NCBI RefSeq assembly: GCF_913060805.1
Contig: NZ_CAJXTC010000032.1
Span: 1-59,051 of the forward strand
Direction of reading: 5' to 3'
From: an uncultured Draconibacterium sp.
GTDB lineage: Bacteria > Bacteroidota > Bacteroidia > Bacteroidales > Prolixibacteraceae
Length of the DNA stretch: 59,051 bases
The notes beneath the pieces were generated by a model, which saw only the letters and a list, made by a program, of their open reading frames with translations, was not told the DNA's origin and did no database searches. Below are positions 1-59,051 of this stretch, in pieces. The first letter of the stretch is position 1, and the number at the start of each line of letters is the position of its first letter. The translations under genes were made by a program, and so were the position numbers.

Positions 1-303
1 AAAACTGAAAACCTAACGGTGCAAGACCTAACGGAACAACGTCGTCAGGAAAAAGTAGACCAGGACAACGAAGAATATAAATTGTTGCGCGAGGCTGTTG
101 ATACAGCTTACGAAAAAATTGTATCGCGAATTAATGCGCTGGTTGAACTGGAAATGAGTACTCCGGAAATTGATAATTTTATTCAATTAACAAACAACCA
201 GATAACCGATTACGAAAATGAGCTGGCTGCACGCCAGGGACGTACCGACAGTGAGCCTGAAGAAGCGGAACCTATTCCTCCAACTTCGGGCGAAGAAGTA
301 TAA
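1..303 (+). CDS. 3' end of an unidentified coiled-coil protein (partial)
   Basis: The frame is open from the first base of the window, so the gene starts upstream; the GTG at 19 is an internal codon. The visible ~100 residues are highly charged and helical with heptad-like spacing, then end in an acidic, proline-containing tail (SEPEEAEPIPPTSGEEV). No catalytic or binding motif is visible and I do not recognise the family. An intrinsic terminator follows 20-50 bases after the stop, so this is the last gene of its transcript and is unrelated to the convergent xylan operon. Confidence 0.6.
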   Translation, partial: KTENLTVQDLTEQRRQEKVDQDNEEYKLLREAVDTAYEKIVSRINALVELEMSTPEIDNFIQLTNNQITDYENELAARQGRTDSEPEEAEPIPPTSGEEV

Positions 304-324
304 CGTGTTTGATTTGTGGAGAAC

Positions 325-360
325 AAAGGCATCCTTCCTTCGGGTTGGGTGCTTTTTTTG
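325..360 (+). terminator. Rho-independent terminator of the upstream gene
   Basis: GCATCC at 329-334 pairs with GGGTGC at 347-352, closing a short loop, and is followed directly by a run of seven T. It lies just after the TAA at 301-303. Confidence 0.65.
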
Positions 361-364
361 TGGC

Positions 365-404
365 AAAAAAAAGGGATTCTATCTCTAAAAAAAGATGGAG
401 TCCC
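365..404 (-). terminator. Terminator of the glucuronoxylan operon
   Basis: On the minus strand GGGACTCCATC pairs with GATAGAATCCC around an A/T loop (two G-U wobbles) and is followed by eight T. It lies 37 bases beyond the uxuA stop and should end the long minus-strand transcript. Confidence 0.65.
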
Positions 405-440
405 CCGGCATCCTGGTTATTGTGGCTTAGAAGTATGTAG

Positions 441-1655
441 TTATACTTGCTTCGCCAGCATAAATTCAATTCCATGCATCAATCCGTCCAGCTCAGCCAA
501 ACCTTTTAATCGCCCGATTAACGGATACCCCGGATTGTAATCGTGTTTGTAATCGTCCATAATCCGGATGCCATGATCGGGGCGAACCGGCATTTTCACA
601 TCGCTTCTGCCCGATTGAATTCTGCGTTTCTGTTCTTTTATCAGGGCGAACATTATTTTCATCATATCCTGCGAACCGTTTAAATGCCCCGATTCGTAGA
701 AACTGCCGTCTTCAAGCAAAAGCGTATTTCGCAAATGCACAAAATGAATGCGGTCGCGGGTTTTTTCAATCACTTCCAGCAAATTGTTTTCTTTGCGTGC
801 TGAGAGCGATCCGGCACAAAAAGTTACACCGTTGTTGGGCGAAGTATTCGCTTCAAAAAGCCACTCGTAATCCTCCAGTTGACCAATGATACGTGGTAAT
901 CCCAACACCGGAAACGGTGGATCGTCGGGATGGATGGCCAGCTTTACTCCGGCTTCCTCAGCAACCGGGATTACATCCTCGAGAAAGGCTTTTAAGTTGT
1001 TGCGCAGTTGTTCTTTCCCGATGCTCTTGTAACGGTCGATAAACTCCAGGAAAAGGCCTTTCGGATCCGAAACGGAACCGTCAATCACACCATCGATAAA
1101 ACCTTGGGTAACCACAATAATATTGTAGGCCAACTCTTCGGCTTCCTGCTCTGTCATCTTCTCAAAAACGGCTTTTGCCTTTTCAACGATTTCCGCCGGA
1201 TAATCAGCTTCGGCGCCCGGGCGTTTTAGTATAAAAGCATCGAAAGCCACAAAAGTGGGGAAATCAAAGTACATCGATTCTCCGCCATTTTTCATCTTAA
1301 AATGCAGATCGGTGCGTGCCCAATCCAACACCGGCATAAAATTGTAGCAGATCGTATCGATACCACACTCGCCAAGGTTTCGTACCGACTGCTGGTAATT
1401 GGCAACAAGTCGTTCGCGGTCGTTCGAGCAGATTTTGATGCCTTCCGAAACCGGAAGACTCTCCACAACACTCCAGCGCATTCCACGCTTTTCGATGGCT
1501 GTTTTCACCTTCAAAATCTCTTCAACCGGCCACACTTCGCCATTCGGAATATGATGCAGGGCGGTAACCACTCCTTCAACTCCCATTTGCTGCAAATCAT
1601 CAAGCGTTACCATGTCTTTTTCGCCAAACCAACGCCACGTTTTTTCTAATGCCAT
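441..1655 (-). CDS. uxuA: D-mannonate dehydratase
   Basis: Dehydrates D-mannonate to 2-keto-3-deoxy-D-gluconate in the cytoplasm, a step of D-glucuronate catabolism. The 404-residue product begins MALEKTWRWFGEKDMV and carries the UxuA-type TIM-barrel sequence, including GMRWSVVESLPVSEGIK, LAIHPDDPPFP and the C-terminal RPDHGIRI. The open frame continues 19 codons upstream, but the ATG at 1655 has an AGAAGGAAA ribosome-binding stretch just before it and matches the family N-terminus. It is the last gene of the xylan operon, after the SDR partner, so it probably handles glucuronate released by the GH67 enzyme. No glucuronate isomerase (UxaC) or KDG kinase is in the window. Confidence 0.93.
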   Translation of the reverse strand: MALEKTWRWFGEKDMVTLDDLQQMGVEGVVTALHHIPNGEVWPVEEILKVKTAIEKRGMRWSVVESLPVSEGIKICSNDRERLVANYQQSVRNLGECGIDTICYNFMPVLDWARTDLHFKMKNGGESMYFDFPTFVAFDAFILKRPGAEADYPAEIVEKAKAVFEKMTEQEAEELAYNIIVVTQGFIDGVIDGSVSDPKGLFLEFIDRYKSIGKEQLRNNLKAFLEDVIPVAEEAGVKLAIHPDDPPFPVLGLPRIIGQLEDYEWLFEANTSPNNGVTFCAGSLSARKENNLLEVIEKTRDRIHFVHLRNTLLLEDGSFYESGHLNGSQDMMKIMFALIKEQKRRIQSGRSDVKMPVRPDHGIRIMDDYKHDYNPGYPLIGRLKGLAELDGLMHGIEFMLAKQV

Positions 1656-1765
1656 TTTCCTTCTTTTACCAACTTTTTGAATAACGAAAGTGGCGATACC
1701 CAGCACAGGCACACCACTTTCTTTTATCTATTCTTAAAACAAATTAATTATGGTCGTGTTCAAAT

Positions 1766-2572
1766 TTACACACCGCTAAACGAGCTGAAACCACCGTCAA
1801 CAGGAAGAATTACACCTGTTATAAATGATGCCGCATCGGAGCATAAAAACTGCACCGCGCCGTTCAGCTCTTTAATGTCGCCAAAGCGCCCCATTGGTGT
1901 GCGGGCCAGTACTTTTTTGCTTCGTTCGGTGTACGATCCATCCGGATTGATCAACACATTTCGGTTTTGGTCGCCAATAAAAAAGCCCGGAGCAATCGAG
2001 TTCACTCGCACCTTTTCGCTGAATTTGGTCGCCATTTCCATGGCCATCCACTGCGTAAAAATATTAATGGCAGTTTTGGCTGTTGAATAACCCAAAACCC
2101 TTGTAATGGCCGAGTAAGTAGCCATCGACGAAATAGTGATGATACTTCCCTCGCCACGGTTTGCCATGGCCTCGCCAAACACCAGACTTGGGTAAACGGT
2201 TCCGTTCATATTCAAATCGTTAACGCGTTCGAAGTCCTCGATTTTCATATCGAAAACCGTTTGTTCCTCGGTTAATGTTGCACCCGGAAGATTTCCTCCG
2301 GCAGCGTTTATCAGGATATCGATCTGCCCCCATGTTTCGAGGATCGTTTCGCGCGTTTGTTTTAACTCGCTCATATCCAATACACTCGACACAAAACCAA
2401 CGACCTCGCCCCCAAATTGTTTCAACTCTTCAACACGGTTATTTACGTTCTCTTCGCGAATATCGAGAATGGCCACTTTAACGCCGGCCTCGATTAAACT
2501 GCGGGCGATACTTCCGCCCAAAACGCCGCCACCGCCTGTAACGATGGCAACTTTATCTTTTAAACTAAACAT
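1766..2572 (-). CDS. SDR-family D-mannonate oxidoreductase (fructuronate reductase)
   Basis: A 268-residue classical short-chain dehydrogenase. The Rossmann motif TGGGGVLG is near residue 12, NAAG near 90, a catalytic Ser in ITISSMATYS and the YSTAK active site follow, and the C-terminus has the usual PVDGG. It most likely interconverts D-fructuronate and D-mannonate with NAD(P)H, the role that SDR proteins next to uxuA play in Gram-positive and Bacteroidota genomes (UxuB/YjmF type). That substrate is inferred from its position between uxuA and the xylan genes; the fold alone would fit other sugar acids or polyols. It is cytoplasmic, with no signal peptide. Confidence 0.82.
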   Translation of the reverse strand: MFSLKDKVAIVTGGGGVLGGSIARSLIEAGVKVAILDIREENVNNRVEELKQFGGEVVGFVSSVLDMSELKQTRETILETWGQIDILINAAGGNLPGATLTEEQTVFDMKIEDFERVNDLNMNGTVYPSLVFGEAMANRGEGSIITISSMATYSAITRVLGYSTAKTAINIFTQWMAMEMATKFSEKVRVNSIAPGFFIGDQNRNVLINPDGSYTERSKKVLARTPMGRFGDIKELNGAVQFLCSDAASFITGVILPVDGGFSSFSGV

Positions 2573-2589
2573 TTCTTTACTTATTAAAT

Positions 2590-3561
2590 TTATTCTGCTG
2601 TTCCTTCTATCGTAATAATTTTTCCTTCGGCATCATATTCCAGTTCCACAACTTTCATGCTGCGCAGCCAGGTTTTGCCATTTGAAGGTACACAATCGTG
2701 ATGAAACAGGTACCATTTTCCTTTGAATTCAACAATTGAGTGATGCGTTGTCCAGCCCACAACCGGCGTTAAAATTACGCCCTGGTAAGTAAACGGACCA
2801 TAAGGATTGTCGCCAATAGCGTAGCACAATTTGTGCGTGTTTCCGGTTGAATACGAGAAGTAATATTTACCGTTGTATTTGTGCATCCACGAAGCTTCGA
2901 AAAAACGTCGGTCGTGGTCGCCGGCTTTTATCGGCTTGCCGTTTTCATCCAGAATAACCAGCGCCTTTGGTTCTTCGCCAAATTCCAGCATATCGTCGCT
3001 GAGTTTGGCAATTCGTGCCGGCAATGCCTGCTCATCATCGCCCGGTTCCTGACCACATTCAATGGCTTTGTTGTTGCGGTAACGCTGCAACTGGCCACCC
3101 CACAAACCGCCAAAATACATGTAATGGCTGCCATCCTCATCCTCAAAAACACACGGATCGATGGAGTAACTTCCTTTCATCGGCGCTTCCTGCGGAACGA
3201 ACGGCCCCTCAGGTTTATCGCTGATGGCCACACCAATCCTGAAAATATCGGTCTGGTCTTTCAGCGGAAAATAGAGGTAGTACTTTCCGTTTTTATAAGC
3301 ACAGTCGCTGTCCCACAGCTGGCGGCCCGACCACGGAATGTCTTTCACATCGAGCGCTACGCCATGATCGGTAACTTCTCCGTCAATTTCATCCATCGAA
3401 AAAACATGATAATCGCGCATATCGAAATGGTCGCCCAAATCGTTTTCGGGAATACCCGACTCAACATCGTGCGACGGGTAAATGTAGATTTTTCCGTTAA
3501 AAACATGTGCTGCCGGATCGGCAGTATAAAGGTCATCTACAAGGTATCGTGCTTTCTTCAT
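2590..3561 (-). CDS. Cytoplasmic GH43 glycosidase (beta-xylosidase/arabinofuranosidase type)
   Basis: A 323-residue single-domain GH43 five-bladed propeller without a signal peptide, so it acts on imported oligosaccharides. The three catalytic carboxylates are visible: the base Asp15 in TADPAAHV, the pKa-modulating Asp135 in SIDPCVFED and the acid Glu222 in FFEASWMHKY. In this operon it should hydrolyse xylo-oligosaccharides, or remove arabinose from them, after uptake by the GPH symporter. The exact specificity cannot be read from sequence. It starts 18 bases upstream of the SDR gene and is separated from the upstream GH10 gene by an intercistronic hairpin. Confidence 0.88.
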   Translation of the reverse strand: MKKARYLVDDLYTADPAAHVFNGKIYIYPSHDVESGIPENDLGDHFDMRDYHVFSMDEIDGEVTDHGVALDVKDIPWSGRQLWDSDCAYKNGKYYLYFPLKDQTDIFRIGVAISDKPEGPFVPQEAPMKGSYSIDPCVFEDEDGSHYMYFGGLWGGQLQRYRNNKAIECGQEPGDDEQALPARIAKLSDDMLEFGEEPKALVILDENGKPIKAGDHDRRFFEASWMHKYNGKYYFSYSTGNTHKLCYAIGDNPYGPFTYQGVILTPVVGWTTHHSIVEFKGKWYLFHHDCVPSNGKTWLRSMKVVELEYDAEGKIITIEGTAE

Positions 3562-3625
3562 TTTACTATAAATTTTGCTTTCTAATCATTCAATTCTATT
3601 GCGTTCGGGAATTTCAAATAAAATA

Positions 3626-3657
3626 TCCGGGAGCTGCCCTATGGTGCACCCCCCGGA
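3626..3657 (-). terminator. Intercistronic hairpin/attenuator before the GH43 gene
   Basis: TCCGGG (3626-3631) pairs with CCCGGA (3652-3657). On the transcribed strand the stem is followed by TATTTTATTT. It may partly terminate or protect the mRNA between the GH10 and GH43 genes; function is inferred. Confidence 0.4.
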
Positions 3658-3678
3658 AAAACTAACTACCTAACTAAA

Positions 3679-4821
3679 CTAATTTATATTTTCAGGCTGG
3701 TTGGCCTCATTAATCAACTTTGCCACAATACTTTTTGGCTGGTAATCGCGATCGAACAACAGCGGGTAATCGGTACGTCCGTGCACCGGAAAATCGTTTT
3801 TCCACGAGGTAGCATCCGAAACGCCCCAAAGCGTTACACGCGAGATTACATCAGAGTGTTTCAGAAACAACTGAAAGAAATCGAGCATGCGGTTATCCCA
3901 CAATTCCATTTCGTTATGCGGAACTCCGGCGGTGTACGGATTCAGTTGTTGCTGGTACTCGAAACTGGTTGAAATATCGGCACCAACATCCTGGCGCGGC
4001 TGTGGCAAAATCGACATATCCAGCTCAGTAATCATCACTTTCATTCCTTCGCCGGCGTATGCTTCAATCGCTTTTTCATACTCGTCAATCGAAGGGCCGT
4101 CCATTCCAATGTGTCCCTGCATGCCAATGCCGTCAATCCGGATTCCTTCGGCTTTTAAATCGCGCACCATTTGAACCACGGCGTCGCGTCTTCCAGGGTA
4201 CCATTCGTTGTAATCGTTGTAATACAATTCGGCATCAGGATCGGCTTCGTGGGCAAACTGAAACGCCAGTTTTATAAAGTCTTTTCCAACAATCTGGTAG
4301 AACTTGCTTTCCCTCCAGCTGCCGTCTTCCAAAAACGCTTCGTTAACCACATCCCAGCCTTTTATTCGGCCTTTATAACGACCAACAACCGTGTAAATAT
4401 GGTTTTTCATACGTTCGATCATCACTTCGCGCGAAACGTCGTTTCCTTCGGCATCGGTGAAAAACCATTTTGGTGCCTGCGAATGCCAGATCAAACAATG
4501 GCCGGTGATAAATTTGTTGTTGGCCTCGCCAAAATCCACAAACTGATCGGCCAGAGAAAAATCAAATTCGCCCTCTTGCGGCTGGATTTCCTCGCTTTTC
4601 ATACAGTTTTCGGGAACAATGGCATCAAACTGACTTTTAATCACACCAACAGCCGCCGAATCCTCCCCGGTGATTTGCCATTCGTTCATGGCCGTTCCGA
4701 TATAAAACTTGCCTTGAAAAGCATCTTTTAAAGTTTCCGGGGTTTTCTTTTTTGATGTGCTGCAAGCAAAGGTAACTGCCGCAAGCGCTATCAATGCAAT
4801 GAATATTCTGCTGTTTCGCAT
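3679..4821 (-). CDS. GH10 endo-beta-1,4-xylanase, lipoprotein
   Basis: A retaining xylanase that cuts the xylan backbone, 380 residues from the ATG at 4821. That start is chosen because it begins a lipoprotein signal (MRNSRIFIALIALAAVTFAC, lipid Cys20); the open frame extends 11 codons further. The GH10 acid/base is Glu161 in WDVVNEAF and the nucleophile Glu266 in ITELDMS; the substrate-binding HCLIWHSQ segment is also present. It is expected on the outer membrane or facing the periplasm, trimming xylan or imported oligomers. It follows the symporter gene by 35 bases. A second, secreted GH10 lies two genes upstream, suggesting a division between extracellular and membrane-bound cleavage. Confidence 0.93.
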   Translation of the reverse strand: MRNSRIFIALIALAAVTFACSTSKKKTPETLKDAFQGKFYIGTAMNEWQITGEDSAAVGVIKSQFDAIVPENCMKSEEIQPQEGEFDFSLADQFVDFGEANNKFITGHCLIWHSQAPKWFFTDAEGNDVSREVMIERMKNHIYTVVGRYKGRIKGWDVVNEAFLEDGSWRESKFYQIVGKDFIKLAFQFAHEADPDAELYYNDYNEWYPGRRDAVVQMVRDLKAEGIRIDGIGMQGHIGMDGPSIDEYEKAIEAYAGEGMKVMITELDMSILPQPRQDVGADISTSFEYQQQLNPYTAGVPHNEMELWDNRMLDFFQLFLKHSDVISRVTLWGVSDATSWKNDFPVHGRTDYPLLFDRDYQPKSIVAKLINEANQPENIN

Positions 4822-4856
4822 GTGATTATTTTTTAGGTTTTTATATAAAATCAAGT

Positions 4857-6311
4857 TTATACTCTTTTTGATAAAAGGTCTTTCTGAATCTGAACTTCTT
4901 TGCTTTTATTGATTTCGTAGAAGAACAGCAATGCAACGCCGATTAAAAACGGAATAGACGGGTAAATACTTACCAGCATTTTTGCTCCCTGAGCCACACT
5001 TTCGGGCTGAACCAGTTCCTGACCGGCTGCCACTGCGTCTTTCGAAACGTAGCCGTACAAACCAAGAATCCAGGTAACAATGGCACCTCCAATAGCCAGT
5101 CCGGCTTTCAGTCCCACCATCATTGCCGAGAAGATTATAGCTGTTGCGCGGCGGTTGTTAATCCACTCCGAATAGTCGGCCACATCGGCGATCATCGCCC
5201 AAAGAATTGGTGTGGTTACACCATAGAAAAACATATGCAATGCCTGCGCTATAAACATCAATCGCACATCTTCAGGATTGTAAAAAATGAAAGAAGCAAT
5301 AAACAGGGTGGCAATAAATAAAGTAATTCCGAACACATCTCGTTTTCCGAATTTATCCGCCAGTTTTCTTGACACCGCAATACCGATCATCGAAAAAATG
5401 ATTCCTCCGGCGTTGAATAATCCAAAGCCTGCTGATGCTACATCCGACTCAAAAAAGTTCAACCCAATTGCCGAAAGCGAATCTAAAATTGGCTGGATAA
5501 AACTTTGCAATGCCGCCTCGTCAACGTAGTTATTAAAATAATAAACGTACGATCCGCCTTTCATGGCAAGCGTAACAAACACAAGAATTGTTAGCGTTAA
5601 CATGATGATCCACGGACGGTTTTTAAATAAATCTCTCAAATCTTCTTTTAAACTTGCTTGTTGCTCGGGACGAGGAACCACGCGCTCTTTTGTGGTCAGA
5701 AAAGTGATCAGCAAAAGTACGGTACCAATGATGGCCATCCAGGTCATTACCGATTCAATTCCGGCCGCTTTATCGCCATTTCCCACGTGTAAAATGATCG
5801 GCAACATAAATACCTGCACAAAAAACTGTGCAAACATTACCGCCGCAAAACGGTACGACGAAAGGCTGTTTCGCTCCGACATGTCGCCGGTTAGCACGCC
5901 ACTTAATGCCGAATAAGGCAGGTTACTTGCCGCGTAAGCCAGCAGCAACAAAGTGTAAGTTCCGGCGGCGTAAATCAGCTTTCCTTTGTACGAAAAATCG
6001 GGTGTTGTAAATGCCAGCAAAGCAATTACACCCAGCGGAATGGCCGTAAACAAAATCCAGGGGCGAAATTTTCCCCAGCGCGAATGCGTTCGGTCGGCCA
6101 AAGCACCAATAATCGGGTTAAAAGCAAAAGCTGCTACCAGTCCTACCACCAGCATAATTACTGATGCGTGTTCGTTCTGCAATCCATAAATGTCAGTATA
6201 GAAAAACGCCAGGAAAGTAACCAGGGTTTGAAACACCAGGTTGGCAGCCAGGTCGCCGAGGCTGTATCCAATTTTTTCTATTACAGAAACTTTCTGTGAG
6301 TTCGTATCCAT
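4857..6311 (-). CDS. GPH-family (MelB/XynP-like) oligosaccharide:cation symporter
   Basis: An inner-membrane transporter of 484 residues with about 12 hydrophobic segments. The start EKIGYSLGDLAANLVFQT is typical of glycoside-pentoside-hexuronide symporters, and IGALADRTHSRWGKFRPW carries the family loop 2-3 motif. It probably imports xylo-oligosaccharides or aldouronic acids produced by the two GH10 enzymes, for the cytoplasmic GH43 and UxuA/SDR enzymes downstream. Substrate is inferred from context. Confidence 0.9.
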   Translation of the reverse strand: MDTNSQKVSVIEKIGYSLGDLAANLVFQTLVTFLAFFYTDIYGLQNEHASVIMLVVGLVAAFAFNPIIGALADRTHSRWGKFRPWILFTAIPLGVIALLAFTTPDFSYKGKLIYAAGTYTLLLLAYAASNLPYSALSGVLTGDMSERNSLSSYRFAAVMFAQFFVQVFMLPIILHVGNGDKAAGIESVMTWMAIIGTVLLLITFLTTKERVVPRPEQQASLKEDLRDLFKNRPWIIMLTLTILVFVTLAMKGGSYVYYFNNYVDEAALQSFIQPILDSLSAIGLNFFESDVASAGFGLFNAGGIIFSMIGIAVSRKLADKFGKRDVFGITLFIATLFIASFIFYNPEDVRLMFIAQALHMFFYGVTTPILWAMIADVADYSEWINNRRATAIIFSAMMVGLKAGLAIGGAIVTWILGLYGYVSKDAVAAGQELVQPESVAQGAKMLVSIYPSIPFLIGVALLFFYEINKSKEVQIQKDLLSKRV

Positions 6312-6374
6312 TTGATTTGGTTTTTTATGTATTAATCTTTGATTTCTATTTTTGGCTCGTTCATTATTGAAGTT

Positions 6375-8279
6375 TTAATCAATAAGAAGAAGTTTCATTG
6401 TTTCAATGCGATCGCCGGCAACAAACCGACAGATATAAACTCCGCGATTCAATTTATTTCCGGTGTTATTCGCCGCGTTCCAGGTAACTATGTGCGTTCC
6501 GGCATCAAGGTTTTCGTCCACTAAAGCAGTGACTTCCCTGCCGGCAGCATCCAAAATTTTTATGCTTACATGTTCGCTTCGTTTTAAATCGAACTGAATT
6601 TTTGTAGAAGAACTGAACGGATTCGGGAAACTCTTTATTCGAACAGCATCCCGATAAAGTATATCTTCGGTTGCCGTAGTCAATACGGTTTCTTGTACAT
6701 ACTCGGCAAGCCATGTAAATGCAGGTCGCAAGGTTCCGTCGGACCTTACCAGGTAACAGGTTTCCTGCCACATATCGTTTTCGTAGTAACCCCACAAAGT
6801 GATGCCCTGAATGGCCGGATGTTCCCAAAGAAGCGGGAAAATTCGTTGATACAATTCCAGCTGCTCATCATCGTCAGGCGTTCCCTCATTATCGATGTTT
6901 CCAAGGTCAAGCTCAGTTATATAAATTGGCAAACCTATTGCAGCCAGCCGGTTTATATTAAAATTCAGCATTGAATTTGGCGTACTTTCCAAGGCAAAGC
7001 GGTGACCTTGCACACCAATTCCGTCAATCAGTCCACGATCGTTTAACAGCTTGATAATTTCAATGTAAGTGTTGGTTGCCGAAGTGCTGTTTATAATCCC
7101 GTAATCGTTGAGTAACAATTCGGCATTTGGGTAATATTTTCGGGCCATTTCGAATGCTTTTATCACCCAGTCCCAGCCGGTTTCGCCGTCGCCGCCCAGC
7201 GCCTCTTTGTAATTGGCTCTTCCGTTTTCACCATCGGGCGGATTGTGGCTTGCCAGCGGCTCATTTACCACATCAACTATATCGGTCTCCGGATAGCGCT
7301 CGGCGCATTTACGAATCCAGTACTCGATGTATTCCAGCTGTTTAGCCTGATCGAGACCCGAAATCCAGTACGGCTGCTGTGATCCCCAAATCAGAGTATG
7401 CTCCTTGAATAAAATATCATTCTCTTTTGCATAAGCGTATAACTCATCAAGTGCCGACCAATCCCAGGTTGTGGTATCGATGTTGTTGGCAATGCTTGCC
7501 CATTTCCCTTCATTTCCGGGCGTTAGCTGATTCCAGATATTTACAAATGAATAGTCGCCTGAAGCTTTCACGTTTCCAAGAAATTTAGGCTTTCCTTCGG
7601 CAAGAGGAGGCCCCGGATATACCGGATCTTCTGGCCAGTCTACTGATCCTGCGAGTTCATTATCCAGCGCTTCAACCGTATAAAATAGATCTGCTTTTCC
7701 AAAAGCTATTTTATCAAACTCAAGGCCGTCTTCGCGGCTTCCGATCTGAAAAGTAAGGCTTAGATTGCCTTCTTCAACCACAAAAGCATCCGGAAAATTT
7801 CCATAAAAGTTATTGGTGATATTTACCCATTTCCAAATTTCGGATCCGGCACCACCTGCATCGTAAACCACATTCTTATCACCTGTAAATCCGCCATCGG
7901 CCAATCCGTTTATCATTACCCAATCGGCAGCGTCAGTCAGGCTTTTTTCGCCAAATCCTGAGGCACTAAAGTAACTGTCATCCTCGAATTCGTTGGCACC
8001 TACACGCATTCTTACAAACAATTGATAGGTGCCCGCACTTTGAAAATCAACCTGGTAAATTATTACACTTTCGCTGCCTCCGGGATACGACGAGCCGGTG
8101 TAGTTAACATCGGTTGTTACATACGACACATCGCCATCGGTAAGCACCGAATAATTGCTTCCCACCGTACCGGATTCAGCTTCAATAATAACGGGTTTTG
8201 CTCCCGCATCGCTGTCCTGAGCAAGGCCGGTGTAATTAAAAAATGTAGTAATCAGTATTAAGGTAAAAATGTGCTTCAT
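6375..8279 (-). CDS. Secreted GH10 xylanase with N-terminal CBM-like domain and T9SS sorting tail
   Basis: A 634-residue multidomain enzyme: signal peptide 1-20; a beta-sandwich carbohydrate-binding-like region about 28-200, opening with PVIIEAESGTVG as in CBM6/35-type modules; the GH10 barrel about 225-545, with acid/base Glu340 in DVVNEPLASH and nucleophile Glu456 in YITELDLG; and a C-terminal type IX secretion sorting domain about 555-634 (KSFPNPFSSSTKIQF, then LDAAGREV, ending RGVYICRFVAGD). The tail indicates export across the outer membrane and attachment to or release from the surface. It should make the first cuts in insoluble xylan. It lies between the GPH symporter and the secreted GH43. 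Confidence 0.93.
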   Translation of the reverse strand: MKHIFTLILITTFFNYTGLAQDSDAGAKPVIIEAESGTVGSNYSVLTDGDVSYVTTDVNYTGSSYPGGSESVIIYQVDFQSAGTYQLFVRMRVGANEFEDDSYFSASGFGEKSLTDAADWVMINGLADGGFTGDKNVVYDAGGAGSEIWKWVNITNNFYGNFPDAFVVEEGNLSLTFQIGSREDGLEFDKIAFGKADLFYTVEALDNELAGSVDWPEDPVYPGPPLAEGKPKFLGNVKASGDYSFVNIWNQLTPGNEGKWASIANNIDTTTWDWSALDELYAYAKENDILFKEHTLIWGSQQPYWISGLDQAKQLEYIEYWIRKCAERYPETDIVDVVNEPLASHNPPDGENGRANYKEALGGDGETGWDWVIKAFEMARKYYPNAELLLNDYGIINSTSATNTYIEIIKLLNDRGLIDGIGVQGHRFALESTPNSMLNFNINRLAAIGLPIYITELDLGNIDNEGTPDDDEQLELYQRIFPLLWEHPAIQGITLWGYYENDMWQETCYLVRSDGTLRPAFTWLAEYVQETVLTTATEDILYRDAVRIKSFPNPFSSSTKIQFDLKRSEHVSIKILDAAGREVTALVDENLDAGTHIVTWNAANNTGNKLNRGVYICRFVAGDRIETMKLLLID

Positions 8280-8305
8280 GTTCTTGATTTTTTGGTATAA
8301 ATATT

Positions 8306-10060
8306 TTAAGGCTGTAAATCATTTGCAGTGGTGGCATATAAACCGATTAATGCCCCGGTAAATCCACCGGCAACATCGGTTGAAAGTATATCGCCCGAAA
8401 CGGTACCACCCAAATTCACATAGTCAGTCCCGTTGGTTGAATAGGCAAATTCATAATCATCGCCATCAGCTTTCACCTGCAGTTTTACAGCACCGTTTAT
8501 TTCAATTTTTTTGCTTGCAATATGCATCGATTTGTGTTCACCAACCCGTCCGGGCCACTCGTTACGTTGGAGCAAAATATAATACTCGCTGCCCTTTTTG
8601 GTGATGCCAAATACATAGTTCGATTTTTCGTTTTGCAGACAAACCAGCCCAGCCATATCTTTCTCCGATTCAGGAATATAATCCATGACAGTCGAGAATG
8701 AAAAAGTATTGTGCTGCTGCCGGTAAAAAAGTATTGAGGCAGGTTTTACCTCTGTAATATTTACCTCGAAAGGATTGATCTGCAGACCGTTTTCTGTTTT
8801 AGCGATAAAATCTTCGCGCGGGCCTCTTAATCCAATCCACCGGTAATCGAGTTTTTCTGACGAGAAATGGTCGGTGAACGTAAAGTTTCCGCTGGGTAAA
8901 AAGCCGTCCTTCCCGGTAAGGTTTTCAGTACCTTCCGGCATTTTTAATTTGGGTTCCATCGGGATCAATCCGTTTACAAAAACCGGGAAATCACCCGACC
9001 AGTCGACGGGTAAAATAAAGGTTTCGCGACCGGTATTTACACGTTGTTTTTCGTTTGGACGAACCGCCAGAAATACGCCGTAATACTGATCGTTTGGCCC
9101 GAGTACCAAATCGGCATGGCCGGCCCAATCCACTTTGTTGGCACGATCGGCAGGAAAATAGCGCTGCGTGAGTATCGGATTATTTTCGGCAGGAATAAAT
9201 GGCCCGTAAGGATTATCGCTCGCAAAAATTACTTCGCTGTGCCAGCCTCCTGTACCACCTTCGGCGCACATCAGGTAGTAACGTCCGTCTTTTTTATAAA
9301 GGTGCGGCGCTTCAATCCAGATCGGCTTTTTGGTAATGTCAACACCACCGTCAACCACAATTTTATCGGTGCCTTCAATCACCTGATCGTTTTCCAAATC
9401 GTATTCCCATATTTTTATAACGCGGTGTCCTTCGTACAATTCTTTTCCCGGGTCGGGAGCATCGTTGTGCACCACGTAAGCTTTTCCATCGTCGTCGAAA
9501 AACAAAGACGGATCGATACCGTTGAAGTTCAACTTGTAAGGTTCGCTCCAACCTTTAAACGGATCTTTCGTTTTAACTACCATATTTCCCAAATCGCCGG
9601 CAACCTGGGTCGTAATCATATAAAACGTATCGTTGTGCGGATTGTAGCGGATTGCAGGAGCATAAACACCTCTGCTGATTCCGAGGTTGGCTATGCGCAA
9701 CTGCGATTTGCTCTCCAACACATGACCGATCTGTTTCCAGTTGACTAAATCTTTTGAATGAAAAATAGGCACACCGGGAAACATCACAAACGAAGAAGTG
9801 ACCAGGAAATAATCGTCACCTTTTCGGGTAATCGACGGATCGGGGTAACACCCCTGCAAAATCGGATTGTAAAACTCATCGGTTTCCAAAGGGTTCTCCT
9901 GATAAATTTTGTCGTTTCCCTGGTAAGTTGCTTCCAGAAAAACAGGGCTGTTTGTTGCCTTGACTTTTGTGTTGTCCTGCCCGCAAACTACAGCGGCGAA
10001 GGATAATACAAAAATGATGGTCAGCATCCATTTTTCCGGGCTCAATTTATTCTTCTTCAT
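8306..10060 (-). CDS. Secreted GH43 beta-xylosidase/arabinofuranosidase with C-terminal concanavalin-like domain
   Basis: A 584-residue protein with an N-terminal signal sequence (to about residue 27), a GH43 propeller (about 60-390) and a C-terminal beta-sandwich of the type paired with XynB-like GH43 enzymes. Catalytic residues: base Asp74 in CYPDPSITRK, Asp183 in NFNGIDPSLFFDD and acid Glu250 in IWIEAPHLY. It probably removes xylose or arabinose from xylan fragments in the periplasm. The family is clear; the sugar released is inferred. It is the second GH43 of the operon, and its exported location complements the cytoplasmic one. A strong hairpin sits just upstream at 10114-10147. Confidence 0.9.
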   Translation of the reverse strand: MKKNKLSPEKWMLTIIFVLSFAAVVCGQDNTKVKATNSPVFLEATYQGNDKIYQENPLETDEFYNPILQGCYPDPSITRKGDDYFLVTSSFVMFPGVPIFHSKDLVNWKQIGHVLESKSQLRIANLGISRGVYAPAIRYNPHNDTFYMITTQVAGDLGNMVVKTKDPFKGWSEPYKLNFNGIDPSLFFDDDGKAYVVHNDAPDPGKELYEGHRVIKIWEYDLENDQVIEGTDKIVVDGGVDITKKPIWIEAPHLYKKDGRYYLMCAEGGTGGWHSEVIFASDNPYGPFIPAENNPILTQRYFPADRANKVDWAGHADLVLGPNDQYYGVFLAVRPNEKQRVNTGRETFILPVDWSGDFPVFVNGLIPMEPKLKMPEGTENLTGKDGFLPSGNFTFTDHFSSEKLDYRWIGLRGPREDFIAKTENGLQINPFEVNITEVKPASILFYRQQHNTFSFSTVMDYIPESEKDMAGLVCLQNEKSNYVFGITKKGSEYYILLQRNEWPGRVGEHKSMHIASKKIEINGAVKLQVKADGDDYEFAYSTNGTDYVNLGGTVSGDILSTDVAGGFTGALIGLYATTANDLQP

Positions 10061-10113
10061 AATATTCTTTAGGCGTTTCCGGCGTTTAAATCTTCGTTTA
10101 GCTGCAAAGATGA

Positions 10114-10147
10114 AAAGAATAACTGCCGGTAAAGGCAGTTATTCTTT
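10114..10147 (-). terminator. Perfect 14-bp intercistronic hairpin
   Basis: AAAGAATAACTGCC (10114-10127) and its exact complement (10134-10147) flank a six-base loop between the CBM lipoprotein gene and the GH43 gene. The transcribed strand continues with a pyrimidine-rich tail. It could partly terminate transcription, giving more SusCD/binding-protein mRNA than enzyme mRNA, or stabilise the 3' end of the upstream message. Confidence 0.55.
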
Positions 10148-10165
10148 ATCTATCATCAGTTTTAA

Positions 10166-12121
10166 TTATTCACATCCACCGTCGTATTCGGCAATTACAA
10201 GATTATCGATATACATCGTTTGCGTAGTAGCTCCCGCATCAATCAACACCCGTACATCTCCGGTTGCTGTGGTTTTAGCCTCGAAAACCTTTGAGTAATA
10301 AGCCCATTCGGTTGTAAGGTTAAAATCAGGCGAGTAGAAGAAATCGCTACCCTGACCGTCGTATTGCGAAGCCGAGATTCTGAAGAAACCTTCTTCGCCG
10401 GCTGCTTTTGCCCAGAAACTAACTTTGTACTGCTGTCCAACGGTAAGCGCCACTGCATCGGTTGCAATTTGTACATCCCATGGGTTACCACCGGCTCCAA
10501 CAACTTTTAGCGACTTATCGCCTTCGTAAGCTTCGGCTGCTGTAACAGAAGCATTATCCGGACCGTTCAGGATTTCCCAACCTGAAAGATCTTCTTCAAA
10601 TCCACCGTTTGCATATTCACTGGCTTTTGGCAGATATTCTTTCAGACTCATTGCATCGATGAACATGGTTTGCGTTGTTGCTCCGGCATCAATAACGATG
10701 TTAACATCGCCGGTTGCGGTTGTTTTTGCTTCGAAAACCACCGAGTAATAAGCCCAGTCGGTTGTTAAAGCAAAATCAGGAGAATACAGGAAATCGCTTC
10801 CCTGACCATCGTATTTCGATGCTGACACGCGGAAGAAACCTTCTTCACCGGCTGCTTTAGCCCAGAATCCCAGTTCGTACATCATTCCAACTTCCAGTTC
10901 CAATGCATCGGCTGCAATTTGTACATCCCATGGATTACCGCCGGCTCCAACAACTTTCAACGATTTGCTTCCACAGTACGAATCGGCAGCAGTAACTTCG
11001 GCATTGTCGGCTCCGTTCAGCACTTCCCATCCGGTAAGATCCTCTTCGAAACCACCATTAACTAATAACTCAGGAGAGCTTCCAACAGGTGCCGAAGCGC
11101 CTTGAATCAGAGTAATATTGTCTACTACAAACGGAACGTCGGTGTGCCCCATATCCAGTACGATGCGGGTTCCGTTTTCCAGCTCCTGTCCGGTGAACGT
11201 CCAGGCATATTGTTGCCAGTCGGTTGATAATTCAACATCGTCGCCATAGAAATAATCATCAGGCCATTGCGATGCTGAAACCCTCATTATGGCTCCATCG
11301 AGTTCGGCTTTTGCCAAAATAACAACAGTATATTCGGTGTTTTCCAGCAGCTCAATAGGATCGCTGGCAAACTGTGTATTCCACGGATTACTTGCTGCAC
11401 CAACCACATGAATTGCTCGTCCGTAGTAGGCATCATCGCCGCTAACTTCGGTCATTTGGTCGCCACCGTTCAGTTTTGTCCAGTTGTCGAAATCGTTACC
11501 GCTACCCTGGTCTAATCCACCATTTACAATCAGGTTTTCGCCTGCATAGAACAAGAACTCTGATTTTGATGTACCGTGCATGGTTGTTACTTCAACTTTT
11601 GCTTCTTCGTAAGCCTCTAAAGCAGGAACAGTAACTTTCAATTCGGTGTCGGTATTCGATGTAATATTTGCCGTTACGCCGCCAATTGTAACCGTTGGGC
11701 CGTATTCAGCATTAAATGACAAACCTTTAATCGTTAGCTCCGATCCGGGTGCCACTGCCGACGAATTAAGCGACTGAACAAGCGGTGTTGGTCGTAACAG
11801 AACTTCAAATCCGGTTACCACGCGGTAATCAGGATCAATAACCAGTGTAATAAACGAACTACCAATTTTTGCATCTTCAGGAACGGTTAAACTAATAGCC
11901 GTTCCATCGTACATAAACATCGCTTCTTCGGTTCCCACCCATGCAGACTGAACTGTTTCGAGGTTTGAACCGGAAATTGTTATCACATCGAGCGGATAGG
12001 CAGAGTCAACGCTCATTTCGGTGATATTTACAGGAGCGAATGCCTCATCTTCCTTACAAGCTGTTGTTAAAAGAAAGATTGACAAAGTGCCCAGCAAAAG
12101 AATTTTTATATAATTTTTCAT
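10166..12121 (-). CDS. SusE/F-position xylan-binding lipoprotein with IPT/TIG and three CBM-like domains
   Basis: A 651-residue surface glycan-binding protein from the ATG at 12121, chosen because it opens a lipoprotein signal (MKNYIKILLLGTLSIFLLTTAC). Next come two IPT/TIG-like immunoglobulin folds (about 25-190) and three CBM4/9-type beta-sandwiches, each opening with VNGG or ANGGFEEDL. The last two modules are nearly identical to each other (TAxxxYxGxKSLKVVGAGG, FWAKAAGEEGFFR, FEAKTTATGDV), showing a recent tandem duplication. Its place directly after susD is that of SusE/F-like surface binding proteins. No catalytic residues are expected. It most likely holds xylan at the cell surface for the SusCD complex and the secreted GH10. 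Confidence 0.85.
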   Translation of the reverse strand: MKNYIKILLLGTLSIFLLTTACKEDEAFAPVNITEMSVDSAYPLDVITISGSNLETVQSAWVGTEEAMFMYDGTAISLTVPEDAKIGSSFITLVIDPDYRVVTGFEVLLRPTPLVQSLNSSAVAPGSELTIKGLSFNAEYGPTVTIGGVTANITSNTDTELKVTVPALEAYEEAKVEVTTMHGTSKSEFLFYAGENLIVNGGLDQGSGNDFDNWTKLNGGDQMTEVSGDDAYYGRAIHVVGAASNPWNTQFASDPIELLENTEYTVVILAKAELDGAIMRVSASQWPDDYFYGDDVELSTDWQQYAWTFTGQELENGTRIVLDMGHTDVPFVVDNITLIQGASAPVGSSPELLVNGGFEEDLTGWEVLNGADNAEVTAADSYCGSKSLKVVGAGGNPWDVQIAADALELEVGMMYELGFWAKAAGEEGFFRVSASKYDGQGSDFLYSPDFALTTDWAYYSVVFEAKTTATGDVNIVIDAGATTQTMFIDAMSLKEYLPKASEYANGGFEEDLSGWEILNGPDNASVTAAEAYEGDKSLKVVGAGGNPWDVQIATDAVALTVGQQYKVSFWAKAAGEEGFFRISASQYDGQGSDFFYSPDFNLTTEWAYYSKVFEAKTTATGDVRVLIDAGATTQTMYIDNLVIAEYDGGCE

Positions 12122-12157
12122 TTTTATTGTCTTTAATCGTTCTATTATCAATCCTTT

Positions 12158-14101
12158 CTAGTTATATCCCGGGTTTTGGTATTCAGCTTTTTCGGCATCA
12201 GTCATTTCCAGCGCATCAAGCTGTCCCTGAGGAATAGGACGCAGGTAATGGTAATCGGCAATTTCACGCGAATATTCAACCGGTGTATGGTCGCTAACTT
12301 CACTACCGCAAATGGTAAATGTAGCGGCAACTTCGCCCCATTTTTGTGTACGAATTAAATCGTACCAACGGTAACCTTCGCCAAACAATTCGCGCGAACG
12401 CTCTTCCAAAACATAGTCGATATCGATAGTTTGCGGAGTTGCAGCAACCATTTCGGCACTGTAATCGGCAACTTTTTCTTCGTTGGCGCCATTGTCCCAG
12501 CGCCATTTTCCGGCACGGGCACGAAGTACATTGATCAACTCTCTGGCCGACATAGAACCAGAAGCACCTTTTACTGCTGCTTCGGCTGCCACAAGATAAA
12601 GTTCAGAGAATTTAGCCACATAGAACGGGCGGGTAAGTGCACCGTTTGGTTCTCCTAAACCACCATCGTTGTCGGTGCGGTAAGTTCCCAGTTTCCACAA
12701 ACCAGGATAAGAACGACGACTAATTCCGCTAGGTGCTATTACATAGTCAGATCTGCCGGCCAGCTCGCCACCACCCATGTTACCGCCGTTGTTAAATGTT
12801 CCAGTGTAACTTGGAGTTTGGCTGTCGTCATCAAGGAAAGTAAGAATGGCATCGCCGGGTTGAACTTCCAATCCGTTTGCATTGTACATTACATCCACAT
12901 CGGGTGCAGCACCGTCAAGGTTCCAGTTTCCACGGTAGCTGGTAACGAAAGTACCATCGTAGCGCGAATCGTGCGTTTTATCGGCAAATGTTTCGGTAAA
13001 CACTTCAATCGGTGGAGCCATACGCGTCCATGGACGACCATACGACTGGGCAGCTTCACGCCAAACACTTTGTACCTGGTCGCCGTTTGAATCCAGTGCA
13101 TTCATCACATAAATGTTACAGGTTACCATCCATACAGCAAAGTTATCAGGTGCAGCAGCACTGGCGTAAGTCAAACTACCATCAAGGTAATATTCGCTTT
13201 CTTCGGTACGGTCGGCGTATAAAAGATGCTCGCTGTTGCGGTCGTTCTCTGCTAAGTTTACATCGTAATATGTCTCTTGCAGTCCGTAAGGACCCGGATC
13301 GTTAATGGCAGCCATTGCAACATCGTAAGCCTGCTGGAAATACCATTGTGGATTGTGTCCATCAGGATCAACCCTGTCGGCAGCCGGATAAGTAGGAATG
13401 TTATTCGGATTTTCTAACCACCAGCCGTAAGTTAAATAGGCTTTTGCCAGGAACAGACGGGCAGTGGTTTTGGTTACAGCACCGGTTAAACGTGGTTCTG
13501 TAGGAAGATTTTCCACCGCATAAATCAAATCGGGGAAAACACATTTTGTGTATACTTCGGGCACGGTGTTACGCACCGATACACGGGCAGGAGTTGCGTT
13601 AAATTTCAACTCGCCCGATCCCAGATCAAGTGGAACTCCACCAAAAGTCTGTGTCAGCAAGAAATAGTCGAATGCACGGAAGAAGGTAGCTTCGCCAATT
13701 AAAGCATCAGAAAGGCCAACACCTGAAGCATTTTCGATAATACCACTGGCGGTATTAATGTTGGTAAACAGCGCATTCCATATTACATCCGAACGGCTGG
13801 TACTTGGCGTTAACTGGCCTTCGCCCGAAAGGTCGTGGTCTTTAAAGTTAGCATCGGCACTCTGTCCCCAGGTATACTCATCGGTACCTGTTTCGCACGA
13901 GTTGTAATAATATGCCTGTCCATAGATCCAACGCAGGTGAGCATACAACGATGTTAACCCGCCCATTACACCGGTTTCGGTTTGGAAAAACCCCGGCTCA
14001 TAAATATTACGTGGATGTTCTTCAAGGATATCGGTACACCCAACAACCAAGAACAGGGCCATAAAGGCTGCTCCTATTTTTGTAATTATTTTTCTTTTCA
14101 T
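12158..14101 (-). CDS. SusD-like outer-membrane glycan-binding lipoprotein (xylan locus)
   Basis: A RagB/SusD-family protein of 647 residues from the ATG at 14101 (signal MKRKIITKIGAAFMALFLVVGC, lipid Cys near 22). An eight-codon upstream extension of the open frame lacks a better start. The TPR-rich SusD fold is recognisable: TTARLFLAKAYLTYG near residue 215 and a C-terminal LINVLRARAGKW, VLEERSRELFGEGYRWYDLIRTQKWG and YLRPIPQGQL. It caps the SusC barrel encoded 25 bases upstream and delivers xylan oligosaccharides to it. Confidence 0.93.
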   Translation of the reverse strand: MKRKIITKIGAAFMALFLVVGCTDILEEHPRNIYEPGFFQTETGVMGGLTSLYAHLRWIYGQAYYYNSCETGTDEYTWGQSADANFKDHDLSGEGQLTPSTSRSDVIWNALFTNINTASGIIENASGVGLSDALIGEATFFRAFDYFLLTQTFGGVPLDLGSGELKFNATPARVSVRNTVPEVYTKCVFPDLIYAVENLPTEPRLTGAVTKTTARLFLAKAYLTYGWWLENPNNIPTYPAADRVDPDGHNPQWYFQQAYDVAMAAINDPGPYGLQETYYDVNLAENDRNSEHLLYADRTEESEYYLDGSLTYASAAAPDNFAVWMVTCNIYVMNALDSNGDQVQSVWREAAQSYGRPWTRMAPPIEVFTETFADKTHDSRYDGTFVTSYRGNWNLDGAAPDVDVMYNANGLEVQPGDAILTFLDDDSQTPSYTGTFNNGGNMGGGELAGRSDYVIAPSGISRRSYPGLWKLGTYRTDNDGGLGEPNGALTRPFYVAKFSELYLVAAEAAVKGASGSMSARELINVLRARAGKWRWDNGANEEKVADYSAEMVAATPQTIDIDYVLEERSRELFGEGYRWYDLIRTQKWGEVAATFTICGSEVSDHTPVEYSREIADYHYLRPIPQGQLDALEMTDAEKAEYQNPGYN

Positions 14102-14126
14102 TTTAGTATCTTCTTTAAGGTTCAAA

Positions 14127-17100
14127 TTAGAATGTTAGGTTTATGCCAATCAAATAATTTTTGGTAGCAGGTGTATTTGTACCAATCGTTAACAAGCGCG
14201 ATTTGTACGTTTCTGTTACAGCGGCATTTTCGTCGCCAAACGAGTTGGTTTCAGGATCCATTCCCGATTCGTCGTTATAAGGCGAGAAGAATACAAATGG
14301 ATTTTGTGCCGAGGCATAAACACGTAGCTTTTTAATTCCTTTATCTTTTAACCAGTCGATATTTTCGAAATTATATCCTAAAGAAATGGTACGTATTTTC
14401 AGATACGAAGCATCGAAATAACCCAGTGTACTTCCGTATTTTGGGTTATCGTTACTGATGAGCCCTTCAGGTGCAGGATATCGTGCATCGTAATTTTCAG
14501 GTGTCCAGTAATCAACACTTACGTTGTTACGGCGACCGGTTAACATGTTTAAATAACCGTTTGAAGAGTACAAAGTACTGATCAGTTTTCCGCCAACTTT
14601 AAAAGCTCCAACAACACTCAGGTCGAAACCTTTGTAGGCAAAACGCGAGTTAAAACCTCCCTGCAAATCAGGCTCAAGCGACATTGGCTGACGATCGGCA
14701 GCTCCAATCGATCGTACCGGAGAACCGTCTTCATTGTATTCGCCGGTATATTCCACTTTAATCATTCCAGGGTTTCCGCCCGGCTCGTATTCATTCATGT
14801 ATGCGTCGCCCAGCTGCCACAAACCAACGTATTTATAATCGTAAATTACATCGATCGGGTAACCAACAAACCACCAGTTTGCTTCGTCTTTTTCCTGACC
14901 CGAAGCCAGTGCTACCAGTTTGTTGCGGTTAGCATACAGGTTTACGCCGGCTTCCCAGGTAAATCCGTTCAAATCATCAATGATCACGCCGTTTAATGAC
15001 AATTCAAAACCTTTGTTTTGCGTTTCGCCAATGTTACCCATGTAACTTCCCACACCCGATGTTGGTGGCAAGCTCAAACGTAAAAGAATGTCTTTAGTGT
15101 TGGTAACGTAATATTCGGCAGTACCCGACAAACGTCCATCGAATAAAGTAAAGTCGAGACCAAGGTTTACAGTTTCCGAATATTCCCAACCCAAATCAGT
15201 GTTTGGCAATTCCGAAACGTAATATCCTATTCCAAATTCTTCGCCAAAGTTGTATGGCCTTGTTGCCAAACGACCCAATGTTGCATACGGGCTAACCGAC
15301 TGGTTTGAAGTTTGTCCGTAACCGGCACGAACTTTCAGTTGGTTAATGGCCGAAATGCCTTGCATAAAGCTTTCCTCACCAATGTTCCAACCTACCGAAA
15401 CTGCAGGATAAGTGTGCCATTTTTCGCCATCGGCCAATCTTGAAGAACCGTCGGAACGTACAGTTGCAGTAATCATATAACGATCGTCGTACGAGTACAT
15501 TACACGTCCCATGTACGAACTTAATCCGGTTTTATAATATCCCTGGTAATCGGGATTTATCGTGATTTCGCCATCGGCGCGTCCAAGATTATAAAACTGA
15601 AAATGATCAGCAGGAATATCTCTTGCAGCAATGTACGAACTGTTGTAAGAAGTTTCCTCAGCCGAATACAAACCAACCACATTTAAATGGTGTTTATCGG
15701 CAAAAACGCGGTCGTAAGTCAGCAAATTCTCAATGGCCCAGTTTAACTGAAGCGAATTGTTGATCGATGCTGTTGACTCGGTAGTAGGGTTGATTGAAAA
15801 TACACCTTCGCCACGGTACGCACCACCGTTTACCGTACGCAGGTTTAAACCAAGGTTTGCGCGGTATTTCAGTCCTTCAACGCCGGGTATTTTAACTTCG
15901 CCATAAACGTTGTTGTAAGTACCGTATGCTTTGTCCTGGTCGATCCACTTATCGCCCAATCCTTCAATTATTTCTCGTGAATACAAAAACTGCTCATCCG
16001 AAGGCATTTTAATGGTTCTTTTCCAGGTACCATCTTCATTGTAAGGATCAACAAGAGGCGATGCACTTAAAGTGCTGTACAAGCCCAGGTTGTTACCATC
16101 GGAAATAGAAAAACTGTTGTTTGAAGAAAATCCTACGCGAATGTATTCTCCAATTTCCTGATCGAGGCTACCACGCAACGAAATACGCTCGTATTCCTGA
16201 CCCGGCAAAACTGCCTCATCTTTGTAGTATCCCATTCCAAAACTGTATGCACCTTTTTCGGTACCACCCGAAACGCCAAAGTCGCTGCTGGTTACAATAC
16301 CAGTGCGGTACATTAAGTCTTGCCAGTCGGTATCTACATCGTTTGATTCTTCAAGCGAGTTGGCATATTGTCCGCGAGCTTCTCTAAGCGCTGCAAACTC
16401 AGCTCCGTTCATCATCGGGAACTTTATAGCATCTTTTATACCGTAGTAGCTGTTAAAGCTAAACGTTGCTTTTTGACCTTTGTAACCTTTATTTGTAGTT
16501 ACCAGAATAACACCGTTTGCACCACGCGATCCGTAAATAGCTGTGGCCGAAGCATCTTTCAGAATATCGATACTTTTAATATCGCTTGGGCTGATATCGC
16601 TGATCGAACCTGCAAATGGAATTCCATCGAGCACCACCAGCGGGTCGTTACTTGCATTTAACGAACGTGTACCACGAATACGAATTTGCATGGTAGCACC
16701 AGGTTTTGTAGATGTTTGCGACATTTCAACACCGGCAACACGACCTTGTAAAGCCTGTGTCATATCCGATGACGGAACTTCGCGCATTTGCTCGCCACCC
16801 ACCGAAGCAACAGATCCTGTTACAGCTTCTTTTCGTTGTGTACCATAGCCAATAACCACTACCTCATCCAGCCCAACCAAATCGGGTTTTAAGGTAACGT
16901 CGATGGTAGTTCGGCCACCCACGTCGATGGTTTGTTGTGTGAAACCAACAAATCGAAAGCTCAGCTGTGCGTCGCCGGCAACTTCCAGTTCGTAAATACC
17001 GTCAAAGTTGGTTACTGTTCCTACTGCAGTTTGACCTACAACAGCAACCGTAACGCCAGGAAGCGGCTCTCCGTCTTCATCTGTAACGGTACCACTAACT

Positions 17101-17192
17101 GTAACATTTTGGGCTATTGCCACAGAATGTACAAGTAAAAAGAGCATTAGCATTATTGCTATCTCTTTAGTAAAAAAACAGATTTTCTTCAT
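14127..17192 (-). CDS. SusC-like TonB-dependent oligosaccharide transporter (xylan locus)
   Basis: An outer-membrane importer of 1021 residues. A signal peptide ends near AIAQ (residue 28); a carboxypeptidase-regulatory-like domain (VSGTVTDEDGEPLPGVTV), the DEVVVIGYGTQRKE box, a plug domain (LQGRVAGVEM, IRIRGTRSLNASNDPLVVLD) and a 22-strand barrel follow, ending KNYLIGINLTF. Length and ending are normal for the family. It partners the SusD encoded next in the operon and should import the xylo-oligosaccharides made by the secreted GH10. Confidence 0.95.
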   Translation of the reverse strand: MKKICFFTKEIAIMLMLFLLVHSVAIAQNVTVSGTVTDEDGEPLPGVTVAVVGQTAVGTVTNFDGIYELEVAGDAQLSFRFVGFTQQTIDVGGRTTIDVTLKPDLVGLDEVVVIGYGTQRKEAVTGSVASVGGEQMREVPSSDMTQALQGRVAGVEMSQTSTKPGATMQIRIRGTRSLNASNDPLVVLDGIPFAGSISDISPSDIKSIDILKDASATAIYGSRGANGVILVTTNKGYKGQKATFSFNSYYGIKDAIKFPMMNGAEFAALREARGQYANSLEESNDVDTDWQDLMYRTGIVTSSDFGVSGGTEKGAYSFGMGYYKDEAVLPGQEYERISLRGSLDQEIGEYIRVGFSSNNSFSISDGNNLGLYSTLSASPLVDPYNEDGTWKRTIKMPSDEQFLYSREIIEGLGDKWIDQDKAYGTYNNVYGEVKIPGVEGLKYRANLGLNLRTVNGGAYRGEGVFSINPTTESTASINNSLQLNWAIENLLTYDRVFADKHHLNVVGLYSAEETSYNSSYIAARDIPADHFQFYNLGRADGEITINPDYQGYYKTGLSSYMGRVMYSYDDRYMITATVRSDGSSRLADGEKWHTYPAVSVGWNIGEESFMQGISAINQLKVRAGYGQTSNQSVSPYATLGRLATRPYNFGEEFGIGYYVSELPNTDLGWEYSETVNLGLDFTLFDGRLSGTAEYYVTNTKDILLRLSLPPTSGVGSYMGNIGETQNKGFELSLNGVIIDDLNGFTWEAGVNLYANRNKLVALASGQEKDEANWWFVGYPIDVIYDYKYVGLWQLGDAYMNEYEPGGNPGMIKVEYTGEYNEDGSPVRSIGAADRQPMSLEPDLQGGFNSRFAYKGFDLSVVGAFKVGGKLISTLYSSNGYLNMLTGRRNNVSVDYWTPENYDARYPAPEGLISNDNPKYGSTLGYFDASYLKIRTISLGYNFENIDWLKDKGIKKLRVYASAQNPFVFFSPYNDESGMDPETNSFGDENAAVTETYKSRLLTIGTNTPATKNYLIGINLTF

Positions 17193-17253
17193 AGTTATTA
17201 AATTTGATTATTAGTTACTTTCTTATCAAAAGAGAAGTGTCATTTAGTTTCTA

Positions 17254-19404
17254 TTAGTTGTGGTGTGTCATATCAAATTTTAAACGTTTGAGTTCGTCCA
17301 GCTTATGAACCGGTTTATCCAGTTCGGCCGGAATTTCGCGTTTCGAAAAGGTTTGGAAATAGAGCAAACAGGCATCGCGCCACCAAATGGCTTCTTTTAC
17401 CTGTGTATCCAGCTTCTCGCTTGTTTCTCGGAATCGGCGTTCGTCAACATATTCTTCCATGTTTTGCCAGGTGGCCCTGAAACGTTCGGCCTGTGTTACG
17501 CCTTCGCTGTATTTGTAGCAGAGTTCGTCCCACAGTTCGCGGCCATTGCTCATGGTGTAATCCCACGGCAGGTGATGAAACCACAGCAGAAATTTCTCGG
17601 GACACAGCTGCGGATCGTCGAACATACTTTGTAAAGGCTCGGCATACTGCTCAACGGCATTACTTCCGGTCGACGAGCGGTTAAAACCAATGCCAAACGA
17701 ATCGGCTTTGTGGTAATAAGTTGGTAACCAGTCGGGGCGTGCACCCGGAATTTCGCACCACGGCTCGGGTCCGTAGTGGTGACTCCAACCCATAAGATGA
17801 TGCAAACCAAGCGGCGTCATGTAATTCACCACCGCTTCGCGCGATTCCATCATCACGCGGCTCATTTCATCAATAAAAGTTGTATTGTGCGAAAACGTTT
17901 GCTCCAGCCATTCGTTAGCAATTTCTTTGGCGTGCAAATCCGGATTCCAGGCCAAACGACCAAAAACATACCAGTTGGCTTGTGCCGAATGACTTCCGCA
18001 CCAGTTAATATCCTGTCCAATGTTTGCCACACCGGCAATGCAGGTAATCGAGTCATTAAAAATCTGACCGTCGGTAACACGCGCCACAGTGGTGTTTCTG
18101 CCTTTTTGGTAAGTATCTGTTTGCAGGAATTCCTGAAACAATGTGCCCAGATAAGCCCAGTGATCGGAAAATCCCAGATATTCTTTTGTAATCTGAAGTT
18201 CGGGTATCAAAGTAGTGTGTTCCATGGCGCCAAACAGCGGGCTAATGGGTTCGCGCGGCTGAAAATCAACCGGACCGTTTTTCACCTGGATCATCACATT
18301 TTTGCGGAATTGTCCATCGAGTGGTTTAAACTCTTTGTAGGCTTGCTTGGCACGATCGCCACCTGAAGGATTGTACACGAATGCGCGCCACATTACTATT
18401 CCTTTGTACGGATTCAAAGCATCGGCGAGCATGTTTGCACCGTCGGCATGCGTTCGGCCATAATCCTGCGGACCGGGCTGGCCCTCGGAATTAGCTTTAA
18501 CCAAAAAGCCACCAAAATCGGGAATGATTTGGTAGATCTCTGCCACTTTGTTTTCCCACCAGCTTTTTACTGCTGGTTTTAGCGGATCGGAATCCGGCAA
18601 TCCGCCCAGTATTTTTGGCGACGAAAAATTCACCGACAAGTACACCTGGATTCCATACGGACGAAGCGCATCGGCAACAACCTTAACTTTTTGCAGGTAT
18701 TCAGCTTTTAAAATATTGGGGCTGGCATTTACATTATTCAATACCGTTCCGTTAATTCCTATCGACGCATTTGCGCGCGCGTACTCTATTATTCGCGGAT
18801 TTAGTTTTTCGGGAAGCTCGTCCCAAAGCCAGATGGAATGACCGGCATAACCTCTTTCAACTGTTCCGTCGAGATTATCCCAATGGTTCAGAATTCGGCG
18901 GTCGTAAGACGGGTTTTCTACAATTTCCGACGAAGTAATTGCCTGTGGATTTGTGCGCAACGCACGCAAAAAATGATAAGTTCCGTACAAACAACCTTTG
19001 TCGGTTTGGGCGGCAATTATAGTTATTTCCTCATTGGCCAGGTACTTTATAACAAAACCTTCGCTGCCACTGTTTTTTATGTTTTCGGCCGAAATAGCTT
19101 GGGCAATAAACTCATCGTTAAAAGTGCCAACGTAAACACTTCCGGCAACAGCTTTTGCTTTGCTTTTGGTTTTCTGGCTAAACAAGTTGTCCAAACTGCC
19201 TGTAAGTTCGTTGTGAATTAAATCGAATGTTGGAGACTTTTCAGAAATTACCACCGATGATATTTTCGGTCCGTTGTAGTTTGATGGTAAAGTGAAATTG
19301 GTGAACCACAGTTTTGATCCATCCGCAGAATTGGCTGCCATTACAAAATTGGCCACGGCAAAAAACAACGCCAAAACCACAGTTCGTTTTAAATTTAGTC
19401 TCAT
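17254..19404 (-). CDS. GH67 alpha-glucuronidase
   Basis: Removes (4-O-methyl-)D-glucuronic acid from the non-reducing end of glucuronoxylo-oligosaccharides by inversion. The 716-residue length is typical of the family, with a signal peptide ending near residue 23 (NFVMA), so it is probably periplasmic. The general acid lies in LVKANSEGQPGPQDYGR, and the base carboxylates in KNGPVDFQPREPISPLFG and LIPELQITKEYLG. It is the first gene of the operon, about 56 bases from the predicted transcription start, and it defines the substrate of the locus as glucuronoxylan. This explains the glucuronate genes at the other end of the operon. Confidence 0.95.
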   Translation of the reverse strand: MRLNLKRTVVLALFFAVANFVMAANSADGSKLWFTNFTLPSNYNGPKISSVVISEKSPTFDLIHNELTGSLDNLFSQKTKSKAKAVAGSVYVGTFNDEFIAQAISAENIKNSGSEGFVIKYLANEEITIIAAQTDKGCLYGTYHFLRALRTNPQAITSSEIVENPSYDRRILNHWDNLDGTVERGYAGHSIWLWDELPEKLNPRIIEYARANASIGINGTVLNNVNASPNILKAEYLQKVKVVADALRPYGIQVYLSVNFSSPKILGGLPDSDPLKPAVKSWWENKVAEIYQIIPDFGGFLVKANSEGQPGPQDYGRTHADGANMLADALNPYKGIVMWRAFVYNPSGGDRAKQAYKEFKPLDGQFRKNVMIQVKNGPVDFQPREPISPLFGAMEHTTLIPELQITKEYLGFSDHWAYLGTLFQEFLQTDTYQKGRNTTVARVTDGQIFNDSITCIAGVANIGQDINWCGSHSAQANWYVFGRLAWNPDLHAKEIANEWLEQTFSHNTTFIDEMSRVMMESREAVVNYMTPLGLHHLMGWSHHYGPEPWCEIPGARPDWLPTYYHKADSFGIGFNRSSTGSNAVEQYAEPLQSMFDDPQLCPEKFLLWFHHLPWDYTMSNGRELWDELCYKYSEGVTQAERFRATWQNMEEYVDERRFRETSEKLDTQVKEAIWWRDACLLYFQTFSKREIPAELDKPVHKLDELKRLKFDMTHHN

Positions 19405-19466
19405 CAGTTAAGTTCTCTTCAGTTTGGTTTAAAAATTTCGATCGGGAGCCGACAAAAATTCTTTTG

Positions 19467-19573
19467 TAAAATTACAACAGAGAGTAGCCAACACATTTAT
19501 CCGTCGGTTACGGGGTTTTTAGCCATTGTAACATCAGTTTTCTGTTGGTTACAAATAGTTGCGCAATGGTTAC
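19467..19573 (-). promoter_or_regulatory. Predicted xylan operon promoter with four phased activator half-sites
   Basis: Read on the minus strand, GTAAC or GTTAC half-sites start at 19573, 19552, 19532 and 19511, so they are spaced 21, 20 and 21 bp. A TAATTTTA sequence (19474 to 19467), close to the -7 box TAnnTTTG, starts 37 nt after the last half-site. Most half-sites extend to (A/T)TGTAACCA. The architecture matches the fructan locus promoter at 26603-26728. It is the probable target of the AraC domain of the adjacent hybrid regulator, and the divergent arrangement could also serve that gene. Confidence 0.6.
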
Positions 19574-19630
19574 ATCCCCCTTATTTTTAAACTATTTTGC
19601 TACCTTAGCAACTCTTCAGAAGTGGTACTT

Positions 19631-22600
19631 ATGAACGTTAGAAATTTCATCGTTGCATTGGTTGGTTTGATCATTGTGCCGTGCCTTACACACGCGCAAA
19701 GCAATAATTTTTTCGACTACCGGGAAGGTTTATCAAACAGTTTGATAAACGCCATGCACCAGGATAAAAAAGGTTTTATCTGGGTGGCTACCGAAGATGG
19801 TTTGAACCGTTTTGACGGGATTCATTTTAAAACATTCTTTGCAACTCCAAACGACGACAATTCGCTAAAAAATAATTTTGTAACCGCACTTAACGAAGAC
19901 AGCAACGGCAATCTGCTTGTTGGTCAAATCAACGGTTTGCAGATTTATCATCCCGAGAGTGAGTCGTTCACCGAAATACCGCTTTATATTTCCGACGAAC
20001 GCATTCACCTTTACATCAGCTCGATAATTATGGATATCAATAGCGATATCTGGATGACGACTTCCGGGTACGGATTGATCAGGATTGAGCATGAAACGGG
20101 CAATGTTGATTACAACGAAACGCTGAATAAACAACTTTGCAGTCAAAACCTGAGGATCGTGTTTCAGGATTCGGACGGTGTTTTGTGGATCGGTTCAGAA
20201 AACGACGGACTGAATACTTACGATCCCATCAGCGGAGAAGTTCAGGTTTATACCGAAACATCAGAGGACGGAAAAACCCTGCCCAGCAACAACATCTCGT
20301 CGATTTGCGAAGATGACCTCGGCAATATTTACGTCGGAAGTTTAAAAGGTGGTTTGGTTCAGATTCAGAAGAACAGCGGTAAAATCGTTCAAATTCACTC
20401 GGATAAAAAAGATGAAACTGTGCTACCTGTAAAGAGTTTGCTTTTCGACTCGAAAAAACGTTTGTGGGTAGGTATCGATGGTTTTGGGTTGAAACGCTAT
20501 AATCCGGCAAATCAGCTATTGGAAAGCTACTCGCCAAACACTTCGCCATTCGATTTTTCAAAAAGCAAAATCCACTCCTTAATAGAAGATAACGGCGGAA
20601 ATATTTGGGCAAGCGTTTTTCAGAAAGGCCTGTACCTTTTTCCCGAAACACCGGAAATTTTCCAACATTACGGCTATCACGCTTTTGGCGAAAACAGTAT
20701 CGGATCGAGCTGTGTAACCTCGATTGCCGGTATTGACGGAAAACTTTGGGTGGGCACCGACGGCGATGGTGTGTACCAGATTAACCGCCAAAACAACAAC
20801 ATTAAACATGTTCTTTTAAACAGCGCCAACCAGGAAGGAGATCCGAATAATATTCTTACCATCCACAACGGGAAAGACAATTACGTGTGGCTGGGAACCT
20901 ACTTTAACGGCCTGATTCGCTACAACAAAAAAACCGGCGAGATCAAGAACTATAAACACGACCCCGAAAATGCGAACAGCCTTAGCAACGACAATATCAC
21001 CTGTATTGCCGAAGACCGCTCGGGCATGCTTTGGCTGGGAACTTTAGGCGGCGGAATTTGCCGTTTCAACCCCAAAACCGAAACCTTTTGGCCGGGCTTA
21101 ACCAACAACGAGAAGCTGAACAGCCAGCTCCCCATGTGGATAAACAGCATTTTTATCGACCGGAAACAAAACCTGTGGCTCGGCACTTATGTTGGGTTGC
21201 TTTATTACGACATCCAAAAACAAGAACTCCGGCACTTTAACACCGCCAATGGCACCTTGCAAAATAATACTGTTATCGCCATTCAGGACGATCGTTTTGG
21301 GAATATCTGGGCCGGTTCGTACAGCGGCCTGATCAAAATCGATGTCAACAACTCGAAAACCCGCTATTACAGTACCGAAGACGGTTTATGCAACAACGTT
21401 ATAAGTGCCATTAACGAAGACGAATTTGGCAAAATATGGGTAAGTACACACAACGGGCTTTCGCGTTTTGATCCGGATAACAACACATTTACCAACTACT
21501 ACGCTTACGATGGAATTCAGGCCAACGAATTTTATAAAAATGCCACTTACCGAAGCGAAAAGAACGAATTGTTTTTTGGCGGAATTAACGGAATGACGGA
21601 GATCAAACGTAATTACCTCGATTATTCGCGAAGAATACGCGACGTGCTGTTAACCGGATTTAACCGCTTTAACCAACCCGTTGAAATTGGCGACAAGTCG
21701 GGGAAACATGTTATTCTGAAAAAATCGATCGTACTGGCCGACACCATTCAGTTGCACGAGCGCGACAATGTTTTTTCCATCGGTTTTACATCGGGCGAGC
21801 TGGCCAGCCAGTCGCGGATAAGTTATGAGTACATGATGGAAGGTTTCGATGAAAACTGGATCAGTACCACCGCACAAAACCGACGCGCCGCTTACACCAA
21901 CCTGCATTACGGAACTTACATTTTTAAGGTGCGCGGCGTGGATAAAGGATTGTACTCAACCCCCCGTGAACTCACCATTATTATTTACCCGCGTTGGTAC
22001 AAAACCGTTTGGGCAAAAATACTGTGGACCTTGCTTTTGGGTACGCTGTTTTTCGGCGTTGTGCGGCTTTATCAGGAGATGATTCAGCGCCGTCATTTGG
22101 AGAAAATGAACGAAATGAAAATGCAGTTTTTCATCAATATTTCGCACGAAATTAAAACACCACTTACCTTAATTATCGATCCGATTGAGAAGCTGATGCT
22201 GCAAAAAACCGACCCGAAAACTTCGCGTTTGTACCATATTATCGATCAGAATGCCAACCGGATATCGCGTTTGGTAAACCAGCTGATGGATGTTCGACGG
22301 ATTGATAAAGGGGTGATTTTAGTGAAATTCCAAAAGACGAACCTTTACAATTTTATCCGCGAAATTGCGCAATCGTACGAAATTCTGGCTACCGAAAAGA
22401 ACATCAATTTTAGTATTCATGCACCCGATGAATCGATTGAGGTTTGGATCGATCCTCTGAATTTCGAAAAGGTGATCCTCAACCTGCTCTCGAACGCCTT
22501 TAAATTTACGCCTGCCGAAGGAAGTATTGAATTGAACATCTCGCGTACGGTGATGAAAACCGACGATAAAAAACATGTTGATGCCGTTAAAATTGTAGTT

Positions 22601-23710
22601 AGCGACACCGGAGTTGGGATTAAAGAAACGGAGATCGAACGTATTTTCAACCGCTTTTACCAGGTGGAATCGAAAGATCCGTCGCACCGCGGTGGAACCG
22701 GCGTTGGACTGCACTTGTCGCGGGCGCTCGTAAACCTGCACAATGGCGCGTTAAATGCCGAAAACAGAAGCGATGGCTCCGGCTCGCGGTTTATCATCGA
22801 ACTGCCATTGGGCAATGCACACTTACCGGCCGACGACCTGATAACCAGCGAAAGCTCATCGCCGGCACCTTTGCACCGCATTCACCGCCAGTTCTTCCCA
22901 AATAGTTCCGAAACGATATCAAAAGATAAAAAAGGTGGCAAAAAAATCTGCAAGATTCTTGTGGTCGACGATGAGCAGGAAATCAGGGATTACCTCATCA
23001 GCGAACTTTCCGAGAAGTACACAGTAATTAGTGCCGCCGACGGAAAAGAGGCCTTTGAACTGCTGATGGAGGAAAAACCAAGCCTCGTAATCAGCGATAT
23101 TATGATGCCCGAAATGGACGGAATTACCCTTTGCAAAAAGATAAAAGGGAATGTTCAAACCAGTCATATTCCGGTGGTGTTGTTAACGGCATTGTCGAGA
23201 GACGAAAACCGTGCCGAAGGTATTGAAACCGGTGCCGACATGTACATTGTAAAGCCGTTTAGCAGCGAATTCCTGAAAAAAATCATCGCCAATATTCTGG
23301 AGAACCGCAAGAAAATTATTGAGCAATTACAAGCCGAAAGCGGGCAATTTGATGTGGAGCAAATTGAGCTGAAATCTCACGACGAAATTCTGATGGAAAA
23401 AGTAATGACCATCATTAAAGACAACATTTCGAACGAAAAACTGAATGTGGAAATGCTGGCTGAAGGAGTTGGTATCAGTCGTGTGCACATGCACCGCAAA
23501 TTAAAAGAACTGACTAACCAGTCGGCGCGCGATTTTATCCGCAACATCCGCATGAAACAAGCCACTTACCTGCTCACCAATAAAAAGTTAACCGTTAGCG
23601 AGGTGGCTTTTTCGTTGGGTTATAGCAACCTGTCGCACTTTAGCAACTCGTTTAAAAGTTATTACGGCATGTCGCCAACTGAGTTTGCGAGCAAACAGCA
23701 AAGCAGTTAA
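19631..23710 (+). CDS. Hybrid two-component system regulator with beta-propeller sensor (xylan locus)
   Basis: A 1359-residue one-protein signalling system. Order: signal peptide (to about 23), repeated two-component propeller blades (about 25-670, many with WxGT or WxAT units such as LWIGSENDGL), Y_Y_Y domain, one membrane span near 780 (ILWTLLLGTLFFGVVRLY), histidine kinase with FFINISHEIKTPLTL, N-box LLSNAFKFTP and SDTGVGI, receiver with phospho-acceptor Asp in LVISDIMMPEMDG, and a C-terminal AraC-type helix-turn-helix. The ATG at 19631 is preferred to the upstream in-frame GTG because it starts the signal peptide. It faces away from the xylan operon and probably activates it on sensing xylo-oligosaccharides in the periplasm. 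Confidence 0.93.
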   Translation: MNVRNFIVALVGLIIVPCLTHAQSNNFFDYREGLSNSLINAMHQDKKGFIWVATEDGLNRFDGIHFKTFFATPNDDNSLKNNFVTALNEDSNGNLLVGQINGLQIYHPESESFTEIPLYISDERIHLYISSIIMDINSDIWMTTSGYGLIRIEHETGNVDYNETLNKQLCSQNLRIVFQDSDGVLWIGSENDGLNTYDPISGEVQVYTETSEDGKTLPSNNISSICEDDLGNIYVGSLKGGLVQIQKNSGKIVQIHSDKKDETVLPVKSLLFDSKKRLWVGIDGFGLKRYNPANQLLESYSPNTSPFDFSKSKIHSLIEDNGGNIWASVFQKGLYLFPETPEIFQHYGYHAFGENSIGSSCVTSIAGIDGKLWVGTDGDGVYQINRQNNNIKHVLLNSANQEGDPNNILTIHNGKDNYVWLGTYFNGLIRYNKKTGEIKNYKHDPENANSLSNDNITCIAEDRSGMLWLGTLGGGICRFNPKTETFWPGLTNNEKLNSQLPMWINSIFIDRKQNLWLGTYVGLLYYDIQKQELRHFNTANGTLQNNTVIAIQDDRFGNIWAGSYSGLIKIDVNNSKTRYYSTEDGLCNNVISAINEDEFGKIWVSTHNGLSRFDPDNNTFTNYYAYDGIQANEFYKNATYRSEKNELFFGGINGMTEIKRNYLDYSRRIRDVLLTGFNRFNQPVEIGDKSGKHVILKKSIVLADTIQLHERDNVFSIGFTSGELASQSRISYEYMMEGFDENWISTTAQNRRAAYTNLHYGTYIFKVRGVDKGLYSTPRELTIIIYPRWYKTVWAKILWTLLLGTLFFGVVRLYQEMIQRRHLEKMNEMKMQFFINISHEIKTPLTLIIDPIEKLMLQKTDPKTSRLYHIIDQNANRISRLVNQLMDVRRIDKGVILVKFQKTNLYNFIREIAQSYEILATEKNINFSIHAPDESIEVWIDPLNFEKVILNLLSNAFKFTPAEGSIELNISRTVMKTDDKKHVDAVKIVVSDTGVGIKETEIERIFNRFYQVESKDPSHRGGTGVGLHLSRALVNLHNGALNAENRSDGSGSRFIIELPLGNAHLPADDLITSESSSPAPLHRIHRQFFPNSSETISKDKKGGKKICKILVVDDEQEIRDYLISELSEKYTVISAADGKEAFELLMEEKPSLVISDIMMPEMDGITLCKKIKGNVQTSHIPVVLLTALSRDENRAEGIETGADMYIVKPFSSEFLKKIIANILENRKKIIEQLQAESGQFDVEQIELKSHDEILMEKVMTIIKDNISNEKLNVEMLAEGVGISRVHMHRKLKELTNQSARDFIRNIRMKQATYLLTNKKLTVSEVAFSLGYSNLSHFSNSFKSYYGMSPTEFASKQQSS

Positions 23711-23726
23711 ACTTAGGTGTTATACG

Positions 23727-26495
23727 CTAACGTTTTGCATACTCGCTGGGTGACATCCCAAACTGATCTTTGAAACATTTGGTAAAATATGATGGCGATG
23801 AAAATCCAACTTCGTAAGCAATTTCAGCCATTGTTTTTCCGCTTGTCTTTATCAGGTTTAACGAGAGTTTCAATTTTACCGATCTCACAAATTCACTAAC
23901 CGACATTCCCGTTAGTTTTTTAATCTTTCGGTATACATGTACGCGCGACAGGCCCAACATCTGGCTCAACTCTTCAACCGTAAATTCTTCTTTTTCGCGG
24001 TGCTCTTCAACCAACTGCGAAATTTTATTCAGGAATTTCCGGTCGAGACGCGACAGATCCTTATCATCTTCATTAATAATTAACTGCCCTTTATAACGCT
24101 CCTGCATTTTCTTCCGGAGTTCGAGTAATTTCTTCACCCTGATTTGCAAATGTTTGCTGTTAAACGGTTTCGGAATGTATGAATCGGCACCTTCTTCCAA
24201 ACCTTCAAACTTTTGCTCTTGCGAAGTTTTTGCAGTAAGCAGAATAATTGGAATGTGGCAGGTTTTTAAATCGGTTTTAAGCGTGCGGGTCAGTTCCAGC
24301 CCATCCATTTCCGGCATCATAATATCGCTCACAATCAGATCCGGTTCTTCATCGCGGATTATTTCCAGAGCCACTCTTCCGTTTTCCGCCTCCAAAATGC
24401 GGTAATAATCTCGCAGACTGTCTTTTATGTATTCTCGCACATCCTTTTCATCTTCAACCAACAGAACGGTCGGCTTCTCATCAAAATCCAAAGCAAGCGC
24501 TTTTTCGTCCATGTCAGTATTCGGATCGATATGAATTTCTTTACTCCTTTTTATTTGCTGATCAGCCGGGTGGCTCACCGGCGATTCTGTTTTTTCAGCA
24601 TCGCTTAAATGTGCATCACCCAACGGCAAACGAATGCTAAACGTTGTGCCTTTGCCAACTTCGCTTTTCACTTCAATTTGTCCGTGATGCAGATCGACAA
24701 ATTCTTTCGAAAGCGAGAGCCCAAGGCCGGTTCCCAAAAATCCGTGCGAACTTTCGGCCTGGTAAAAACGATCGAAAATATGCGTGACCTCATTGGGAGG
24801 AATTCCGTTTCCGGTATCAGCAACTTTTATTTCGAGCTCTTCATCCCAAATTTTATTTACCACCGATTTTGACGTGGTACAAGAGATTTTAATGCGGCCA
24901 TTTTCGGGCGTAAACTTAATGGCATTCGAAAGCAGATTAAAAATCACCTTATCCAGCTTATCCAAATCGAACCAGACATTTATACTTCGCTTTTCAGGTT
25001 CGAACAATAGCGAAATCCTTTTCTTTTCAGCCAAATGATAAAAGGGCGTTATCACTTCATTCAGAAAACCAACAACATCGTATTGCGCCGCCTGCAACTG
25101 CATTTTATTGTTCTCTATCTTTCTGAAATCCATTAACTGATTGATGAGATGCAGCAAGCGCAAGGCATTTTTGTGCATCAGCGAAACCTGCATTTTAAAA
25201 CGCTCGGGTATGTCGGCCGAGTCGATCATATTCTCCAGCGGACCAACGATAAGTGTTAACGGAGTTCGGAACTCGTGCGACATATTGGTAAAAAAGCGAA
25301 GTTTAGCTTTTGTGGCTTCCTCCAGCTCGTTGCTTAACCGCACCAACTCTTCATTTTGCGACGATATCTCATTTTTCTGTTTTCCTAAATCAATATTCGA
25401 CTGCTTCAATTTTTTGTTTGCAGAAAGGTACATCACAAGGAAAATGATCATTACCGTAAACAGCACCAACAATACAAACAGAAGAATTTGCTGTACATGA
25501 TACCTTCCATTAAGTATTTTCAGCATGTCCATCGATTTATTGATGTCTAACTGCAGCTCCGAAATATTTTGAAATTGATGCCGGGTGATCCGTACATTCG
25601 ATTCATCGACAACGGTAGAAAAAAGTGAATTGTATTTTTCAAAAGGCTCACCATTAAGGATTTTCGCTGCCAGTTGAATCGACTCCTTTCCGCCTGTTGG
25701 GTAAATAATGGTTGCGGTTAACATTCCGTTCTCAACCATTTCAATTCCTCCGCCCGGTGTTGGAAGCCCGTCAACGCCAACCACAACAAGGTCAGTCGGA
25801 AGGTTATTTGCAATCAGCACTTCAACTGCATCCTCCGCCAAACCGTCGTTAAAAGCAAATATTGCTTTTATATCAGGATGTTTTGATATTCCTGACGGTA
25901 AACTGTCGGCAACAATATTGGCACTCCAAAAAGAGTGGATTTTATACACATTATTGAGGTTGGGATATCGGGCCAGCGCATCATTAAAACCTCTGCTCCG
26001 TTCTGCCGCTGCCGATATAGTTTGCGCCCCCTGAATTTCGAGCACATTGCCTTTGTAGTTCAGTTTTCCACCAATATATTCTGCAGCAAATTGTCCAATT
26101 TCGTAATTGTCGCCACCAACATAGGCCGTAAAATTTTCCGAATCAATTCGCCGGTCAATAAGAATAACCGGAATTCCCTGCTGGTAAACCTTCTCAATAG
26201 CCTGTTGTATGGGATTGATTTCATTGGGTGAAACAATCAACAGGTCAATGCCCATATTCATGAGTTCATCGATCTGTTTAATTTGCGTTTCACTATCGTC
26301 TAAAGCTTGTTTTATAACGATCGACAAATCGGGGTGAAACAACAGTTCCCGCTCCATTTCGGCCTCCATTTTTAGCCGCCAGTCATCTCTTTGCCCGCAT
26401 TGCGAAAAACCAATAATGTATTTTTCTTTTGCAGAAAGACCACAGATGGAAATGAAGAGGAGGAAAAGAAAAAGGATGGTTCGTTTCTTCGTCAT
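23727..26495 (-). CDS. Hybrid two-component regulator with periplasmic sugar-binding sensor (fructan locus)
   Basis: A 922-residue regulator: signal peptide 1-21; a LacI/ribose-binding-type periplasmic domain about 24-310 (KYIIGFSQCGQRDDWR, VILIDRRID, AIFAFNDGLAEDA); a membrane span near 345 (LFVLLVLFTVMIIFLVMYL); histidine kinase (FFTNMSHEFRTPLTL, LLSNAIKFTPENG, ADTGNGIP); receiver (DLIVSDIMMPEMDG); and AraC domain ending GMSPSEYAKR. This sensor type matches the fructose-sensing regulator BT1754 of Bacteroides thetaiotaomicron, which also controls a divergent fructan locus. Fructose or a fructosyl sugar is the inferred ligand. It ends 16 bases from the convergent xylan regulator. Confidence 0.92.
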   Translation of the reverse strand: MTKKRTILFLFLLFISICGLSAKEKYIIGFSQCGQRDDWRLKMEAEMERELLFHPDLSIVIKQALDDSETQIKQIDELMNMGIDLLIVSPNEINPIQQAIEKVYQQGIPVILIDRRIDSENFTAYVGGDNYEIGQFAAEYIGGKLNYKGNVLEIQGAQTISAAAERSRGFNDALARYPNLNNVYKIHSFWSANIVADSLPSGISKHPDIKAIFAFNDGLAEDAVEVLIANNLPTDLVVVGVDGLPTPGGGIEMVENGMLTATIIYPTGGKESIQLAAKILNGEPFEKYNSLFSTVVDESNVRITRHQFQNISELQLDINKSMDMLKILNGRYHVQQILLFVLLVLFTVMIIFLVMYLSANKKLKQSNIDLGKQKNEISSQNEELVRLSNELEEATKAKLRFFTNMSHEFRTPLTLIVGPLENMIDSADIPERFKMQVSLMHKNALRLLHLINQLMDFRKIENNKMQLQAAQYDVVGFLNEVITPFYHLAEKKRISLLFEPEKRSINVWFDLDKLDKVIFNLLSNAIKFTPENGRIKISCTTSKSVVNKIWDEELEIKVADTGNGIPPNEVTHIFDRFYQAESSHGFLGTGLGLSLSKEFVDLHHGQIEVKSEVGKGTTFSIRLPLGDAHLSDAEKTESPVSHPADQQIKRSKEIHIDPNTDMDEKALALDFDEKPTVLLVEDEKDVREYIKDSLRDYYRILEAENGRVALEIIRDEEPDLIVSDIMMPEMDGLELTRTLKTDLKTCHIPIILLTAKTSQEQKFEGLEEGADSYIPKPFNSKHLQIRVKKLLELRKKMQERYKGQLIINEDDKDLSRLDRKFLNKISQLVEEHREKEEFTVEELSQMLGLSRVHVYRKIKKLTGMSVSEFVRSVKLKLSLNLIKTSGKTMAEIAYEVGFSSPSYFTKCFKDQFGMSPSEYAKR

Positions 26496-26602
26496 ATAGT
26501 TCAGTCCGATAGTAATGTTGTTGTGAAATTAAGCAATTTCAAACGATCAATCACTCAAAACATCTGCGAAAGTGAAAATAAAACAGAATTTAATTTGTAG
26601 GT

Positions 26603-26728
26603 TGTATCATAGTTTACAGGCATGTAACATAGTTGCAAACCGATTCATTATCAGCCCGATAATGTTACATGATTTTGAGAATCTGTATCATGTCTAAAAG
26701 CTAAAGATTCTGTTGCCCCCTACTTTTG
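26603..26728 (+). promoter_or_regulatory. Predicted fructan operon promoter with phased activator half-sites
   Basis: Four copies of a TGTAnCAT-type half-site start at 26603, 26623, 26663 and 26684; spacings are 20, 40 and 21 bp, so one slot of a 20-21 bp ladder is skipped. A consensus -7 box TACTTTTG is at 26721-26728, 36 nt from the GTATC of the last half-site, without a good -33 element, as expected for an activator-dependent promoter. The first gene starts at 26763. The binding protein is inferred to be the adjacent hybrid regulator. Confidence 0.68.
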
Positions 26729-26762
26729 ATTCAGAGTTTTAAACCAATAATTCTGAATCTAA

Positions 26763-28106
26763 ATGAGACGACAAAATGTTCTTCTGATAGCCATTATTAT
26801 AGCCCTCGGAGGTTTTCTTTTTGGCTACGACATTGCGATGATGTCGGGAACCACCACACAACTTGAATCACTTTATAATTTAAATAGTTTTTGGCTGGGA
26901 TTTACCACTGCCGTTGCCATAATCGGTACCATAGTGGGTACTATTATTATAGGTAAGCCCGCCGAAAAATTTGGCCGCAAAAAATCGCTGATCCTTTTAT
27001 CGGGCCTGTTTGCGGTTTCTACACTGGGAAGTGCATTTGCACTAAGCTGGGGAATGTTGCTTTTTTTCCGTTTTGTTACCGGTATTCTGCTGGGATGTGT
27101 TACGGTGGTAACGCCCATGTTTATTGCCGAAATTTCGCCGGCTAAAAAGCGCGGTCAGTTGGTATTGCTCAACCAGTTTTTTGTGGTTACCGCCATTTTT
27201 CTGGCTTTCGCAGTTAATTACCTTTTAGCTAATATTTTCGAAAGCGGATCGTGGCGTTGGATGATCGGTGTTGAAGCCATTCCGGCCACGATCTTTTTTC
27301 TGTTGCTGAATTTGGTTCCTGAAAGTCCCCGTTGGCTGATCAACAAAGGACGAACCGAAGAAGCACTGGCCGTTTTTCAACGCATAAAAGCAGAAAATCC
27401 GGAGGAAGAAGTACGCATTGTAAAAGTAGCTGTTGAGCAAGAAGAAGCTATTGAACACGGAAAGTTATTCGTTCGAGAAAATCGCTTTCCGGTAATGATA
27501 GCCATTTTAATTGCTGCCTTTAACCAGTTGGCCGGAATTAACGCCATAATGATTTATGCACCACGCGTTTTCGAGATGGCGGGTTTTGGAACCAACGCTT
27601 CACTGTTGCAATCCATTTCGGTGGGTGCCACAAACCTTCTTTTCACTTTTGTTGCGCTGTTTCTGATCGACAAATACGGTCGCCGCACTTTATTAATGGC
27701 CGGATCGGTTGGTATGGTCTTTTTCCTGGGCATGCTTTCAAAATCGTTTTTCACTCAGAATTACAGCGACCTGGGCGGCTATGGCGTAATGATCTACCTC
27801 ATGGGATTCATCGCCTTTTTTGCCTTTTCGCAGGGAGCCGTGCTATGGGTGGTTATTTCTGAAATCTTCCCCAACAAAGTACGCTCAAAAGGTCAGGCCC
27901 TCGGAACATTTACACACTGGATTTTTGCAGCCGCTCTCATCTGGGGTTTCCCGATATTGAACAACACCGTTGGCGGCGGAATCTCCTTTGGCTTTTTCGC
28001 AGCGATGATGGTACTGCACTTCTTCTTTGCCTGGAAAGTATTGCCCGAAACCAAAGGTAAATCGCTGGAGGATATTCAAGAGGAGATCAAAAAACGAATC
28101 AAATAA
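26763..28106 (+). CDS. MFS sugar porter, probable fructose importer
   Basis: An inner-membrane sugar transporter of 447 residues and 12 predicted spans. Sugar-porter signatures are intact: GFLFGYDIAMMSG in span 1, PAEKFGRKKS in loop 2-3, PESPRWLINKGR at the central loop, QLAGINAIMIYAPRVF in span 7, DKYGRRTLL in loop 8-9 and PETKGKSLEDI at the C-terminus. It is the first gene of the fructan operon and is followed by fructokinase, so fructose uptake is the most likely role; glucose or another hexose cannot be excluded. The arrangement parallels the inner-membrane permease of known Bacteroides fructan loci. Confidence 0.9.
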   Translation: MRRQNVLLIAIIIALGGFLFGYDIAMMSGTTTQLESLYNLNSFWLGFTTAVAIIGTIVGTIIIGKPAEKFGRKKSLILLSGLFAVSTLGSAFALSWGMLLFFRFVTGILLGCVTVVTPMFIAEISPAKKRGQLVLLNQFFVVTAIFLAFAVNYLLANIFESGSWRWMIGVEAIPATIFFLLLNLVPESPRWLINKGRTEEALAVFQRIKAENPEEEVRIVKVAVEQEEAIEHGKLFVRENRFPVMIAILIAAFNQLAGINAIMIYAPRVFEMAGFGTNASLLQSISVGATNLLFTFVALFLIDKYGRRTLLMAGSVGMVFFLGMLSKSFFTQNYSDLGGYGVMIYLMGFIAFFAFSQGAVLWVVISEIFPNKVRSKGQALGTFTHWIFAAALIWGFPILNNTVGGGISFGFFAAMMVLHFFFAWKVLPETKGKSLEDIQEEIKKRIK

Positions 28107-28118
28107 AACTGAACAAAC

Positions 28119-29042
28119 ATGGAAATTAAAAACAACGAAATACTGTGTTTTGGCGAGGTGCTTTGGGACCGTTTACCATCCGGAGCAAAAGCCGGTGGTG
28201 CACCAATGAACGTGGCGCTTCATCTAAATGCTATCGGTTTGGATGCTACCATTGCCAGCAGTGTTGGAAACGACGAGCCGGGAGCAGAACTAAAAAAATT
28301 CCTCGAAGATGCGGGAATGTCAACCTCGTTGGTGCAAACCGATGAAGAACTGCCAACCAGCGAAGTACTGGTTCATTTGGACGAAAACAACAATGCTACC
28401 TACGAAATCTGCGAACCGGTTGCCTGGGATGATATTCGTTTAACCGATTCGCTTATGAAGAAAGCCAAACAGGCCGGATTGTTTATTTACGGATCACTGG
28501 CGTCTCGCAACCCACTAACCCGTGAAACATTATTGAGCCTGTTGGATTACGATGGCGTAAAACTAATAGATGTAAACTTTCGCAAACCTTACGATTCGCA
28601 GAAAGTAGTTGAACCATTACTGGAAAAATCAGATATCGTAAAATTGAACGATGACGAATTGGAGGTTTTTGCAGAATGGCACAATCTTTCAAACACCGAT
28701 GAACACAGCCTTGTAGAATGGTTTGTAAAACATTACAATATTGAAATGCTGTGTGTAACCAAAGGCGAAAAAGGAGCATTGTTGTACTGCAATGGACAAT
28801 TCTACGAGCACCCCGGATTTAAAGTAAATGCCGTTGATACCGTTGGTGCCGGCGACGCTTTTCTTGCCGGACTAATTGCTTCACTATTAAATAAAAAGAA
28901 ACCTGCCGACGCATTGGCATTTGCCTGTGCAACCGGCGCTTTTGTGGCATCGAAAGCAGGTGCTACCCCAAAATACGACATGGACGAGATTGAAAAGATC
29001 TTATCGGCTGACCAACAGCCTATAGAGAAAAATACTCTTTAA
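28119..29042 (+). CDS. PfkB-family fructokinase
   Basis: Phosphorylates intracellular fructose, feeding glycolysis. The 307-residue ribokinase-fold protein has the N-terminal sugar-binding GGAPMNVALHL motif near residue 28 and the C-terminal PfkB signature DTVGAGDAFLAG with the catalytic Asp near 245. It starts 12 bases after the permease stop, so it is co-transcribed and probably translationally linked. The specificity for fructose rests on the operon context (fructosidase, fructose-type sensor) and on similarity in style to bacterial fructokinases; other ketoses are possible. Confidence 0.9.
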   Translation: MEIKNNEILCFGEVLWDRLPSGAKAGGAPMNVALHLNAIGLDATIASSVGNDEPGAELKKFLEDAGMSTSLVQTDEELPTSEVLVHLDENNNATYEICEPVAWDDIRLTDSLMKKAKQAGLFIYGSLASRNPLTRETLLSLLDYDGVKLIDVNFRKPYDSQKVVEPLLEKSDIVKLNDDELEVFAEWHNLSNTDEHSLVEWFVKHYNIEMLCVTKGEKGALLYCNGQFYEHPGFKVNAVDTVGAGDAFLAGLIASLLNKKKPADALAFACATGAFVASKAGATPKYDMDEIEKILSADQQPIEKNTL

Positions 29043-29061
29043 TTAATTAAACTATCTAATT

Positions 29062-32000
29062 ATGGTAAAACAATTCAAATTTAGAAATGTAATTCAGGGG
29101 ATTCTGATCGTCCTCTGTGTAATGATCACCCCCGCAGCATTTGCCCAACAGGTAAGTGTTTCGGGTACTGTGAACGACGCTGCCGGCATGGCTTTGCCCG
29201 GAGTAACGATTGTTGAAAAAGGAACAACAAACGGTACCATTACCGACATTGATGGTGTGTACGAGATTACAGTATCTGGTGCCGATGCAGTGCTGCAGAT
29301 TTCTTTTATCGGGATGAAATCGCAGGAAATTGTAGTGGGCGGACAAACCACCATTAACATTAGCATGGAGGATGAAACCATCGGTTTGGCCGAAGTGGTA
29401 GCCGTAGGTTATAGTGTTCAGAAAAAAGCCGATTTAACGGGTGCCGTTGAAGTGGTTCAGATGGACGCTATTGAAAACGTGAGTTTAAGTTCGGGTAACC
29501 CTATGCAGGCTTTGCAGGGACATGTTCCGGGACTTTATATTGAAAAAACAGGTACGCCGAGTGCCACCAGTAGCCGAATCCTGATTCGTGGTGTAAATAC
29601 GCTGGGCGACAATAATCCCTTGTATATCATCGATGGTGTTCCAACCAAACGCCCCGAAGTTTTCCAGGGACTGAGTGCCGGATCAATCGTTTCTGTTCAG
29701 GTGCTGAAAGATGCTTCGGCTTCTTCTATTTATGGAGCGCGTGCATCAAACGGTGTTGTAATTGTTACCACCAAAAACGGTTCGGACAGAAAAGGCGAAG
29801 TGAAAGTTCAATTTAACTCGAACTTTTCGGTTCAAAGCGAAAAACCACAGCGTTATGATATGCTAAATGCTGTTGATCGCGGACGTGCTTTGTGGCAGGC
29901 ATCGGTAAACGATGGTATAGACCCGACCAGCGGATACGGCGAAATTTACAACTTCGACTGGAACGGCGATTACAACAATCCTGTTCTGAACGGCGTAACT
30001 GTTCAGCCTTATGTTGGCGGAGACATGAACATGCCGGCCGGTGACACCGATTGGCAGGATGCAACTTACGAAACTGGTTTCGTTATCAGCAACGATCTTA
30101 CCGTTTCCGGTGGTACCGAAAAATCATCGGTATTGATGAATGTGGGTTACATCAAAAATACGGGTATGCTGAAGTATACCAATTACGACCGTGTTACAGC
30201 CCGTATTAACGGACAAACCAGCATGCTGGATGACAAAGTGAAATTTGGTATCAACACACAGGTGGTATCGTCGAACGAAACTTTGGAAACTCCCGACTTG
30301 GGTAGTTCACCAACTCCGGGACTGGCGATTACTTTGGCGCCAACAATTCCGTTGTACGATTCAAACGGCAATTATGGTGGCCCTCTCGGATCAGGTTATT
30401 CCGACCGTAATAACCCGGTTATGATGCAGGATATCAACCGGTAGGACAATACCAACAGACGATACTTGTTCGGAAGTGTTTTTGCACAGGTTGAACCTGT
30501 TAAGAACCTGGTTTTACGCACGACTTTAGGTATCGATTATTCCATGGTGAAAGACAAGGATATCGAGCCTGCATTTACCAATGGTTTTATTGCACGATCG
30601 GTTAACAATTTAAGTATCTATAACAGCGATTTTACCAGCGTAACCTGGTCGAATACAGCGCAATATCAACTTAATCTGGACAAAAGCAAGTTTAACTTCC
30701 TGTTTGGTATTGAAGCTGTTAGCGACAATTTCCAGGACTTTAGAGGTTACAAAGAAGGTTTTTCAACACAAACAGAAGACTTCTTTGTGCTGAGCGCCGG
30801 AACCAGCAATGGTAACAGCTTTGGAACTGCCACCAGCAGTCGTTTATTCTCTCAATTCGGTAAAATCGATTACAACTACGACGAGCGCTTTTTAGCCTCC
30901 TTGACATTACGTCGCGATGGTTCTTCACGATTCGGAGCTGATAACCGTTACGGCTTCTTCCCTGCAGCTACTTTCGGATGGCGTTTGAGCCAGGAATCAT
31001 TTATGGCAGACATGGAAAAGCTTTCGAACCTGAAATTCCGTGCCGGTGTTGGTCGTGTTGGTAACCAGGATGTTGGTGATTTTGCCAGTCTTGGATTGTT
31101 TGAACCTCGTTACGGAGCAGTGGCCAGCCAGGTTGATGGTATATTCCACAACGACTTTTTTGATGACTACTGGAATGTTGGTTCAGCTTATGCTTTAGAT
31201 GGTCAGGATTCAGGAAACCTGCCTTCTGGTTTTGTTTCTGTGCAAGCCGGAAACCCTGCCTTGAGATGGGAAACAACAGATGAATTGAACCTGGGTATCG
31301 ATTTCGGATTTTTCGATAGTCAGTTGGTAGGAGCATTCGATTGGTATACACGTAAAACAACCGATATTTTGATTCAGCCACCGGTAGCTTCGGCTTTAGG
31401 TGAAGGACAATTACAGTTCCTGAACGGAGCCACCAAGAAAAATACAGGATGGGAATTTGCGTTGAGTTACAGAAAACAAGTGAACAGCGATTTCTCTTAC
31501 GAAGTTGCAGGTAGTGCCAGCCACTTTGCCGATAAGATCACTGAACTTCCTGAAGAAGTTAGAACCGCTTATCCGGGTAACTCGGAACAAACCGTTCTTG
31601 GTCATTCTGAGCTTTCAATTTTCGGATATGTTGCCGACGGTATTTTCAAAAGCCAGTCGGAAGTTGATGCACACGCCAGCCAGGTTGGTGCTGCTGCGGG
31701 GCGTATTCGCTGGGCCGATTTGAATGATGACGGTGAAATTAACTCGCTCGACCAGAAATTTCTGGGAACATTACTTCCAAAATTGGAGTATAGCATGCGC
31801 GTTGATATGAATTACAAAGATTTCGATCTTTCGATATTTGGTTCGGGTGTTGCCGGAAAAACCGGTTACGATCCTTATACTTTCTACAACGACTTTATTC
31901 GTGGCCGCGACAACGTTGGACCCGGTGTTTTCGACGCCTGGACTTCACAAAATCCGGATTCAAACGTACCGGCTTTAACATTGTCTGACAGCAACAACGA

Positions 32001-32250
32001 AACACGTACTTCAAGCTATTTGAACGTAAATGCTTCTTATTTCAAATTGCGTAATGTGCAGTTAGGTTACTCACTGCCATCAAACGTAACGGAAAGAATT
32101 CATATGGACAAACTGCGCTTTTACGTAATGGCTGAAAACCTTTTCTGGATTAAAACCAATGAATTTCAGGGACCGGATCCGGAGCGTACCGACGTAAATG
32201 CAATACCAATTCCGAGAACTTTCTCCGTTGGTGTAAATGTTTCATTCTAA
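29062..32250 (+). pseudogene. SusC-like TonB-dependent transporter interrupted by an in-frame amber codon (fructan locus)
   Basis: The frame encodes a normal SusC of about 1062 positions: signal peptide ending near AAFAQ, the VSGTVNDAAGMALPGVTI domain, plug (LQGHVPGLYIE, ILIRGVNTLGDNNPLYIID), barrel and a final TFSVGVNVSF. It is broken by a TAG at 30442-30444, codon 461, between MMQDINR and DNTNRRYLFG. Both sides remain in the same frame and align to one family member, so this is a single nonsense change and not a frameshift; a TGG, CAG or AAG codon would restore it. The second half has no plausible start (the first is a TTG inside the barrel). If real, the locus lacks a functional importer unless suppressed; it could also be a sequencing error. 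TAG ends other genes here, so recoding is unlikely. Confidence 0.88.
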
Positions 32251-32270
32251 TCAATAAAACTTAAAATATC

Positions 32271-34013
32271 ATGAAATTGAAAAATATTAAAACATATATA
32301 ATTGCACTGATAACGCTGTTCGCTGTTTCGTGCGATAATTACCTGGAGACTGAGCCGCAAGGATTTATCTCTGCCGGAAGCCCAACGGCCGAAGGCGCTG
32401 AAGGTTTGGTTACCGCGGCGTATGCTGGAATTGGTAATAACGATATGATTGGCCCTATTGCCAGCATGTGGGTTTACGGTAGTGTACGTTCTGACGATGC
32501 TTACAAAGGAGGCGGTGGTGTTTCGGACGTTGAGCCTTACAACTTTTACGAGCAATACAACCTTACGCAACCTTTCCAAAGTTGGTTGGCTGGTTTGCCT
32601 TACACCTGGGAAAATTATTACCGTGCAATTTCGCGTGCCAATTCGGCATTGCGTACACTAAATGAATTGACTGATGAAGACTTTGACCTGCGTCAGACAA
32701 GAATTGCTGAAGCTCGTTTCCTTAGAGGACATTCGCATTTTATGCTGAAAGTATTGTTCAAATACGTTCCATATATCGACGAAAATCTGAGCAACGAAGA
32801 GATCCTTCAAACTTCAAACCGCGAATATTCAAACGACGAATTGTGGAACAAAATCGCAGAAGACTTTGAATTTGCAATGAATAATCTGCCGGAATCTCAA
32901 TCGCAGGTTGGTAGAGCAAATAAATATGCTGCCGCTGCCTACCTGGCAAAACTGAGATTGTATCAGGCCTACGAACAGGATGAGAACAACCAGGTTGTAA
33001 ATATTAATCAAAGCCGTTTGCAGGAAGTGGTTGACCTTTGCGAAATGGTAATTTCATCAGGTCAATACAGTTTGCAAGCCGATTTTGGCGAGAACTTTAC
33101 AGGCGGATATGATAATGGTCCTGAGTCTGTTTTTGCCATCCAGTTTTCGATTAGCGACGGAACTACTTCCGGCCGTCTGAACTTTGAGACCGGTTTGAAC
33201 TACCCACACGGTGCACCACAATATGGATGTTGCGGATTCCACCAGCCAAGCCAAAACATGGTGAACGCTTTTGCCACCGACGCCAGCGGTTTACCAAAAT
33301 TCGAAACTTTTAACGATGTTGAATTGAGTGCAGCAGATATTACTCCTGATGGTGTAACTGTTGATCCGCGTATCGACCATACTGTTGGTATCGACGGTCA
33401 CCCGTACAAATACCGTAACGAAGATGCTTATATTTTCAGCAACAGCTGGGTGCGCGATCCGGGTGTTTACGGCTATTTCCAAAGTATGAAAGAGCAACAG
33501 GCTGCCGATTGTTCGTGCTACAAAAAAGAAGGTCCGTTTATGGGCGTTTCAAAAAACATCGATATCATTCGTTATGCCGATGTACTGTTGATGCAGGCTG
33601 AAGCATACATCGAACTGGGACAGCAAGATATGGCCCGTCCGCTGATCAACCAGGTACGTAAACGTGCATCGGAAAGTACCGACAAAACTCGTTTTGCCGA
33701 TGGTACAGCACCATCAAATTACATGATTTCGGAATACGACGGATTGAATTTAGCATGGACACAGGATAACGCACGTAAAGCTTTACAATGGGAACGTCGT
33801 TTGGAATTTGCTTTGGAAAGTCCGCGTTTCTTTGACCTGGTTCGCTGGGGAATTGCAGAGCCTGTTTTAAATGCTTACCTGGAAAAAGAGAAAACCAGAA
33901 AAGACTTCCTGAACGAAGCACATTTTACTGCCGGAAGAGATGAATATTTCCCGATTCCGCAGCGTGAAATAGACTTTACCAAAGGTTTGTACGAACAAAA
34001 TGTTGGTTATTAA
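32271..34013 (+). CDS. SusD-like outer-membrane glycan-binding lipoprotein (fructan locus)
   Basis: A 580-residue SusD-family lipoprotein (signal ending LFAVSC, lipid Cys near 21, followed by DNYLETEP). SusD landmarks include TRIAEARFLRGHSHFMLKVLF near residue 145, ADVLLMQAEAYIELGQ near 440, INQVRKRA and RRLEFALESPRFFDLVRWG. It is intact, 20 bases after the interrupted SusC. Its expected partner is that SusC, with fructan or fructo-oligosaccharide as the ligand (inferred from the locus). A terminator hairpin follows immediately. Confidence 0.92.
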   Translation: MKLKNIKTYIIALITLFAVSCDNYLETEPQGFISAGSPTAEGAEGLVTAAYAGIGNNDMIGPIASMWVYGSVRSDDAYKGGGGVSDVEPYNFYEQYNLTQPFQSWLAGLPYTWENYYRAISRANSALRTLNELTDEDFDLRQTRIAEARFLRGHSHFMLKVLFKYVPYIDENLSNEEILQTSNREYSNDELWNKIAEDFEFAMNNLPESQSQVGRANKYAAAAYLAKLRLYQAYEQDENNQVVNINQSRLQEVVDLCEMVISSGQYSLQADFGENFTGGYDNGPESVFAIQFSISDGTTSGRLNFETGLNYPHGAPQYGCCGFHQPSQNMVNAFATDASGLPKFETFNDVELSAADITPDGVTVDPRIDHTVGIDGHPYKYRNEDAYIFSNSWVRDPGVYGYFQSMKEQQAADCSCYKKEGPFMGVSKNIDIIRYADVLLMQAEAYIELGQQDMARPLINQVRKRASESTDKTRFADGTAPSNYMISEYDGLNLAWTQDNARKALQWERRLEFALESPRFFDLVRWGIAEPVLNAYLEKEKTRKDFLNEAHFTAGRDEYFPIPQREIDFTKGLYEQNVGY

Positions 34014-34024
34014 TAAATAACTCA

Positions 34025-34070
34025 AGATCATGGTTGGGAGACATTCTCCCCGCCATGATCTGTTTTTATT
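34025..34070 (+). terminator. Terminator/attenuator after the fructan susD
   Basis: AGATCATGG (34025-34033) pairs with CCATGATCT (34053-34061), with an internal GGGAG/CTCCC extension, followed by GTTTTTATTTT. Because GH32 and GH36 genes continue on the same strand 20 bases later, it probably reduces, not abolishes, downstream transcription. Confidence 0.65.
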
Positions 34071-34091
34071 TTCGAACAAAACATAAATAAC

Positions 34092-35552
34092 ATGAAAAGT
34101 CCGGCCACAATTTTATTGCTGATATTGCTTGTTTTCTGGGGATGCAAACAGGAAGCTGCTGATTCTCTGCATTTCAGTCTTGAAGATTCGGAACTACAGA
34201 ATCCGATTGCTTTGATCTACTCCGAAAACAGTTATCAATTGTTTTTCGACTACACTGTTGACGGGCAAAAAAAGTGTGGACTGGCTGAAAGCAAGGACTT
34301 GGTAAATTGGAGCGATAAACCAACAAAATTTGAGTCGGAAGAAGCTGGAAATCAGAATATAAAAACCGTTGTAGTTGATTGGAATCAAACAACTGAATAC
34401 AGTGCAGAAACCTCAGCATTAATCGCTTTCGCAACAGTTACCAATCAACCCGGAGAATTGACAGTTTTATATAGTGTTGATAATGGCTCAACGTGGCAAC
34501 AGGACACCGAAAACACAGTTGTTCTTGCCGATTTTTATGAGCCCATCCAGGACCTGAAAGTGTTTTGGAACGACGAAGCACAGACATGGATCATGTTAAC
34601 GCTTTCAGGTTATGAAGTGCGTTTTTATTCATCGCCCGACCTGAAAAACTGGGAGTACTTAAGTCAATTTGGTGATGATGTTGCCTTGAAATCGGGGCAA
34701 TGGACAAGCATCGATTTTTTCCCGATGGAAATGGCTGAGACCAATGAAACAAAGTGGGTACTTTTTATTAGTGCCGACAGTGGATCGCCCAACGAAGGCA
34801 GTGGCGTTCAGTATTTTGTTGGCAGTTTCGATAGCTATGTTTACCAGGCGTCGCACAATAAACCAAAATGGATCGATCATGGAAGCGATCTTTACCAGGC
34901 TGTTGTTTTATCCGATTACCGGATTGTCAACAAAAAGCCTTTTTTGATAGGAACTTTATACAATTCCATCTACGAAAAATTCAGCATCCCAAATAATTCC
35001 TCAACAGAATTTTCGCTTGCCCGCCAATTGACCTTAAAAGAAAAATTTTACGATTATTATTTAATCGCAGAGCCCGTACAAGCCACCGCAAAAACAACAA
35101 AAGAAACAATTAACGAAACTGAATTAACTGACGGCAAATCAATAGAAAAGAACCTTAATCTGCCAATCCGAATCGACCTGACTTTTGATGTTAATAGTCG
35201 ATTATATCTGGGTATGGCGGAATCTTTTGGCGTCAATATTAAAACAAAGGAAGGCAAGGAGTTGATTTTGGGCTACCAGGCCGAACGACGTTATTTTTAC
35301 ATAGCTGATCCATCGATACAGCGCGATTTTCCCGATAGCTGGGATGGATTCTACTACGCGCCTTATGTAACCAATGAACCGGAGCTGGATATGACATTGA
35401 TTATCGACCAGAATTCAGCCGAATTATTTGCCATGAACGGACTGATTTCGGTATCAAGGAAATTCGATTTTAAGGACAATTCCGTGCAACTTCAATTATT
35501 TGGCGAGCAAGGAAAAGTTAATTTACAGGAAGGATCAATCACACAATTTTAA
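34092..35552 (+). CDS. Degenerate GH32-fold lipoprotein, probable non-catalytic fructan-binding protein
   Basis: A 486-residue lipoprotein (LLVFWGC, lipid Cys18) that aligns along its full length with the active GH32 encoded next, but its active site is lost. The nucleophile motif WMNDPNG reads ELQNPIA, with Asn37 in place of Asp; the acid/base segment WECPDLFP reads WTSIDFFP, with Thr for Glu; and RDP reads QDL. The SGSA motif is also gone, while structural blocks (VVDWN, KWVLF, GSGVQYF) remain. The reading frame and lipoprotein signal are intact, so it is maintained, not decaying. I infer a surface fructan-binding role in place of a SusE/F-type protein. No fructosidase activity is expected. 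Confidence 0.82.
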   Translation: MKSPATILLLILLVFWGCKQEAADSLHFSLEDSELQNPIALIYSENSYQLFFDYTVDGQKKCGLAESKDLVNWSDKPTKFESEEAGNQNIKTVVVDWNQTTEYSAETSALIAFATVTNQPGELTVLYSVDNGSTWQQDTENTVVLADFYEPIQDLKVFWNDEAQTWIMLTLSGYEVRFYSSPDLKNWEYLSQFGDDVALKSGQWTSIDFFPMEMAETNETKWVLFISADSGSPNEGSGVQYFVGSFDSYVYQASHNKPKWIDHGSDLYQAVVLSDYRIVNKKPFLIGTLYNSIYEKFSIPNNSSTEFSLARQLTLKEKFYDYYLIAEPVQATAKTTKETINETELTDGKSIEKNLNLPIRIDLTFDVNSRLYLGMAESFGVNIKTKEGKELILGYQAERRYFYIADPSIQRDFPDSWDGFYYAPYVTNEPELDMTLIIDQNSAELFAMNGLISVSRKFDFKDNSVQLQLFGEQGKVNLQEGSITQF

Positions 35553-35582
35553 ACGAATAATAAACCATTTAAACATATACAA

Positions 35583-37163
35583 ATGAACCACAACAATTTT
35601 AATTTTCTGGCTATAATAGCACTGTTTTTTGCCGTGGCCTGTTCTTCAGGTCCTCAAAAAACAGACGACACTGGGGATGCCACGAAACCATACACCGAAA
35701 AGTATCGTCCGCAATTTCATTTTTCTCCGGATTCTGCCTGGATGAATGACCCTAACGGAATGGTTTATTACGATGGCGAATACCATTTATTCTATCAATA
35801 TTATCCCGACAGCACGATTTGGGGACCGATGCACTGGGGACACGCCATAAGTACTGATTTGGTGCACTGGCAACACATGCCCATCGCCTTGTATCCCGAC
35901 AGTTTGGGATTTATTTTCTCCGGTAGCGCTGTGGTCGATTGGAACAATACCACCGGATTTGGCTCAGTTGGAAATCCGCCATTGGTAGCAATTTTTACGT
36001 ACCACGATCCTAAAATTGTTGAAACGGGTGGTGTTGATGTAGAATCGCAAGCCATTGCTTACAGTTTGGATAAAGGTCGAAGCTGGACAAAATATGAGGG
36101 AAACCCGGTGATTCCAAACGATGGAAACCGCGATTTTCGCGATCCGAATGTGATTTGGAATGAGGAAATTCAGCAATGGAACCTCGTGCTTTCTGCGTAC
36201 GATCATGTTCAGATTTATACTTCTGATGACCTTAAAAGCTGGAAATATGAGAGTGATTTTGGTATCGATGCCGGAACACACGACGGTGTTTGGGAATGCC
36301 CAGATTTATTCCCGTTGCAAGTTGAAGGAACAAACGAAACAAAATGGGTGCTAATCGTGAATATAAATCCCGGCGGGCCAAATGGTGGCTCCGGAACCCA
36401 ATACTTTTTGGGCGATTTTAATGGATATGAATTTACTGCCGACTCGAAAGAAACCAAGTGGGTAGACTGGGGTCGTGATAATTACGCCGGTGTTACCTGG
36501 TCGGATGTGCCACAAGAAGACGGCCGCCGGATTTTCCTGGGCTGGATGAGTAACTGGGCATACGCAAATGTTGTACCTACTGAGGAATGGCGAAGTGCCA
36601 TGACTTTACCCCGCACACTTTCTCTGGTTAAAAAGAATGATCAATATGTGCTCAAATCGACTCCTGTAAAAGAGACAGAGCTGATTGCGGACAATTCAAC
36701 CACGGTAAAAATCGACGAAGTACTGAAAATTTCAGGAGTTAGAGAATTGGATATTCAGGGATTGACACTGAATCAAAGTCGCTTGTCGCTTGAGTTGGAG
36801 ATAGGTGAAACGTTGCCTGAATCATTTGGAATTCTGCTTGAAAATGAATTGGGCGAGAATGTAACACTAAGTTATTCTGCATCGGCAGAGCAGTTTCAGT
36901 TCGATAGAACACAATCAGGAGACATGAGCTTTTCAGATAAGTTCTCAGGAATCTCGGTTGCTCCATACAAAATCGGAGCGACTGTAAAACTTGAAATTTT
37001 TGTGGATGCCGCATCTGCCGAAGTTTTTGTAGACGGCGGTGATCTGGTAATGACAGAGATCTTTTTCAATTCTCAACCTTTCAGTAAACTGAAGGTTTTT
37101 GCCGAAGGGCAACCGATAACGCTAACAAGCGCCAAAATGGCCAATATAAATTCCATCTGGTAA
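35583..37163 (+). CDS. GH32 beta-fructosidase (levanase/inulinase/invertase), lipoprotein
   Basis: Hydrolyses terminal or internal fructosyl links. The 526-residue lipoprotein (lipid Cys20 in FFAVACSS) has all GH32 landmarks: nucleophile Asp56 in WMNDPNG, WGPMHWGHA, FSGSA, transition-state Asp in FRDPN, acid/base Glu in WECPDLFP, and the C-terminal beta-sandwich (FVDAASAEVFVDGG). Outer-membrane or periplasmic location is expected. Whether it prefers levan, inulin or sucrose cannot be told. It follows the degenerate paralogue by 30 bases, indicating an ancestral duplication followed by loss of catalysis in the first copy. Confidence 0.93.
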   Translation: MNHNNFNFLAIIALFFAVACSSGPQKTDDTGDATKPYTEKYRPQFHFSPDSAWMNDPNGMVYYDGEYHLFYQYYPDSTIWGPMHWGHAISTDLVHWQHMPIALYPDSLGFIFSGSAVVDWNNTTGFGSVGNPPLVAIFTYHDPKIVETGGVDVESQAIAYSLDKGRSWTKYEGNPVIPNDGNRDFRDPNVIWNEEIQQWNLVLSAYDHVQIYTSDDLKSWKYESDFGIDAGTHDGVWECPDLFPLQVEGTNETKWVLIVNINPGGPNGGSGTQYFLGDFNGYEFTADSKETKWVDWGRDNYAGVTWSDVPQEDGRRIFLGWMSNWAYANVVPTEEWRSAMTLPRTLSLVKKNDQYVLKSTPVKETELIADNSTTVKIDEVLKISGVRELDIQGLTLNQSRLSLELEIGETLPESFGILLENELGENVTLSYSASAEQFQFDRTQSGDMSFSDKFSGISVAPYKIGATVKLEIFVDAASAEVFVDGGDLVMTEIFFNSQPFSKLKVFAEGQPITLTSAKMANINSIW

Positions 37164-37173
37164 AATATAAGAC

Positions 37174-39390
37174 ATGAATAACTATATCAAAATAATACTT
37201 TTCAGCCTTTTGCAGATCGTTTTACTCGGCTCCACGTCACTAGCTCAAAACTCGGAAGTAATCGAAATAAATACCAAATCAACGTCGTTGGTTTATGCGG
37301 TTGATCAGAGTGGCCGACTCATCTTTCAGTATTACGGAAAGAAAGTAGAAGCAACCGAAAATTTCAAACAGCAACATACCTATTCGAAACCGGATACCGA
37401 CCGCGATTTTTCATACGAAGCGTATCCAACTTTTGGATTGGGCAATGTAAATGAACCGGCTTTGGCTGTTATTCATGCCGACGGAAGTTTGAATACAGAA
37501 CTGGCTTTTGAAACTGTTGAAACCAAAAGTAATGACGATTTTTCGGAAACTGTAATTCACTTAAAAGACCGTGTTTTCGATTTTTCGGTAGAACTTCATA
37601 CAAAAGCGTATTTCAACGAAGACGTAATCATCCAGTGGACAGTAATAAAGAACAATGAAAATGGCACGGTAAAGCTGAATAATTTTGCGTCATCGTTTTT
37701 GCCACTAAAAGCTGAAAGTTATTATCTAACACACTTTTACGGTGCCTGGGCTGGAGAAATGAGTGTAGCCGAAGAAAAGCTGGAGAATGGCATTAAAGCG
37801 ATTGAATGTAAAAAAGGTGTTCGTACTACACAAACCGAAAATGCCTCTTTTATTCTGAGCTTGAATCATCCGTCGCAGGAAAATTCCGGCGATTGTTACG
37901 GTGGGGCGCTGGCCTGGTCGGGCAACTACCGACTGGCATTTCAGGTGGATGAATGGCGAACATTGAATGTGGTTACAGGCATTAATCCATTTCTATCGGC
38001 GTGGAACCTGAAATCGGGCGAAAGTTTTACCACTCCTGAAATGATCTATACGTTCAGTAACGCTGGTCGCGGACAGGTTTCCCGGAATTTACACGATTGG
38101 GGCCGAGAATACGGCATGACAGGCGGAAAAGAAATCCACGATATTGTGCTCAACAGCTGGGAAGGTGCCTACTTTACATTTGATGAAAATACACTGACCG
38201 GAATGATGGACGATGCTGCCGAAATGGGCATCGAAACCTTTGTGCTGGACGATGGCTGGTTTGGAAATAAATATCCGCGAAATAACGACGATGCCGGATT
38301 AGGCGACTGGCAAACAAATACAAAAAAATTACCTCGCGGACTTGATTATCTGATCGATTATGCCCATTCAAAAGGATTAAAATTTGGGCTGTGGATTGAG
38401 CCGGAAATGGTAAATCCGGAAAGCGAACTGGCAGAAAATCATCCGGAGTGGATCGTTCAGAGTAATGGTCGTGAGAAAATAACCTGGCGAAACCAGTTGT
38501 TGCTCGATTTGTCGAATCCAAAAGTGCAGGATTTTGTCTTCAATGTTTTCGACAGTTTGCTTACAACTCATCCCGGAATTGAGTACGTTAAATGGGATGC
38601 CAACCGTCATGTTGAACAAGCCGGTTCTACTTATCTATCAGACGCGGAACAAACGCATTTGTGGGTAGCTTACACCGAAGGTTTGTATGCTGTTTACGAC
38701 CGGATTCGCGCAAAATATCCCGATTTTGTGATTCAGGATTGTGCATCGGGTGGCGGACGTTTGGATTACGGCGCACTGAAATATCACAACGAATACTGGA
38801 CTTCGGACAACACCGATCCTTTATCGCGGATTTTTATTCAATACGGAACCACATTGATTTATCCGCCTGTTGGAGCAGCTTCGCATGTTTCAACAAGCCC
38901 CAACCACCAAACACAACGTATGACGCCACTGAAATTTCGTTTCGATGTGGCAATGACAGGCCGTTTGGGAATGGAACTGCAACCGAAGGATATACAGGGT
39001 GACGATCGCATTTTTGCTGAAGAAGCCATAAAAAACTACAAGCAGTTTGTTAGGCCATTGGTAACAACCGGCGATCTATACCGCTTAAAATCACCTTACG
39101 ATGAAGGCGGATGGGCATCGCAAATGTATGTTTCCAAAGAAAAAGAATCAGCTGTATTGTATGCATTTAGCATAGAGCCGCATCTACGAGGTATTTACCC
39201 CACTATAAAATTGAACGGACTCGATGCGAATAAAACATATCAAATCACCGAGATCAATAAAAATGACAAAAGCCGCTTTTGGGGTAATGGTCATACTTTT
39301 TCGGCCGAATACCTGATGAACGTTGGTGTGGAACTAAAAATCGCCGATCAGTACGACAGTGCAGTGTTTATGCTGAAAGCGGTGGAATAG
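37174..39390 (+). CDS. GH36 alpha-galactosidase
   Basis: Releases alpha-linked galactose, as from raffinose, stachyose or melibiose. The 738-residue secreted protein (signal ending STSLAQ, about residue 25) has the GH36 catalytic pair: nucleophile Asp475 in YVKWDANR and acid/base Asp545 in YWTSDNTDPL, with VLDDGWFG and CASGGGRLD also conserved. It starts 10 bases after the GH32 stop, so it is co-transcribed with a fructosidase, fructokinase and fructose permease. Together these could dismantle raffinose-family oligosaccharides, which are galactosylated sucrose. This suggests that the locus targets plant or algal sucrosyl oligosaccharides as well as fructans. Confidence 0.93.
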   Translation: MNNYIKIILFSLLQIVLLGSTSLAQNSEVIEINTKSTSLVYAVDQSGRLIFQYYGKKVEATENFKQQHTYSKPDTDRDFSYEAYPTFGLGNVNEPALAVIHADGSLNTELAFETVETKSNDDFSETVIHLKDRVFDFSVELHTKAYFNEDVIIQWTVIKNNENGTVKLNNFASSFLPLKAESYYLTHFYGAWAGEMSVAEEKLENGIKAIECKKGVRTTQTENASFILSLNHPSQENSGDCYGGALAWSGNYRLAFQVDEWRTLNVVTGINPFLSAWNLKSGESFTTPEMIYTFSNAGRGQVSRNLHDWGREYGMTGGKEIHDIVLNSWEGAYFTFDENTLTGMMDDAAEMGIETFVLDDGWFGNKYPRNNDDAGLGDWQTNTKKLPRGLDYLIDYAHSKGLKFGLWIEPEMVNPESELAENHPEWIVQSNGREKITWRNQLLLDLSNPKVQDFVFNVFDSLLTTHPGIEYVKWDANRHVEQAGSTYLSDAEQTHLWVAYTEGLYAVYDRIRAKYPDFVIQDCASGGGRLDYGALKYHNEYWTSDNTDPLSRIFIQYGTTLIYPPVGAASHVSTSPNHQTQRMTPLKFRFDVAMTGRLGMELQPKDIQGDDRIFAEEAIKNYKQFVRPLVTTGDLYRLKSPYDEGGWASQMYVSKEKESAVLYAFSIEPHLRGIYPTIKLNGLDANKTYQITEINKNDKSRFWGNGHTFSAEYLMNVGVELKIADQYDSAVFMLKAVE

Positions 39391-39470
39391 GTTTGAATTC
39401 GATAAATGGAATAAATTAAATCGTAAGGCAAAATTTCCGAGATTTCATTCCATTTAATAACCATAGTGAT

Positions 39471-39738
39471 AAACCTGAGTTCAATTTTAAAATATTTTCA
39501 CAGAAAGTCATAATTGCGTCAGATTTGCATTTAAAATTTTGTAGGAATAGCGGGTTATTTCAAAGAATTTTAAATGCAAAGATGGCGTGAGAAGGACTTT
39601 CCTTTCAGGCTTTGCTCTTTTTGCCATAAACTTCCCCCAATTTTCTCGAATTATCCCGATAATACTTCGAAAACCGGTGAAAGTTTCTGACTAAAAATAA
39701 CTAAAGCTGTGAGTTATTTTAAAGTCGAACTCAGGTTT
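39471..39738. repeat. Nested inverted-repeat element (MITE-like or structured RNA)
   Basis: The outer arms AAACCTGAGTTC (39471-39482) and GAACTCAGGTTT (39727-39738) are perfect 12-mers and extend inward to about 21 bp with two mismatches. Inside, TTTGCATTTAAAATT (from about 39526) pairs with AATTTTAAATGCAAA (to about 39583), and an AAATAACT/AGTTATTT hairpin lies near 39695-39720. No open frame. The size and terminal inverted repeats fit a non-autonomous transposable element, but no target-site duplication is evident. Confidence 0.5.
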
Positions 39739-39760
39739 TAAAGTTTGGTTAGATGAATGG

Positions 39761-39785
39761 CCCGGCGGAAACGTCGGGCTTTTTC
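39761..39785 (+). terminator. Rho-independent terminator upstream of the esterase gene
   Basis: CCCGGCG (39761-39767), a GAAA loop and CGTCGGG (39772-39778) form a stable hairpin followed by CTTTTTCG. It isolates the esterase gene from upstream transcription. Confidence 0.7.
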
Positions 39786-39896
39786 GTAAATCATACTCCC
39801 TCAAAAAATGAAAGGTGAAAGTATTAAATTGCAAACAGTGCCTAACATAAGTTTTTTGTGGCTAATTTTAACAGCTCAAAAATTCAATAAAACAAT

Positions 39897-40736
39897 ATGA
39901 AAAGAACACTTTTCCTTAAGGTAATCATTGCACTGATTGTGGTTACCGGTACAGTACTGAAAACCGAGGCGGCCAAAGTTCAACACTTATCAACCCACAG
40001 CCAATCGATGAATAAAGATATAGAAGCAGTGGTAATAACTCCGGAAGGTTATTCTGAAGACAATTCGTATCCGGTTCTATACCTGCTCCACGGTTATAGT
40101 GGCAATCAAAACGATTGGATAAACAACGTGCCAGAAATTAAAGATTATGCCGATCTGTATCAGTTTATCATCGTTTGTCCCGACGGCGCCTTTTCGAGCT
40201 GGTATTTCGATAGCCCGATCGACGAAAGCATAAAATACGAAACCTACGTAGCACATGAATTGGTTGACTGGGTTGACGACTCTTTTAGCACAATTGCATC
40301 GCGCGAAGGACGTGCCATTACAGGATTAAGTATGGGCGGACACGGTGCGTTGTATCTTGCTTTCAGAAACCAGGATGTTTATGGTGCCGCAGGAAGTTTG
40401 AGCGGAGGAGTTGATATTCGTCCCTTCCCAAACAACTGGGATATTTCGAAAAGATTGGGCACTTATGCCGAAAACAAAGACAATTGGGAAGAGAACTCGG
40501 TAATAAATCTTGTTTATAAGCTAACACCCGGATCACTTCAAATTGCGATTGATTGTGGTGTGAGCGATTTCTTTTACGGCGTTAATTGCGACTTACACGA
40601 GAAACTCCAAGAGCGAAACATTCCACACGATTTTACCACACGACCCGGAGGACATACCTGGGAATACTGGCAAAACGCAATTGCTTTTCAAAGTGTATTC
40701 TTTCACCACTTTTTTGAAAAAGGGAAGGAAGAATAA
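39897..40736 (+). CDS. Secreted esterase of the esterase D / CE1-like alpha/beta-hydrolase family
   Basis: A 279-residue alpha/beta hydrolase with a signal peptide (to about residue 25, KTEAA). The catalytic triad is readable: Ser145 in GLSMGGHG, Asp224 in DCGVSDFF and His253 in RPGGHTWEYW; the oxyanion-region LLHGYSGN is present. Proteins of this type cut acetyl, feruloyl or formyl-thiol esters. Secretion argues against S-formylglutathione hydrolase and favours a carbohydrate esterase. It stands alone between two terminators, outside both sugar operons, although a role in removing acyl groups from xylan would fit the neighbourhood. Confidence 0.85.
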   Translation: MKRTLFLKVIIALIVVTGTVLKTEAAKVQHLSTHSQSMNKDIEAVVITPEGYSEDNSYPVLYLLHGYSGNQNDWINNVPEIKDYADLYQFIIVCPDGAFSSWYFDSPIDESIKYETYVAHELVDWVDDSFSTIASREGRAITGLSMGGHGALYLAFRNQDVYGAAGSLSGGVDIRPFPNNWDISKRLGTYAENKDNWEENSVINLVYKLTPGSLQIAIDCGVSDFFYGVNCDLHEKLQERNIPHDFTTRPGGHTWEYWQNAIAFQSVFFHHFFEKGKEE

Positions 40737-40755
40737 AATGGATAAAAAACAGTAT

Positions 40756-40790
40756 AAAAGCCTGATAATCTTTGCGAATATCAGGCTTTT
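40756..40790 (+). terminator. Terminator of the esterase gene
   Basis: AAAAGCCTGATA (40756-40767) pairs perfectly with TATCAGGCTTTT (40779-40790), followed by GTTTT. A nearly identical hairpin ends the next gene. Confidence 0.8.
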
Positions 40791-40874
40791 GTTTTACTGT
40801 CAATTATTCTTTTTTCCAACTCAAATTGCAATGTTGTAAGAAATATTCATTTTTGTATTCCTAAAGTCCGGAAA

Positions 40875-41069
40875 ATGATGGAACACAATCCGAAATACGA
40901 ACCGCATGCCTGCGCAAAATGTGGCAACTTGCATACCTGCACCGGCAACTATCACTGCTGGTGTGCACAAGTAGATATGCCCGAAAAAGTGCGCGATTAC
41001 ATCATGGCTTGTTTCGATGGCTGCCTATGCCCCGACTGCATTGAGAAATTAAAAAGAACTATTATTTAG
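40875..41069 (+). CDS. Small cysteine-rich CWC-type protein
   Basis: A 64-residue protein with eight cysteines in the order CAKCG, HTCTGNYHCWC, CFDGCLCPDC, matching the cysteine-rich CWC family (named for its conserved Cys-Trp-Cys). A metal-binding fold is likely; the biological role of the family is unknown. Either ATG of the MM pair could start it. It forms its own transcript, with a terminator at 41092-41126, and sits between the esterase and the WYL region. It is soluble, with no signal peptide. Confidence 0.78.
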   Translation: MMEHNPKYEPHACAKCGNLHTCTGNYHCWCAQVDMPEKVRDYIMACFDGCLCPDCIEKLKRTII

Positions 41070-41091
41070 AAGATTAAAAAACAAACAATAA

Positions 41092-41126
41092 AAAAGCCTG
41101 ATACTCTTGTCGAATATCAGGCTTTT
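41092..41126 (+). terminator. Terminator of the CWC gene
   Basis: AAAAGCCTGATA (41092-41103) pairs with TATCAGGCTTTT (41115-41126), then GTTG. Stem and loop share the sequence of the terminator at 40756-40790, so the two may have arisen by duplication. Confidence 0.75.
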
Positions 41127-41242
41127 GTTGTACCCCTAACGGTTCTTTTTTCCGAACCATTTCTTCGTGATTTGGAGTTGCTGTGGAGATTAAGAAAAAC
41201 CATAAGATTTTGAATATTAACCTTGTGTGCTTCGGAGAGTAA

Positions 41243-41572
41243 CTACTTATTCAGCGTTCTATTTGCAAGCCATAGCAAATACAAACCAACAAAGAAGACG
41301 ATTGGTAGAAATATGCTGGAGTTTATTTGGATGGTTTTCTTCCAACCAAACAGACGTGTTTCTTCTTTAATGATTGCATAAGTTGCTTTTATATAATGGA
41401 AGGTACTGTCCATTTCCTGTTTTATAGTATCAATATCAGCACTTACTTTTTCAATATTCAAAGGTTCGAAATCTTGTGTGCTATTTTGTGAAAGTGCTAT
41501 TATTGAAAGCAGAAACAGTAATAACAATATTGCTGATTTTTTCTTATATACTTTAATGCTTACTGTGCTCAT
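41243..41572 (-). CDS. Small two-span membrane protein divergent from the WYL regulator
   Basis: A 109-residue protein with a hydrophobic N-terminal segment (about 13-29, possibly a cleaved signal ending near ALSQ), a charged helical middle (ADIDTIKQEMDSTFHYIKAT) and a C-terminal membrane span (about 86-104, FLPIVFFVGLYLLWLA). I do not recognise the family. It faces away from the WYL regulator and its promoter carries the AGACA-N5-TGTCT operator, so it is probably co-regulated with the LRR genes. A small membrane protein beside defence-like soluble proteins might be an effector, but that is speculation. Confidence 0.6.
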   Translation of the reverse strand: MSTVSIKVYKKKSAILLLLFLLSIIALSQNSTQDFEPLNIEKVSADIDTIKQEMDSTFHYIKATYAIIKEETRLFGWKKTIQINSSIFLPIVFFVGLYLLWLANRTLNK

Positions 41573-41588
41573 TTGTTTTCCTTTCCGG

Positions 41589-41624
41589 CAAAACTATTGT
41601 AACAGAAAGACACACGCTGTCTTT
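41589..41624 (-). promoter_or_regulatory. Promoter and palindromic operator of the membrane-protein gene / WYL divergent region
   Basis: A 7-bp perfect inverted repeat AAAGACA-N5-TGTCTTT spans 41606-41624. On the minus strand a consensus -7 box TAGTTTTG (41596 to 41589) follows exactly 11 nt after the AGACA-N5-TGTCT core. The site also lies about 60 bases upstream of the WYL gene, so it could give autoregulation. A weaker TTGTG/CACAA inverted repeat is at 41645-41664. Confidence 0.65.
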
Positions 41625-41685
41625 AATGATGGTTTTATTTGAATTTGTGTAAATAGATTCACAATTTTGTTTTAAAGAATACGAT

Positions 41686-42600
41686 ATGTTTGATGAGATA
41701 AAAATCCAGCGACTAGAAACGTTTAAAACAGTTTTAAAAGGCGCAAAAGATGGTGTATTGAAATCAACACTTGCTGAAAAGTTGGGTTCTAATACAAAAA
41801 CCATTGAACGTTATGTAAACGATTTACGAAGCTTTGGTATAGCCATTCAGTCGCTTGGCCGACCTGTATACTATAGCATTGATTACGATAACAGCGAAAG
41901 CCTGGAACTTTTCGAGTACATTCTAAACAACCAATTTTTATCGACACATCTTTTAAGCATTATAAACGAAAAAGACCAAAACAAACGGTTCTTACTCGAC
42001 TATGTAGATTTTGAGCATCACCACGAATTCAGAGGAATCGACTATTTCGATAAATTGTTTAGTGCCATTACCAGTAGTAATTGCATAAGGTTTAGTTATA
42101 AAAGCTACTATTACAACAAAGAATTAAACGTTATTCTTAAACCCTTTTTAATTAAAGAATACAATTACCGCTGGTATGTTACCGGATTTAAAGATAACGG
42201 CGAAATTAGGATTTACGGCTTGGACAGGATAACATCGGAAATTAAATTTACCGGAGAACACTTTAAACTACCAGACGATTTTAACCGAAAAGAAATTTAC
42301 GAAAACACAATTGGTGTAACTATTTCGAAAGAGCACGAAACCATCGAACCTGTTGAAATCGTTTTTGAAATCGACAGTACCATCGCCAACCATGCCGAAA
42401 GTTTAAAAATGCATCCTTCGCAAAAAATACTCGAAAGTGGCAACCCGGATACTATCCGGTTTTCAATTTATGCCCGTCCCAACTACGAACTTTGGCACAC
42501 CTTTTTACAATATATTCCACACATCAAGATACTATCTCCTGCGCCTGTAAAAAGTTATTTTATTACGCTTCTACAAAAAACCGTCGAAAAGAATCAGTAA
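41686..42600 (+). CDS. WYL-domain transcriptional regulator
   Basis: A 304-residue regulator: N-terminal winged helix-turn-helix (about 5-62, VLKSTLAEKLGSNTKTIERYVNDLRSFG) and a central WYL domain (about 125-200, RFSYKSYYYNKELNVILKPF and RWYVTGF) with a C-terminal WCX-like region. WYL proteins sense nucleic acid or nucleotide ligands and often control phage-defence genes as repressors or activators. Four AGACA-N5-TGTCT-type palindromes in surrounding promoters (41608, 42656, 44289, 48021) make it the likely regulator of the LRR, membrane-protein and DUF2779 genes. The direct link between protein and site is inferred. Confidence 0.88.
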   Translation: MFDEIKIQRLETFKTVLKGAKDGVLKSTLAEKLGSNTKTIERYVNDLRSFGIAIQSLGRPVYYSIDYDNSESLELFEYILNNQFLSTHLLSIINEKDQNKRFLLDYVDFEHHHEFRGIDYFDKLFSAITSSNCIRFSYKSYYYNKELNVILKPFLIKEYNYRWYVTGFKDNGEIRIYGLDRITSEIKFTGEHFKLPDDFNRKEIYENTIGVTISKEHETIEPVEIVFEIDSTIANHAESLKMHPSQKILESGNPDTIRFSIYARPNYELWHTFLQYIPHIKILSPAPVKSYFITLLQKTVEKNQ

Positions 42601-42655
42601 AACGATTGGGATAAAACTACACCTTTCAAAATAAAATTTACGCTTCCAAAAAGAG

Positions 42656-42689
42656 AGACAGTGTTTGTCTGCCTGTTCCTTTTCCTTTG
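42656..42689 (+). promoter_or_regulatory. Operator and -7 box of the first LRR gene
   Basis: AGACA-GTGTT-TGTCT occupies 42656-42670. Eleven nt later TTCCTTTG (42682-42689) resembles the -7 box TAnnTTTG. No -33 TTTG is at the usual distance, so the palindrome occupies the place of the -33 element. The LRR gene starts at 42714 after an AAAGGA ribosome-binding site. Confidence 0.62.
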
Positions 42690-42713
42690 CACAATAATAA
42701 TTTATAAAGGAAA

Positions 42714-44270
42714 ATGCCTATGAATAAAAACAGAATTTGGTGGAACAACCTGAATAATTCCTGGAAAAGAGAACTGATTGAAAATTTGCTGGAAAACCAA
42801 AAATATCAGCGTCAGAACATAAACAAAGACGATATTCTACATTTTGCCGAAGAATCGGATGCCATAATTGAGGACATTGAAAACTTAACCTGTGTGCATG
42901 TATCTGAAGAGGTTGTAGATAACCTGAAACCACTAAACTTCCTTAATAACATTAATGATTTTCGAATCAAACCACTCTTCTATAACGATGAGTTGCTTGA
43001 CTACGACATTAAACACTATCCTAAACACCTGCGTGAGAAAGTACTTTTTTTAGAAGTAAAAGACACATACCTGGGTGACGATTTAACCATTTTACATGAT
43101 TTCGTAAACCTTGAACATCTGGTATTTGTCAATTGCGAACTCCAATCTCTAGAAGGAATTCAGAAATTAACAAAACTCAAACGTGTTGACCTATCACAAA
43201 ACCCTTTTACTGATTTAACTCCTTTAAAAAGACTCCAAATTCAGAAATTAAATATTAGCAGAACAAACGTAAGAGATACCAGTCCGCTAATATGCCACCC
43301 ATCTATTGAATGGATTAATGTAGAAGGCCTCGACCTCGATATTCCCGATAACCGTAATTTTTTTAGTATCCCCAAACTAGAACTTATTGTATATACAGAG
43401 TACAATGAAGCACTATTCTTCGACGAAATTCTGATTAAAAACAACGCTCCTGATCCGAATCGGGAATGGTGGAAAGAACTATCGACAGAATGGAAAATTA
43501 GACTTATTTCAAATCTACTAGACACCGATGAGTACAAAGACTTTGGAATTGACATTGAGGGCTTATATCACTTAGTTGAAAATTCAAACAAATACTTGCC
43601 GTTTATTGCAAGCCTCGAAACAGTAAGAATCAATTCAGAATGGCTGAACGATTTAGCGCCATTAGACAACCTGAAAAAGCTTAAAAGAATTGAAATTGAT
43701 TTTGATGAAAAAAGTAAGCAAAACGCGCACAAAATGTTAGCAAAATGTCCCTGTCACCTTCGCCCGAAAGTGAAAGTTATAAACTTAAACAAAGTTCCTT
43801 TCTCTGCTAATTTTACGCTTTTATCAAAATTTGAGAATCTTGAAAAACTATACATCGGAAATTGTGGTTTTACTTCCTTAACCGGATTAGAGAAGTTGAA
43901 ACACCTGAAACATTTAGCTGCTTCCGGTAACTATTTTTCCGATTTACAACCTTTAGCATCTTTATCCTTAGAACTTTTAGATTTACAAGACACACCAGTA
44001 AAAGATTTAAGTGTCATCGAAAAAATGACAAGTCTCGAATTTCTGAATGTAAAATCGATAATCGGACTGATTAATTATTCAGCCATATTTTATTTGCCGT
44101 TTCTAAAGCTAGCCATTTCCTACGAAGTAATTAAAACAACGCGAACAAGTATCAAACGTCAACTACATCACGAAATATCAGAGAAATTGCAGAACAACAA
44201 TATTATCAACCTGAATCCTGATGTTGTGCCCCATAAGCTTATAAAAAATTCTTCTTTCAATAAAAACTGA
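42714..44270 (+). CDS. WW-headed leucine-rich-repeat protein, internally duplicated
   Basis: A 518-residue soluble protein made of two similar halves. Each opens with a WW-containing head (WWNNLNNSWKRELIENLL near residue 9; WWKELSTEWKIRLISNLL near 245), followed by a divergent helical part and then bacterial LRRs (LEHLVFVNCELQSLEGIQKL; LEKLYIGNCGFTSLTGLEKL) with a SPL/DLTPL-type capping. There is no signal peptide or membrane span, so it is cytoplasmic. LRRs suggest protein-protein recognition; no enzymatic domain is visible. The WYL-type operator upstream and the paralogue downstream suggest a regulated recognition module. Function unknown. Confidence 0.75.
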   Translation: MPMNKNRIWWNNLNNSWKRELIENLLENQKYQRQNINKDDILHFAEESDAIIEDIENLTCVHVSEEVVDNLKPLNFLNNINDFRIKPLFYNDELLDYDIKHYPKHLREKVLFLEVKDTYLGDDLTILHDFVNLEHLVFVNCELQSLEGIQKLTKLKRVDLSQNPFTDLTPLKRLQIQKLNISRTNVRDTSPLICHPSIEWINVEGLDLDIPDNRNFFSIPKLELIVYTEYNEALFFDEILIKNNAPDPNREWWKELSTEWKIRLISNLLDTDEYKDFGIDIEGLYHLVENSNKYLPFIASLETVRINSEWLNDLAPLDNLKKLKRIEIDFDEKSKQNAHKMLAKCPCHLRPKVKVINLNKVPFSANFTLLSKFENLEKLYIGNCGFTSLTGLEKLKHLKHLAASGNYFSDLQPLASLSLELLDLQDTPVKDLSVIEKMTSLEFLNVKSIIGLINYSAIFYLPFLKLAISYEVIKTTRTSIKRQLHHEISEKLQNNNIINLNPDVVPHKLIKNSSFNKN

Positions 44271-44288
44271 CACAGACTTCACTTAGAA

Positions 44289-44322
44289 AGACAGTTCGTG
44301 TCGTTCTTCTGAAGTTTCTTTG
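44289..44322 (+). promoter_or_regulatory. Operator and -7 box of the second LRR gene
   Basis: AGACA-GTTCG-TGTCG (44289-44303; one mismatch to the palindrome) is followed after exactly 11 nt by TTTCTTTG (44315-44322), a TTnnTTTG -7-like box. The geometry is identical to the promoter of the first LRR gene. Confidence 0.58.
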
Positions 44323-44352
44323 TACACAAGATAATATTAACATGTTTTGCCT

Positions 44353-45201
44353 ATGAACAGAAGTTGGTGGAAGAGTTTAAACGATGACTGGAAAAATGAG
44401 TTGATGAGTAACCTGTTGATTAACAATGACAATGGTTGCTTTTTTCCTGAGCTGATAACAATATTTCAAACAGATAAACTTTCGGACAGAAATATTGCTG
44501 CAATCCAGACTCTATCAGAAATCCATATTACAAGCCGGGTTTTATACGATTTATCGCCACTAAACAAATTAAGTAAGCTAAAACACCTTCATATTGAAGC
44601 TAAAGGAAACGATTATCCAGAAATAAAAGGCCTGTTAAAGATGATTCCTCATCATTTATCGGTCAAGGTAAATTCCGTGTTTTTCGAAGACATTACTATT
44701 GGCGAGGATTGTTCTGTTCTTTCCCGGTTTTATAATATTGAATCGCTGCATTTAAAAGCCTGCAACATAAAATCATTAAAAGGTATTCAGAATCTGAAGA
44801 AACTACAAACGCTGGCCATTCCTAATAACCAATTCCCTTTATATCTGCGTTACCTGGTTGGTTTGCCATTAAAAACGCTTATGCTGGAAAACACACCGAT
44901 TAACAACTTAAATCCTCTCCACTTTATACGAACTTTAAATTGTTTAATGATTAGCTCACTCACCGATATTGCAGATTATTGGACTTTGTCGGGCTTACGA
45001 AAAATTGAACTTATTATTAACGGCGAATATGTTGAACAAACACTCAGTAATTTAGAAACCATTTTGAAGAAAGAGACCAAAGGTAAAGTTACAAACAGTT
45101 ACAAACAGCAGTTGGCCGAAGTTGACATTGCCAATATTAATACCACATTGCTGCTTGATAACCTGCATACTTTTTTACCATTGCCAAACCGATACAATTA
45201 A
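44353..45201 (+). CDS. WW-headed leucine-rich-repeat protein, shorter paralogue
   Basis: A 282-residue cytoplasmic protein with a single WW head (SWWKSLNDDWKNELMSNLL) and LRRs (IESLHLKACNIKSLKGIQNL, LKTLMLENTPINNLNPL), related to each half of the preceding protein. I start it at ATG 44353. Two codons upstream a TTG gives TTG-CCT-ATG, the counterpart of ATG-CCT-ATG in the paralogue, so 44347 is an alternative start and the match supports a recent gene duplication. It has its own operator-type promoter and is probably co-transcribed with the next gene, 10 bases downstream. Function unknown. Confidence 0.72.
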   Translation: MNRSWWKSLNDDWKNELMSNLLINNDNGCFFPELITIFQTDKLSDRNIAAIQTLSEIHITSRVLYDLSPLNKLSKLKHLHIEAKGNDYPEIKGLLKMIPHHLSVKVNSVFFEDITIGEDCSVLSRFYNIESLHLKACNIKSLKGIQNLKKLQTLAIPNNQFPLYLRYLVGLPLKTLMLENTPINNLNPLHFIRTLNCLMISSLTDIADYWTLSGLRKIELIINGEYVEQTLSNLETILKKETKGKVTNSYKQQLAEVDIANINTTLLLDNLHTFLPLPNRYN

Positions 45202-45211
45202 ACACAGAAAT

Positions 45212-45670
45212 ATGATAGTAATTAACGTATGCATAAACCAAAGCAGTGGAATGAATATTGCCGAAACCGAGAAGTTTATTAAAAAGATAAAGACTATGGG
45301 AGTTGAAAAATACGAGGTTGTTTTCACCGTTCCTAAGTTTTTAGAAGCTCTGGAAAAACACAAAAACAAGAAGGTTTTACTTTTTAGCAACTTTTCGCCC
45401 GACTATTTTTATAGAAAAAACGGTATTGAAGTAAACCATTATAACGAAGAACCAATGCCAGGTTGGCCGATAAAAGAATATGCCTTTAGTGCAGCTCTTT
45501 ATTACCGCATTTGCCGCGAGTATTCATTTGTAGCCATTCATTTTATTACAGCAGCTTACACCAGCATGGTTCCCGATTCGCTTTTTTTTAGCATTACCGG
45601 AAATATACCAACTACTATAAAACGAAAACAGGATTGGACAAAACCGGGTATGAACTACGAGCTTTTTTGA
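45212..45670 (+). CDS. Unidentified 152-residue protein in the LRR operon
   Basis: An intact short protein beginning MIVINVCINQSSGMNIAETE; the ATG at 45212 is chosen because the longer open frame (from 45122) overlaps the upstream LRR gene. The first ~75 residues alternate strands and helices (VEKYEVVFTVPKFLEALEKH, KVLLFSNFSPDYF), compatible with a small Rossmann or TIR-like fold, but no diagnostic motif is visible. No signal peptide or membrane span. Its 10-base spacing from the second LRR gene points to co-translation and a shared job, perhaps as an effector or partner of the LRR protein. I do not recognise the family. Confidence 0.6.
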   Translation: MIVINVCINQSSGMNIAETEKFIKKIKTMGVEKYEVVFTVPKFLEALEKHKNKKVLLFSNFSPDYFYRKNGIEVNHYNEEPMPGWPIKEYAFSAALYYRICREYSFVAIHFITAAYTSMVPDSLFFSITGNIPTTIKRKQDWTKPGMNYELF

Positions 45671-45896
45671 GATTTTATTTAGAGGATAGAATAAAAGATT
45701 CTTTTAGTATGAAACGAACATGAATTTTCTTCATTCTAAATTCACAAAAAAGAATGATTAAAATTTATGTGAGTTCCTGAATGTCTTCAAATTTTTTGAA
45801 CATTCAGAAACAAAAAATTTTTAACAGATGAAACATTGATTCCAAAACAAGATGAAAAGGCTATATTTATGTCTACAATACTGAACAAATTAACTT

Positions 45897-46643
45897 ATGG
45901 AAATAAACTTTAGTTTTAATCGTAGCTTGGAAATAATAGATGAAGTCTCTACAACTTTTTCTGAATTTGAATCAAATTGCCCCACCATTGTTTTTTCAGA
46001 TGAAATACCACCACTATTAGCAGGGAAAAATAATGAAATTGAAAAATTTCCTGTATGTGGACTATTGGGAGAATATTGCCTTAGAACAAAGAAAATAATA
46101 ATTTATTTACAGGGAATAAACTTTGTTCACACCAAGTTAGGTTCTAATCCTCAAAGTTCGAAGCTTTATCAAAACTTATTAAAAATTGTTATTATCCACG
46201 AGTTAGGTCATTATTGGCATTACACATGCATGAATAAAAGCAATTATGAAGGTTCTATATGTGATGAAGAGTTTAGTGAATGGATTGCTCAAATGTTCAC
46301 TATGTTTTGTTTGTCCAAATATAAAACGGCTACTGAAATTTTATTTAATCTTTCCAAGAATCAACCTGATATTTACAAATCATTTGTTGATTTTAAAATA
46401 ATGTTTAAAGAACATTTCTATGAAATAGTTAGAGAACTTTGGTCTTCTTATCCATCGGAGATAACATTTTACTCCCCAGGGAATGAAACAATAAAATTTT
46501 TATTTTCACTTTATACCTTAAAGGAAGAAAATCAAAATAACATGATTGAGATACTTTCCAGCTTGGGTGATATATCATACAATTCAATTAAAGATAACAA
46601 GGATATAGAAATAATAAAAGACCGAGATTCATATAACATCTAA
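45897..46643 (+). CDS. Zinc-metallopeptidase-like protein (HELGH), unknown family
   Basis: A 248-residue soluble protein with an HEXXH zinc-protease motif (IIHELGHYWHY, His101-Glu102-His105) and acidic residues about 20 further on (CDEEFSEWIAQMF, Glu124/125/128) that could give the third ligand, as in gluzincins or ImmA-like proteins. The rest is unfamiliar. Its DNA is visibly more AT-rich than the sugar loci, and it lacks the WYL operator upstream, so it may be a later insertion into the island. Cleavage of a regulator or toxin is a possible but unsupported role. The next gene follows by 37 bases. Confidence 0.6.
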   Translation: MEINFSFNRSLEIIDEVSTTFSEFESNCPTIVFSDEIPPLLAGKNNEIEKFPVCGLLGEYCLRTKKIIIYLQGINFVHTKLGSNPQSSKLYQNLLKIVIIHELGHYWHYTCMNKSNYEGSICDEEFSEWIAQMFTMFCLSKYKTATEILFNLSKNQPDIYKSFVDFKIMFKEHFYEIVRELWSSYPSEITFYSPGNETIKFLFSLYTLKEENQNNMIEILSSLGDISYNSIKDNKDIEIIKDRDSYNI

Positions 46644-46680
46644 TAAGGTATTCATTAACATTATTATAAAACAAATTAAA

Positions 46681-47523
46681 ATGAAGGGATATTTTAAAAA
46701 AATTGACCGCTCAATAATGGAGTGGGGTTTTGTTATTCCAAAGGAATTTGTGAATGATTTTTTGAATGGTCAAATTTTAGCCGTTGGAGATAGCCGCGAT
46801 ATCGAATTGTTATGGAATAGAAAAAAATATTCAGCTAAAATTCGTCATAAAAAAGGAAAAAATCCACAATACCTCGTTCAATGGAGTTCAAACAATGAGC
46901 TTCTTAGCAAACTTAGAACAACTTTCGTTCAAAGCTATATTGTATTAAAATCTCAAAAAGAATTATTTGATAAAAATTCATCTAAAGAGGGGAAGCATTT
47001 TCGAACAAAATTAGCAGGTGGTCAGCAAGAAGTTATTGTTTTTACGCCAATAGGTGTCAACATAGTTAAAGTGGACGAGTTTATTGTAATTGAAAACGAA
47101 TGGAATGAGTTGTTTAAACGACTCATTACCGAAAATGTATTTGGTTGGATATTTGAAAAAAATGACAAAGAGTATCTAATTCAGAGGAGTACAGATTGGA
47201 TGGATGTTAGACACTTTCCAAGTCATCAAAATGCAGTAAATGTTATATATTATTTGGCTAATACAGAAAAGAAGTTATTGTATATAGGTAAAGCTAAAAA
47301 CTTAGGTACGAGAGTGAAACCTGGCAGAAAACATCAAAATATGCCGGGAGATTGGGACCTATTTAAATATGATATTATTCGAATAGAATTTGCAAATATT
47401 CTGGAACGAATAGAAGACCATACTATAAGAACCGTTGCTTCAATCCTTAATAATCAAAAAGGATATTCAAGTTTAAACCTCAGCGAATATACATTGGTTA
47501 ATGACAAATGGAAGAAATTATAG
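46681..47523 (+). CDS. GIY-YIG nuclease-domain protein
   Basis: A 280-residue protein. The N-terminal ~95 residues look like a compact DNA-binding or recognition fold (WGFVIPKEFVNDFLNG, LLWNRKKYSAKIRHK) that I cannot name. The C-terminal part (about 186-265) is a GIY-YIG nuclease: VIYYLANTEKKLLYIGKAKN gives the two strand motifs (IYY 189-191, YIG 201-203), Arg211 is the catalytic arginine position and the IEDHTIR helix supplies Glu. It could be a restriction-like endonuclease. AT-rich like its upstream neighbour, with which it probably forms an operon; it ends by overlapping the convergent gene by 6 bases. Confidence 0.68.
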   Translation: MKGYFKKIDRSIMEWGFVIPKEFVNDFLNGQILAVGDSRDIELLWNRKKYSAKIRHKKGKNPQYLVQWSSNNELLSKLRTTFVQSYIVLKSQKELFDKNSSKEGKHFRTKLAGGQQEVIVFTPIGVNIVKVDEFIVIENEWNELFKRLITENVFGWIFEKNDKEYLIQRSTDWMDVRHFPSHQNAVNVIYYLANTEKKLLYIGKAKNLGTRVKPGRKHQNMPGDWDLFKYDIIRIEFANILERIEDHTIRTVASILNNQKGYSSLNLSEYTLVNDKWKKL

Positions 47524-47976
47524 AGACAAATTTGTTCCCCTAAAATTAACCGGTTGATTCAAATCCATCTCAGCCTTAAACAATATCCCCTTTTCAGTCA
47601 ACCCAACAACTTTAGGCTCTTTATCGCCTGTGTAGGTTTTGGTATAAATCAGTTCTTCTTCCAATAATTCGTCAATTATCTGGTCGAAATACAAGCGGTG
47701 TGCCGGTGCAAGCATGGAATGTAATAACGATTTATACGAAGGAACGGTGGTGTAATTGTTCCAGCCTTCGCTTATTTCGCAATTGGTGCTGTTATAAAGT
47801 TGCGATACAATTAATTCCTTGGCTTGCTGGATTATCGCATCTTTTAGCATTTTCTGTGGGGTTATAAGGTATTTTTCCTGGAGGTAAATTTTCAGTTCGC
47901 TTTCAACTTGTTCTGTCGTAATTTCGCGTTCTTTTACAACCTCCTGAATAATTTCATTTAATTCTTTTTCTTTCAT
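47518..47976 (-). CDS. Winged-helix-like protein of unknown function
   Basis: A 152-residue cytoplasmic protein from the ATG at 47976 (MKEKELNEIIQEVVKERE); the open frame extends 21 codons further but would run into the operator. Helical throughout, with a C-terminal segment (FDQIIDELLEEELIYTKTYTGDKEPKVVGLTEKG) that resembles a winged helix with its wing and terminal GLTEKG. It is divergent from the DUF2779 nuclease gene, with a WYL-type palindrome between them, suggesting a regulatory or accessory role for that nuclease. Family not recognised. Confidence 0.6.
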   Translation of the reverse strand: MKEKELNEIIQEVVKEREITTEQVESELKIYLQEKYLITPQKMLKDAIIQQAKELIVSQLYNSTNCEISEGWNNYTTVPSYKSLLHSMLAPAHRLYFDQIIDELLEEELIYTKTYTGDKEPKVVGLTEKGILFKAEMDLNQPVNFRGTNLSL

Positions 47977-48020
47977 AATCTTTAAAATTGCTTTTGTTGT
48001 GTAAAAATGAGGCTTTAGTA

Positions 48021-48035
48021 CGACACGGAGTGTCT
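48021..48035. promoter_or_regulatory. Fourth WYL-type palindrome, between the winged-helix and DUF2779 genes
   Basis: CGACA-CGGAG-TGTCT (one mismatch to AGACA-N5-TGTCT). On the minus strand it lies 45 bases from the 47976 start, and a weak CATTTTTA occurs 11 nt downstream of it. On the plus strand the nuclease promoter is more likely TTG (48074) with AGTATTTG (48095), so the site would sit further upstream. The spacing rule seen at the other three sites is therefore only weakly kept. Confidence 0.45.
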
Positions 48036-48136
48036 CCAATATGCTGCGTTCCGTATTTTGCTGAAATAATTGGTTGCATTCTCAATCAAAGTAAAGTATT
48101 TGCTACATTTAAAACTTTAAAAACCGTTTACACATC

Positions 48137-50116
48137 ATGCGCTACCTTACCAAATCGAGATTTAAGTTGGCTGAAGAGTGCCCCACCAAACTTTACTATA
48201 CACGCAAAAAGGAATATCCCGATAAAAGTGTCGAAGACCCCTTTTTAGCAGCTCTTGCAGAAGGAGGTTTCCAGGTAGGAGAACTGGCCAAATGTTATTT
48301 TCCCGGAGGAATCGATATAAAATCATTGGATTACAACGAAGTTTTGGAACAAACAAATGCCTTGTTAACCAACGAAAACGCTATTATTTACGAGGCAGCA
48401 ATTCGATACAAAAACCTGTTTATCCGGGCCGATGTTTTAGTGAAACAGGGGAACAAATTTTACCTGCACGAAGTAAAAGCCAAATCGTGCGACTTTGATG
48501 ATGAAACCGGTTTTTTAAGTACAAAAGGATTTCTGGCACCGGCGTGGAAACCTTATGTACACGATGTAGCTTTTCAGAAATACGTTTTAACACGGGCATT
48601 TCCGCAAATGCAGGTTTTTTCTTACCTCATGTTGGTCGATAAAACCAAAACGGCAACTGCTAACGGTTTAAATCAGAAATTTCAGCTAACTAAAAACGAC
48701 ACAGGCAGAACCGAGATAAACGTAACAGGAGATACGAGTTTACAGGCACTTGGCGAAAAATTACTGATTTCGATTAACGTCGATAATTTGGTTTCGAAAA
48801 TATGGAGCGGAAGCGCTTCTAAAACTCCACCGGCAATTTCTTTCGAAAAATCAATTCTTCATTTTGCCACCAACTACGAAACTGATACTAAAATTGATTC
48901 ACCCATAACACCAGATTGCTGGAAATGCCAGTTTACTTGTACACCGGAAGAAGAGGCCAGCGGTTTAAAATCGGGTTTTAAAGAGTGTTTGCAAAATAGA
49001 TTGGGGTGGAACGATGCACAATTTATGCTTCCTACAGTAATTGAAGTTTGGGATAATCGCAGTAAAAAGAAGCTTTTCGAGAATGGCAAAATTTTTATGC
49101 ACCAGCTCAGCGAAAACGACCTAAAAGATAGTGCGGGTGGTACAACTCTTTCACGCACCGAACGGCAGTGGTTACAGGTGAATAGAACAGTGAATAAAGA
49201 CAATACTGCCTACCTGGATAAAGTTGGTTTAAAAGACTTAATGGACTCGTTTGCTTATCCGTTGCATTTTATCGATTTTGAAACCTCGATGGTGGCCATT
49301 CCTTTTAATGCAGGCAGAAAACCTTATGAACAAACCGCGTTTCAGTTTTCACATCATACAATGGATGCAGATGGAAATGTAAAACATGCCGGACAGTTTC
49401 TTTTTACCGAAAAGGGCAAATTTCCCAACTACGATTTTTTAAGGTCATTAAAAAAAGAACTGGAACAGGATGAAGGCACTATTTTTCGCTATGCTGCTCA
49501 TGAAAACACCGTGCTTAACCAGATTTATATCCAGCTCATAAACGATGATTCTATATCTGCGACTGAGAAGGAAGAACTTAAATCTTTTATTCGGGAAATT
49601 ACCACTTCTTCAAATCAACTGGCAGAACAATGGGAGGGTCCCCGAAAAATGGTGGATATGCTTCAATTGGTTAAAGAATATTACTACGACCCATTAATGA
49701 AAGGGTCAAATTCCATAAAGGTTGTCCTGCCTACCATTTTGCAAACTTCAGACTACATTCACGACAAATACAGCCAGGCGATTTATGGTAAAAATTCAGC
49801 AATAAAAAGTCTAAATTTTGAAGACGATTGGATTTGGATTCAAAAAGATGCTAATGGAAAAACAATAAATCCATACAAGCTGCTACCCGCACTTTTCGAA
49901 GGTGTTGAGCGTACCGAGGACTTTTTAACTGATAGTGCCTATTTAGCCGATGGCGGTGCTGCAATGACTGCCTATATGAAAATGCAGTTCTCGAATATGA
50001 CAAAGGAAGAACGCGAAGCATTAATACACGGATTACTTCGCTACTGTGAACTGGACACTCTTGCAATGGTGATGATTTTTGAAGCCTGGAGGGAGTGGAT
50101 AAAAGAAAGTGATTAA
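48137..50116 (+). CDS. DUF2779 protein: Cas4-like Fe-S nuclease fused to a DEDD exonuclease-like domain
   Basis: A 659-residue protein. The N-terminal PD-(D/E)XK nuclease core has Asp99 (FIRADVLVK) and Glu112-x-Lys114 (HEVKAKSC). Cys15 with Cys261, Cys264 and Cys268 or Cys284 gives the split cysteine set that holds a 4Fe-4S cluster in Cas4/AddB-type nucleases. The C-terminal half opens with FIDFET (Asp380, Glu382; DEDD motif I) and has RYCELDT near residue 645 (motif III), like RNase H-fold exonucleases. DNA end processing or degradation is the likely activity. Context (WYL palindrome, LRR genes, adjacent tRNA fragment) suggests a defence or mobile-element role, which is inference. Confidence 0.82.
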   Translation: MRYLTKSRFKLAEECPTKLYYTRKKEYPDKSVEDPFLAALAEGGFQVGELAKCYFPGGIDIKSLDYNEVLEQTNALLTNENAIIYEAAIRYKNLFIRADVLVKQGNKFYLHEVKAKSCDFDDETGFLSTKGFLAPAWKPYVHDVAFQKYVLTRAFPQMQVFSYLMLVDKTKTATANGLNQKFQLTKNDTGRTEINVTGDTSLQALGEKLLISINVDNLVSKIWSGSASKTPPAISFEKSILHFATNYETDTKIDSPITPDCWKCQFTCTPEEEASGLKSGFKECLQNRLGWNDAQFMLPTVIEVWDNRSKKKLFENGKIFMHQLSENDLKDSAGGTTLSRTERQWLQVNRTVNKDNTAYLDKVGLKDLMDSFAYPLHFIDFETSMVAIPFNAGRKPYEQTAFQFSHHTMDADGNVKHAGQFLFTEKGKFPNYDFLRSLKKELEQDEGTIFRYAAHENTVLNQIYIQLINDDSISATEKEELKSFIREITTSSNQLAEQWEGPRKMVDMLQLVKEYYYDPLMKGSNSIKVVLPTILQTSDYIHDKYSQAIYGKNSAIKSLNFEDDWIWIQKDANGKTINPYKLLPALFEGVERTEDFLTDSAYLADGGAAMTAYMKMQFSNMTKEEREALIHGLLRYCELDTLAMVMIFEAWREWIKESD

Positions 50117-50213
50117 AAACATCGAACCACTTCTTCAAAAATCATACAGGCTGTATTCTAATAAGTTATGGAAAATAAAAAAGGAGAAAACAGATAAAAA
50201 TTCTGATTTCTCC

Positions 50214-50262
50214 TCGTTAGTACCCGGGGCGGGAATCGAACCCGCCTATCTGATATTCAAAG
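50214..50262 (-). other. 3' tRNA fragment, probable attachment-site remnant
   Basis: On the minus strand the sequence gives a complete T arm (GCGGG-TTCGATT-CCCGC) and an acceptor 3' strand (CCCGGGT, discriminator A), preceded by the 3' side of an anticodon stem, but no D arm, anticodon loop or 5' acceptor strand precede it. Integrases of islands recombine at such 3' tRNA segments, leaving a partial copy at one end. I infer an island boundary. The tRNA identity cannot be read. Confidence 0.65.
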
Positions 50263-50425
50263 CTTGTTATACGCTGTTTTTCAGGACAAATATATAAAAT
50301 ATTTCAATCTTTTTGGTGGGACTTTTGGTGGGAGTTTTAATTGTCCGTTAGAGATAATATATTTCTCGAACATCGTCTTTCTCCGTTGTTAATAATTTTG
50401 GATAATCAATACTTTGCATACATTT
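50263..50425. other. Non-coding stretch with a 12-bp tandem repeat next to the tRNA fragment
   Basis: No gene is visible. CTTTTTGGTGGGA and CTTTTGGTGGGA repeat in tandem at about 50309-50333. On the minus strand this encodes TPTKSPTKK followed by ~15 codons and a stop inside the region, possibly the relic end of an integrase gene; the evidence for that is weak. Confidence 0.35.
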
Positions 50426-50576
50426 AACTGCACTTTAATCCATCATTAGTTATAACATTTAAGTCTTTGTAAATTAATGCATAATTTTCAGGGCGAACAT
50501 TGTATTCTTTTTGGGGTTTTAATGCAAAAACATTTAGTGATAGAATTACCAATAATATGGATAAAGTTTGTTTCAT
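50424..50576 (-). pseudogene. Truncated N-terminus of a secreted protein, alpha/beta-hydrolase-like
   Basis: A 50-codon frame with a clean signal peptide (MKQTLSILLVILSLNVFA) followed by PENYALIYKDLNVITNDGLK, which resembles the start of secreted alpha/beta hydrolases (YGLxYEEVxFxTxDGLKL). It stops after two further codons, far short of a hydrolase domain, and no continuation is found in other frames. It therefore looks like a gene truncated by a rearrangement at the island or attC-like boundary. It starts 47 bases from the attC-like site at 50621. Confidence 0.45.
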
Positions 50577-50620
50577 AATTCTTTATTTATTCTACAGTAT
50601 TTGAGTCAGTTTATTTTTGT

Positions 50621-50753
50621 GCATAACGGTCACTTGTATGTTTATACTGTGGAGGACGGGCTATTATCTTGTCAAGTTAAGCATAACGTTGATGCGAGCC
50701 GAGACTTTGAGAATTTACACGAAAACCACAGTTAAATATACAAATTGTTAGCG
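50621..50753. repeat. attC-like imperfect inverted repeat A
   Basis: Starts GCATAAC and ends GTTAGCG. The arms, about 30 bp each, are complementary with interruptions (TTGTATGTTTA...TGTGG against CCACAGTTAAATATACAA), with a GCAT/ATGC hairpin between them. It lacks an open frame. The terminal AAC/GTT pairs and folded arms resemble integron attC sites and the related elements at 55427, 58212 and 58838; the terminal motifs deviate by one and two bases from the attC consensus. Confidence 0.5.
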
Positions 50754-50952
50754 TTTCGTTGTTTATTTTCAGTCAACTTGCTTTGAAATTAAATCTTTAA
50801 CTATCATCTCCTGGTGGGAGGGGTGGAAAGGCTCTTTGGTAAAATTAGGATGCAGAGTTGGCTTTTGTGAGTTTTACCAATGTGCCTTTTAGCGGGGGTA
50901 TGAGACGCTTTTAATAAATCTTTTCTTCTTATTTTTTAATAAATCATTTTAC
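50754..50952. other. Intergenic stretch before the Fur-family gene
   Basis: No gene is visible. It contains a purine-rich CTCCTGGTGGGAGGGG segment (50808-50823) with a short CTCC/GGAG palindrome and a GTTTTACCA/TGGTAAAA inverted repeat spanning about 50838-50880. I cannot assign a function to either. Confidence 0.35.
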
Positions 50953-50953
50953 A

Positions 50954-50985
50954 TTTGCAACATTGTTGCATTTGAAATATATTTG
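50954..50985 (+). promoter_or_regulatory. Promoter with Zur/Fur-type palindrome, leaderless transcript
   Basis: A -33 TTTG (50954-50957) and -7 TATATTTG (50978-50985) are 20 bp apart, the optimal Bacteroidota spacing. The perfect palindrome TGCAACA-T-TGTTGCA (50956-50970) overlaps the -33 element and spacer. The ATG at 50991 is only 6 nt beyond the -7 box, so the mRNA should be leaderless. It is a likely autoregulatory operator of the Fur-family protein. Confidence 0.72.
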
Positions 50986-50990
50986 CACCG

Positions 50991-51398
50991 ATGAAAGCAA
51001 TTGATATATTAACTACAAATAAATTAAAAAGAACCAGTTGTCGCGAGGGAATTATTGAAATTGTCATGAATGCCGGGCAAGCTCTCTCGGAAAACGAAAT
51101 AAGGGAAAGGTTAGCTGGCAACTATGACAGAACAACTTTCTACCGGTCGTTTAAAACACTTGAAGAGCACCACATTATTCACAAAATTGTAGTGGACAAC
51201 CAATTGGTAAAATATGCACTTGATAATTCGGTTACCAACAAATACGAGCATGCACATTTTTATTGTGGGAAATGCAATACAGTTAGGTGCTTGGATGATG
51301 TTCCTGTACAAAATTATCAGCTACCGAAAGGCTATTCGAACAAAGAAACTGAAGTAATAATAAAAGGAACGTGCCCAAGCTGTGAAAATCAGGAATGA
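50991..51398 (+). CDS. Fur-family metal-responsive regulator, probably Zur
   Basis: A 135-residue Fur-family repressor. The N-terminal winged helix covers about 10-75 (SENEIRERLAGNYDRTTFYRSFKTLEEHHIIHKI), and the metal-binding dimerisation domain includes EHAHFYCGKCNTVRC and the structural-zinc pair CPSCENQE. Shared operon membership with a ZnuD-like TonB receptor and His-rich lipoproteins suggests zinc as co-repressor; iron or another metal is not excluded. It heads the operon under a promoter with a perfect palindrome. The next gene starts 3 bases after its stop. Confidence 0.85.
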   Translation: MKAIDILTTNKLKRTSCREGIIEIVMNAGQALSENEIRERLAGNYDRTTFYRSFKTLEEHHIIHKIVVDNQLVKYALDNSVTNKYEHAHFYCGKCNTVRCLDDVPVQNYQLPKGYSNKETEVIIKGTCPSCENQE

Positions 51399-51401
51399 GA
51401 A

Positions 51402-51779
51402 ATGCCTGGATTAAAAAAACATATCGCAATACTTTTGTTTGGAATTTTCTTTTTTCCGATTGCATACCAGCCATGGCATGTGTTTGTACATCAATCACAA
51501 AAGTCACATTGTAACCACGGTTGCTCTTATTCAAATCACGAGCATTCATCGGAATTAGAGGTTTGCAAAAATAACCAAGGCATAAATGTTACACCGGAGA
51601 AGGAAGAACCTTGCCCCATTTGCGAATATCATTTCCCTTTAAATGTTGTACCGGAGGTTTTCTTTTACAAATGCAACCAAGCAGATATTGAGAACTCATT
51701 AGTAGAACTGAAAATTAGACCTCCTTCTCGACAGATTGTTTCAATAAAATCCCCCAGAGCACCACCTGTCCTTGCTTAA
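51402..51779 (+). CDS. Small His/Cys-rich secreted or membrane-anchored protein in the zinc operon
   Basis: A 125-residue protein: hydrophobic N-terminus (HIAILLFGIFFFPIAYQPW), then clusters of potential zinc ligands (HVFVHQSQKSHCNHGCSYSNHEHSS, split by short linkers, and CPICEYHFPLN). The C-terminus is basic. I do not recognise a named family. The ligand-rich middle and the position 3 bases after the Fur-family gene suggest a periplasmic metal-binding or metal-delivery protein for the TonB receptor encoded next. Confidence 0.65.
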   Translation: MPGLKKHIAILLFGIFFFPIAYQPWHVFVHQSQKSHCNHGCSYSNHEHSSELEVCKNNQGINVTPEKEEPCPICEYHFPLNVVPEVFFYKCNQADIENSLVELKIRPPSRQIVSIKSPRAPPVLA

Positions 51780-51826
51780 AACCAATCAGATTTTAGTTTT
51801 TGGAAGTTTAATCTCAATAGTTTTAT

Positions 51827-54244
51827 ATGAGCAAATTTTTCATGCTCTTTTTATGCTTTAGCATTTTTTATAATTTGACGTTCGGACAAAACTACTATGT
51901 GCTTAATGGTGTAGTTGTCGATGAAAACAACGAAGCTTTAGCTGGTGCTTTAGTGGTATTGCATCCCTCAAAAAAAGGTGCTGTAACTGATGAATTGGGC
52001 AAATTCACCATTTCAGAATTACAAGCTGACAATTATGTAATTGAAATATCTTTTATCGGTTACAATACTTATACCGACTCACTTGAAATAATTAGTAATC
52101 AAACTTTTAATGCCCAACTTCAGGTTGCAAATCTTAACTTGCATGAGGTGATAATTACCGATAATTATGTTGAAAAGAGAAAAAAGGAGGAATCGCTGAA
52201 CATTGAGATTGTAAACGACAATTACCTGAAACAAAATCTTGGTGGTAGCTTGATGAACTCGCTGGAGAGGTTGCCCGGTGTTTCAACTTTAGACATTGGC
52301 TCAGGGCAGTCTAAGCCAGTAATTCGCGGGCTTGGTTTTAACCGTGTGGTTGTGGTTGAAAACAACATAAAACACGAAGCACAGCAATGGGGCTCTGACC
52401 ACGGACTTGAAATTGACCAGTATGCAGTTGATAATGTTGAAATTATTAAAGGTCCGTCTTCTTTGATGTATGGTTCCGATGCTATTGGTGGTGTAATTGA
52501 CATGAAAAACAGGATTTTGCCAACAAAAAATTCGTTTGGTGGGGCTGTTAATTTAACAGGAAAATCAAACAATGACCTGTTAGGAACCTCGCTTTCATTG
52601 TACGGTAGGAAGGATTGGTTTTTTGTCAATCTCAGGACAACCTTTATCGATTATGGCGATTACAAAGTGCCAACCGATAGCGTGGATATTTACTCCTATC
52701 GTGCGGCTTTATATAAAAACCATTTGCGCAATACTGCCGGATACGAAAAAAACGTGCATTTAAATTTTGGAATAATTCAAAACGGTTTTCAAAGTAGATT
52801 TTATGTAAGCTCGGTAAACAGCAAAAGTGGATTTTTTGCCAATGCACATGGATTAGAGCCTCGGAACGTGGATACCGAATTGCACGATAAATCGAGTCGC
52901 GATGTTAACTATCCGTATCATAAGGTGAATCATTTTAAGGTAATCAATACAACACAATACCAGTGGGAAAAATCGAAGCTGGAATTCGATTTGGGTTTTC
53001 AACGCAATTTCCGTCAGGAGAGAAGTCAATATGTAAGCCATGGTTATATGCCACCAGTTTTCCCCGATACCCTTGATTTCGATTCCGACCTCGAACGTGA
53101 GTTTGATAAGTTTGTGTACTCAGGAAATTTAAAATTGTATCATCAGTTTAGCGAAAAAACCAAACTGGTTTTTGGAATGAACAGCGAATTCCAGAACAAC
53201 CGGATTGATGGGCGAGGATTTATTATCCCGGCTTACAAACAGTATACAGTGGGTGGTTTTGTTTTTGCCCGGCACAATTTTTCGTTAAAAAGCGGGATTC
53301 AGTTGGGTTTGCGTTACGACTATGGCAATATAAAAATTGTTGATTATTATGACTGGTTTCCATCACCAGTAAAAGAAAATGGTAATAAACCAGAAGAATA
53401 CCTGCAACGGGCAGAAAGTATCAACCGTAATTTTTCAAATATTTCATGGTCGGTGGGTTACAATTTTAACCCTGAAAACTGGTCGATTAAAGCCAATGTC
53501 GGAAAAAGTTTCAGAATGCCCATTGCCAAAGAGTTGGCTGCAAATGGTGTTAATTATCACAGTTTTAGCTACGAAGTTGGCGATTCTGAACTTTCGCCTG
53601 AAATATCCTATCAGTTTGATGCGGGTTTGGAATACCATTCGAAGAAATTGGCAATTGGAGCAACCCCTTTTGTAAACTACTTTTCGAATTACACTTATTT
53701 AAATCCAACTGCTGAGCACGATAGGCTTTACGGTAACGGGAACCAGGTTTTTTATTACACCGAAAGCGAGGTTATTCGATATGGAGGCGAAATTCACGCC
53801 CACTACGAACTATTGAAAAATGTTCAGCTTGGGATAATTGGCGAATATGTTTATTCCGAACAATTATCTGGCGAGAAAAAAGGTTTCACCTTACCTTTTT
53901 CGCCACCGGCTTCAGCCATTTTCAATGTAAAATACCAGAAAAGAAAACTTGAGTTTATTAAAAACGCATACTTTTCTTTCGACTACAGAATTACAGCTTC
54001 TCAAAACAATATTGTCCCACCCGAAGAACCAACAGATGGTTTTCAATTAATAAATATTGGCTTTGGTGGCGATTTTTCAATGGGAAAACAAAACGTAAAC
54101 ATTTCAATGCAGGTGCAAAACCTGTTAAACACAAAGTATTTTAATCACACCAGCTATTACCGGCTGATAAACGTACCTGAACCGGGAAGGAATTTTATTG
54201 TGAATATTTCCATCCCGTTCTCAGGAAAATTTGAACATCAATAA
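51827..54244 (+). CDS. TonB-dependent outer-membrane receptor, ZnuD-like, probable zinc importer
   Basis: An 805-residue receptor: signal peptide ending LTFGQ (about 21), CarboxypepD_reg-like domain (LNGVVVDENNEALAGALVVL), plug (NSLERLPGVSTLDIG, PVIRGLGFNRVVVVENN, VEIIKGPSSLMYGSDAIGGV) and a 22-strand barrel ending in an aromatic-rich strand. The plug contains the QQWGSDHGLEID stretch characteristic of zinc receptors of the ZnuD group. Downstream lipoproteins are His-rich and the operon starts with a Fur-family gene, supporting zinc over siderophore uptake. It differs from SusC proteins by its shorter length and lack of a SusD neighbour. Confidence 0.86.
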   Translation: MSKFFMLFLCFSIFYNLTFGQNYYVLNGVVVDENNEALAGALVVLHPSKKGAVTDELGKFTISELQADNYVIEISFIGYNTYTDSLEIISNQTFNAQLQVANLNLHEVIITDNYVEKRKKEESLNIEIVNDNYLKQNLGGSLMNSLERLPGVSTLDIGSGQSKPVIRGLGFNRVVVVENNIKHEAQQWGSDHGLEIDQYAVDNVEIIKGPSSLMYGSDAIGGVIDMKNRILPTKNSFGGAVNLTGKSNNDLLGTSLSLYGRKDWFFVNLRTTFIDYGDYKVPTDSVDIYSYRAALYKNHLRNTAGYEKNVHLNFGIIQNGFQSRFYVSSVNSKSGFFANAHGLEPRNVDTELHDKSSRDVNYPYHKVNHFKVINTTQYQWEKSKLEFDLGFQRNFRQERSQYVSHGYMPPVFPDTLDFDSDLEREFDKFVYSGNLKLYHQFSEKTKLVFGMNSEFQNNRIDGRGFIIPAYKQYTVGGFVFARHNFSLKSGIQLGLRYDYGNIKIVDYYDWFPSPVKENGNKPEEYLQRAESINRNFSNISWSVGYNFNPENWSIKANVGKSFRMPIAKELAANGVNYHSFSYEVGDSELSPEISYQFDAGLEYHSKKLAIGATPFVNYFSNYTYLNPTAEHDRLYGNGNQVFYYTESEVIRYGGEIHAHYELLKNVQLGIIGEYVYSEQLSGEKKGFTLPFSPPASAIFNVKYQKRKLEFIKNAYFSFDYRITASQNNIVPPEEPTDGFQLINIGFGGDFSMGKQNVNISMQVQNLLNTKYFNHTSYYRLINVPEPGRNFIVNISIPFSGKFEHQ

Positions 54245-54272
54245 TTATGCATAAAAAATAAAAATTATCGTT

Positions 54273-54704
54273 ATGAAAACAAAAGCATTTTTTACATTTT
54301 TAGTAATTACAGTTATTTTCTTTGCAGCATGTCAAAAAGACCCTTCACCACCCGTAATTACCATATTAGAACTTGGTGACGGCGATACTCATGGCAATGA
54401 CCATACTGCAAAAATTGGCGGTGACCTTCACATGGAAGTTGAGGTTGTTGCAGAGGGAAAAATCGATAAAATACAGGTACGGGTTCACCCCGAGGGCGAA
54501 CATCAAGAGGAGGGTGAACATGAAGAATGGGAAATCGATACTACTTATACAAAGTTTTCAGGATTAAAAAACACAACTTTTCATGAACACCTGGAAATTG
54601 ACCTCTCTGCCGAGCCGGGCGATTATCATTTTGATTTTATTGTTACCGATATGGAAGGTAACCAGTCGGATGCGGAAGCTGATTTGAAAATTATCGAAGA
54701 GTAG
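54273..54704 (+). CDS. His/Glu-rich DUF4625-type lipoprotein
   Basis: A 143-residue lipoprotein (VIFFAAC, lipid Cys near 20). The mature part is an Ig-like beta-sandwich with an insertion rich in His and Glu (GDTHGNDHTAKIGG, PEGEHQEEGEHEEWEID, TFHEHLEIDL) and the closing YHFDFIVTDMEGNQS typical of DUF4625-like proteins. The His/Glu clusters suggest surface zinc binding, helping the TonB receptor encoded 28 bases upstream. A terminator-like hairpin follows. Confidence 0.72.
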   Translation: MKTKAFFTFLVITVIFFAACQKDPSPPVITILELGDGDTHGNDHTAKIGGDLHMEVEVVAEGKIDKIQVRVHPEGEHQEEGEHEEWEIDTTYTKFSGLKNTTFHEHLEIDLSAEPGDYHFDFIVTDMEGNQSDAEADLKIIEE

Positions 54705-54718
54705 TATCATTAATTAAC

Positions 54719-54754
54719 AAAAGTCTGGCAGGTGTTTGATTCTGCCAGACTTTT
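54719..54754 (+). terminator. Perfect 13-bp hairpin between the two DUF4625-type genes
   Basis: AAAAGTCTGGCAG (54719-54731) pairs fully with CTGCCAGACTTTT (54742-54754). It probably terminates most of the zinc-operon transcript, with the second lipoprotein gene 15 bases beyond on partial read-through. Confidence 0.7.
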
Positions 54755-54768
54755 ATAACACAGTGAAT

Positions 54769-55260
54769 ATGAATAAAATTAATCTATTGCAATTATTCGC
54801 TTTTTTCATTTTGGTTTCTACTGCCTGTAGCGATGAAAGCGGTATTGATACTGAAAAACCAACTATCGACATAAGTTTTGTCGGTGCATTTCCAACAAAT
54901 TGCGACACCATTTATTTTGGTGAAACTTTTGAGTTAAAACTACAATTTTCAGACAATATTGAACTGGGGTCATTTAGTATTGATATCCATAATAATTTCG
55001 ACCATCATTCGCACAGCACTGAGGTTACAGAATGCAACCTTAATCCGAAGAAAGACCCTGTTAATCCCTTTGTTTTTATCGACGATTATCCGATTCCATC
55101 CGAATTAAAAGAATACACAACGAACAATTCGATTTCTGTTCCGACCGGAAATGGTAATGGCAAATTTGATGATGGCGATTATCATTTTTACATCAGTCTT
55201 ACGGATAAAGAAGGCTGGTCAACTCAAAAAGGATTAAGTATAAAAATGATTCACAGATAA
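54769..55260 (+). CDS. Second DUF4625-type lipoprotein
   Basis: A 163-residue lipoprotein from ATG 54769 (signal ending LVSTAC, lipid Cys near 20); the open frame begins 11 codons earlier inside the preceding hairpin. It shares the Ig-like layout of its neighbour (GETFELKLQFSDNIELGSFSIDI, GDYHFYISLTDKEGWST) and a shorter His cluster (NNFDHHSHSTEV), plus two cysteines (NCDT, ECNL). Probably another surface metal-binding accessory of the receptor; the function is inferred from composition and context. Confidence 0.68.
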   Translation: MNKINLLQLFAFFILVSTACSDESGIDTEKPTIDISFVGAFPTNCDTIYFGETFELKLQFSDNIELGSFSIDIHNNFDHHSHSTEVTECNLNPKKDPVNPFVFIDDYPIPSELKEYTTNNSISVPTGNGNGKFDDGDYHFYISLTDKEGWSTQKGLSIKMIHR

Positions 55261-55426
55261 AATCAGGTGCGTTGGCATGAAAGCATGTGTGTGGCTGCGA
55301 AGGTACGATTGCAGGGAAGGGCAGCCATACTCTTGCTTTTGTGGGCTGGATTATTCATTTTTCTATGTTTTATCAACAATCTTTTTAGTCAAAAGGTTAA
55401 TTACTTGTCTCTTTTACAATGAACGC
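55261..55426. other. Intergenic stretch after the zinc operon
   Basis: No gene is visible. A GGCTGC...GGCAGCC inverted repeat near 55291-55327 could terminate the preceding transcript, but no T-run follows directly. Confidence 0.35.
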
Positions 55427-55550
55427 TAACGGTTTGTACATGTTGTCGGGGCGGATTTCGGAGAGCGTTCCTGTCCGAAGGACACGGAATTGCGAAACGA
55501 GAATCCGCAGTTGGCGTACCACCGAACCCGCCCTGCAATATGTACTTTGT

Positions 55551-57495
55551 GTGTGCCCAGCATGAGCATGTGCACACTTTACTGTAAGCTCTGAAAAAAT
55601 GTTTAAAATACAAATTTTTATTGTTAAACGTTAAAGTGTGCATGAGATTATTCCAGAGGGTGTAAGTCCCTTATGCGCCATCCGCCAGCTGGCGGCCGGA
55701 AGCATTAGCAAGTGGCAAGTTGGTTGCGGGTAACTGCAGCAGTGAAGGAAGCCAACCGGCAAACTCCGGTACTGACGAACAGGAACGGCATACGAGGCTA
55801 CTGAAACATGGACAAGCAAGCACATCATTGTAACGTCCTATAAACTTCGGTTATGTTCGGTAGTAGATGTCGCAGGAATTGGAGGAAGGAAGATGCTCTT
55901 ACCTGGGGAGATCCTGATGTCCGCCAGCTGGCTGGCCGTCAGGAAGTCAGCAGAAGCCATAGTAGGGTCAGGAAACGAGCCGTCAGAAAACGGCGGAGGT
56001 CTCACCGATGAACTGAAGGGCTGAACGCATGAGTTGGCCCAAATGCTGTAAGGAAGCTTTTCGAAAGATTCTAGCCTTACAATAAGCGGGACAGGGAAAC
56101 AAATGAGAATTAAAATGATTGAACAAATTCTATCGCGGAAAAACCTGTTACAGGCTATGTACAAAGTCCAGCAGAACCACGGTTCGGCAGGAGTTGACCA
56201 CATGCCGGTAACTCGGCTATCAGAGCTACTTGCCATCGACAAGGAAGAACTGACAGCCAGGGTTCGAAGCGGGAAGTATTTGCCACAAGCCATTTTAGGA
56301 GTAGAGATTCCGAAAGGAAAAGGGAAAACCCGCTTACTGGGGATTCCCACTGTTACCGATCGCCTGTTACAACAGGCAGTCTTACAAGTGATCACAGCAC
56401 GATTCGAGTATGAGTTTTCTGATTCCAGCTTTGGATTTCGTCCCAACCGGAGCGTGCAACAGGCAGTGCAAAAAGCACAGGGATACATCAACGAAGGGTT
56501 TCAGCATATCGTGGATATCGATCTGAAAACTTTCTTCGACGAAGTAAACCACTGCTACCTTCTGCAACTGCTTTACCGCAAAATCAAGTGCCGCGAAACG
56601 ATGCTCCTGATCCGCAAATGGCTGCGTTCCCCGATACAAATTAAAGGGAAACTGGTCAAACGCAGAAAAGGAGTGCCACAGGGAAGCCCAATAAGTCCGC
56701 TACTGTCAAACATCATGCTACATGAACTCGACCGGGAACTGGAACGGCAAGGCTTTCGATTTGTTCGTTATGCTGATGACTTTAGTATTTACCTAAAAAC
56801 TAAAACATCTGCACGAAAAGTAGGCAACAATATCTATCGTTTTCTGAAACGAAAACTGAAGTTGCCCATCAACCGGGAGAAAAGCGGCATCCGTCGCCCT
56901 GTACATTTTACCATTCTCGGTTTTGGCTTTGTGCCAACCTACCGGAAAGGTGAACGCGGAAAGTATCAACTGGTAGTATCAGAAAAGAGCTGGAGCAGTT
57001 TAAAGTACAAACTTAAATCCATCACCCGCAAAACCACCCCGATGAGTTTCGACGAGCGTATCGAAAAACTGGTCGAGGTTCAGCGCGGCTGGATCAATGC
57101 TTTCCGTATGGCAAGCATACAGATCAAACTCGCTGCCCTTGACGGGTGGCTTCGCAACCGTCTCCGTTACTGTATTTGGCATCACTGGAAGAAGCCAGAA
57201 CGGAAAAGGAAAAACCTGATTCGTTTAGGCGTTGATCCGGAAAAAGCCTATCAATGGAGCCGATCGCGAATGGGTGGCTGGGCTATTGCCCAAAGCCCAA
57301 TTCTTGGTACTACAATTACTGTTGATCGGTTGAAAATGCGGGGTTACGTTCCTTTGCTGGATCTTTACAACGAGGTGAAACCAAAATCACTGTTGTTTCC
57401 TATGACTTAGCGAACCGCCATATACGAGACCCGTACGTACGGTGGTGTGAGAGGTTCTCCGGTAGGCTTTACAGCCTATCGGCTACCTACTCGAT
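55551..57495 (+). mobile_element. Group II intron (IIC-attC-like) with maturase
   Basis: The 1945-base intron starts GTGTGCCCAGCATGAGCATG and ends CTACTCGAT. Domain I motifs (GAGGGTGTAAGTCCC near 55657) precede the maturase gene. Domain V is seen at about 57413-57450 (CCGCC...GTACGTACGGTGGT) and a domain VI hairpin at about 57462-57487 (GGTAGGC...GGCTACC). Both boundaries are supported because excision restores an attC-like end. The intron lies in opposite orientation to the adjacent cassette gene, as described for IIC-attC introns. Confidence 0.78.
56103..57410 (+). CDS. ltrA: Group II intron reverse transcriptase/maturase
   Basis: A 435-residue intron-encoded protein: reverse-transcriptase blocks (GSAGVDHMPV; LLGIPTVTDRLLQQAV; SFGFRPNRSVQQA; KGVPQGSPISPLLSN), the catalytic FVRYADDF, and the maturase domain (HFTILGFGFVPTY; GWINAFRMASIQ; LRYCIWHHWKKP). 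No HNH endonuclease domain follows, so mobility would depend on target folding or replication forks, which agrees with insertion in a hairpin-forming attC-like site. It appears intact. It promotes splicing of its host intron and retrohoming. Class IIC is suggested by protein type and target and not proven. Confidence 0.93.
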   Translation: MRIKMIEQILSRKNLLQAMYKVQQNHGSAGVDHMPVTRLSELLAIDKEELTARVRSGKYLPQAILGVEIPKGKGKTRLLGIPTVTDRLLQQAVLQVITARFEYEFSDSSFGFRPNRSVQQAVQKAQGYINEGFQHIVDIDLKTFFDEVNHCYLLQLLYRKIKCRETMLLIRKWLRSPIQIKGKLVKRRKGVPQGSPISPLLSNIMLHELDRELERQGFRFVRYADDFSIYLKTKTSARKVGNNIYRFLKRKLKLPINREKSGIRRPVHFTILGFGFVPTYRKGERGKYQLVVSEKSWSSLKYKLKSITRKTTPMSFDERIEKLVEVQRGWINAFRMASIQIKLAALDGWLRNRLRYCIWHHWKKPERKRKNLIRLGVDPEKAYQWSRSRMGGWAIAQSPILGTTITVDRLKMRGYVPLLDLYNEVKPKSLLFPMT

Positions 57496-57509
57496 TAGGC
57501 ACTGGCGTT

Positions 57510-58175
57510 TTATTCTTTTTTTATAAAATTGTCAAACATCGCTTGTAATGAATTAGTCAGTTCTTCTAATTCAATCCTTATTTTGTTTAAATTGTCAATA
57601 GGTGTTGGGAAATAATATCTTTGCTCAAAATCAGCAGAAATCTGATATTCGAATTCTCCTCGCTTAATAACATTCTTTATTTTCGGTGGGATAGAACCAA
57701 GTTGGTCCTTTAATGAGAAAATTCTTTCGATAATTATATCCGCCTCGTTATCTAAAAATTTCCGAACAGTCAAATTATTTTCTATGGACAATTCAAAGTC
57801 AAAATTTTGATTGAGATAGAGTTCAATTTTATCAATGATTTCATATGAAGCCGAATCATTTTTTCCACTCCAAATTTGTCTAACAGTTGAATCTGTAACA
57901 CCAATGATTCTTGCAACTTGTGGCGATTTCAAATGACCTACATATTTTTGTAGACCATTACGAATCCTTAAAGTTTTTTCGCGTCTGTCACTCAAAATGA
58001 CAGTTTCCATTCTTAATATTTCTTCATTTGATGGTCTCCCATGAAGGTATTCTTTTATTGATTCAACAGGAATTTGGGCAATATAAAAGAGAATCTGTCT
58101 CGCTTTCAATTGGCGTCTAAGATGATTCCATTTGTTCGTCAAATGCTTGTCATCTTTATTTTGGTCTTCTTTCAT
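57510..58175 (-). CDS. Tandem helix-turn-helix DNA-binding protein, probable gene-cassette cargo
   Basis: A 221-residue soluble protein with two helix-turn-helix-like regions: a charged N-terminal helix bundle (RRQLKARQILFYIAQIP, EYLHGRPSNEEILRME) and an XRE-like motif (SPQVARIIGVTDSTVRQIWSGK) near 82-105. The C-terminal part is helical (IDNLNKIRIELEELTNSLQ), perhaps for oligomerisation. I do not recognise the family. It lies on the minus strand between attC-like sites C and B, with its stop 7 bases from the end of B, the usual layout of an integron cassette. It is therefore likely to be cargo unrelated to neighbouring genes. Confidence 0.68.
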   Translation of the reverse strand: MKEDQNKDDKHLTNKWNHLRRQLKARQILFYIAQIPVESIKEYLHGRPSNEEILRMETVILSDRREKTLRIRNGLQKYVGHLKSPQVARIIGVTDSTVRQIWSGKNDSASYEIIDKIELYLNQNFDFELSIENNLTVRKFLDNEADIIIERIFSLKDQLGSIPPKIKNVIKRGEFEYQISADFEQRYYFPTPIDNLNKIRIELEELTNSLQAMFDNFIKKE

Positions 58176-58211
58176 AAGTTTATGCTTTTAGGTAACTTCA
58201 TTCACGCTTGT

Positions 58212-58298
58212 GCCTAACGTAAAGTGCATGTTTGCGTACAAAGTGCCAGCCTTAATGTTTGTACCGGCCTGTCAGTATGAAATATGCACATTGTTGTG
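58212..58298. repeat. attC-like element C
   Basis: Begins GCCTAACGTAAAGTGCATG and ends ATATGCACATTGTTGTG, so the outer arms are complementary (AGTGCATGT against ATATGCAC, plus the AAC/GTT ends). Read on the minus strand it ends in GTTAGGC, a perfect R' site. It sits 37 bases upstream of the start of the minus-strand helix-turn-helix gene, defining the other edge of its cassette. Confidence 0.58.
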
Positions 58299-58837
58299 TT
58301 TATGTTGTTTGCTACCACCGCCTGTTCCTCTCCCAACAACAGTAGTTGTGAAAACAGTCCGCTTATAAGAACTAAGATTAAACAGCCACTTTAAGATACA
58401 GCTGATTAAATTTATATCCGTATAAGTTTTGCCGGCTGCATTGCCAGTATTTTAGGTATTAACGGTTTAAAATTTTTTCTTTTTTAGTGTTTATGGTTTT
58501 TCTAAATTTTAAATGATTTTATCTATTCAAAACTCCTCTAAAACTAACTATATTTTTTGAATTTATGTAAAATGTTTTTTCTTTCATCCATTGAAAATCA
58601 TAAAGTTCGCAAATCACAAAACTTGACTTTGTCATCGAAATTCCCGAACTTCGCTTCAGTCGTTGCAGACGTTGATTACGTCAAGAAGCCAGCTTCAACG
58701 GTACTCTGCCGTTACAACGACTGGATTCAAATGCCGTTTAGGCATTTTTTATTTTCAATACCTTTTAAAGAACATTTTACCAAGCCTGAAAACCTGTAAT
58801 CGTGGCTGTTTTTTAAGCCGCCTGGTTTCACAATTAA
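58299..58837. other. ORF-less stretch between attC-like sites, with long hairpin and terminator
   Basis: No credible gene on either strand. CAGTCGTTG (58657-58665) pairs with CAACGACTG (58715-58723), with further pairing (GACGTTGA with TCAACG) inside. On the plus strand an intrinsic terminator AAATGCC-GTTTA-GGCATTTTTT follows at 58729-58750. The combination resembles the 3' end of a small structured RNA; no promoter could be assigned with confidence. Confidence 0.4.
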
Positions 58838-58982
58838 ACACAACGGTTGGTACATGTTGTCGGGGCGGATTTCGAAGAGCGTTCCTGTCCGAAGGACACG
58901 GAACTGCGAAACGAGCCCCGAAGCTTCGGAGCGCAGTTGGCGTACCACCGAACCCCGCCCTGCAATATGTACCGTGTTGAAC
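58838..58982. repeat. attC-like element D, paralogue of element B
   Basis: Begins ACACAACGGTTGGTACATGTTG and ends CAATATGTACCGTGTTGAAC (GTTGAAC fits GTTRRRY). About 120 bases of its GC-rich core (GTCGGGGCGGATTTCG, AGCGTTCCTGTCCGAAGGAC, CAGTTGGCGTACCACCGAAC) repeat element B almost exactly, except for a short CCCCGAAGCTTCGG insertion that adds a hairpin arm. Confidence 0.58.
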
Positions 58983-58984
58983 GA

Positions 58985-59029
58985 AACCTAAAGGTAGCTA
59001 AAGTGCTCAGGCTCGAGTACCTTTAGGTT
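58985..59029. repeat. 12-bp perfect inverted repeat at the window end
   Basis: AACCTAAAGGTA (58985-58996) and TACCTTTAGGTT (59018-59029) flank a 21-base spacer immediately beyond element D. No T-run follows, so a terminator is doubtful. The window ends before the context can be judged. Confidence 0.4.
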
Positions 59030-59051
59030 GCTAATCATAAAATTCGTTATT

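Follow-up and report, generated by a model that had tools for sequence, protein, structure and literature searches.

Four palindromic sites point to a compact, locally confined regulon around a WYL-type regulator of an uncultured Draconibacterium sp.

Four palindromes related to AGACA-N5-TGTCT lie in promoter regions around a gene for a WYL-type regulator. Are these palindromes operators, which protein owns them, and does it activate or repress from them? Taken together, the evidence speaks for a real and compact system of regulation around the WYL-type regulator, in the form of a locally confined WYL regulon in which activation is more likely than repression. We put at roughly two in three the probability that the regulator encoded at 41686-42600 owns the four palindromes as operators and activates through the -33 position.

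The four palindromes, first listed in the first-pass annotation, are present at 41608-41622 (operator 1, AGACACACGCTGTCT, facing both directions), 42656-42670 (operator 2, plus strand, AGACAGTGTTTGTCT), 44289-44303 (operator 3, plus strand, AGACAGTTCGTGTCG), and 48021-48035 (operator 4, minus strand, CGACACGGAGTGTCT, which reads AGACACTCCGTGTCG towards the putative winged-helix gene). All four have the core GAC-N7-GTC, and each site when read towards its gene is AGACA-N5-TGTC[T/G], site 4 on the minus strand only. The spacer bases differ among the four operators, indicating that flanks were not copied and arguing against repeat remnants. In the window (the whole 59-kb stretch of DNA analysed), palindromes with at most one mismatch occur at operators 1-4 with no further matches, and GACA-N5-TGTC is found exclusively at these sites. 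Shuffled windows (n = 100) held a mean of 1.24 one-mismatch palindromes (sd 1.09), and at least four were reached in 3 of the 100, so the number in the window is by itself just modestly unusual.

Next to the operators lie -7-like boxes of the form TAnnTTTG. On the minus strand, 11 nt from operator 1, is TAGTTTTG (41589..41596, 6/6), which is followed after 16 nt by the ATG of a small membrane protein gene (41243..41572, minus strand, 109 aa, with N-terminal and C-terminal hydrophobic stretches). The first-pass annotation had placed site 1 before this gene, which is correct, but it missed a plus-strand box (TTTATTTG, 41634..41641, 5/6), also at 11 nt and with the ATG of the WYL gene (41686..42600, plus strand, 304 aa) 44 nt on; the site is bidirectional and faces the regulator gene as well. 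Site 2 has the box TTCCTTTG (42682..42689, plus strand, 5/6), 24 nt before the gene for LRR protein 1 (42714..44270, plus strand, 518 aa, two tandem units). Site 3 has TTTCTTTG (44315..44322, plus strand, 5/6), and precedes the gene for LRR protein 2 (44347..45201, plus strand, 284 aa from a TTG, with an ATG at 44353) and, in the same operon, that for a 152-aa protein with a predicted receiver/flavodoxin-like fold (45212..45670, plus strand). The spacing of 11 nt, reported earlier for sites 1-3, holds exactly at sites 2 and 3 and, for site 1, on the minus strand.

Site 4 has the weakest box of the four sites (CATTTTTA, 48002..48009, minus strand, 4/6), 11 nt from the operator and 25 nt from the ATG (47976) of the putative winged-helix gene (47518..47976, minus strand, 152 aa when counted from this ATG; the ORF as listed extends to a TTG at 48039, inside operator 4). 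No family matched the product of this gene, and 'winged helix' is the label of the first-pass annotation, which had set site 4 before a winged-helix/DUF2779 pair. The gene for the DUF2779 protein (48137..50116, plus strand, 659 aa, a predicted exonuclease) adjoins operator 4, but the 11-nt position in its direction scores 0/6. Because of the minus-strand orientation, the box, and the ATG, we assign site 4 to the winged-helix gene and not to the DUF2779 gene. Overall, boxes of at least 5/6 stand at 11 nt in four of the eight oriented site flanks, as compared with at most one at any other spacing from 4 to 25 nt (P ~1.8e-6; 3.9e-5 after 22 spacings).

Across the 5.48-Mb genome, MGACA-N5-TGTCK occurs at seven places, four of which are operators 1-4, and the reversed control pattern occurs at nine. 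The number is thus not raised; what stands out is how the sites cluster and where they lie, the chance of four of seven places falling inside 6.45 kb being ~2e-7 (computed after the fact). Two of the other three places are within ORFs, and the third, where no ORF reaches 70 aa, has a box of only 4/6. The exact operator followed by 11 nt and TNNNTTTG is found in the whole genome at site 1 (both strands) and site 2 only, and allowing TGTCK adds site 3; with three mismatches allowed, this genome shows no excess (82/83 versus 119/117 for the control). The proposed confinement of the shared operator to this region is borne out: equal frequency away from it, which the first-pass annotation had named as a refuting condition, does not apply to the promoter-linked motif.

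The regulator itself contains a WYL domain (PF13280; 38.3 bits, cut-off 21.8), and its weak match to the WCX domain stays below the cut-off (E 0.0016; 19.2 bits versus 23.9). It has an N-terminal winged HTH: HTH_11 matches with E 5e-5 at 23.5 bits, just under the cut-off of 25, and this part of the structural model has a mean pLDDT of ~79-92 within an otherwise poor model (pLDDT 57 overall and <50 in the linker, the region between the winged HTH and WYL domains where a DriD-type activator would have a three-helix bundle). Arg42 of the recognition helix is present in 25 of 25 aligned WYL proteins, which comprise 5 of 7 orthologues and 20 of 28 genes of the subfamily described below. The best sequence match is the PDB entry of PafBC (E 2.4e-8). 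Orthologues number seven in 5.8 billion proteins, the window's own included; close ones are P0002-P0007, with P0005 on a contig of 8499 bp. None occurred in viral contigs or in a contig scan of 84,980 species, and among 393 genomes of the host's order only this genome had one at E<=1e-50. Plasmid and phage records gave distant WYL matches only (<60% identity).

How might such a protein act from these sites? As the first-pass annotation had proposed, the operators occupy the place of the -33 element, and 11 nt lie between each of them and its downstream -7 box. A TTTG at the usual -33 distance is missing from the window promoters; parts of the phylum conserve this element poorly in any case (PMC7366714). 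The fixed phase would favour contact with the polymerase over simple blocking. In the accessible sections of the preprint on DriD, a WYL activator of Caulobacter crescentus (PMC12340889), the consensus ATACGAC(X)7GTCGTAT lies over -35 at one distance from -10, promoter elements are weak, and the driD promoter is bidirectional. The window is alike in having the core GAC-N7-GTC, a site over -33 at a fixed distance from -7 (weak at site 4), and weak promoter elements with a bidirectional promoter at the regulator gene. It differs in belonging to another phylum, with the promoter language TAnnTTTG, in its outer bases (AGACA versus TACGAC), and in its targets, which are its own locus rather than scattered repair genes; sequence similarity between the two proteins is weak (E 0.02). 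As far as that preprint describes it, autoactivation is not a property of DriD, whereas one box in the window points towards the WYL gene as well.

By analogy with DriD, the WYL regulator, probably a homodimer, would bind AGACA-N5-TGTCT (core GAC-N7-GTC) centred ~19 nt ahead of the first T in a -7 box of the TAnnTTTG type, over the missing -33 element, and would hold RNA polymerase on otherwise weak promoters. Operator 1 would then serve the WYL gene on one side and the small membrane protein gene, divergent from it, on the other, operator 2 LRR protein 1, operator 3 LRR protein 2 and the 152-aa protein, and operator 4 the winged-helix gene. The whole unit was probably acquired horizontally and would most likely be induced by DNA damage or infection, with single-stranded DNA or another nucleic-acid signal as the presumed inducer. 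The mycobacterial WYL activators SiwR and PafBC, in the sections available, act between -35 and -10, at positions near -26 and on a different motif (PMC10693628, PMC11804915). SiwR binds, as a homodimer, a palindrome next to the gene that encodes it (PMC10693628), as we propose for the window, whereas PafBC is a heterodimer that does not bind its promoter alone (PMC11804915).

The WYL protein could instead own the sites and repress from them, blocking the polymerase over -33 until a ligand made upon infection releases it. The accessible parts of the reports on BrxR and CapW describe WYL regulators of defence islands that are palindrome-binding repressors, with several sites in one island in the case of BrxR (two boxes, where 11-bp repeats flank a 5-bp spacer; PMC9122601, PMC9122588). 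Operator 1, at the regulator's own promoter, is compatible with autorepression, and the cell may bear a cost from the LRR and small membrane proteins. However, the operators of BrxR and CapW overlap -10 or lie below it, whereas those in the window are always upstream at one exact spacing, of which a blocking mechanism has no need, and their promoters are the ones without TTTG at -33. The layout of these repressors is thus not seen here, and we consider repression unlikely.

Activation by the WYL regulator gains from the recurrence of the same element in other genomes. The operator, the spacing, and an exact TANNTTTG occur together at 26 places, which are spread over 17 of the 140 family genomes, versus 5 for the reversed control; four of the 26 are inside ORFs, and ~5 of the 26 are expected by chance. 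A second WYL subfamily is carried by 11 of the 16 other genomes holding this composite as compared with 16 of 123 others (Fisher p 4.9e-6). Loci picked by this subfamily (28, including the query's own locus, L163) contain 11 GACA-N5-TGTC sites, 10 of which have a -7 box at the window's spacing; spacers of 3, 4, 6, or 7 in place of 5 give zero occurrences in the same loci. Leaving out L163 gives 10 sites, spread over 9 of the remaining 27 loci, and a box accompanies 9 of these 10. When one operator mismatch is allowed in the 28 loci, the window spacing scores 27 and any other (4-24 nt) at most 3, and the element is found in 18 loci and absent from 10. Six exact composites in these loci are also counted among the 26 family places, as the same genomes were searched; four of the five subfamily-locus sites outside the 26 have a 5/6 box at the spacing. 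In addition, two CRISPR-Cas operons in the family have the same operator-promoter element upstream.

The WYL proteins at element-bearing loci are only ~25-28% identical to that of the window. Conservation of the spacing in homologous loci, a test put forward in the first-pass annotation, holds beside this related subfamily. The loci of WYL relatives of 28-33% identity in the family (13 besides the window's own, 220.8 kb) have two GACA-N5-TGTC sites and no box. Short loci fetched for DUF2779 relatives (3 of 100 genomes besides this one) have no operator. Operator matches in G525:C356 and G094:C54 fall within ORFs and were discounted as chance occurrences.

These data bear as well on whether a real operator could be bound by another regulator, either the winged-helix protein, whose gene adjoins site 4, or a different WYL protein, of which the genome has seven weak candidates (none at E<=1e-50). 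At fourteen of the 26 family sites, the fetched stretch contains no recognised WYL gene, as such a reading would allow. Yet the site statistics track WYL genes across genomes, and at three loci (L153, L157, and L162) the operator is directly before a WYL gene that starts 20, 22, and 25 nt after the box, respectively; a search of the 21 operator loci turned up no relative of the window's winged-helix protein at E<=1e-4. Another regulator therefore seems quite improbable, and we infer that the WYL gene is the likely owner of the four sites and that its product binds and activates from them. Coincidence or repeat remnants without regulatory meaning, with which the shuffled windows and the genome-wide count would agree, are very hard to reconcile with the clustering, the fixed spacing, the differing spacer bases, and the recurrence in other genomes.

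More tentatively, and at somewhat less than even odds, the element may represent a 'WYL box' promoter class of Bacteroidota, in which GACA-N5-TGTC, 12 nt, and TAnnTTTG follow one another and a dimeric WYL activator replaces -33. Several WYL subfamilies would then share one operator language, its GAC-N7-GTC core kept as far as Caulobacter DriD, and through it they would turn on CRISPR-Cas, nucleases, AAA proteins, and, in the window, the undescribed module of LRR, receiver-like, and small membrane proteins when DNA is damaged or a phage attacks. We found no description of such an operator-promoter element in the open-access literature searched. The signature would make WYL regulation readable in a phylum with promoters unlike the textbook kind, so that WYL targets, including CRISPR-Cas operons and uncharacterised accessory genes, could be predicted from sequence, and the claim of one mechanism for homodimeric WYL activators across phyla becomes testable.

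By neighbourhood and analogy, the output of the cluster may be defensive. A PADLOC scan of ten proteins (41243-51398) gave strong matches for the WYL protein only, to CRISPR-associated WYL models (E 8e-22), along with weaker CARF/Csa3/Cas3c matches; the 152-aa protein had two weak PDC matches, and the remaining proteins were unmatched. Although the WYL protein resembles CRISPR-associated regulators, the window cluster has no cas gene, and the hits of the ten proteins do not make up a complete anti-phage defence system in PADLOC, which fits the earlier remark that the region matches no such system.

Parts of the gene set recur elsewhere. For the homologues P0003 (WYL), P0017 (LRR, close to LRR protein 2), and P0012 (152-aa), the longest listed contig is 6352 bp in each case, and this equal length suggests that all three are on one single contig. 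In G519, a homologue of the small membrane protein (53% identical overall, 61% over 74 aa) adjoins one of the 152-aa protein; this genome, a negative control, has no window-type WYL protein at E<=1e-5, and the surroundings of the two homologues are free of such an operator. The promoter signature also delimits a rare module of WYL, LRR, 152-aa, and small membrane proteins, and its function can be sought as a unit. Within this module, each tandem unit of LRR protein 1 is ~30% identical to LRR protein 2, and the frame of the 152-aa protein stops ~20 residues earlier than those of its relatives.

The palindrome GACA-N5-TGTC occurs in the window at 41608–41622, 42656–42670, 44289–44303, and 48021–48035 (sites 1–4) and nowhere else, confirming the four places named in the first-pass annotation. 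This number is modestly above chance at the level of the window (at least four palindromes in 3 of 100 shuffles), and genome-wide the motif is not commoner than its reversed control (7 versus 9 places). What stands out in the genome is the clustering of the palindromes, four of the seven lying within 6.45 kb (chance about 2 x 10^-7), and their placement before genes at one spacing. Read toward the genes, every site is AGACA-N5-TGTCT or AGACA-N5-TGTCG. Boxes with at least five of the six fixed letters of TAnnTTTG, a −7-like promoter element, are found 11 nt from the palindrome in four of the eight oriented flanks and never more than once at any other spacing from 4 to 25, which bears out the fixed spacing noted earlier. 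Site 1 is flanked by boxes on both sides, TAGTTTTG toward the small membrane protein gene and TTTATTTG toward the WYL gene (41686–42600). The operator followed by 11 nt and TNNNTTTG matches the genome without mismatch at just three places, namely site 1 (both strands) and site 2; the one-mismatch places are site 3 and one on contig C4, where no adjoining ORF of at least 70 amino acids was seen in the sense direction. At three mismatches, the composite shows no excess in the own genome (82/83 versus 119/117 for the control), and thus no wider degenerate regulon is visible.

Site 4 was thought to precede a winged-helix/DUF2779 gene pair. This holds for the winged-helix gene: the minus strand reads AGACACTCCGTGTCG, 11 nt, CATTTTTA, 25 nt, and the winged-helix ATG at 47976. 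It is the sole fitting direction, nothing fitting toward DUF2779, and the promoter evidence gives no support for DUF2779 as a member of the regulon. Two genes between operators 3 and 4 have no operator of their own, one encoding a protein with a HELGH zinc-peptidase-like motif (45897–46643) and the other a GIY-YIG protein whose Pfam match stays under the cut-off (46681–47523).

Excerpts of a study of promoters in the phylum describe a −7 TAnnTTTG and a −33 TTTG element, and report that one other phylum member lacked a recognizable −33 motif (PMC7366714). The palindrome sits where TTTG would lie, as had been suggested, and because it takes up this place, the −33 TTTG is missing from these promoters. 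The homodimeric WYL activator DriD, as excerpted from a preprint, recognizes ATACGAC(X)7GTCGTAT, sits over −35 at the same distance from −10 in every promoter that it controls, aids polymerase on poor promoters, and is located at a bidirectional promoter (PMC12340889). The window agrees with each part of this scheme: the core GAC-N7-GTC, the position, the fixed spacing, the weak −7 boxes, and the bidirectional site 1. Arg42 of the recognition helix is invariant in 25 aligned WYL sequences and aligns, weakly and non-significantly, with an Arg of WYL entry 9pfq, which we take to be DriD. A WYL regulator bound at the −33 place would activate poor promoters in the manner of DriD. The alternative is repression; the repressors BrxR and CapW, as excerpted from their reports, bind at or below −10 (PMC9122601; PMC9122588), whereas the window operators lie upstream, over the −33 place. 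Since a blocking repressor needs no single exact phase, the fixed phase leads us to prefer activation as the putative sign of WYL control. Single-stranded DNA is the ligand given for PafBC and DriD in excerpts of the published work (PMC11804915; PMC12340889, preprint).

Among 140 family genomes, AGACA-N5-TGTCK-N11-TNNNTTTG occurs in four (four places in the own genome and four in three others), and its reversed control in two, at one place each. Two of the four non-own places lie inside ORFs and were set aside; the remaining two, both in genome G088, are promoter-like. A distant WYL homolog in genome G526 has two sites, each with a perfect TAnnTTTG at 12 nt when counted from GTC, or 11 when counted from the outer base, and its locus also holds a DUF2779 relative (31%). 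GACA-N5-TGTC-N12-TANNTTTG has 26 places in 17 of the 140 genomes, versus 5 for the control. We fetched stretches around all 25 non-own places, four of which fall inside ORFs. For 10 of the 25 (11 of 26 with the own genome), the same stretch holds one of the kinds of WYL gene searched for; Pfam adds a WYL/WCX gene in L149 (WYL 21.5 bits, cut-off 21.8; WCX 28.4, cut-off 23.9) and, in L151, an HTH_11 relative without a WYL match. A WYL gene is the next gene in L153, L157, and L162, starting 20–25 nt past the box. Other first genes within 38 nt encode a 376-amino acid AAA protein (L114, L117, L154, L157; AAA domain matched by Pfam in the L154 copy), HIRAN and Cas6 followed by Cas7 and/or Cas3 (L149, L151), an RNA ligase (L150), and an HD protein (L158). 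The CRISPR-Cas operons of L149 and L151, in which Cas6 and a small gene with a HIRAN domain come first and which carry GACA-N5-TGTC-N12-TAnnTTTG, adjoin the WYL/WCX gene or its shortened relative. Proteins of about 376 amino acids with a C-terminal AAA domain form a family (L114, L117, L154, L157, L182, L183) whose genes recur as neighbors of the WYL subfamily and immediately behind the operator.

The reverse search, with one WYL protein from the operator loci as query (E≤1e-50), recovered a second WYL subfamily of 28 genes, spread over 27 of the 140 genomes, with no match in the own genome. These 28 loci (103.7 kb) contain 11 GACA-N5-TGTC palindromes, in 10 loci; other palindromes of like make-up number 2 each, and spacers of 3, 4, 6, or 7 give none. 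A box with at least five of six letters lies 12 nt from GTC at 10 of the 11 sites (perfect at 6), so that the spacing, proposed as a check in related loci, is kept beside this subfamily; any other spacing from 4 to 30 has at most 2. With one operator mismatch allowed, 12 nt scores 27 and every other spacing at most 3, the element being present in 18 of the 28 loci and not in 10. No box accompanies the two palindromes in 13 loci of other WYL relatives (220.8 kb) or the single one in six congener loci (117 kb). The subfamily occurs in 11 of 16 operator genomes versus 16 of 123 others (p = 4.9e-6). Judged from sequence, two or more WYL subfamilies in the family share the operator-promoter element. 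The clustering, the one spacing, and the second-subfamily loci lead us to regard the shared-operator unit proposed at first pass as real, a predicted local WYL regulon with a recognizable operator-promoter element. Nine neighbors of the second-subfamily WYL genes, scanned with Pfam, comprise three UVR proteins (two at the cut-off, one below), an RNase_T-type exonuclease, a PD-(D/E)XK protein, an AAA protein, and three without a match, a DNA-processing flavor that is no proof of function. Small proteins with UVR-like motifs are often found beside the second subfamily (L163–L190).

The esterase and CWC genes left of the cluster (39897–41069) are kept in congeners (6 of 6 and 2 of 6 fetched loci, respectively), and the nine genes of the cluster (41243–50116) are all missing from these six loci at >35% identity. 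The FUR/TonB genes to the right are located elsewhere in the congeners looked at. WYL (E≤1e-20) and DUF2779 (E≤1e-30) are each missing from 13 of 13 congeners. The stretch from about 41.1 to 50.9 kb in the window is thus an accessory region. To its right is a group II intron reverse transcriptase/maturase gene (56103–57410).

In the WYL protein, the Pfam match to the WYL domain passes its cut-off, and those to HTH_11 and WCX fall short. LRR 1 consists of two tandem units, both sharing about 30% identity with LRR 2. Among 5.8 billion proteins, relatives besides the protein itself number seven for the 152-amino acid protein, six for WYL, and two for LRR 2; one relative of each is listed on a 6352-bp contig, probably the same one. 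An LRR gene lies 21 bp ahead of a 152-amino acid gene in L071 (a Bacteroidia MAG), as in the window. Genome G519, a congener, has a 152-amino acid homolog (43%) convergent to a small membrane protein homolog, and the pair adjoins proteins matching PADLOC models TmtA (E 4e-50) and DrmD (E 4e-63); no operator was found near these homologs, and no WYL of the window's type in that genome. These recurring neighborhoods indicate that the odd genes of the cluster partly belong together, once in a defense-like neighborhood (G519), and a putative defense role is plausible. The G519 homologs lie among TmtA-like, DrmD-like helicase, further helicase, and resolvase genes (L107, G519:C1, 9470–19928), likely a defense or mobile island. 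The 152-amino acid frame (45212–45676) ends about 20 residues short of its relatives; similarity runs on beyond the stop, with one TGA counted inside, and either a frameshift in this copy or a mistake in the assembly may be the cause. In L071, a sulfatase-modifying-factor (FGE) domain protein (2658–3536) is encoded downstream of the LRR and 152-amino acid genes; its C-terminus presumably resembles the variable region found in targets of diversity-generating retroelements.
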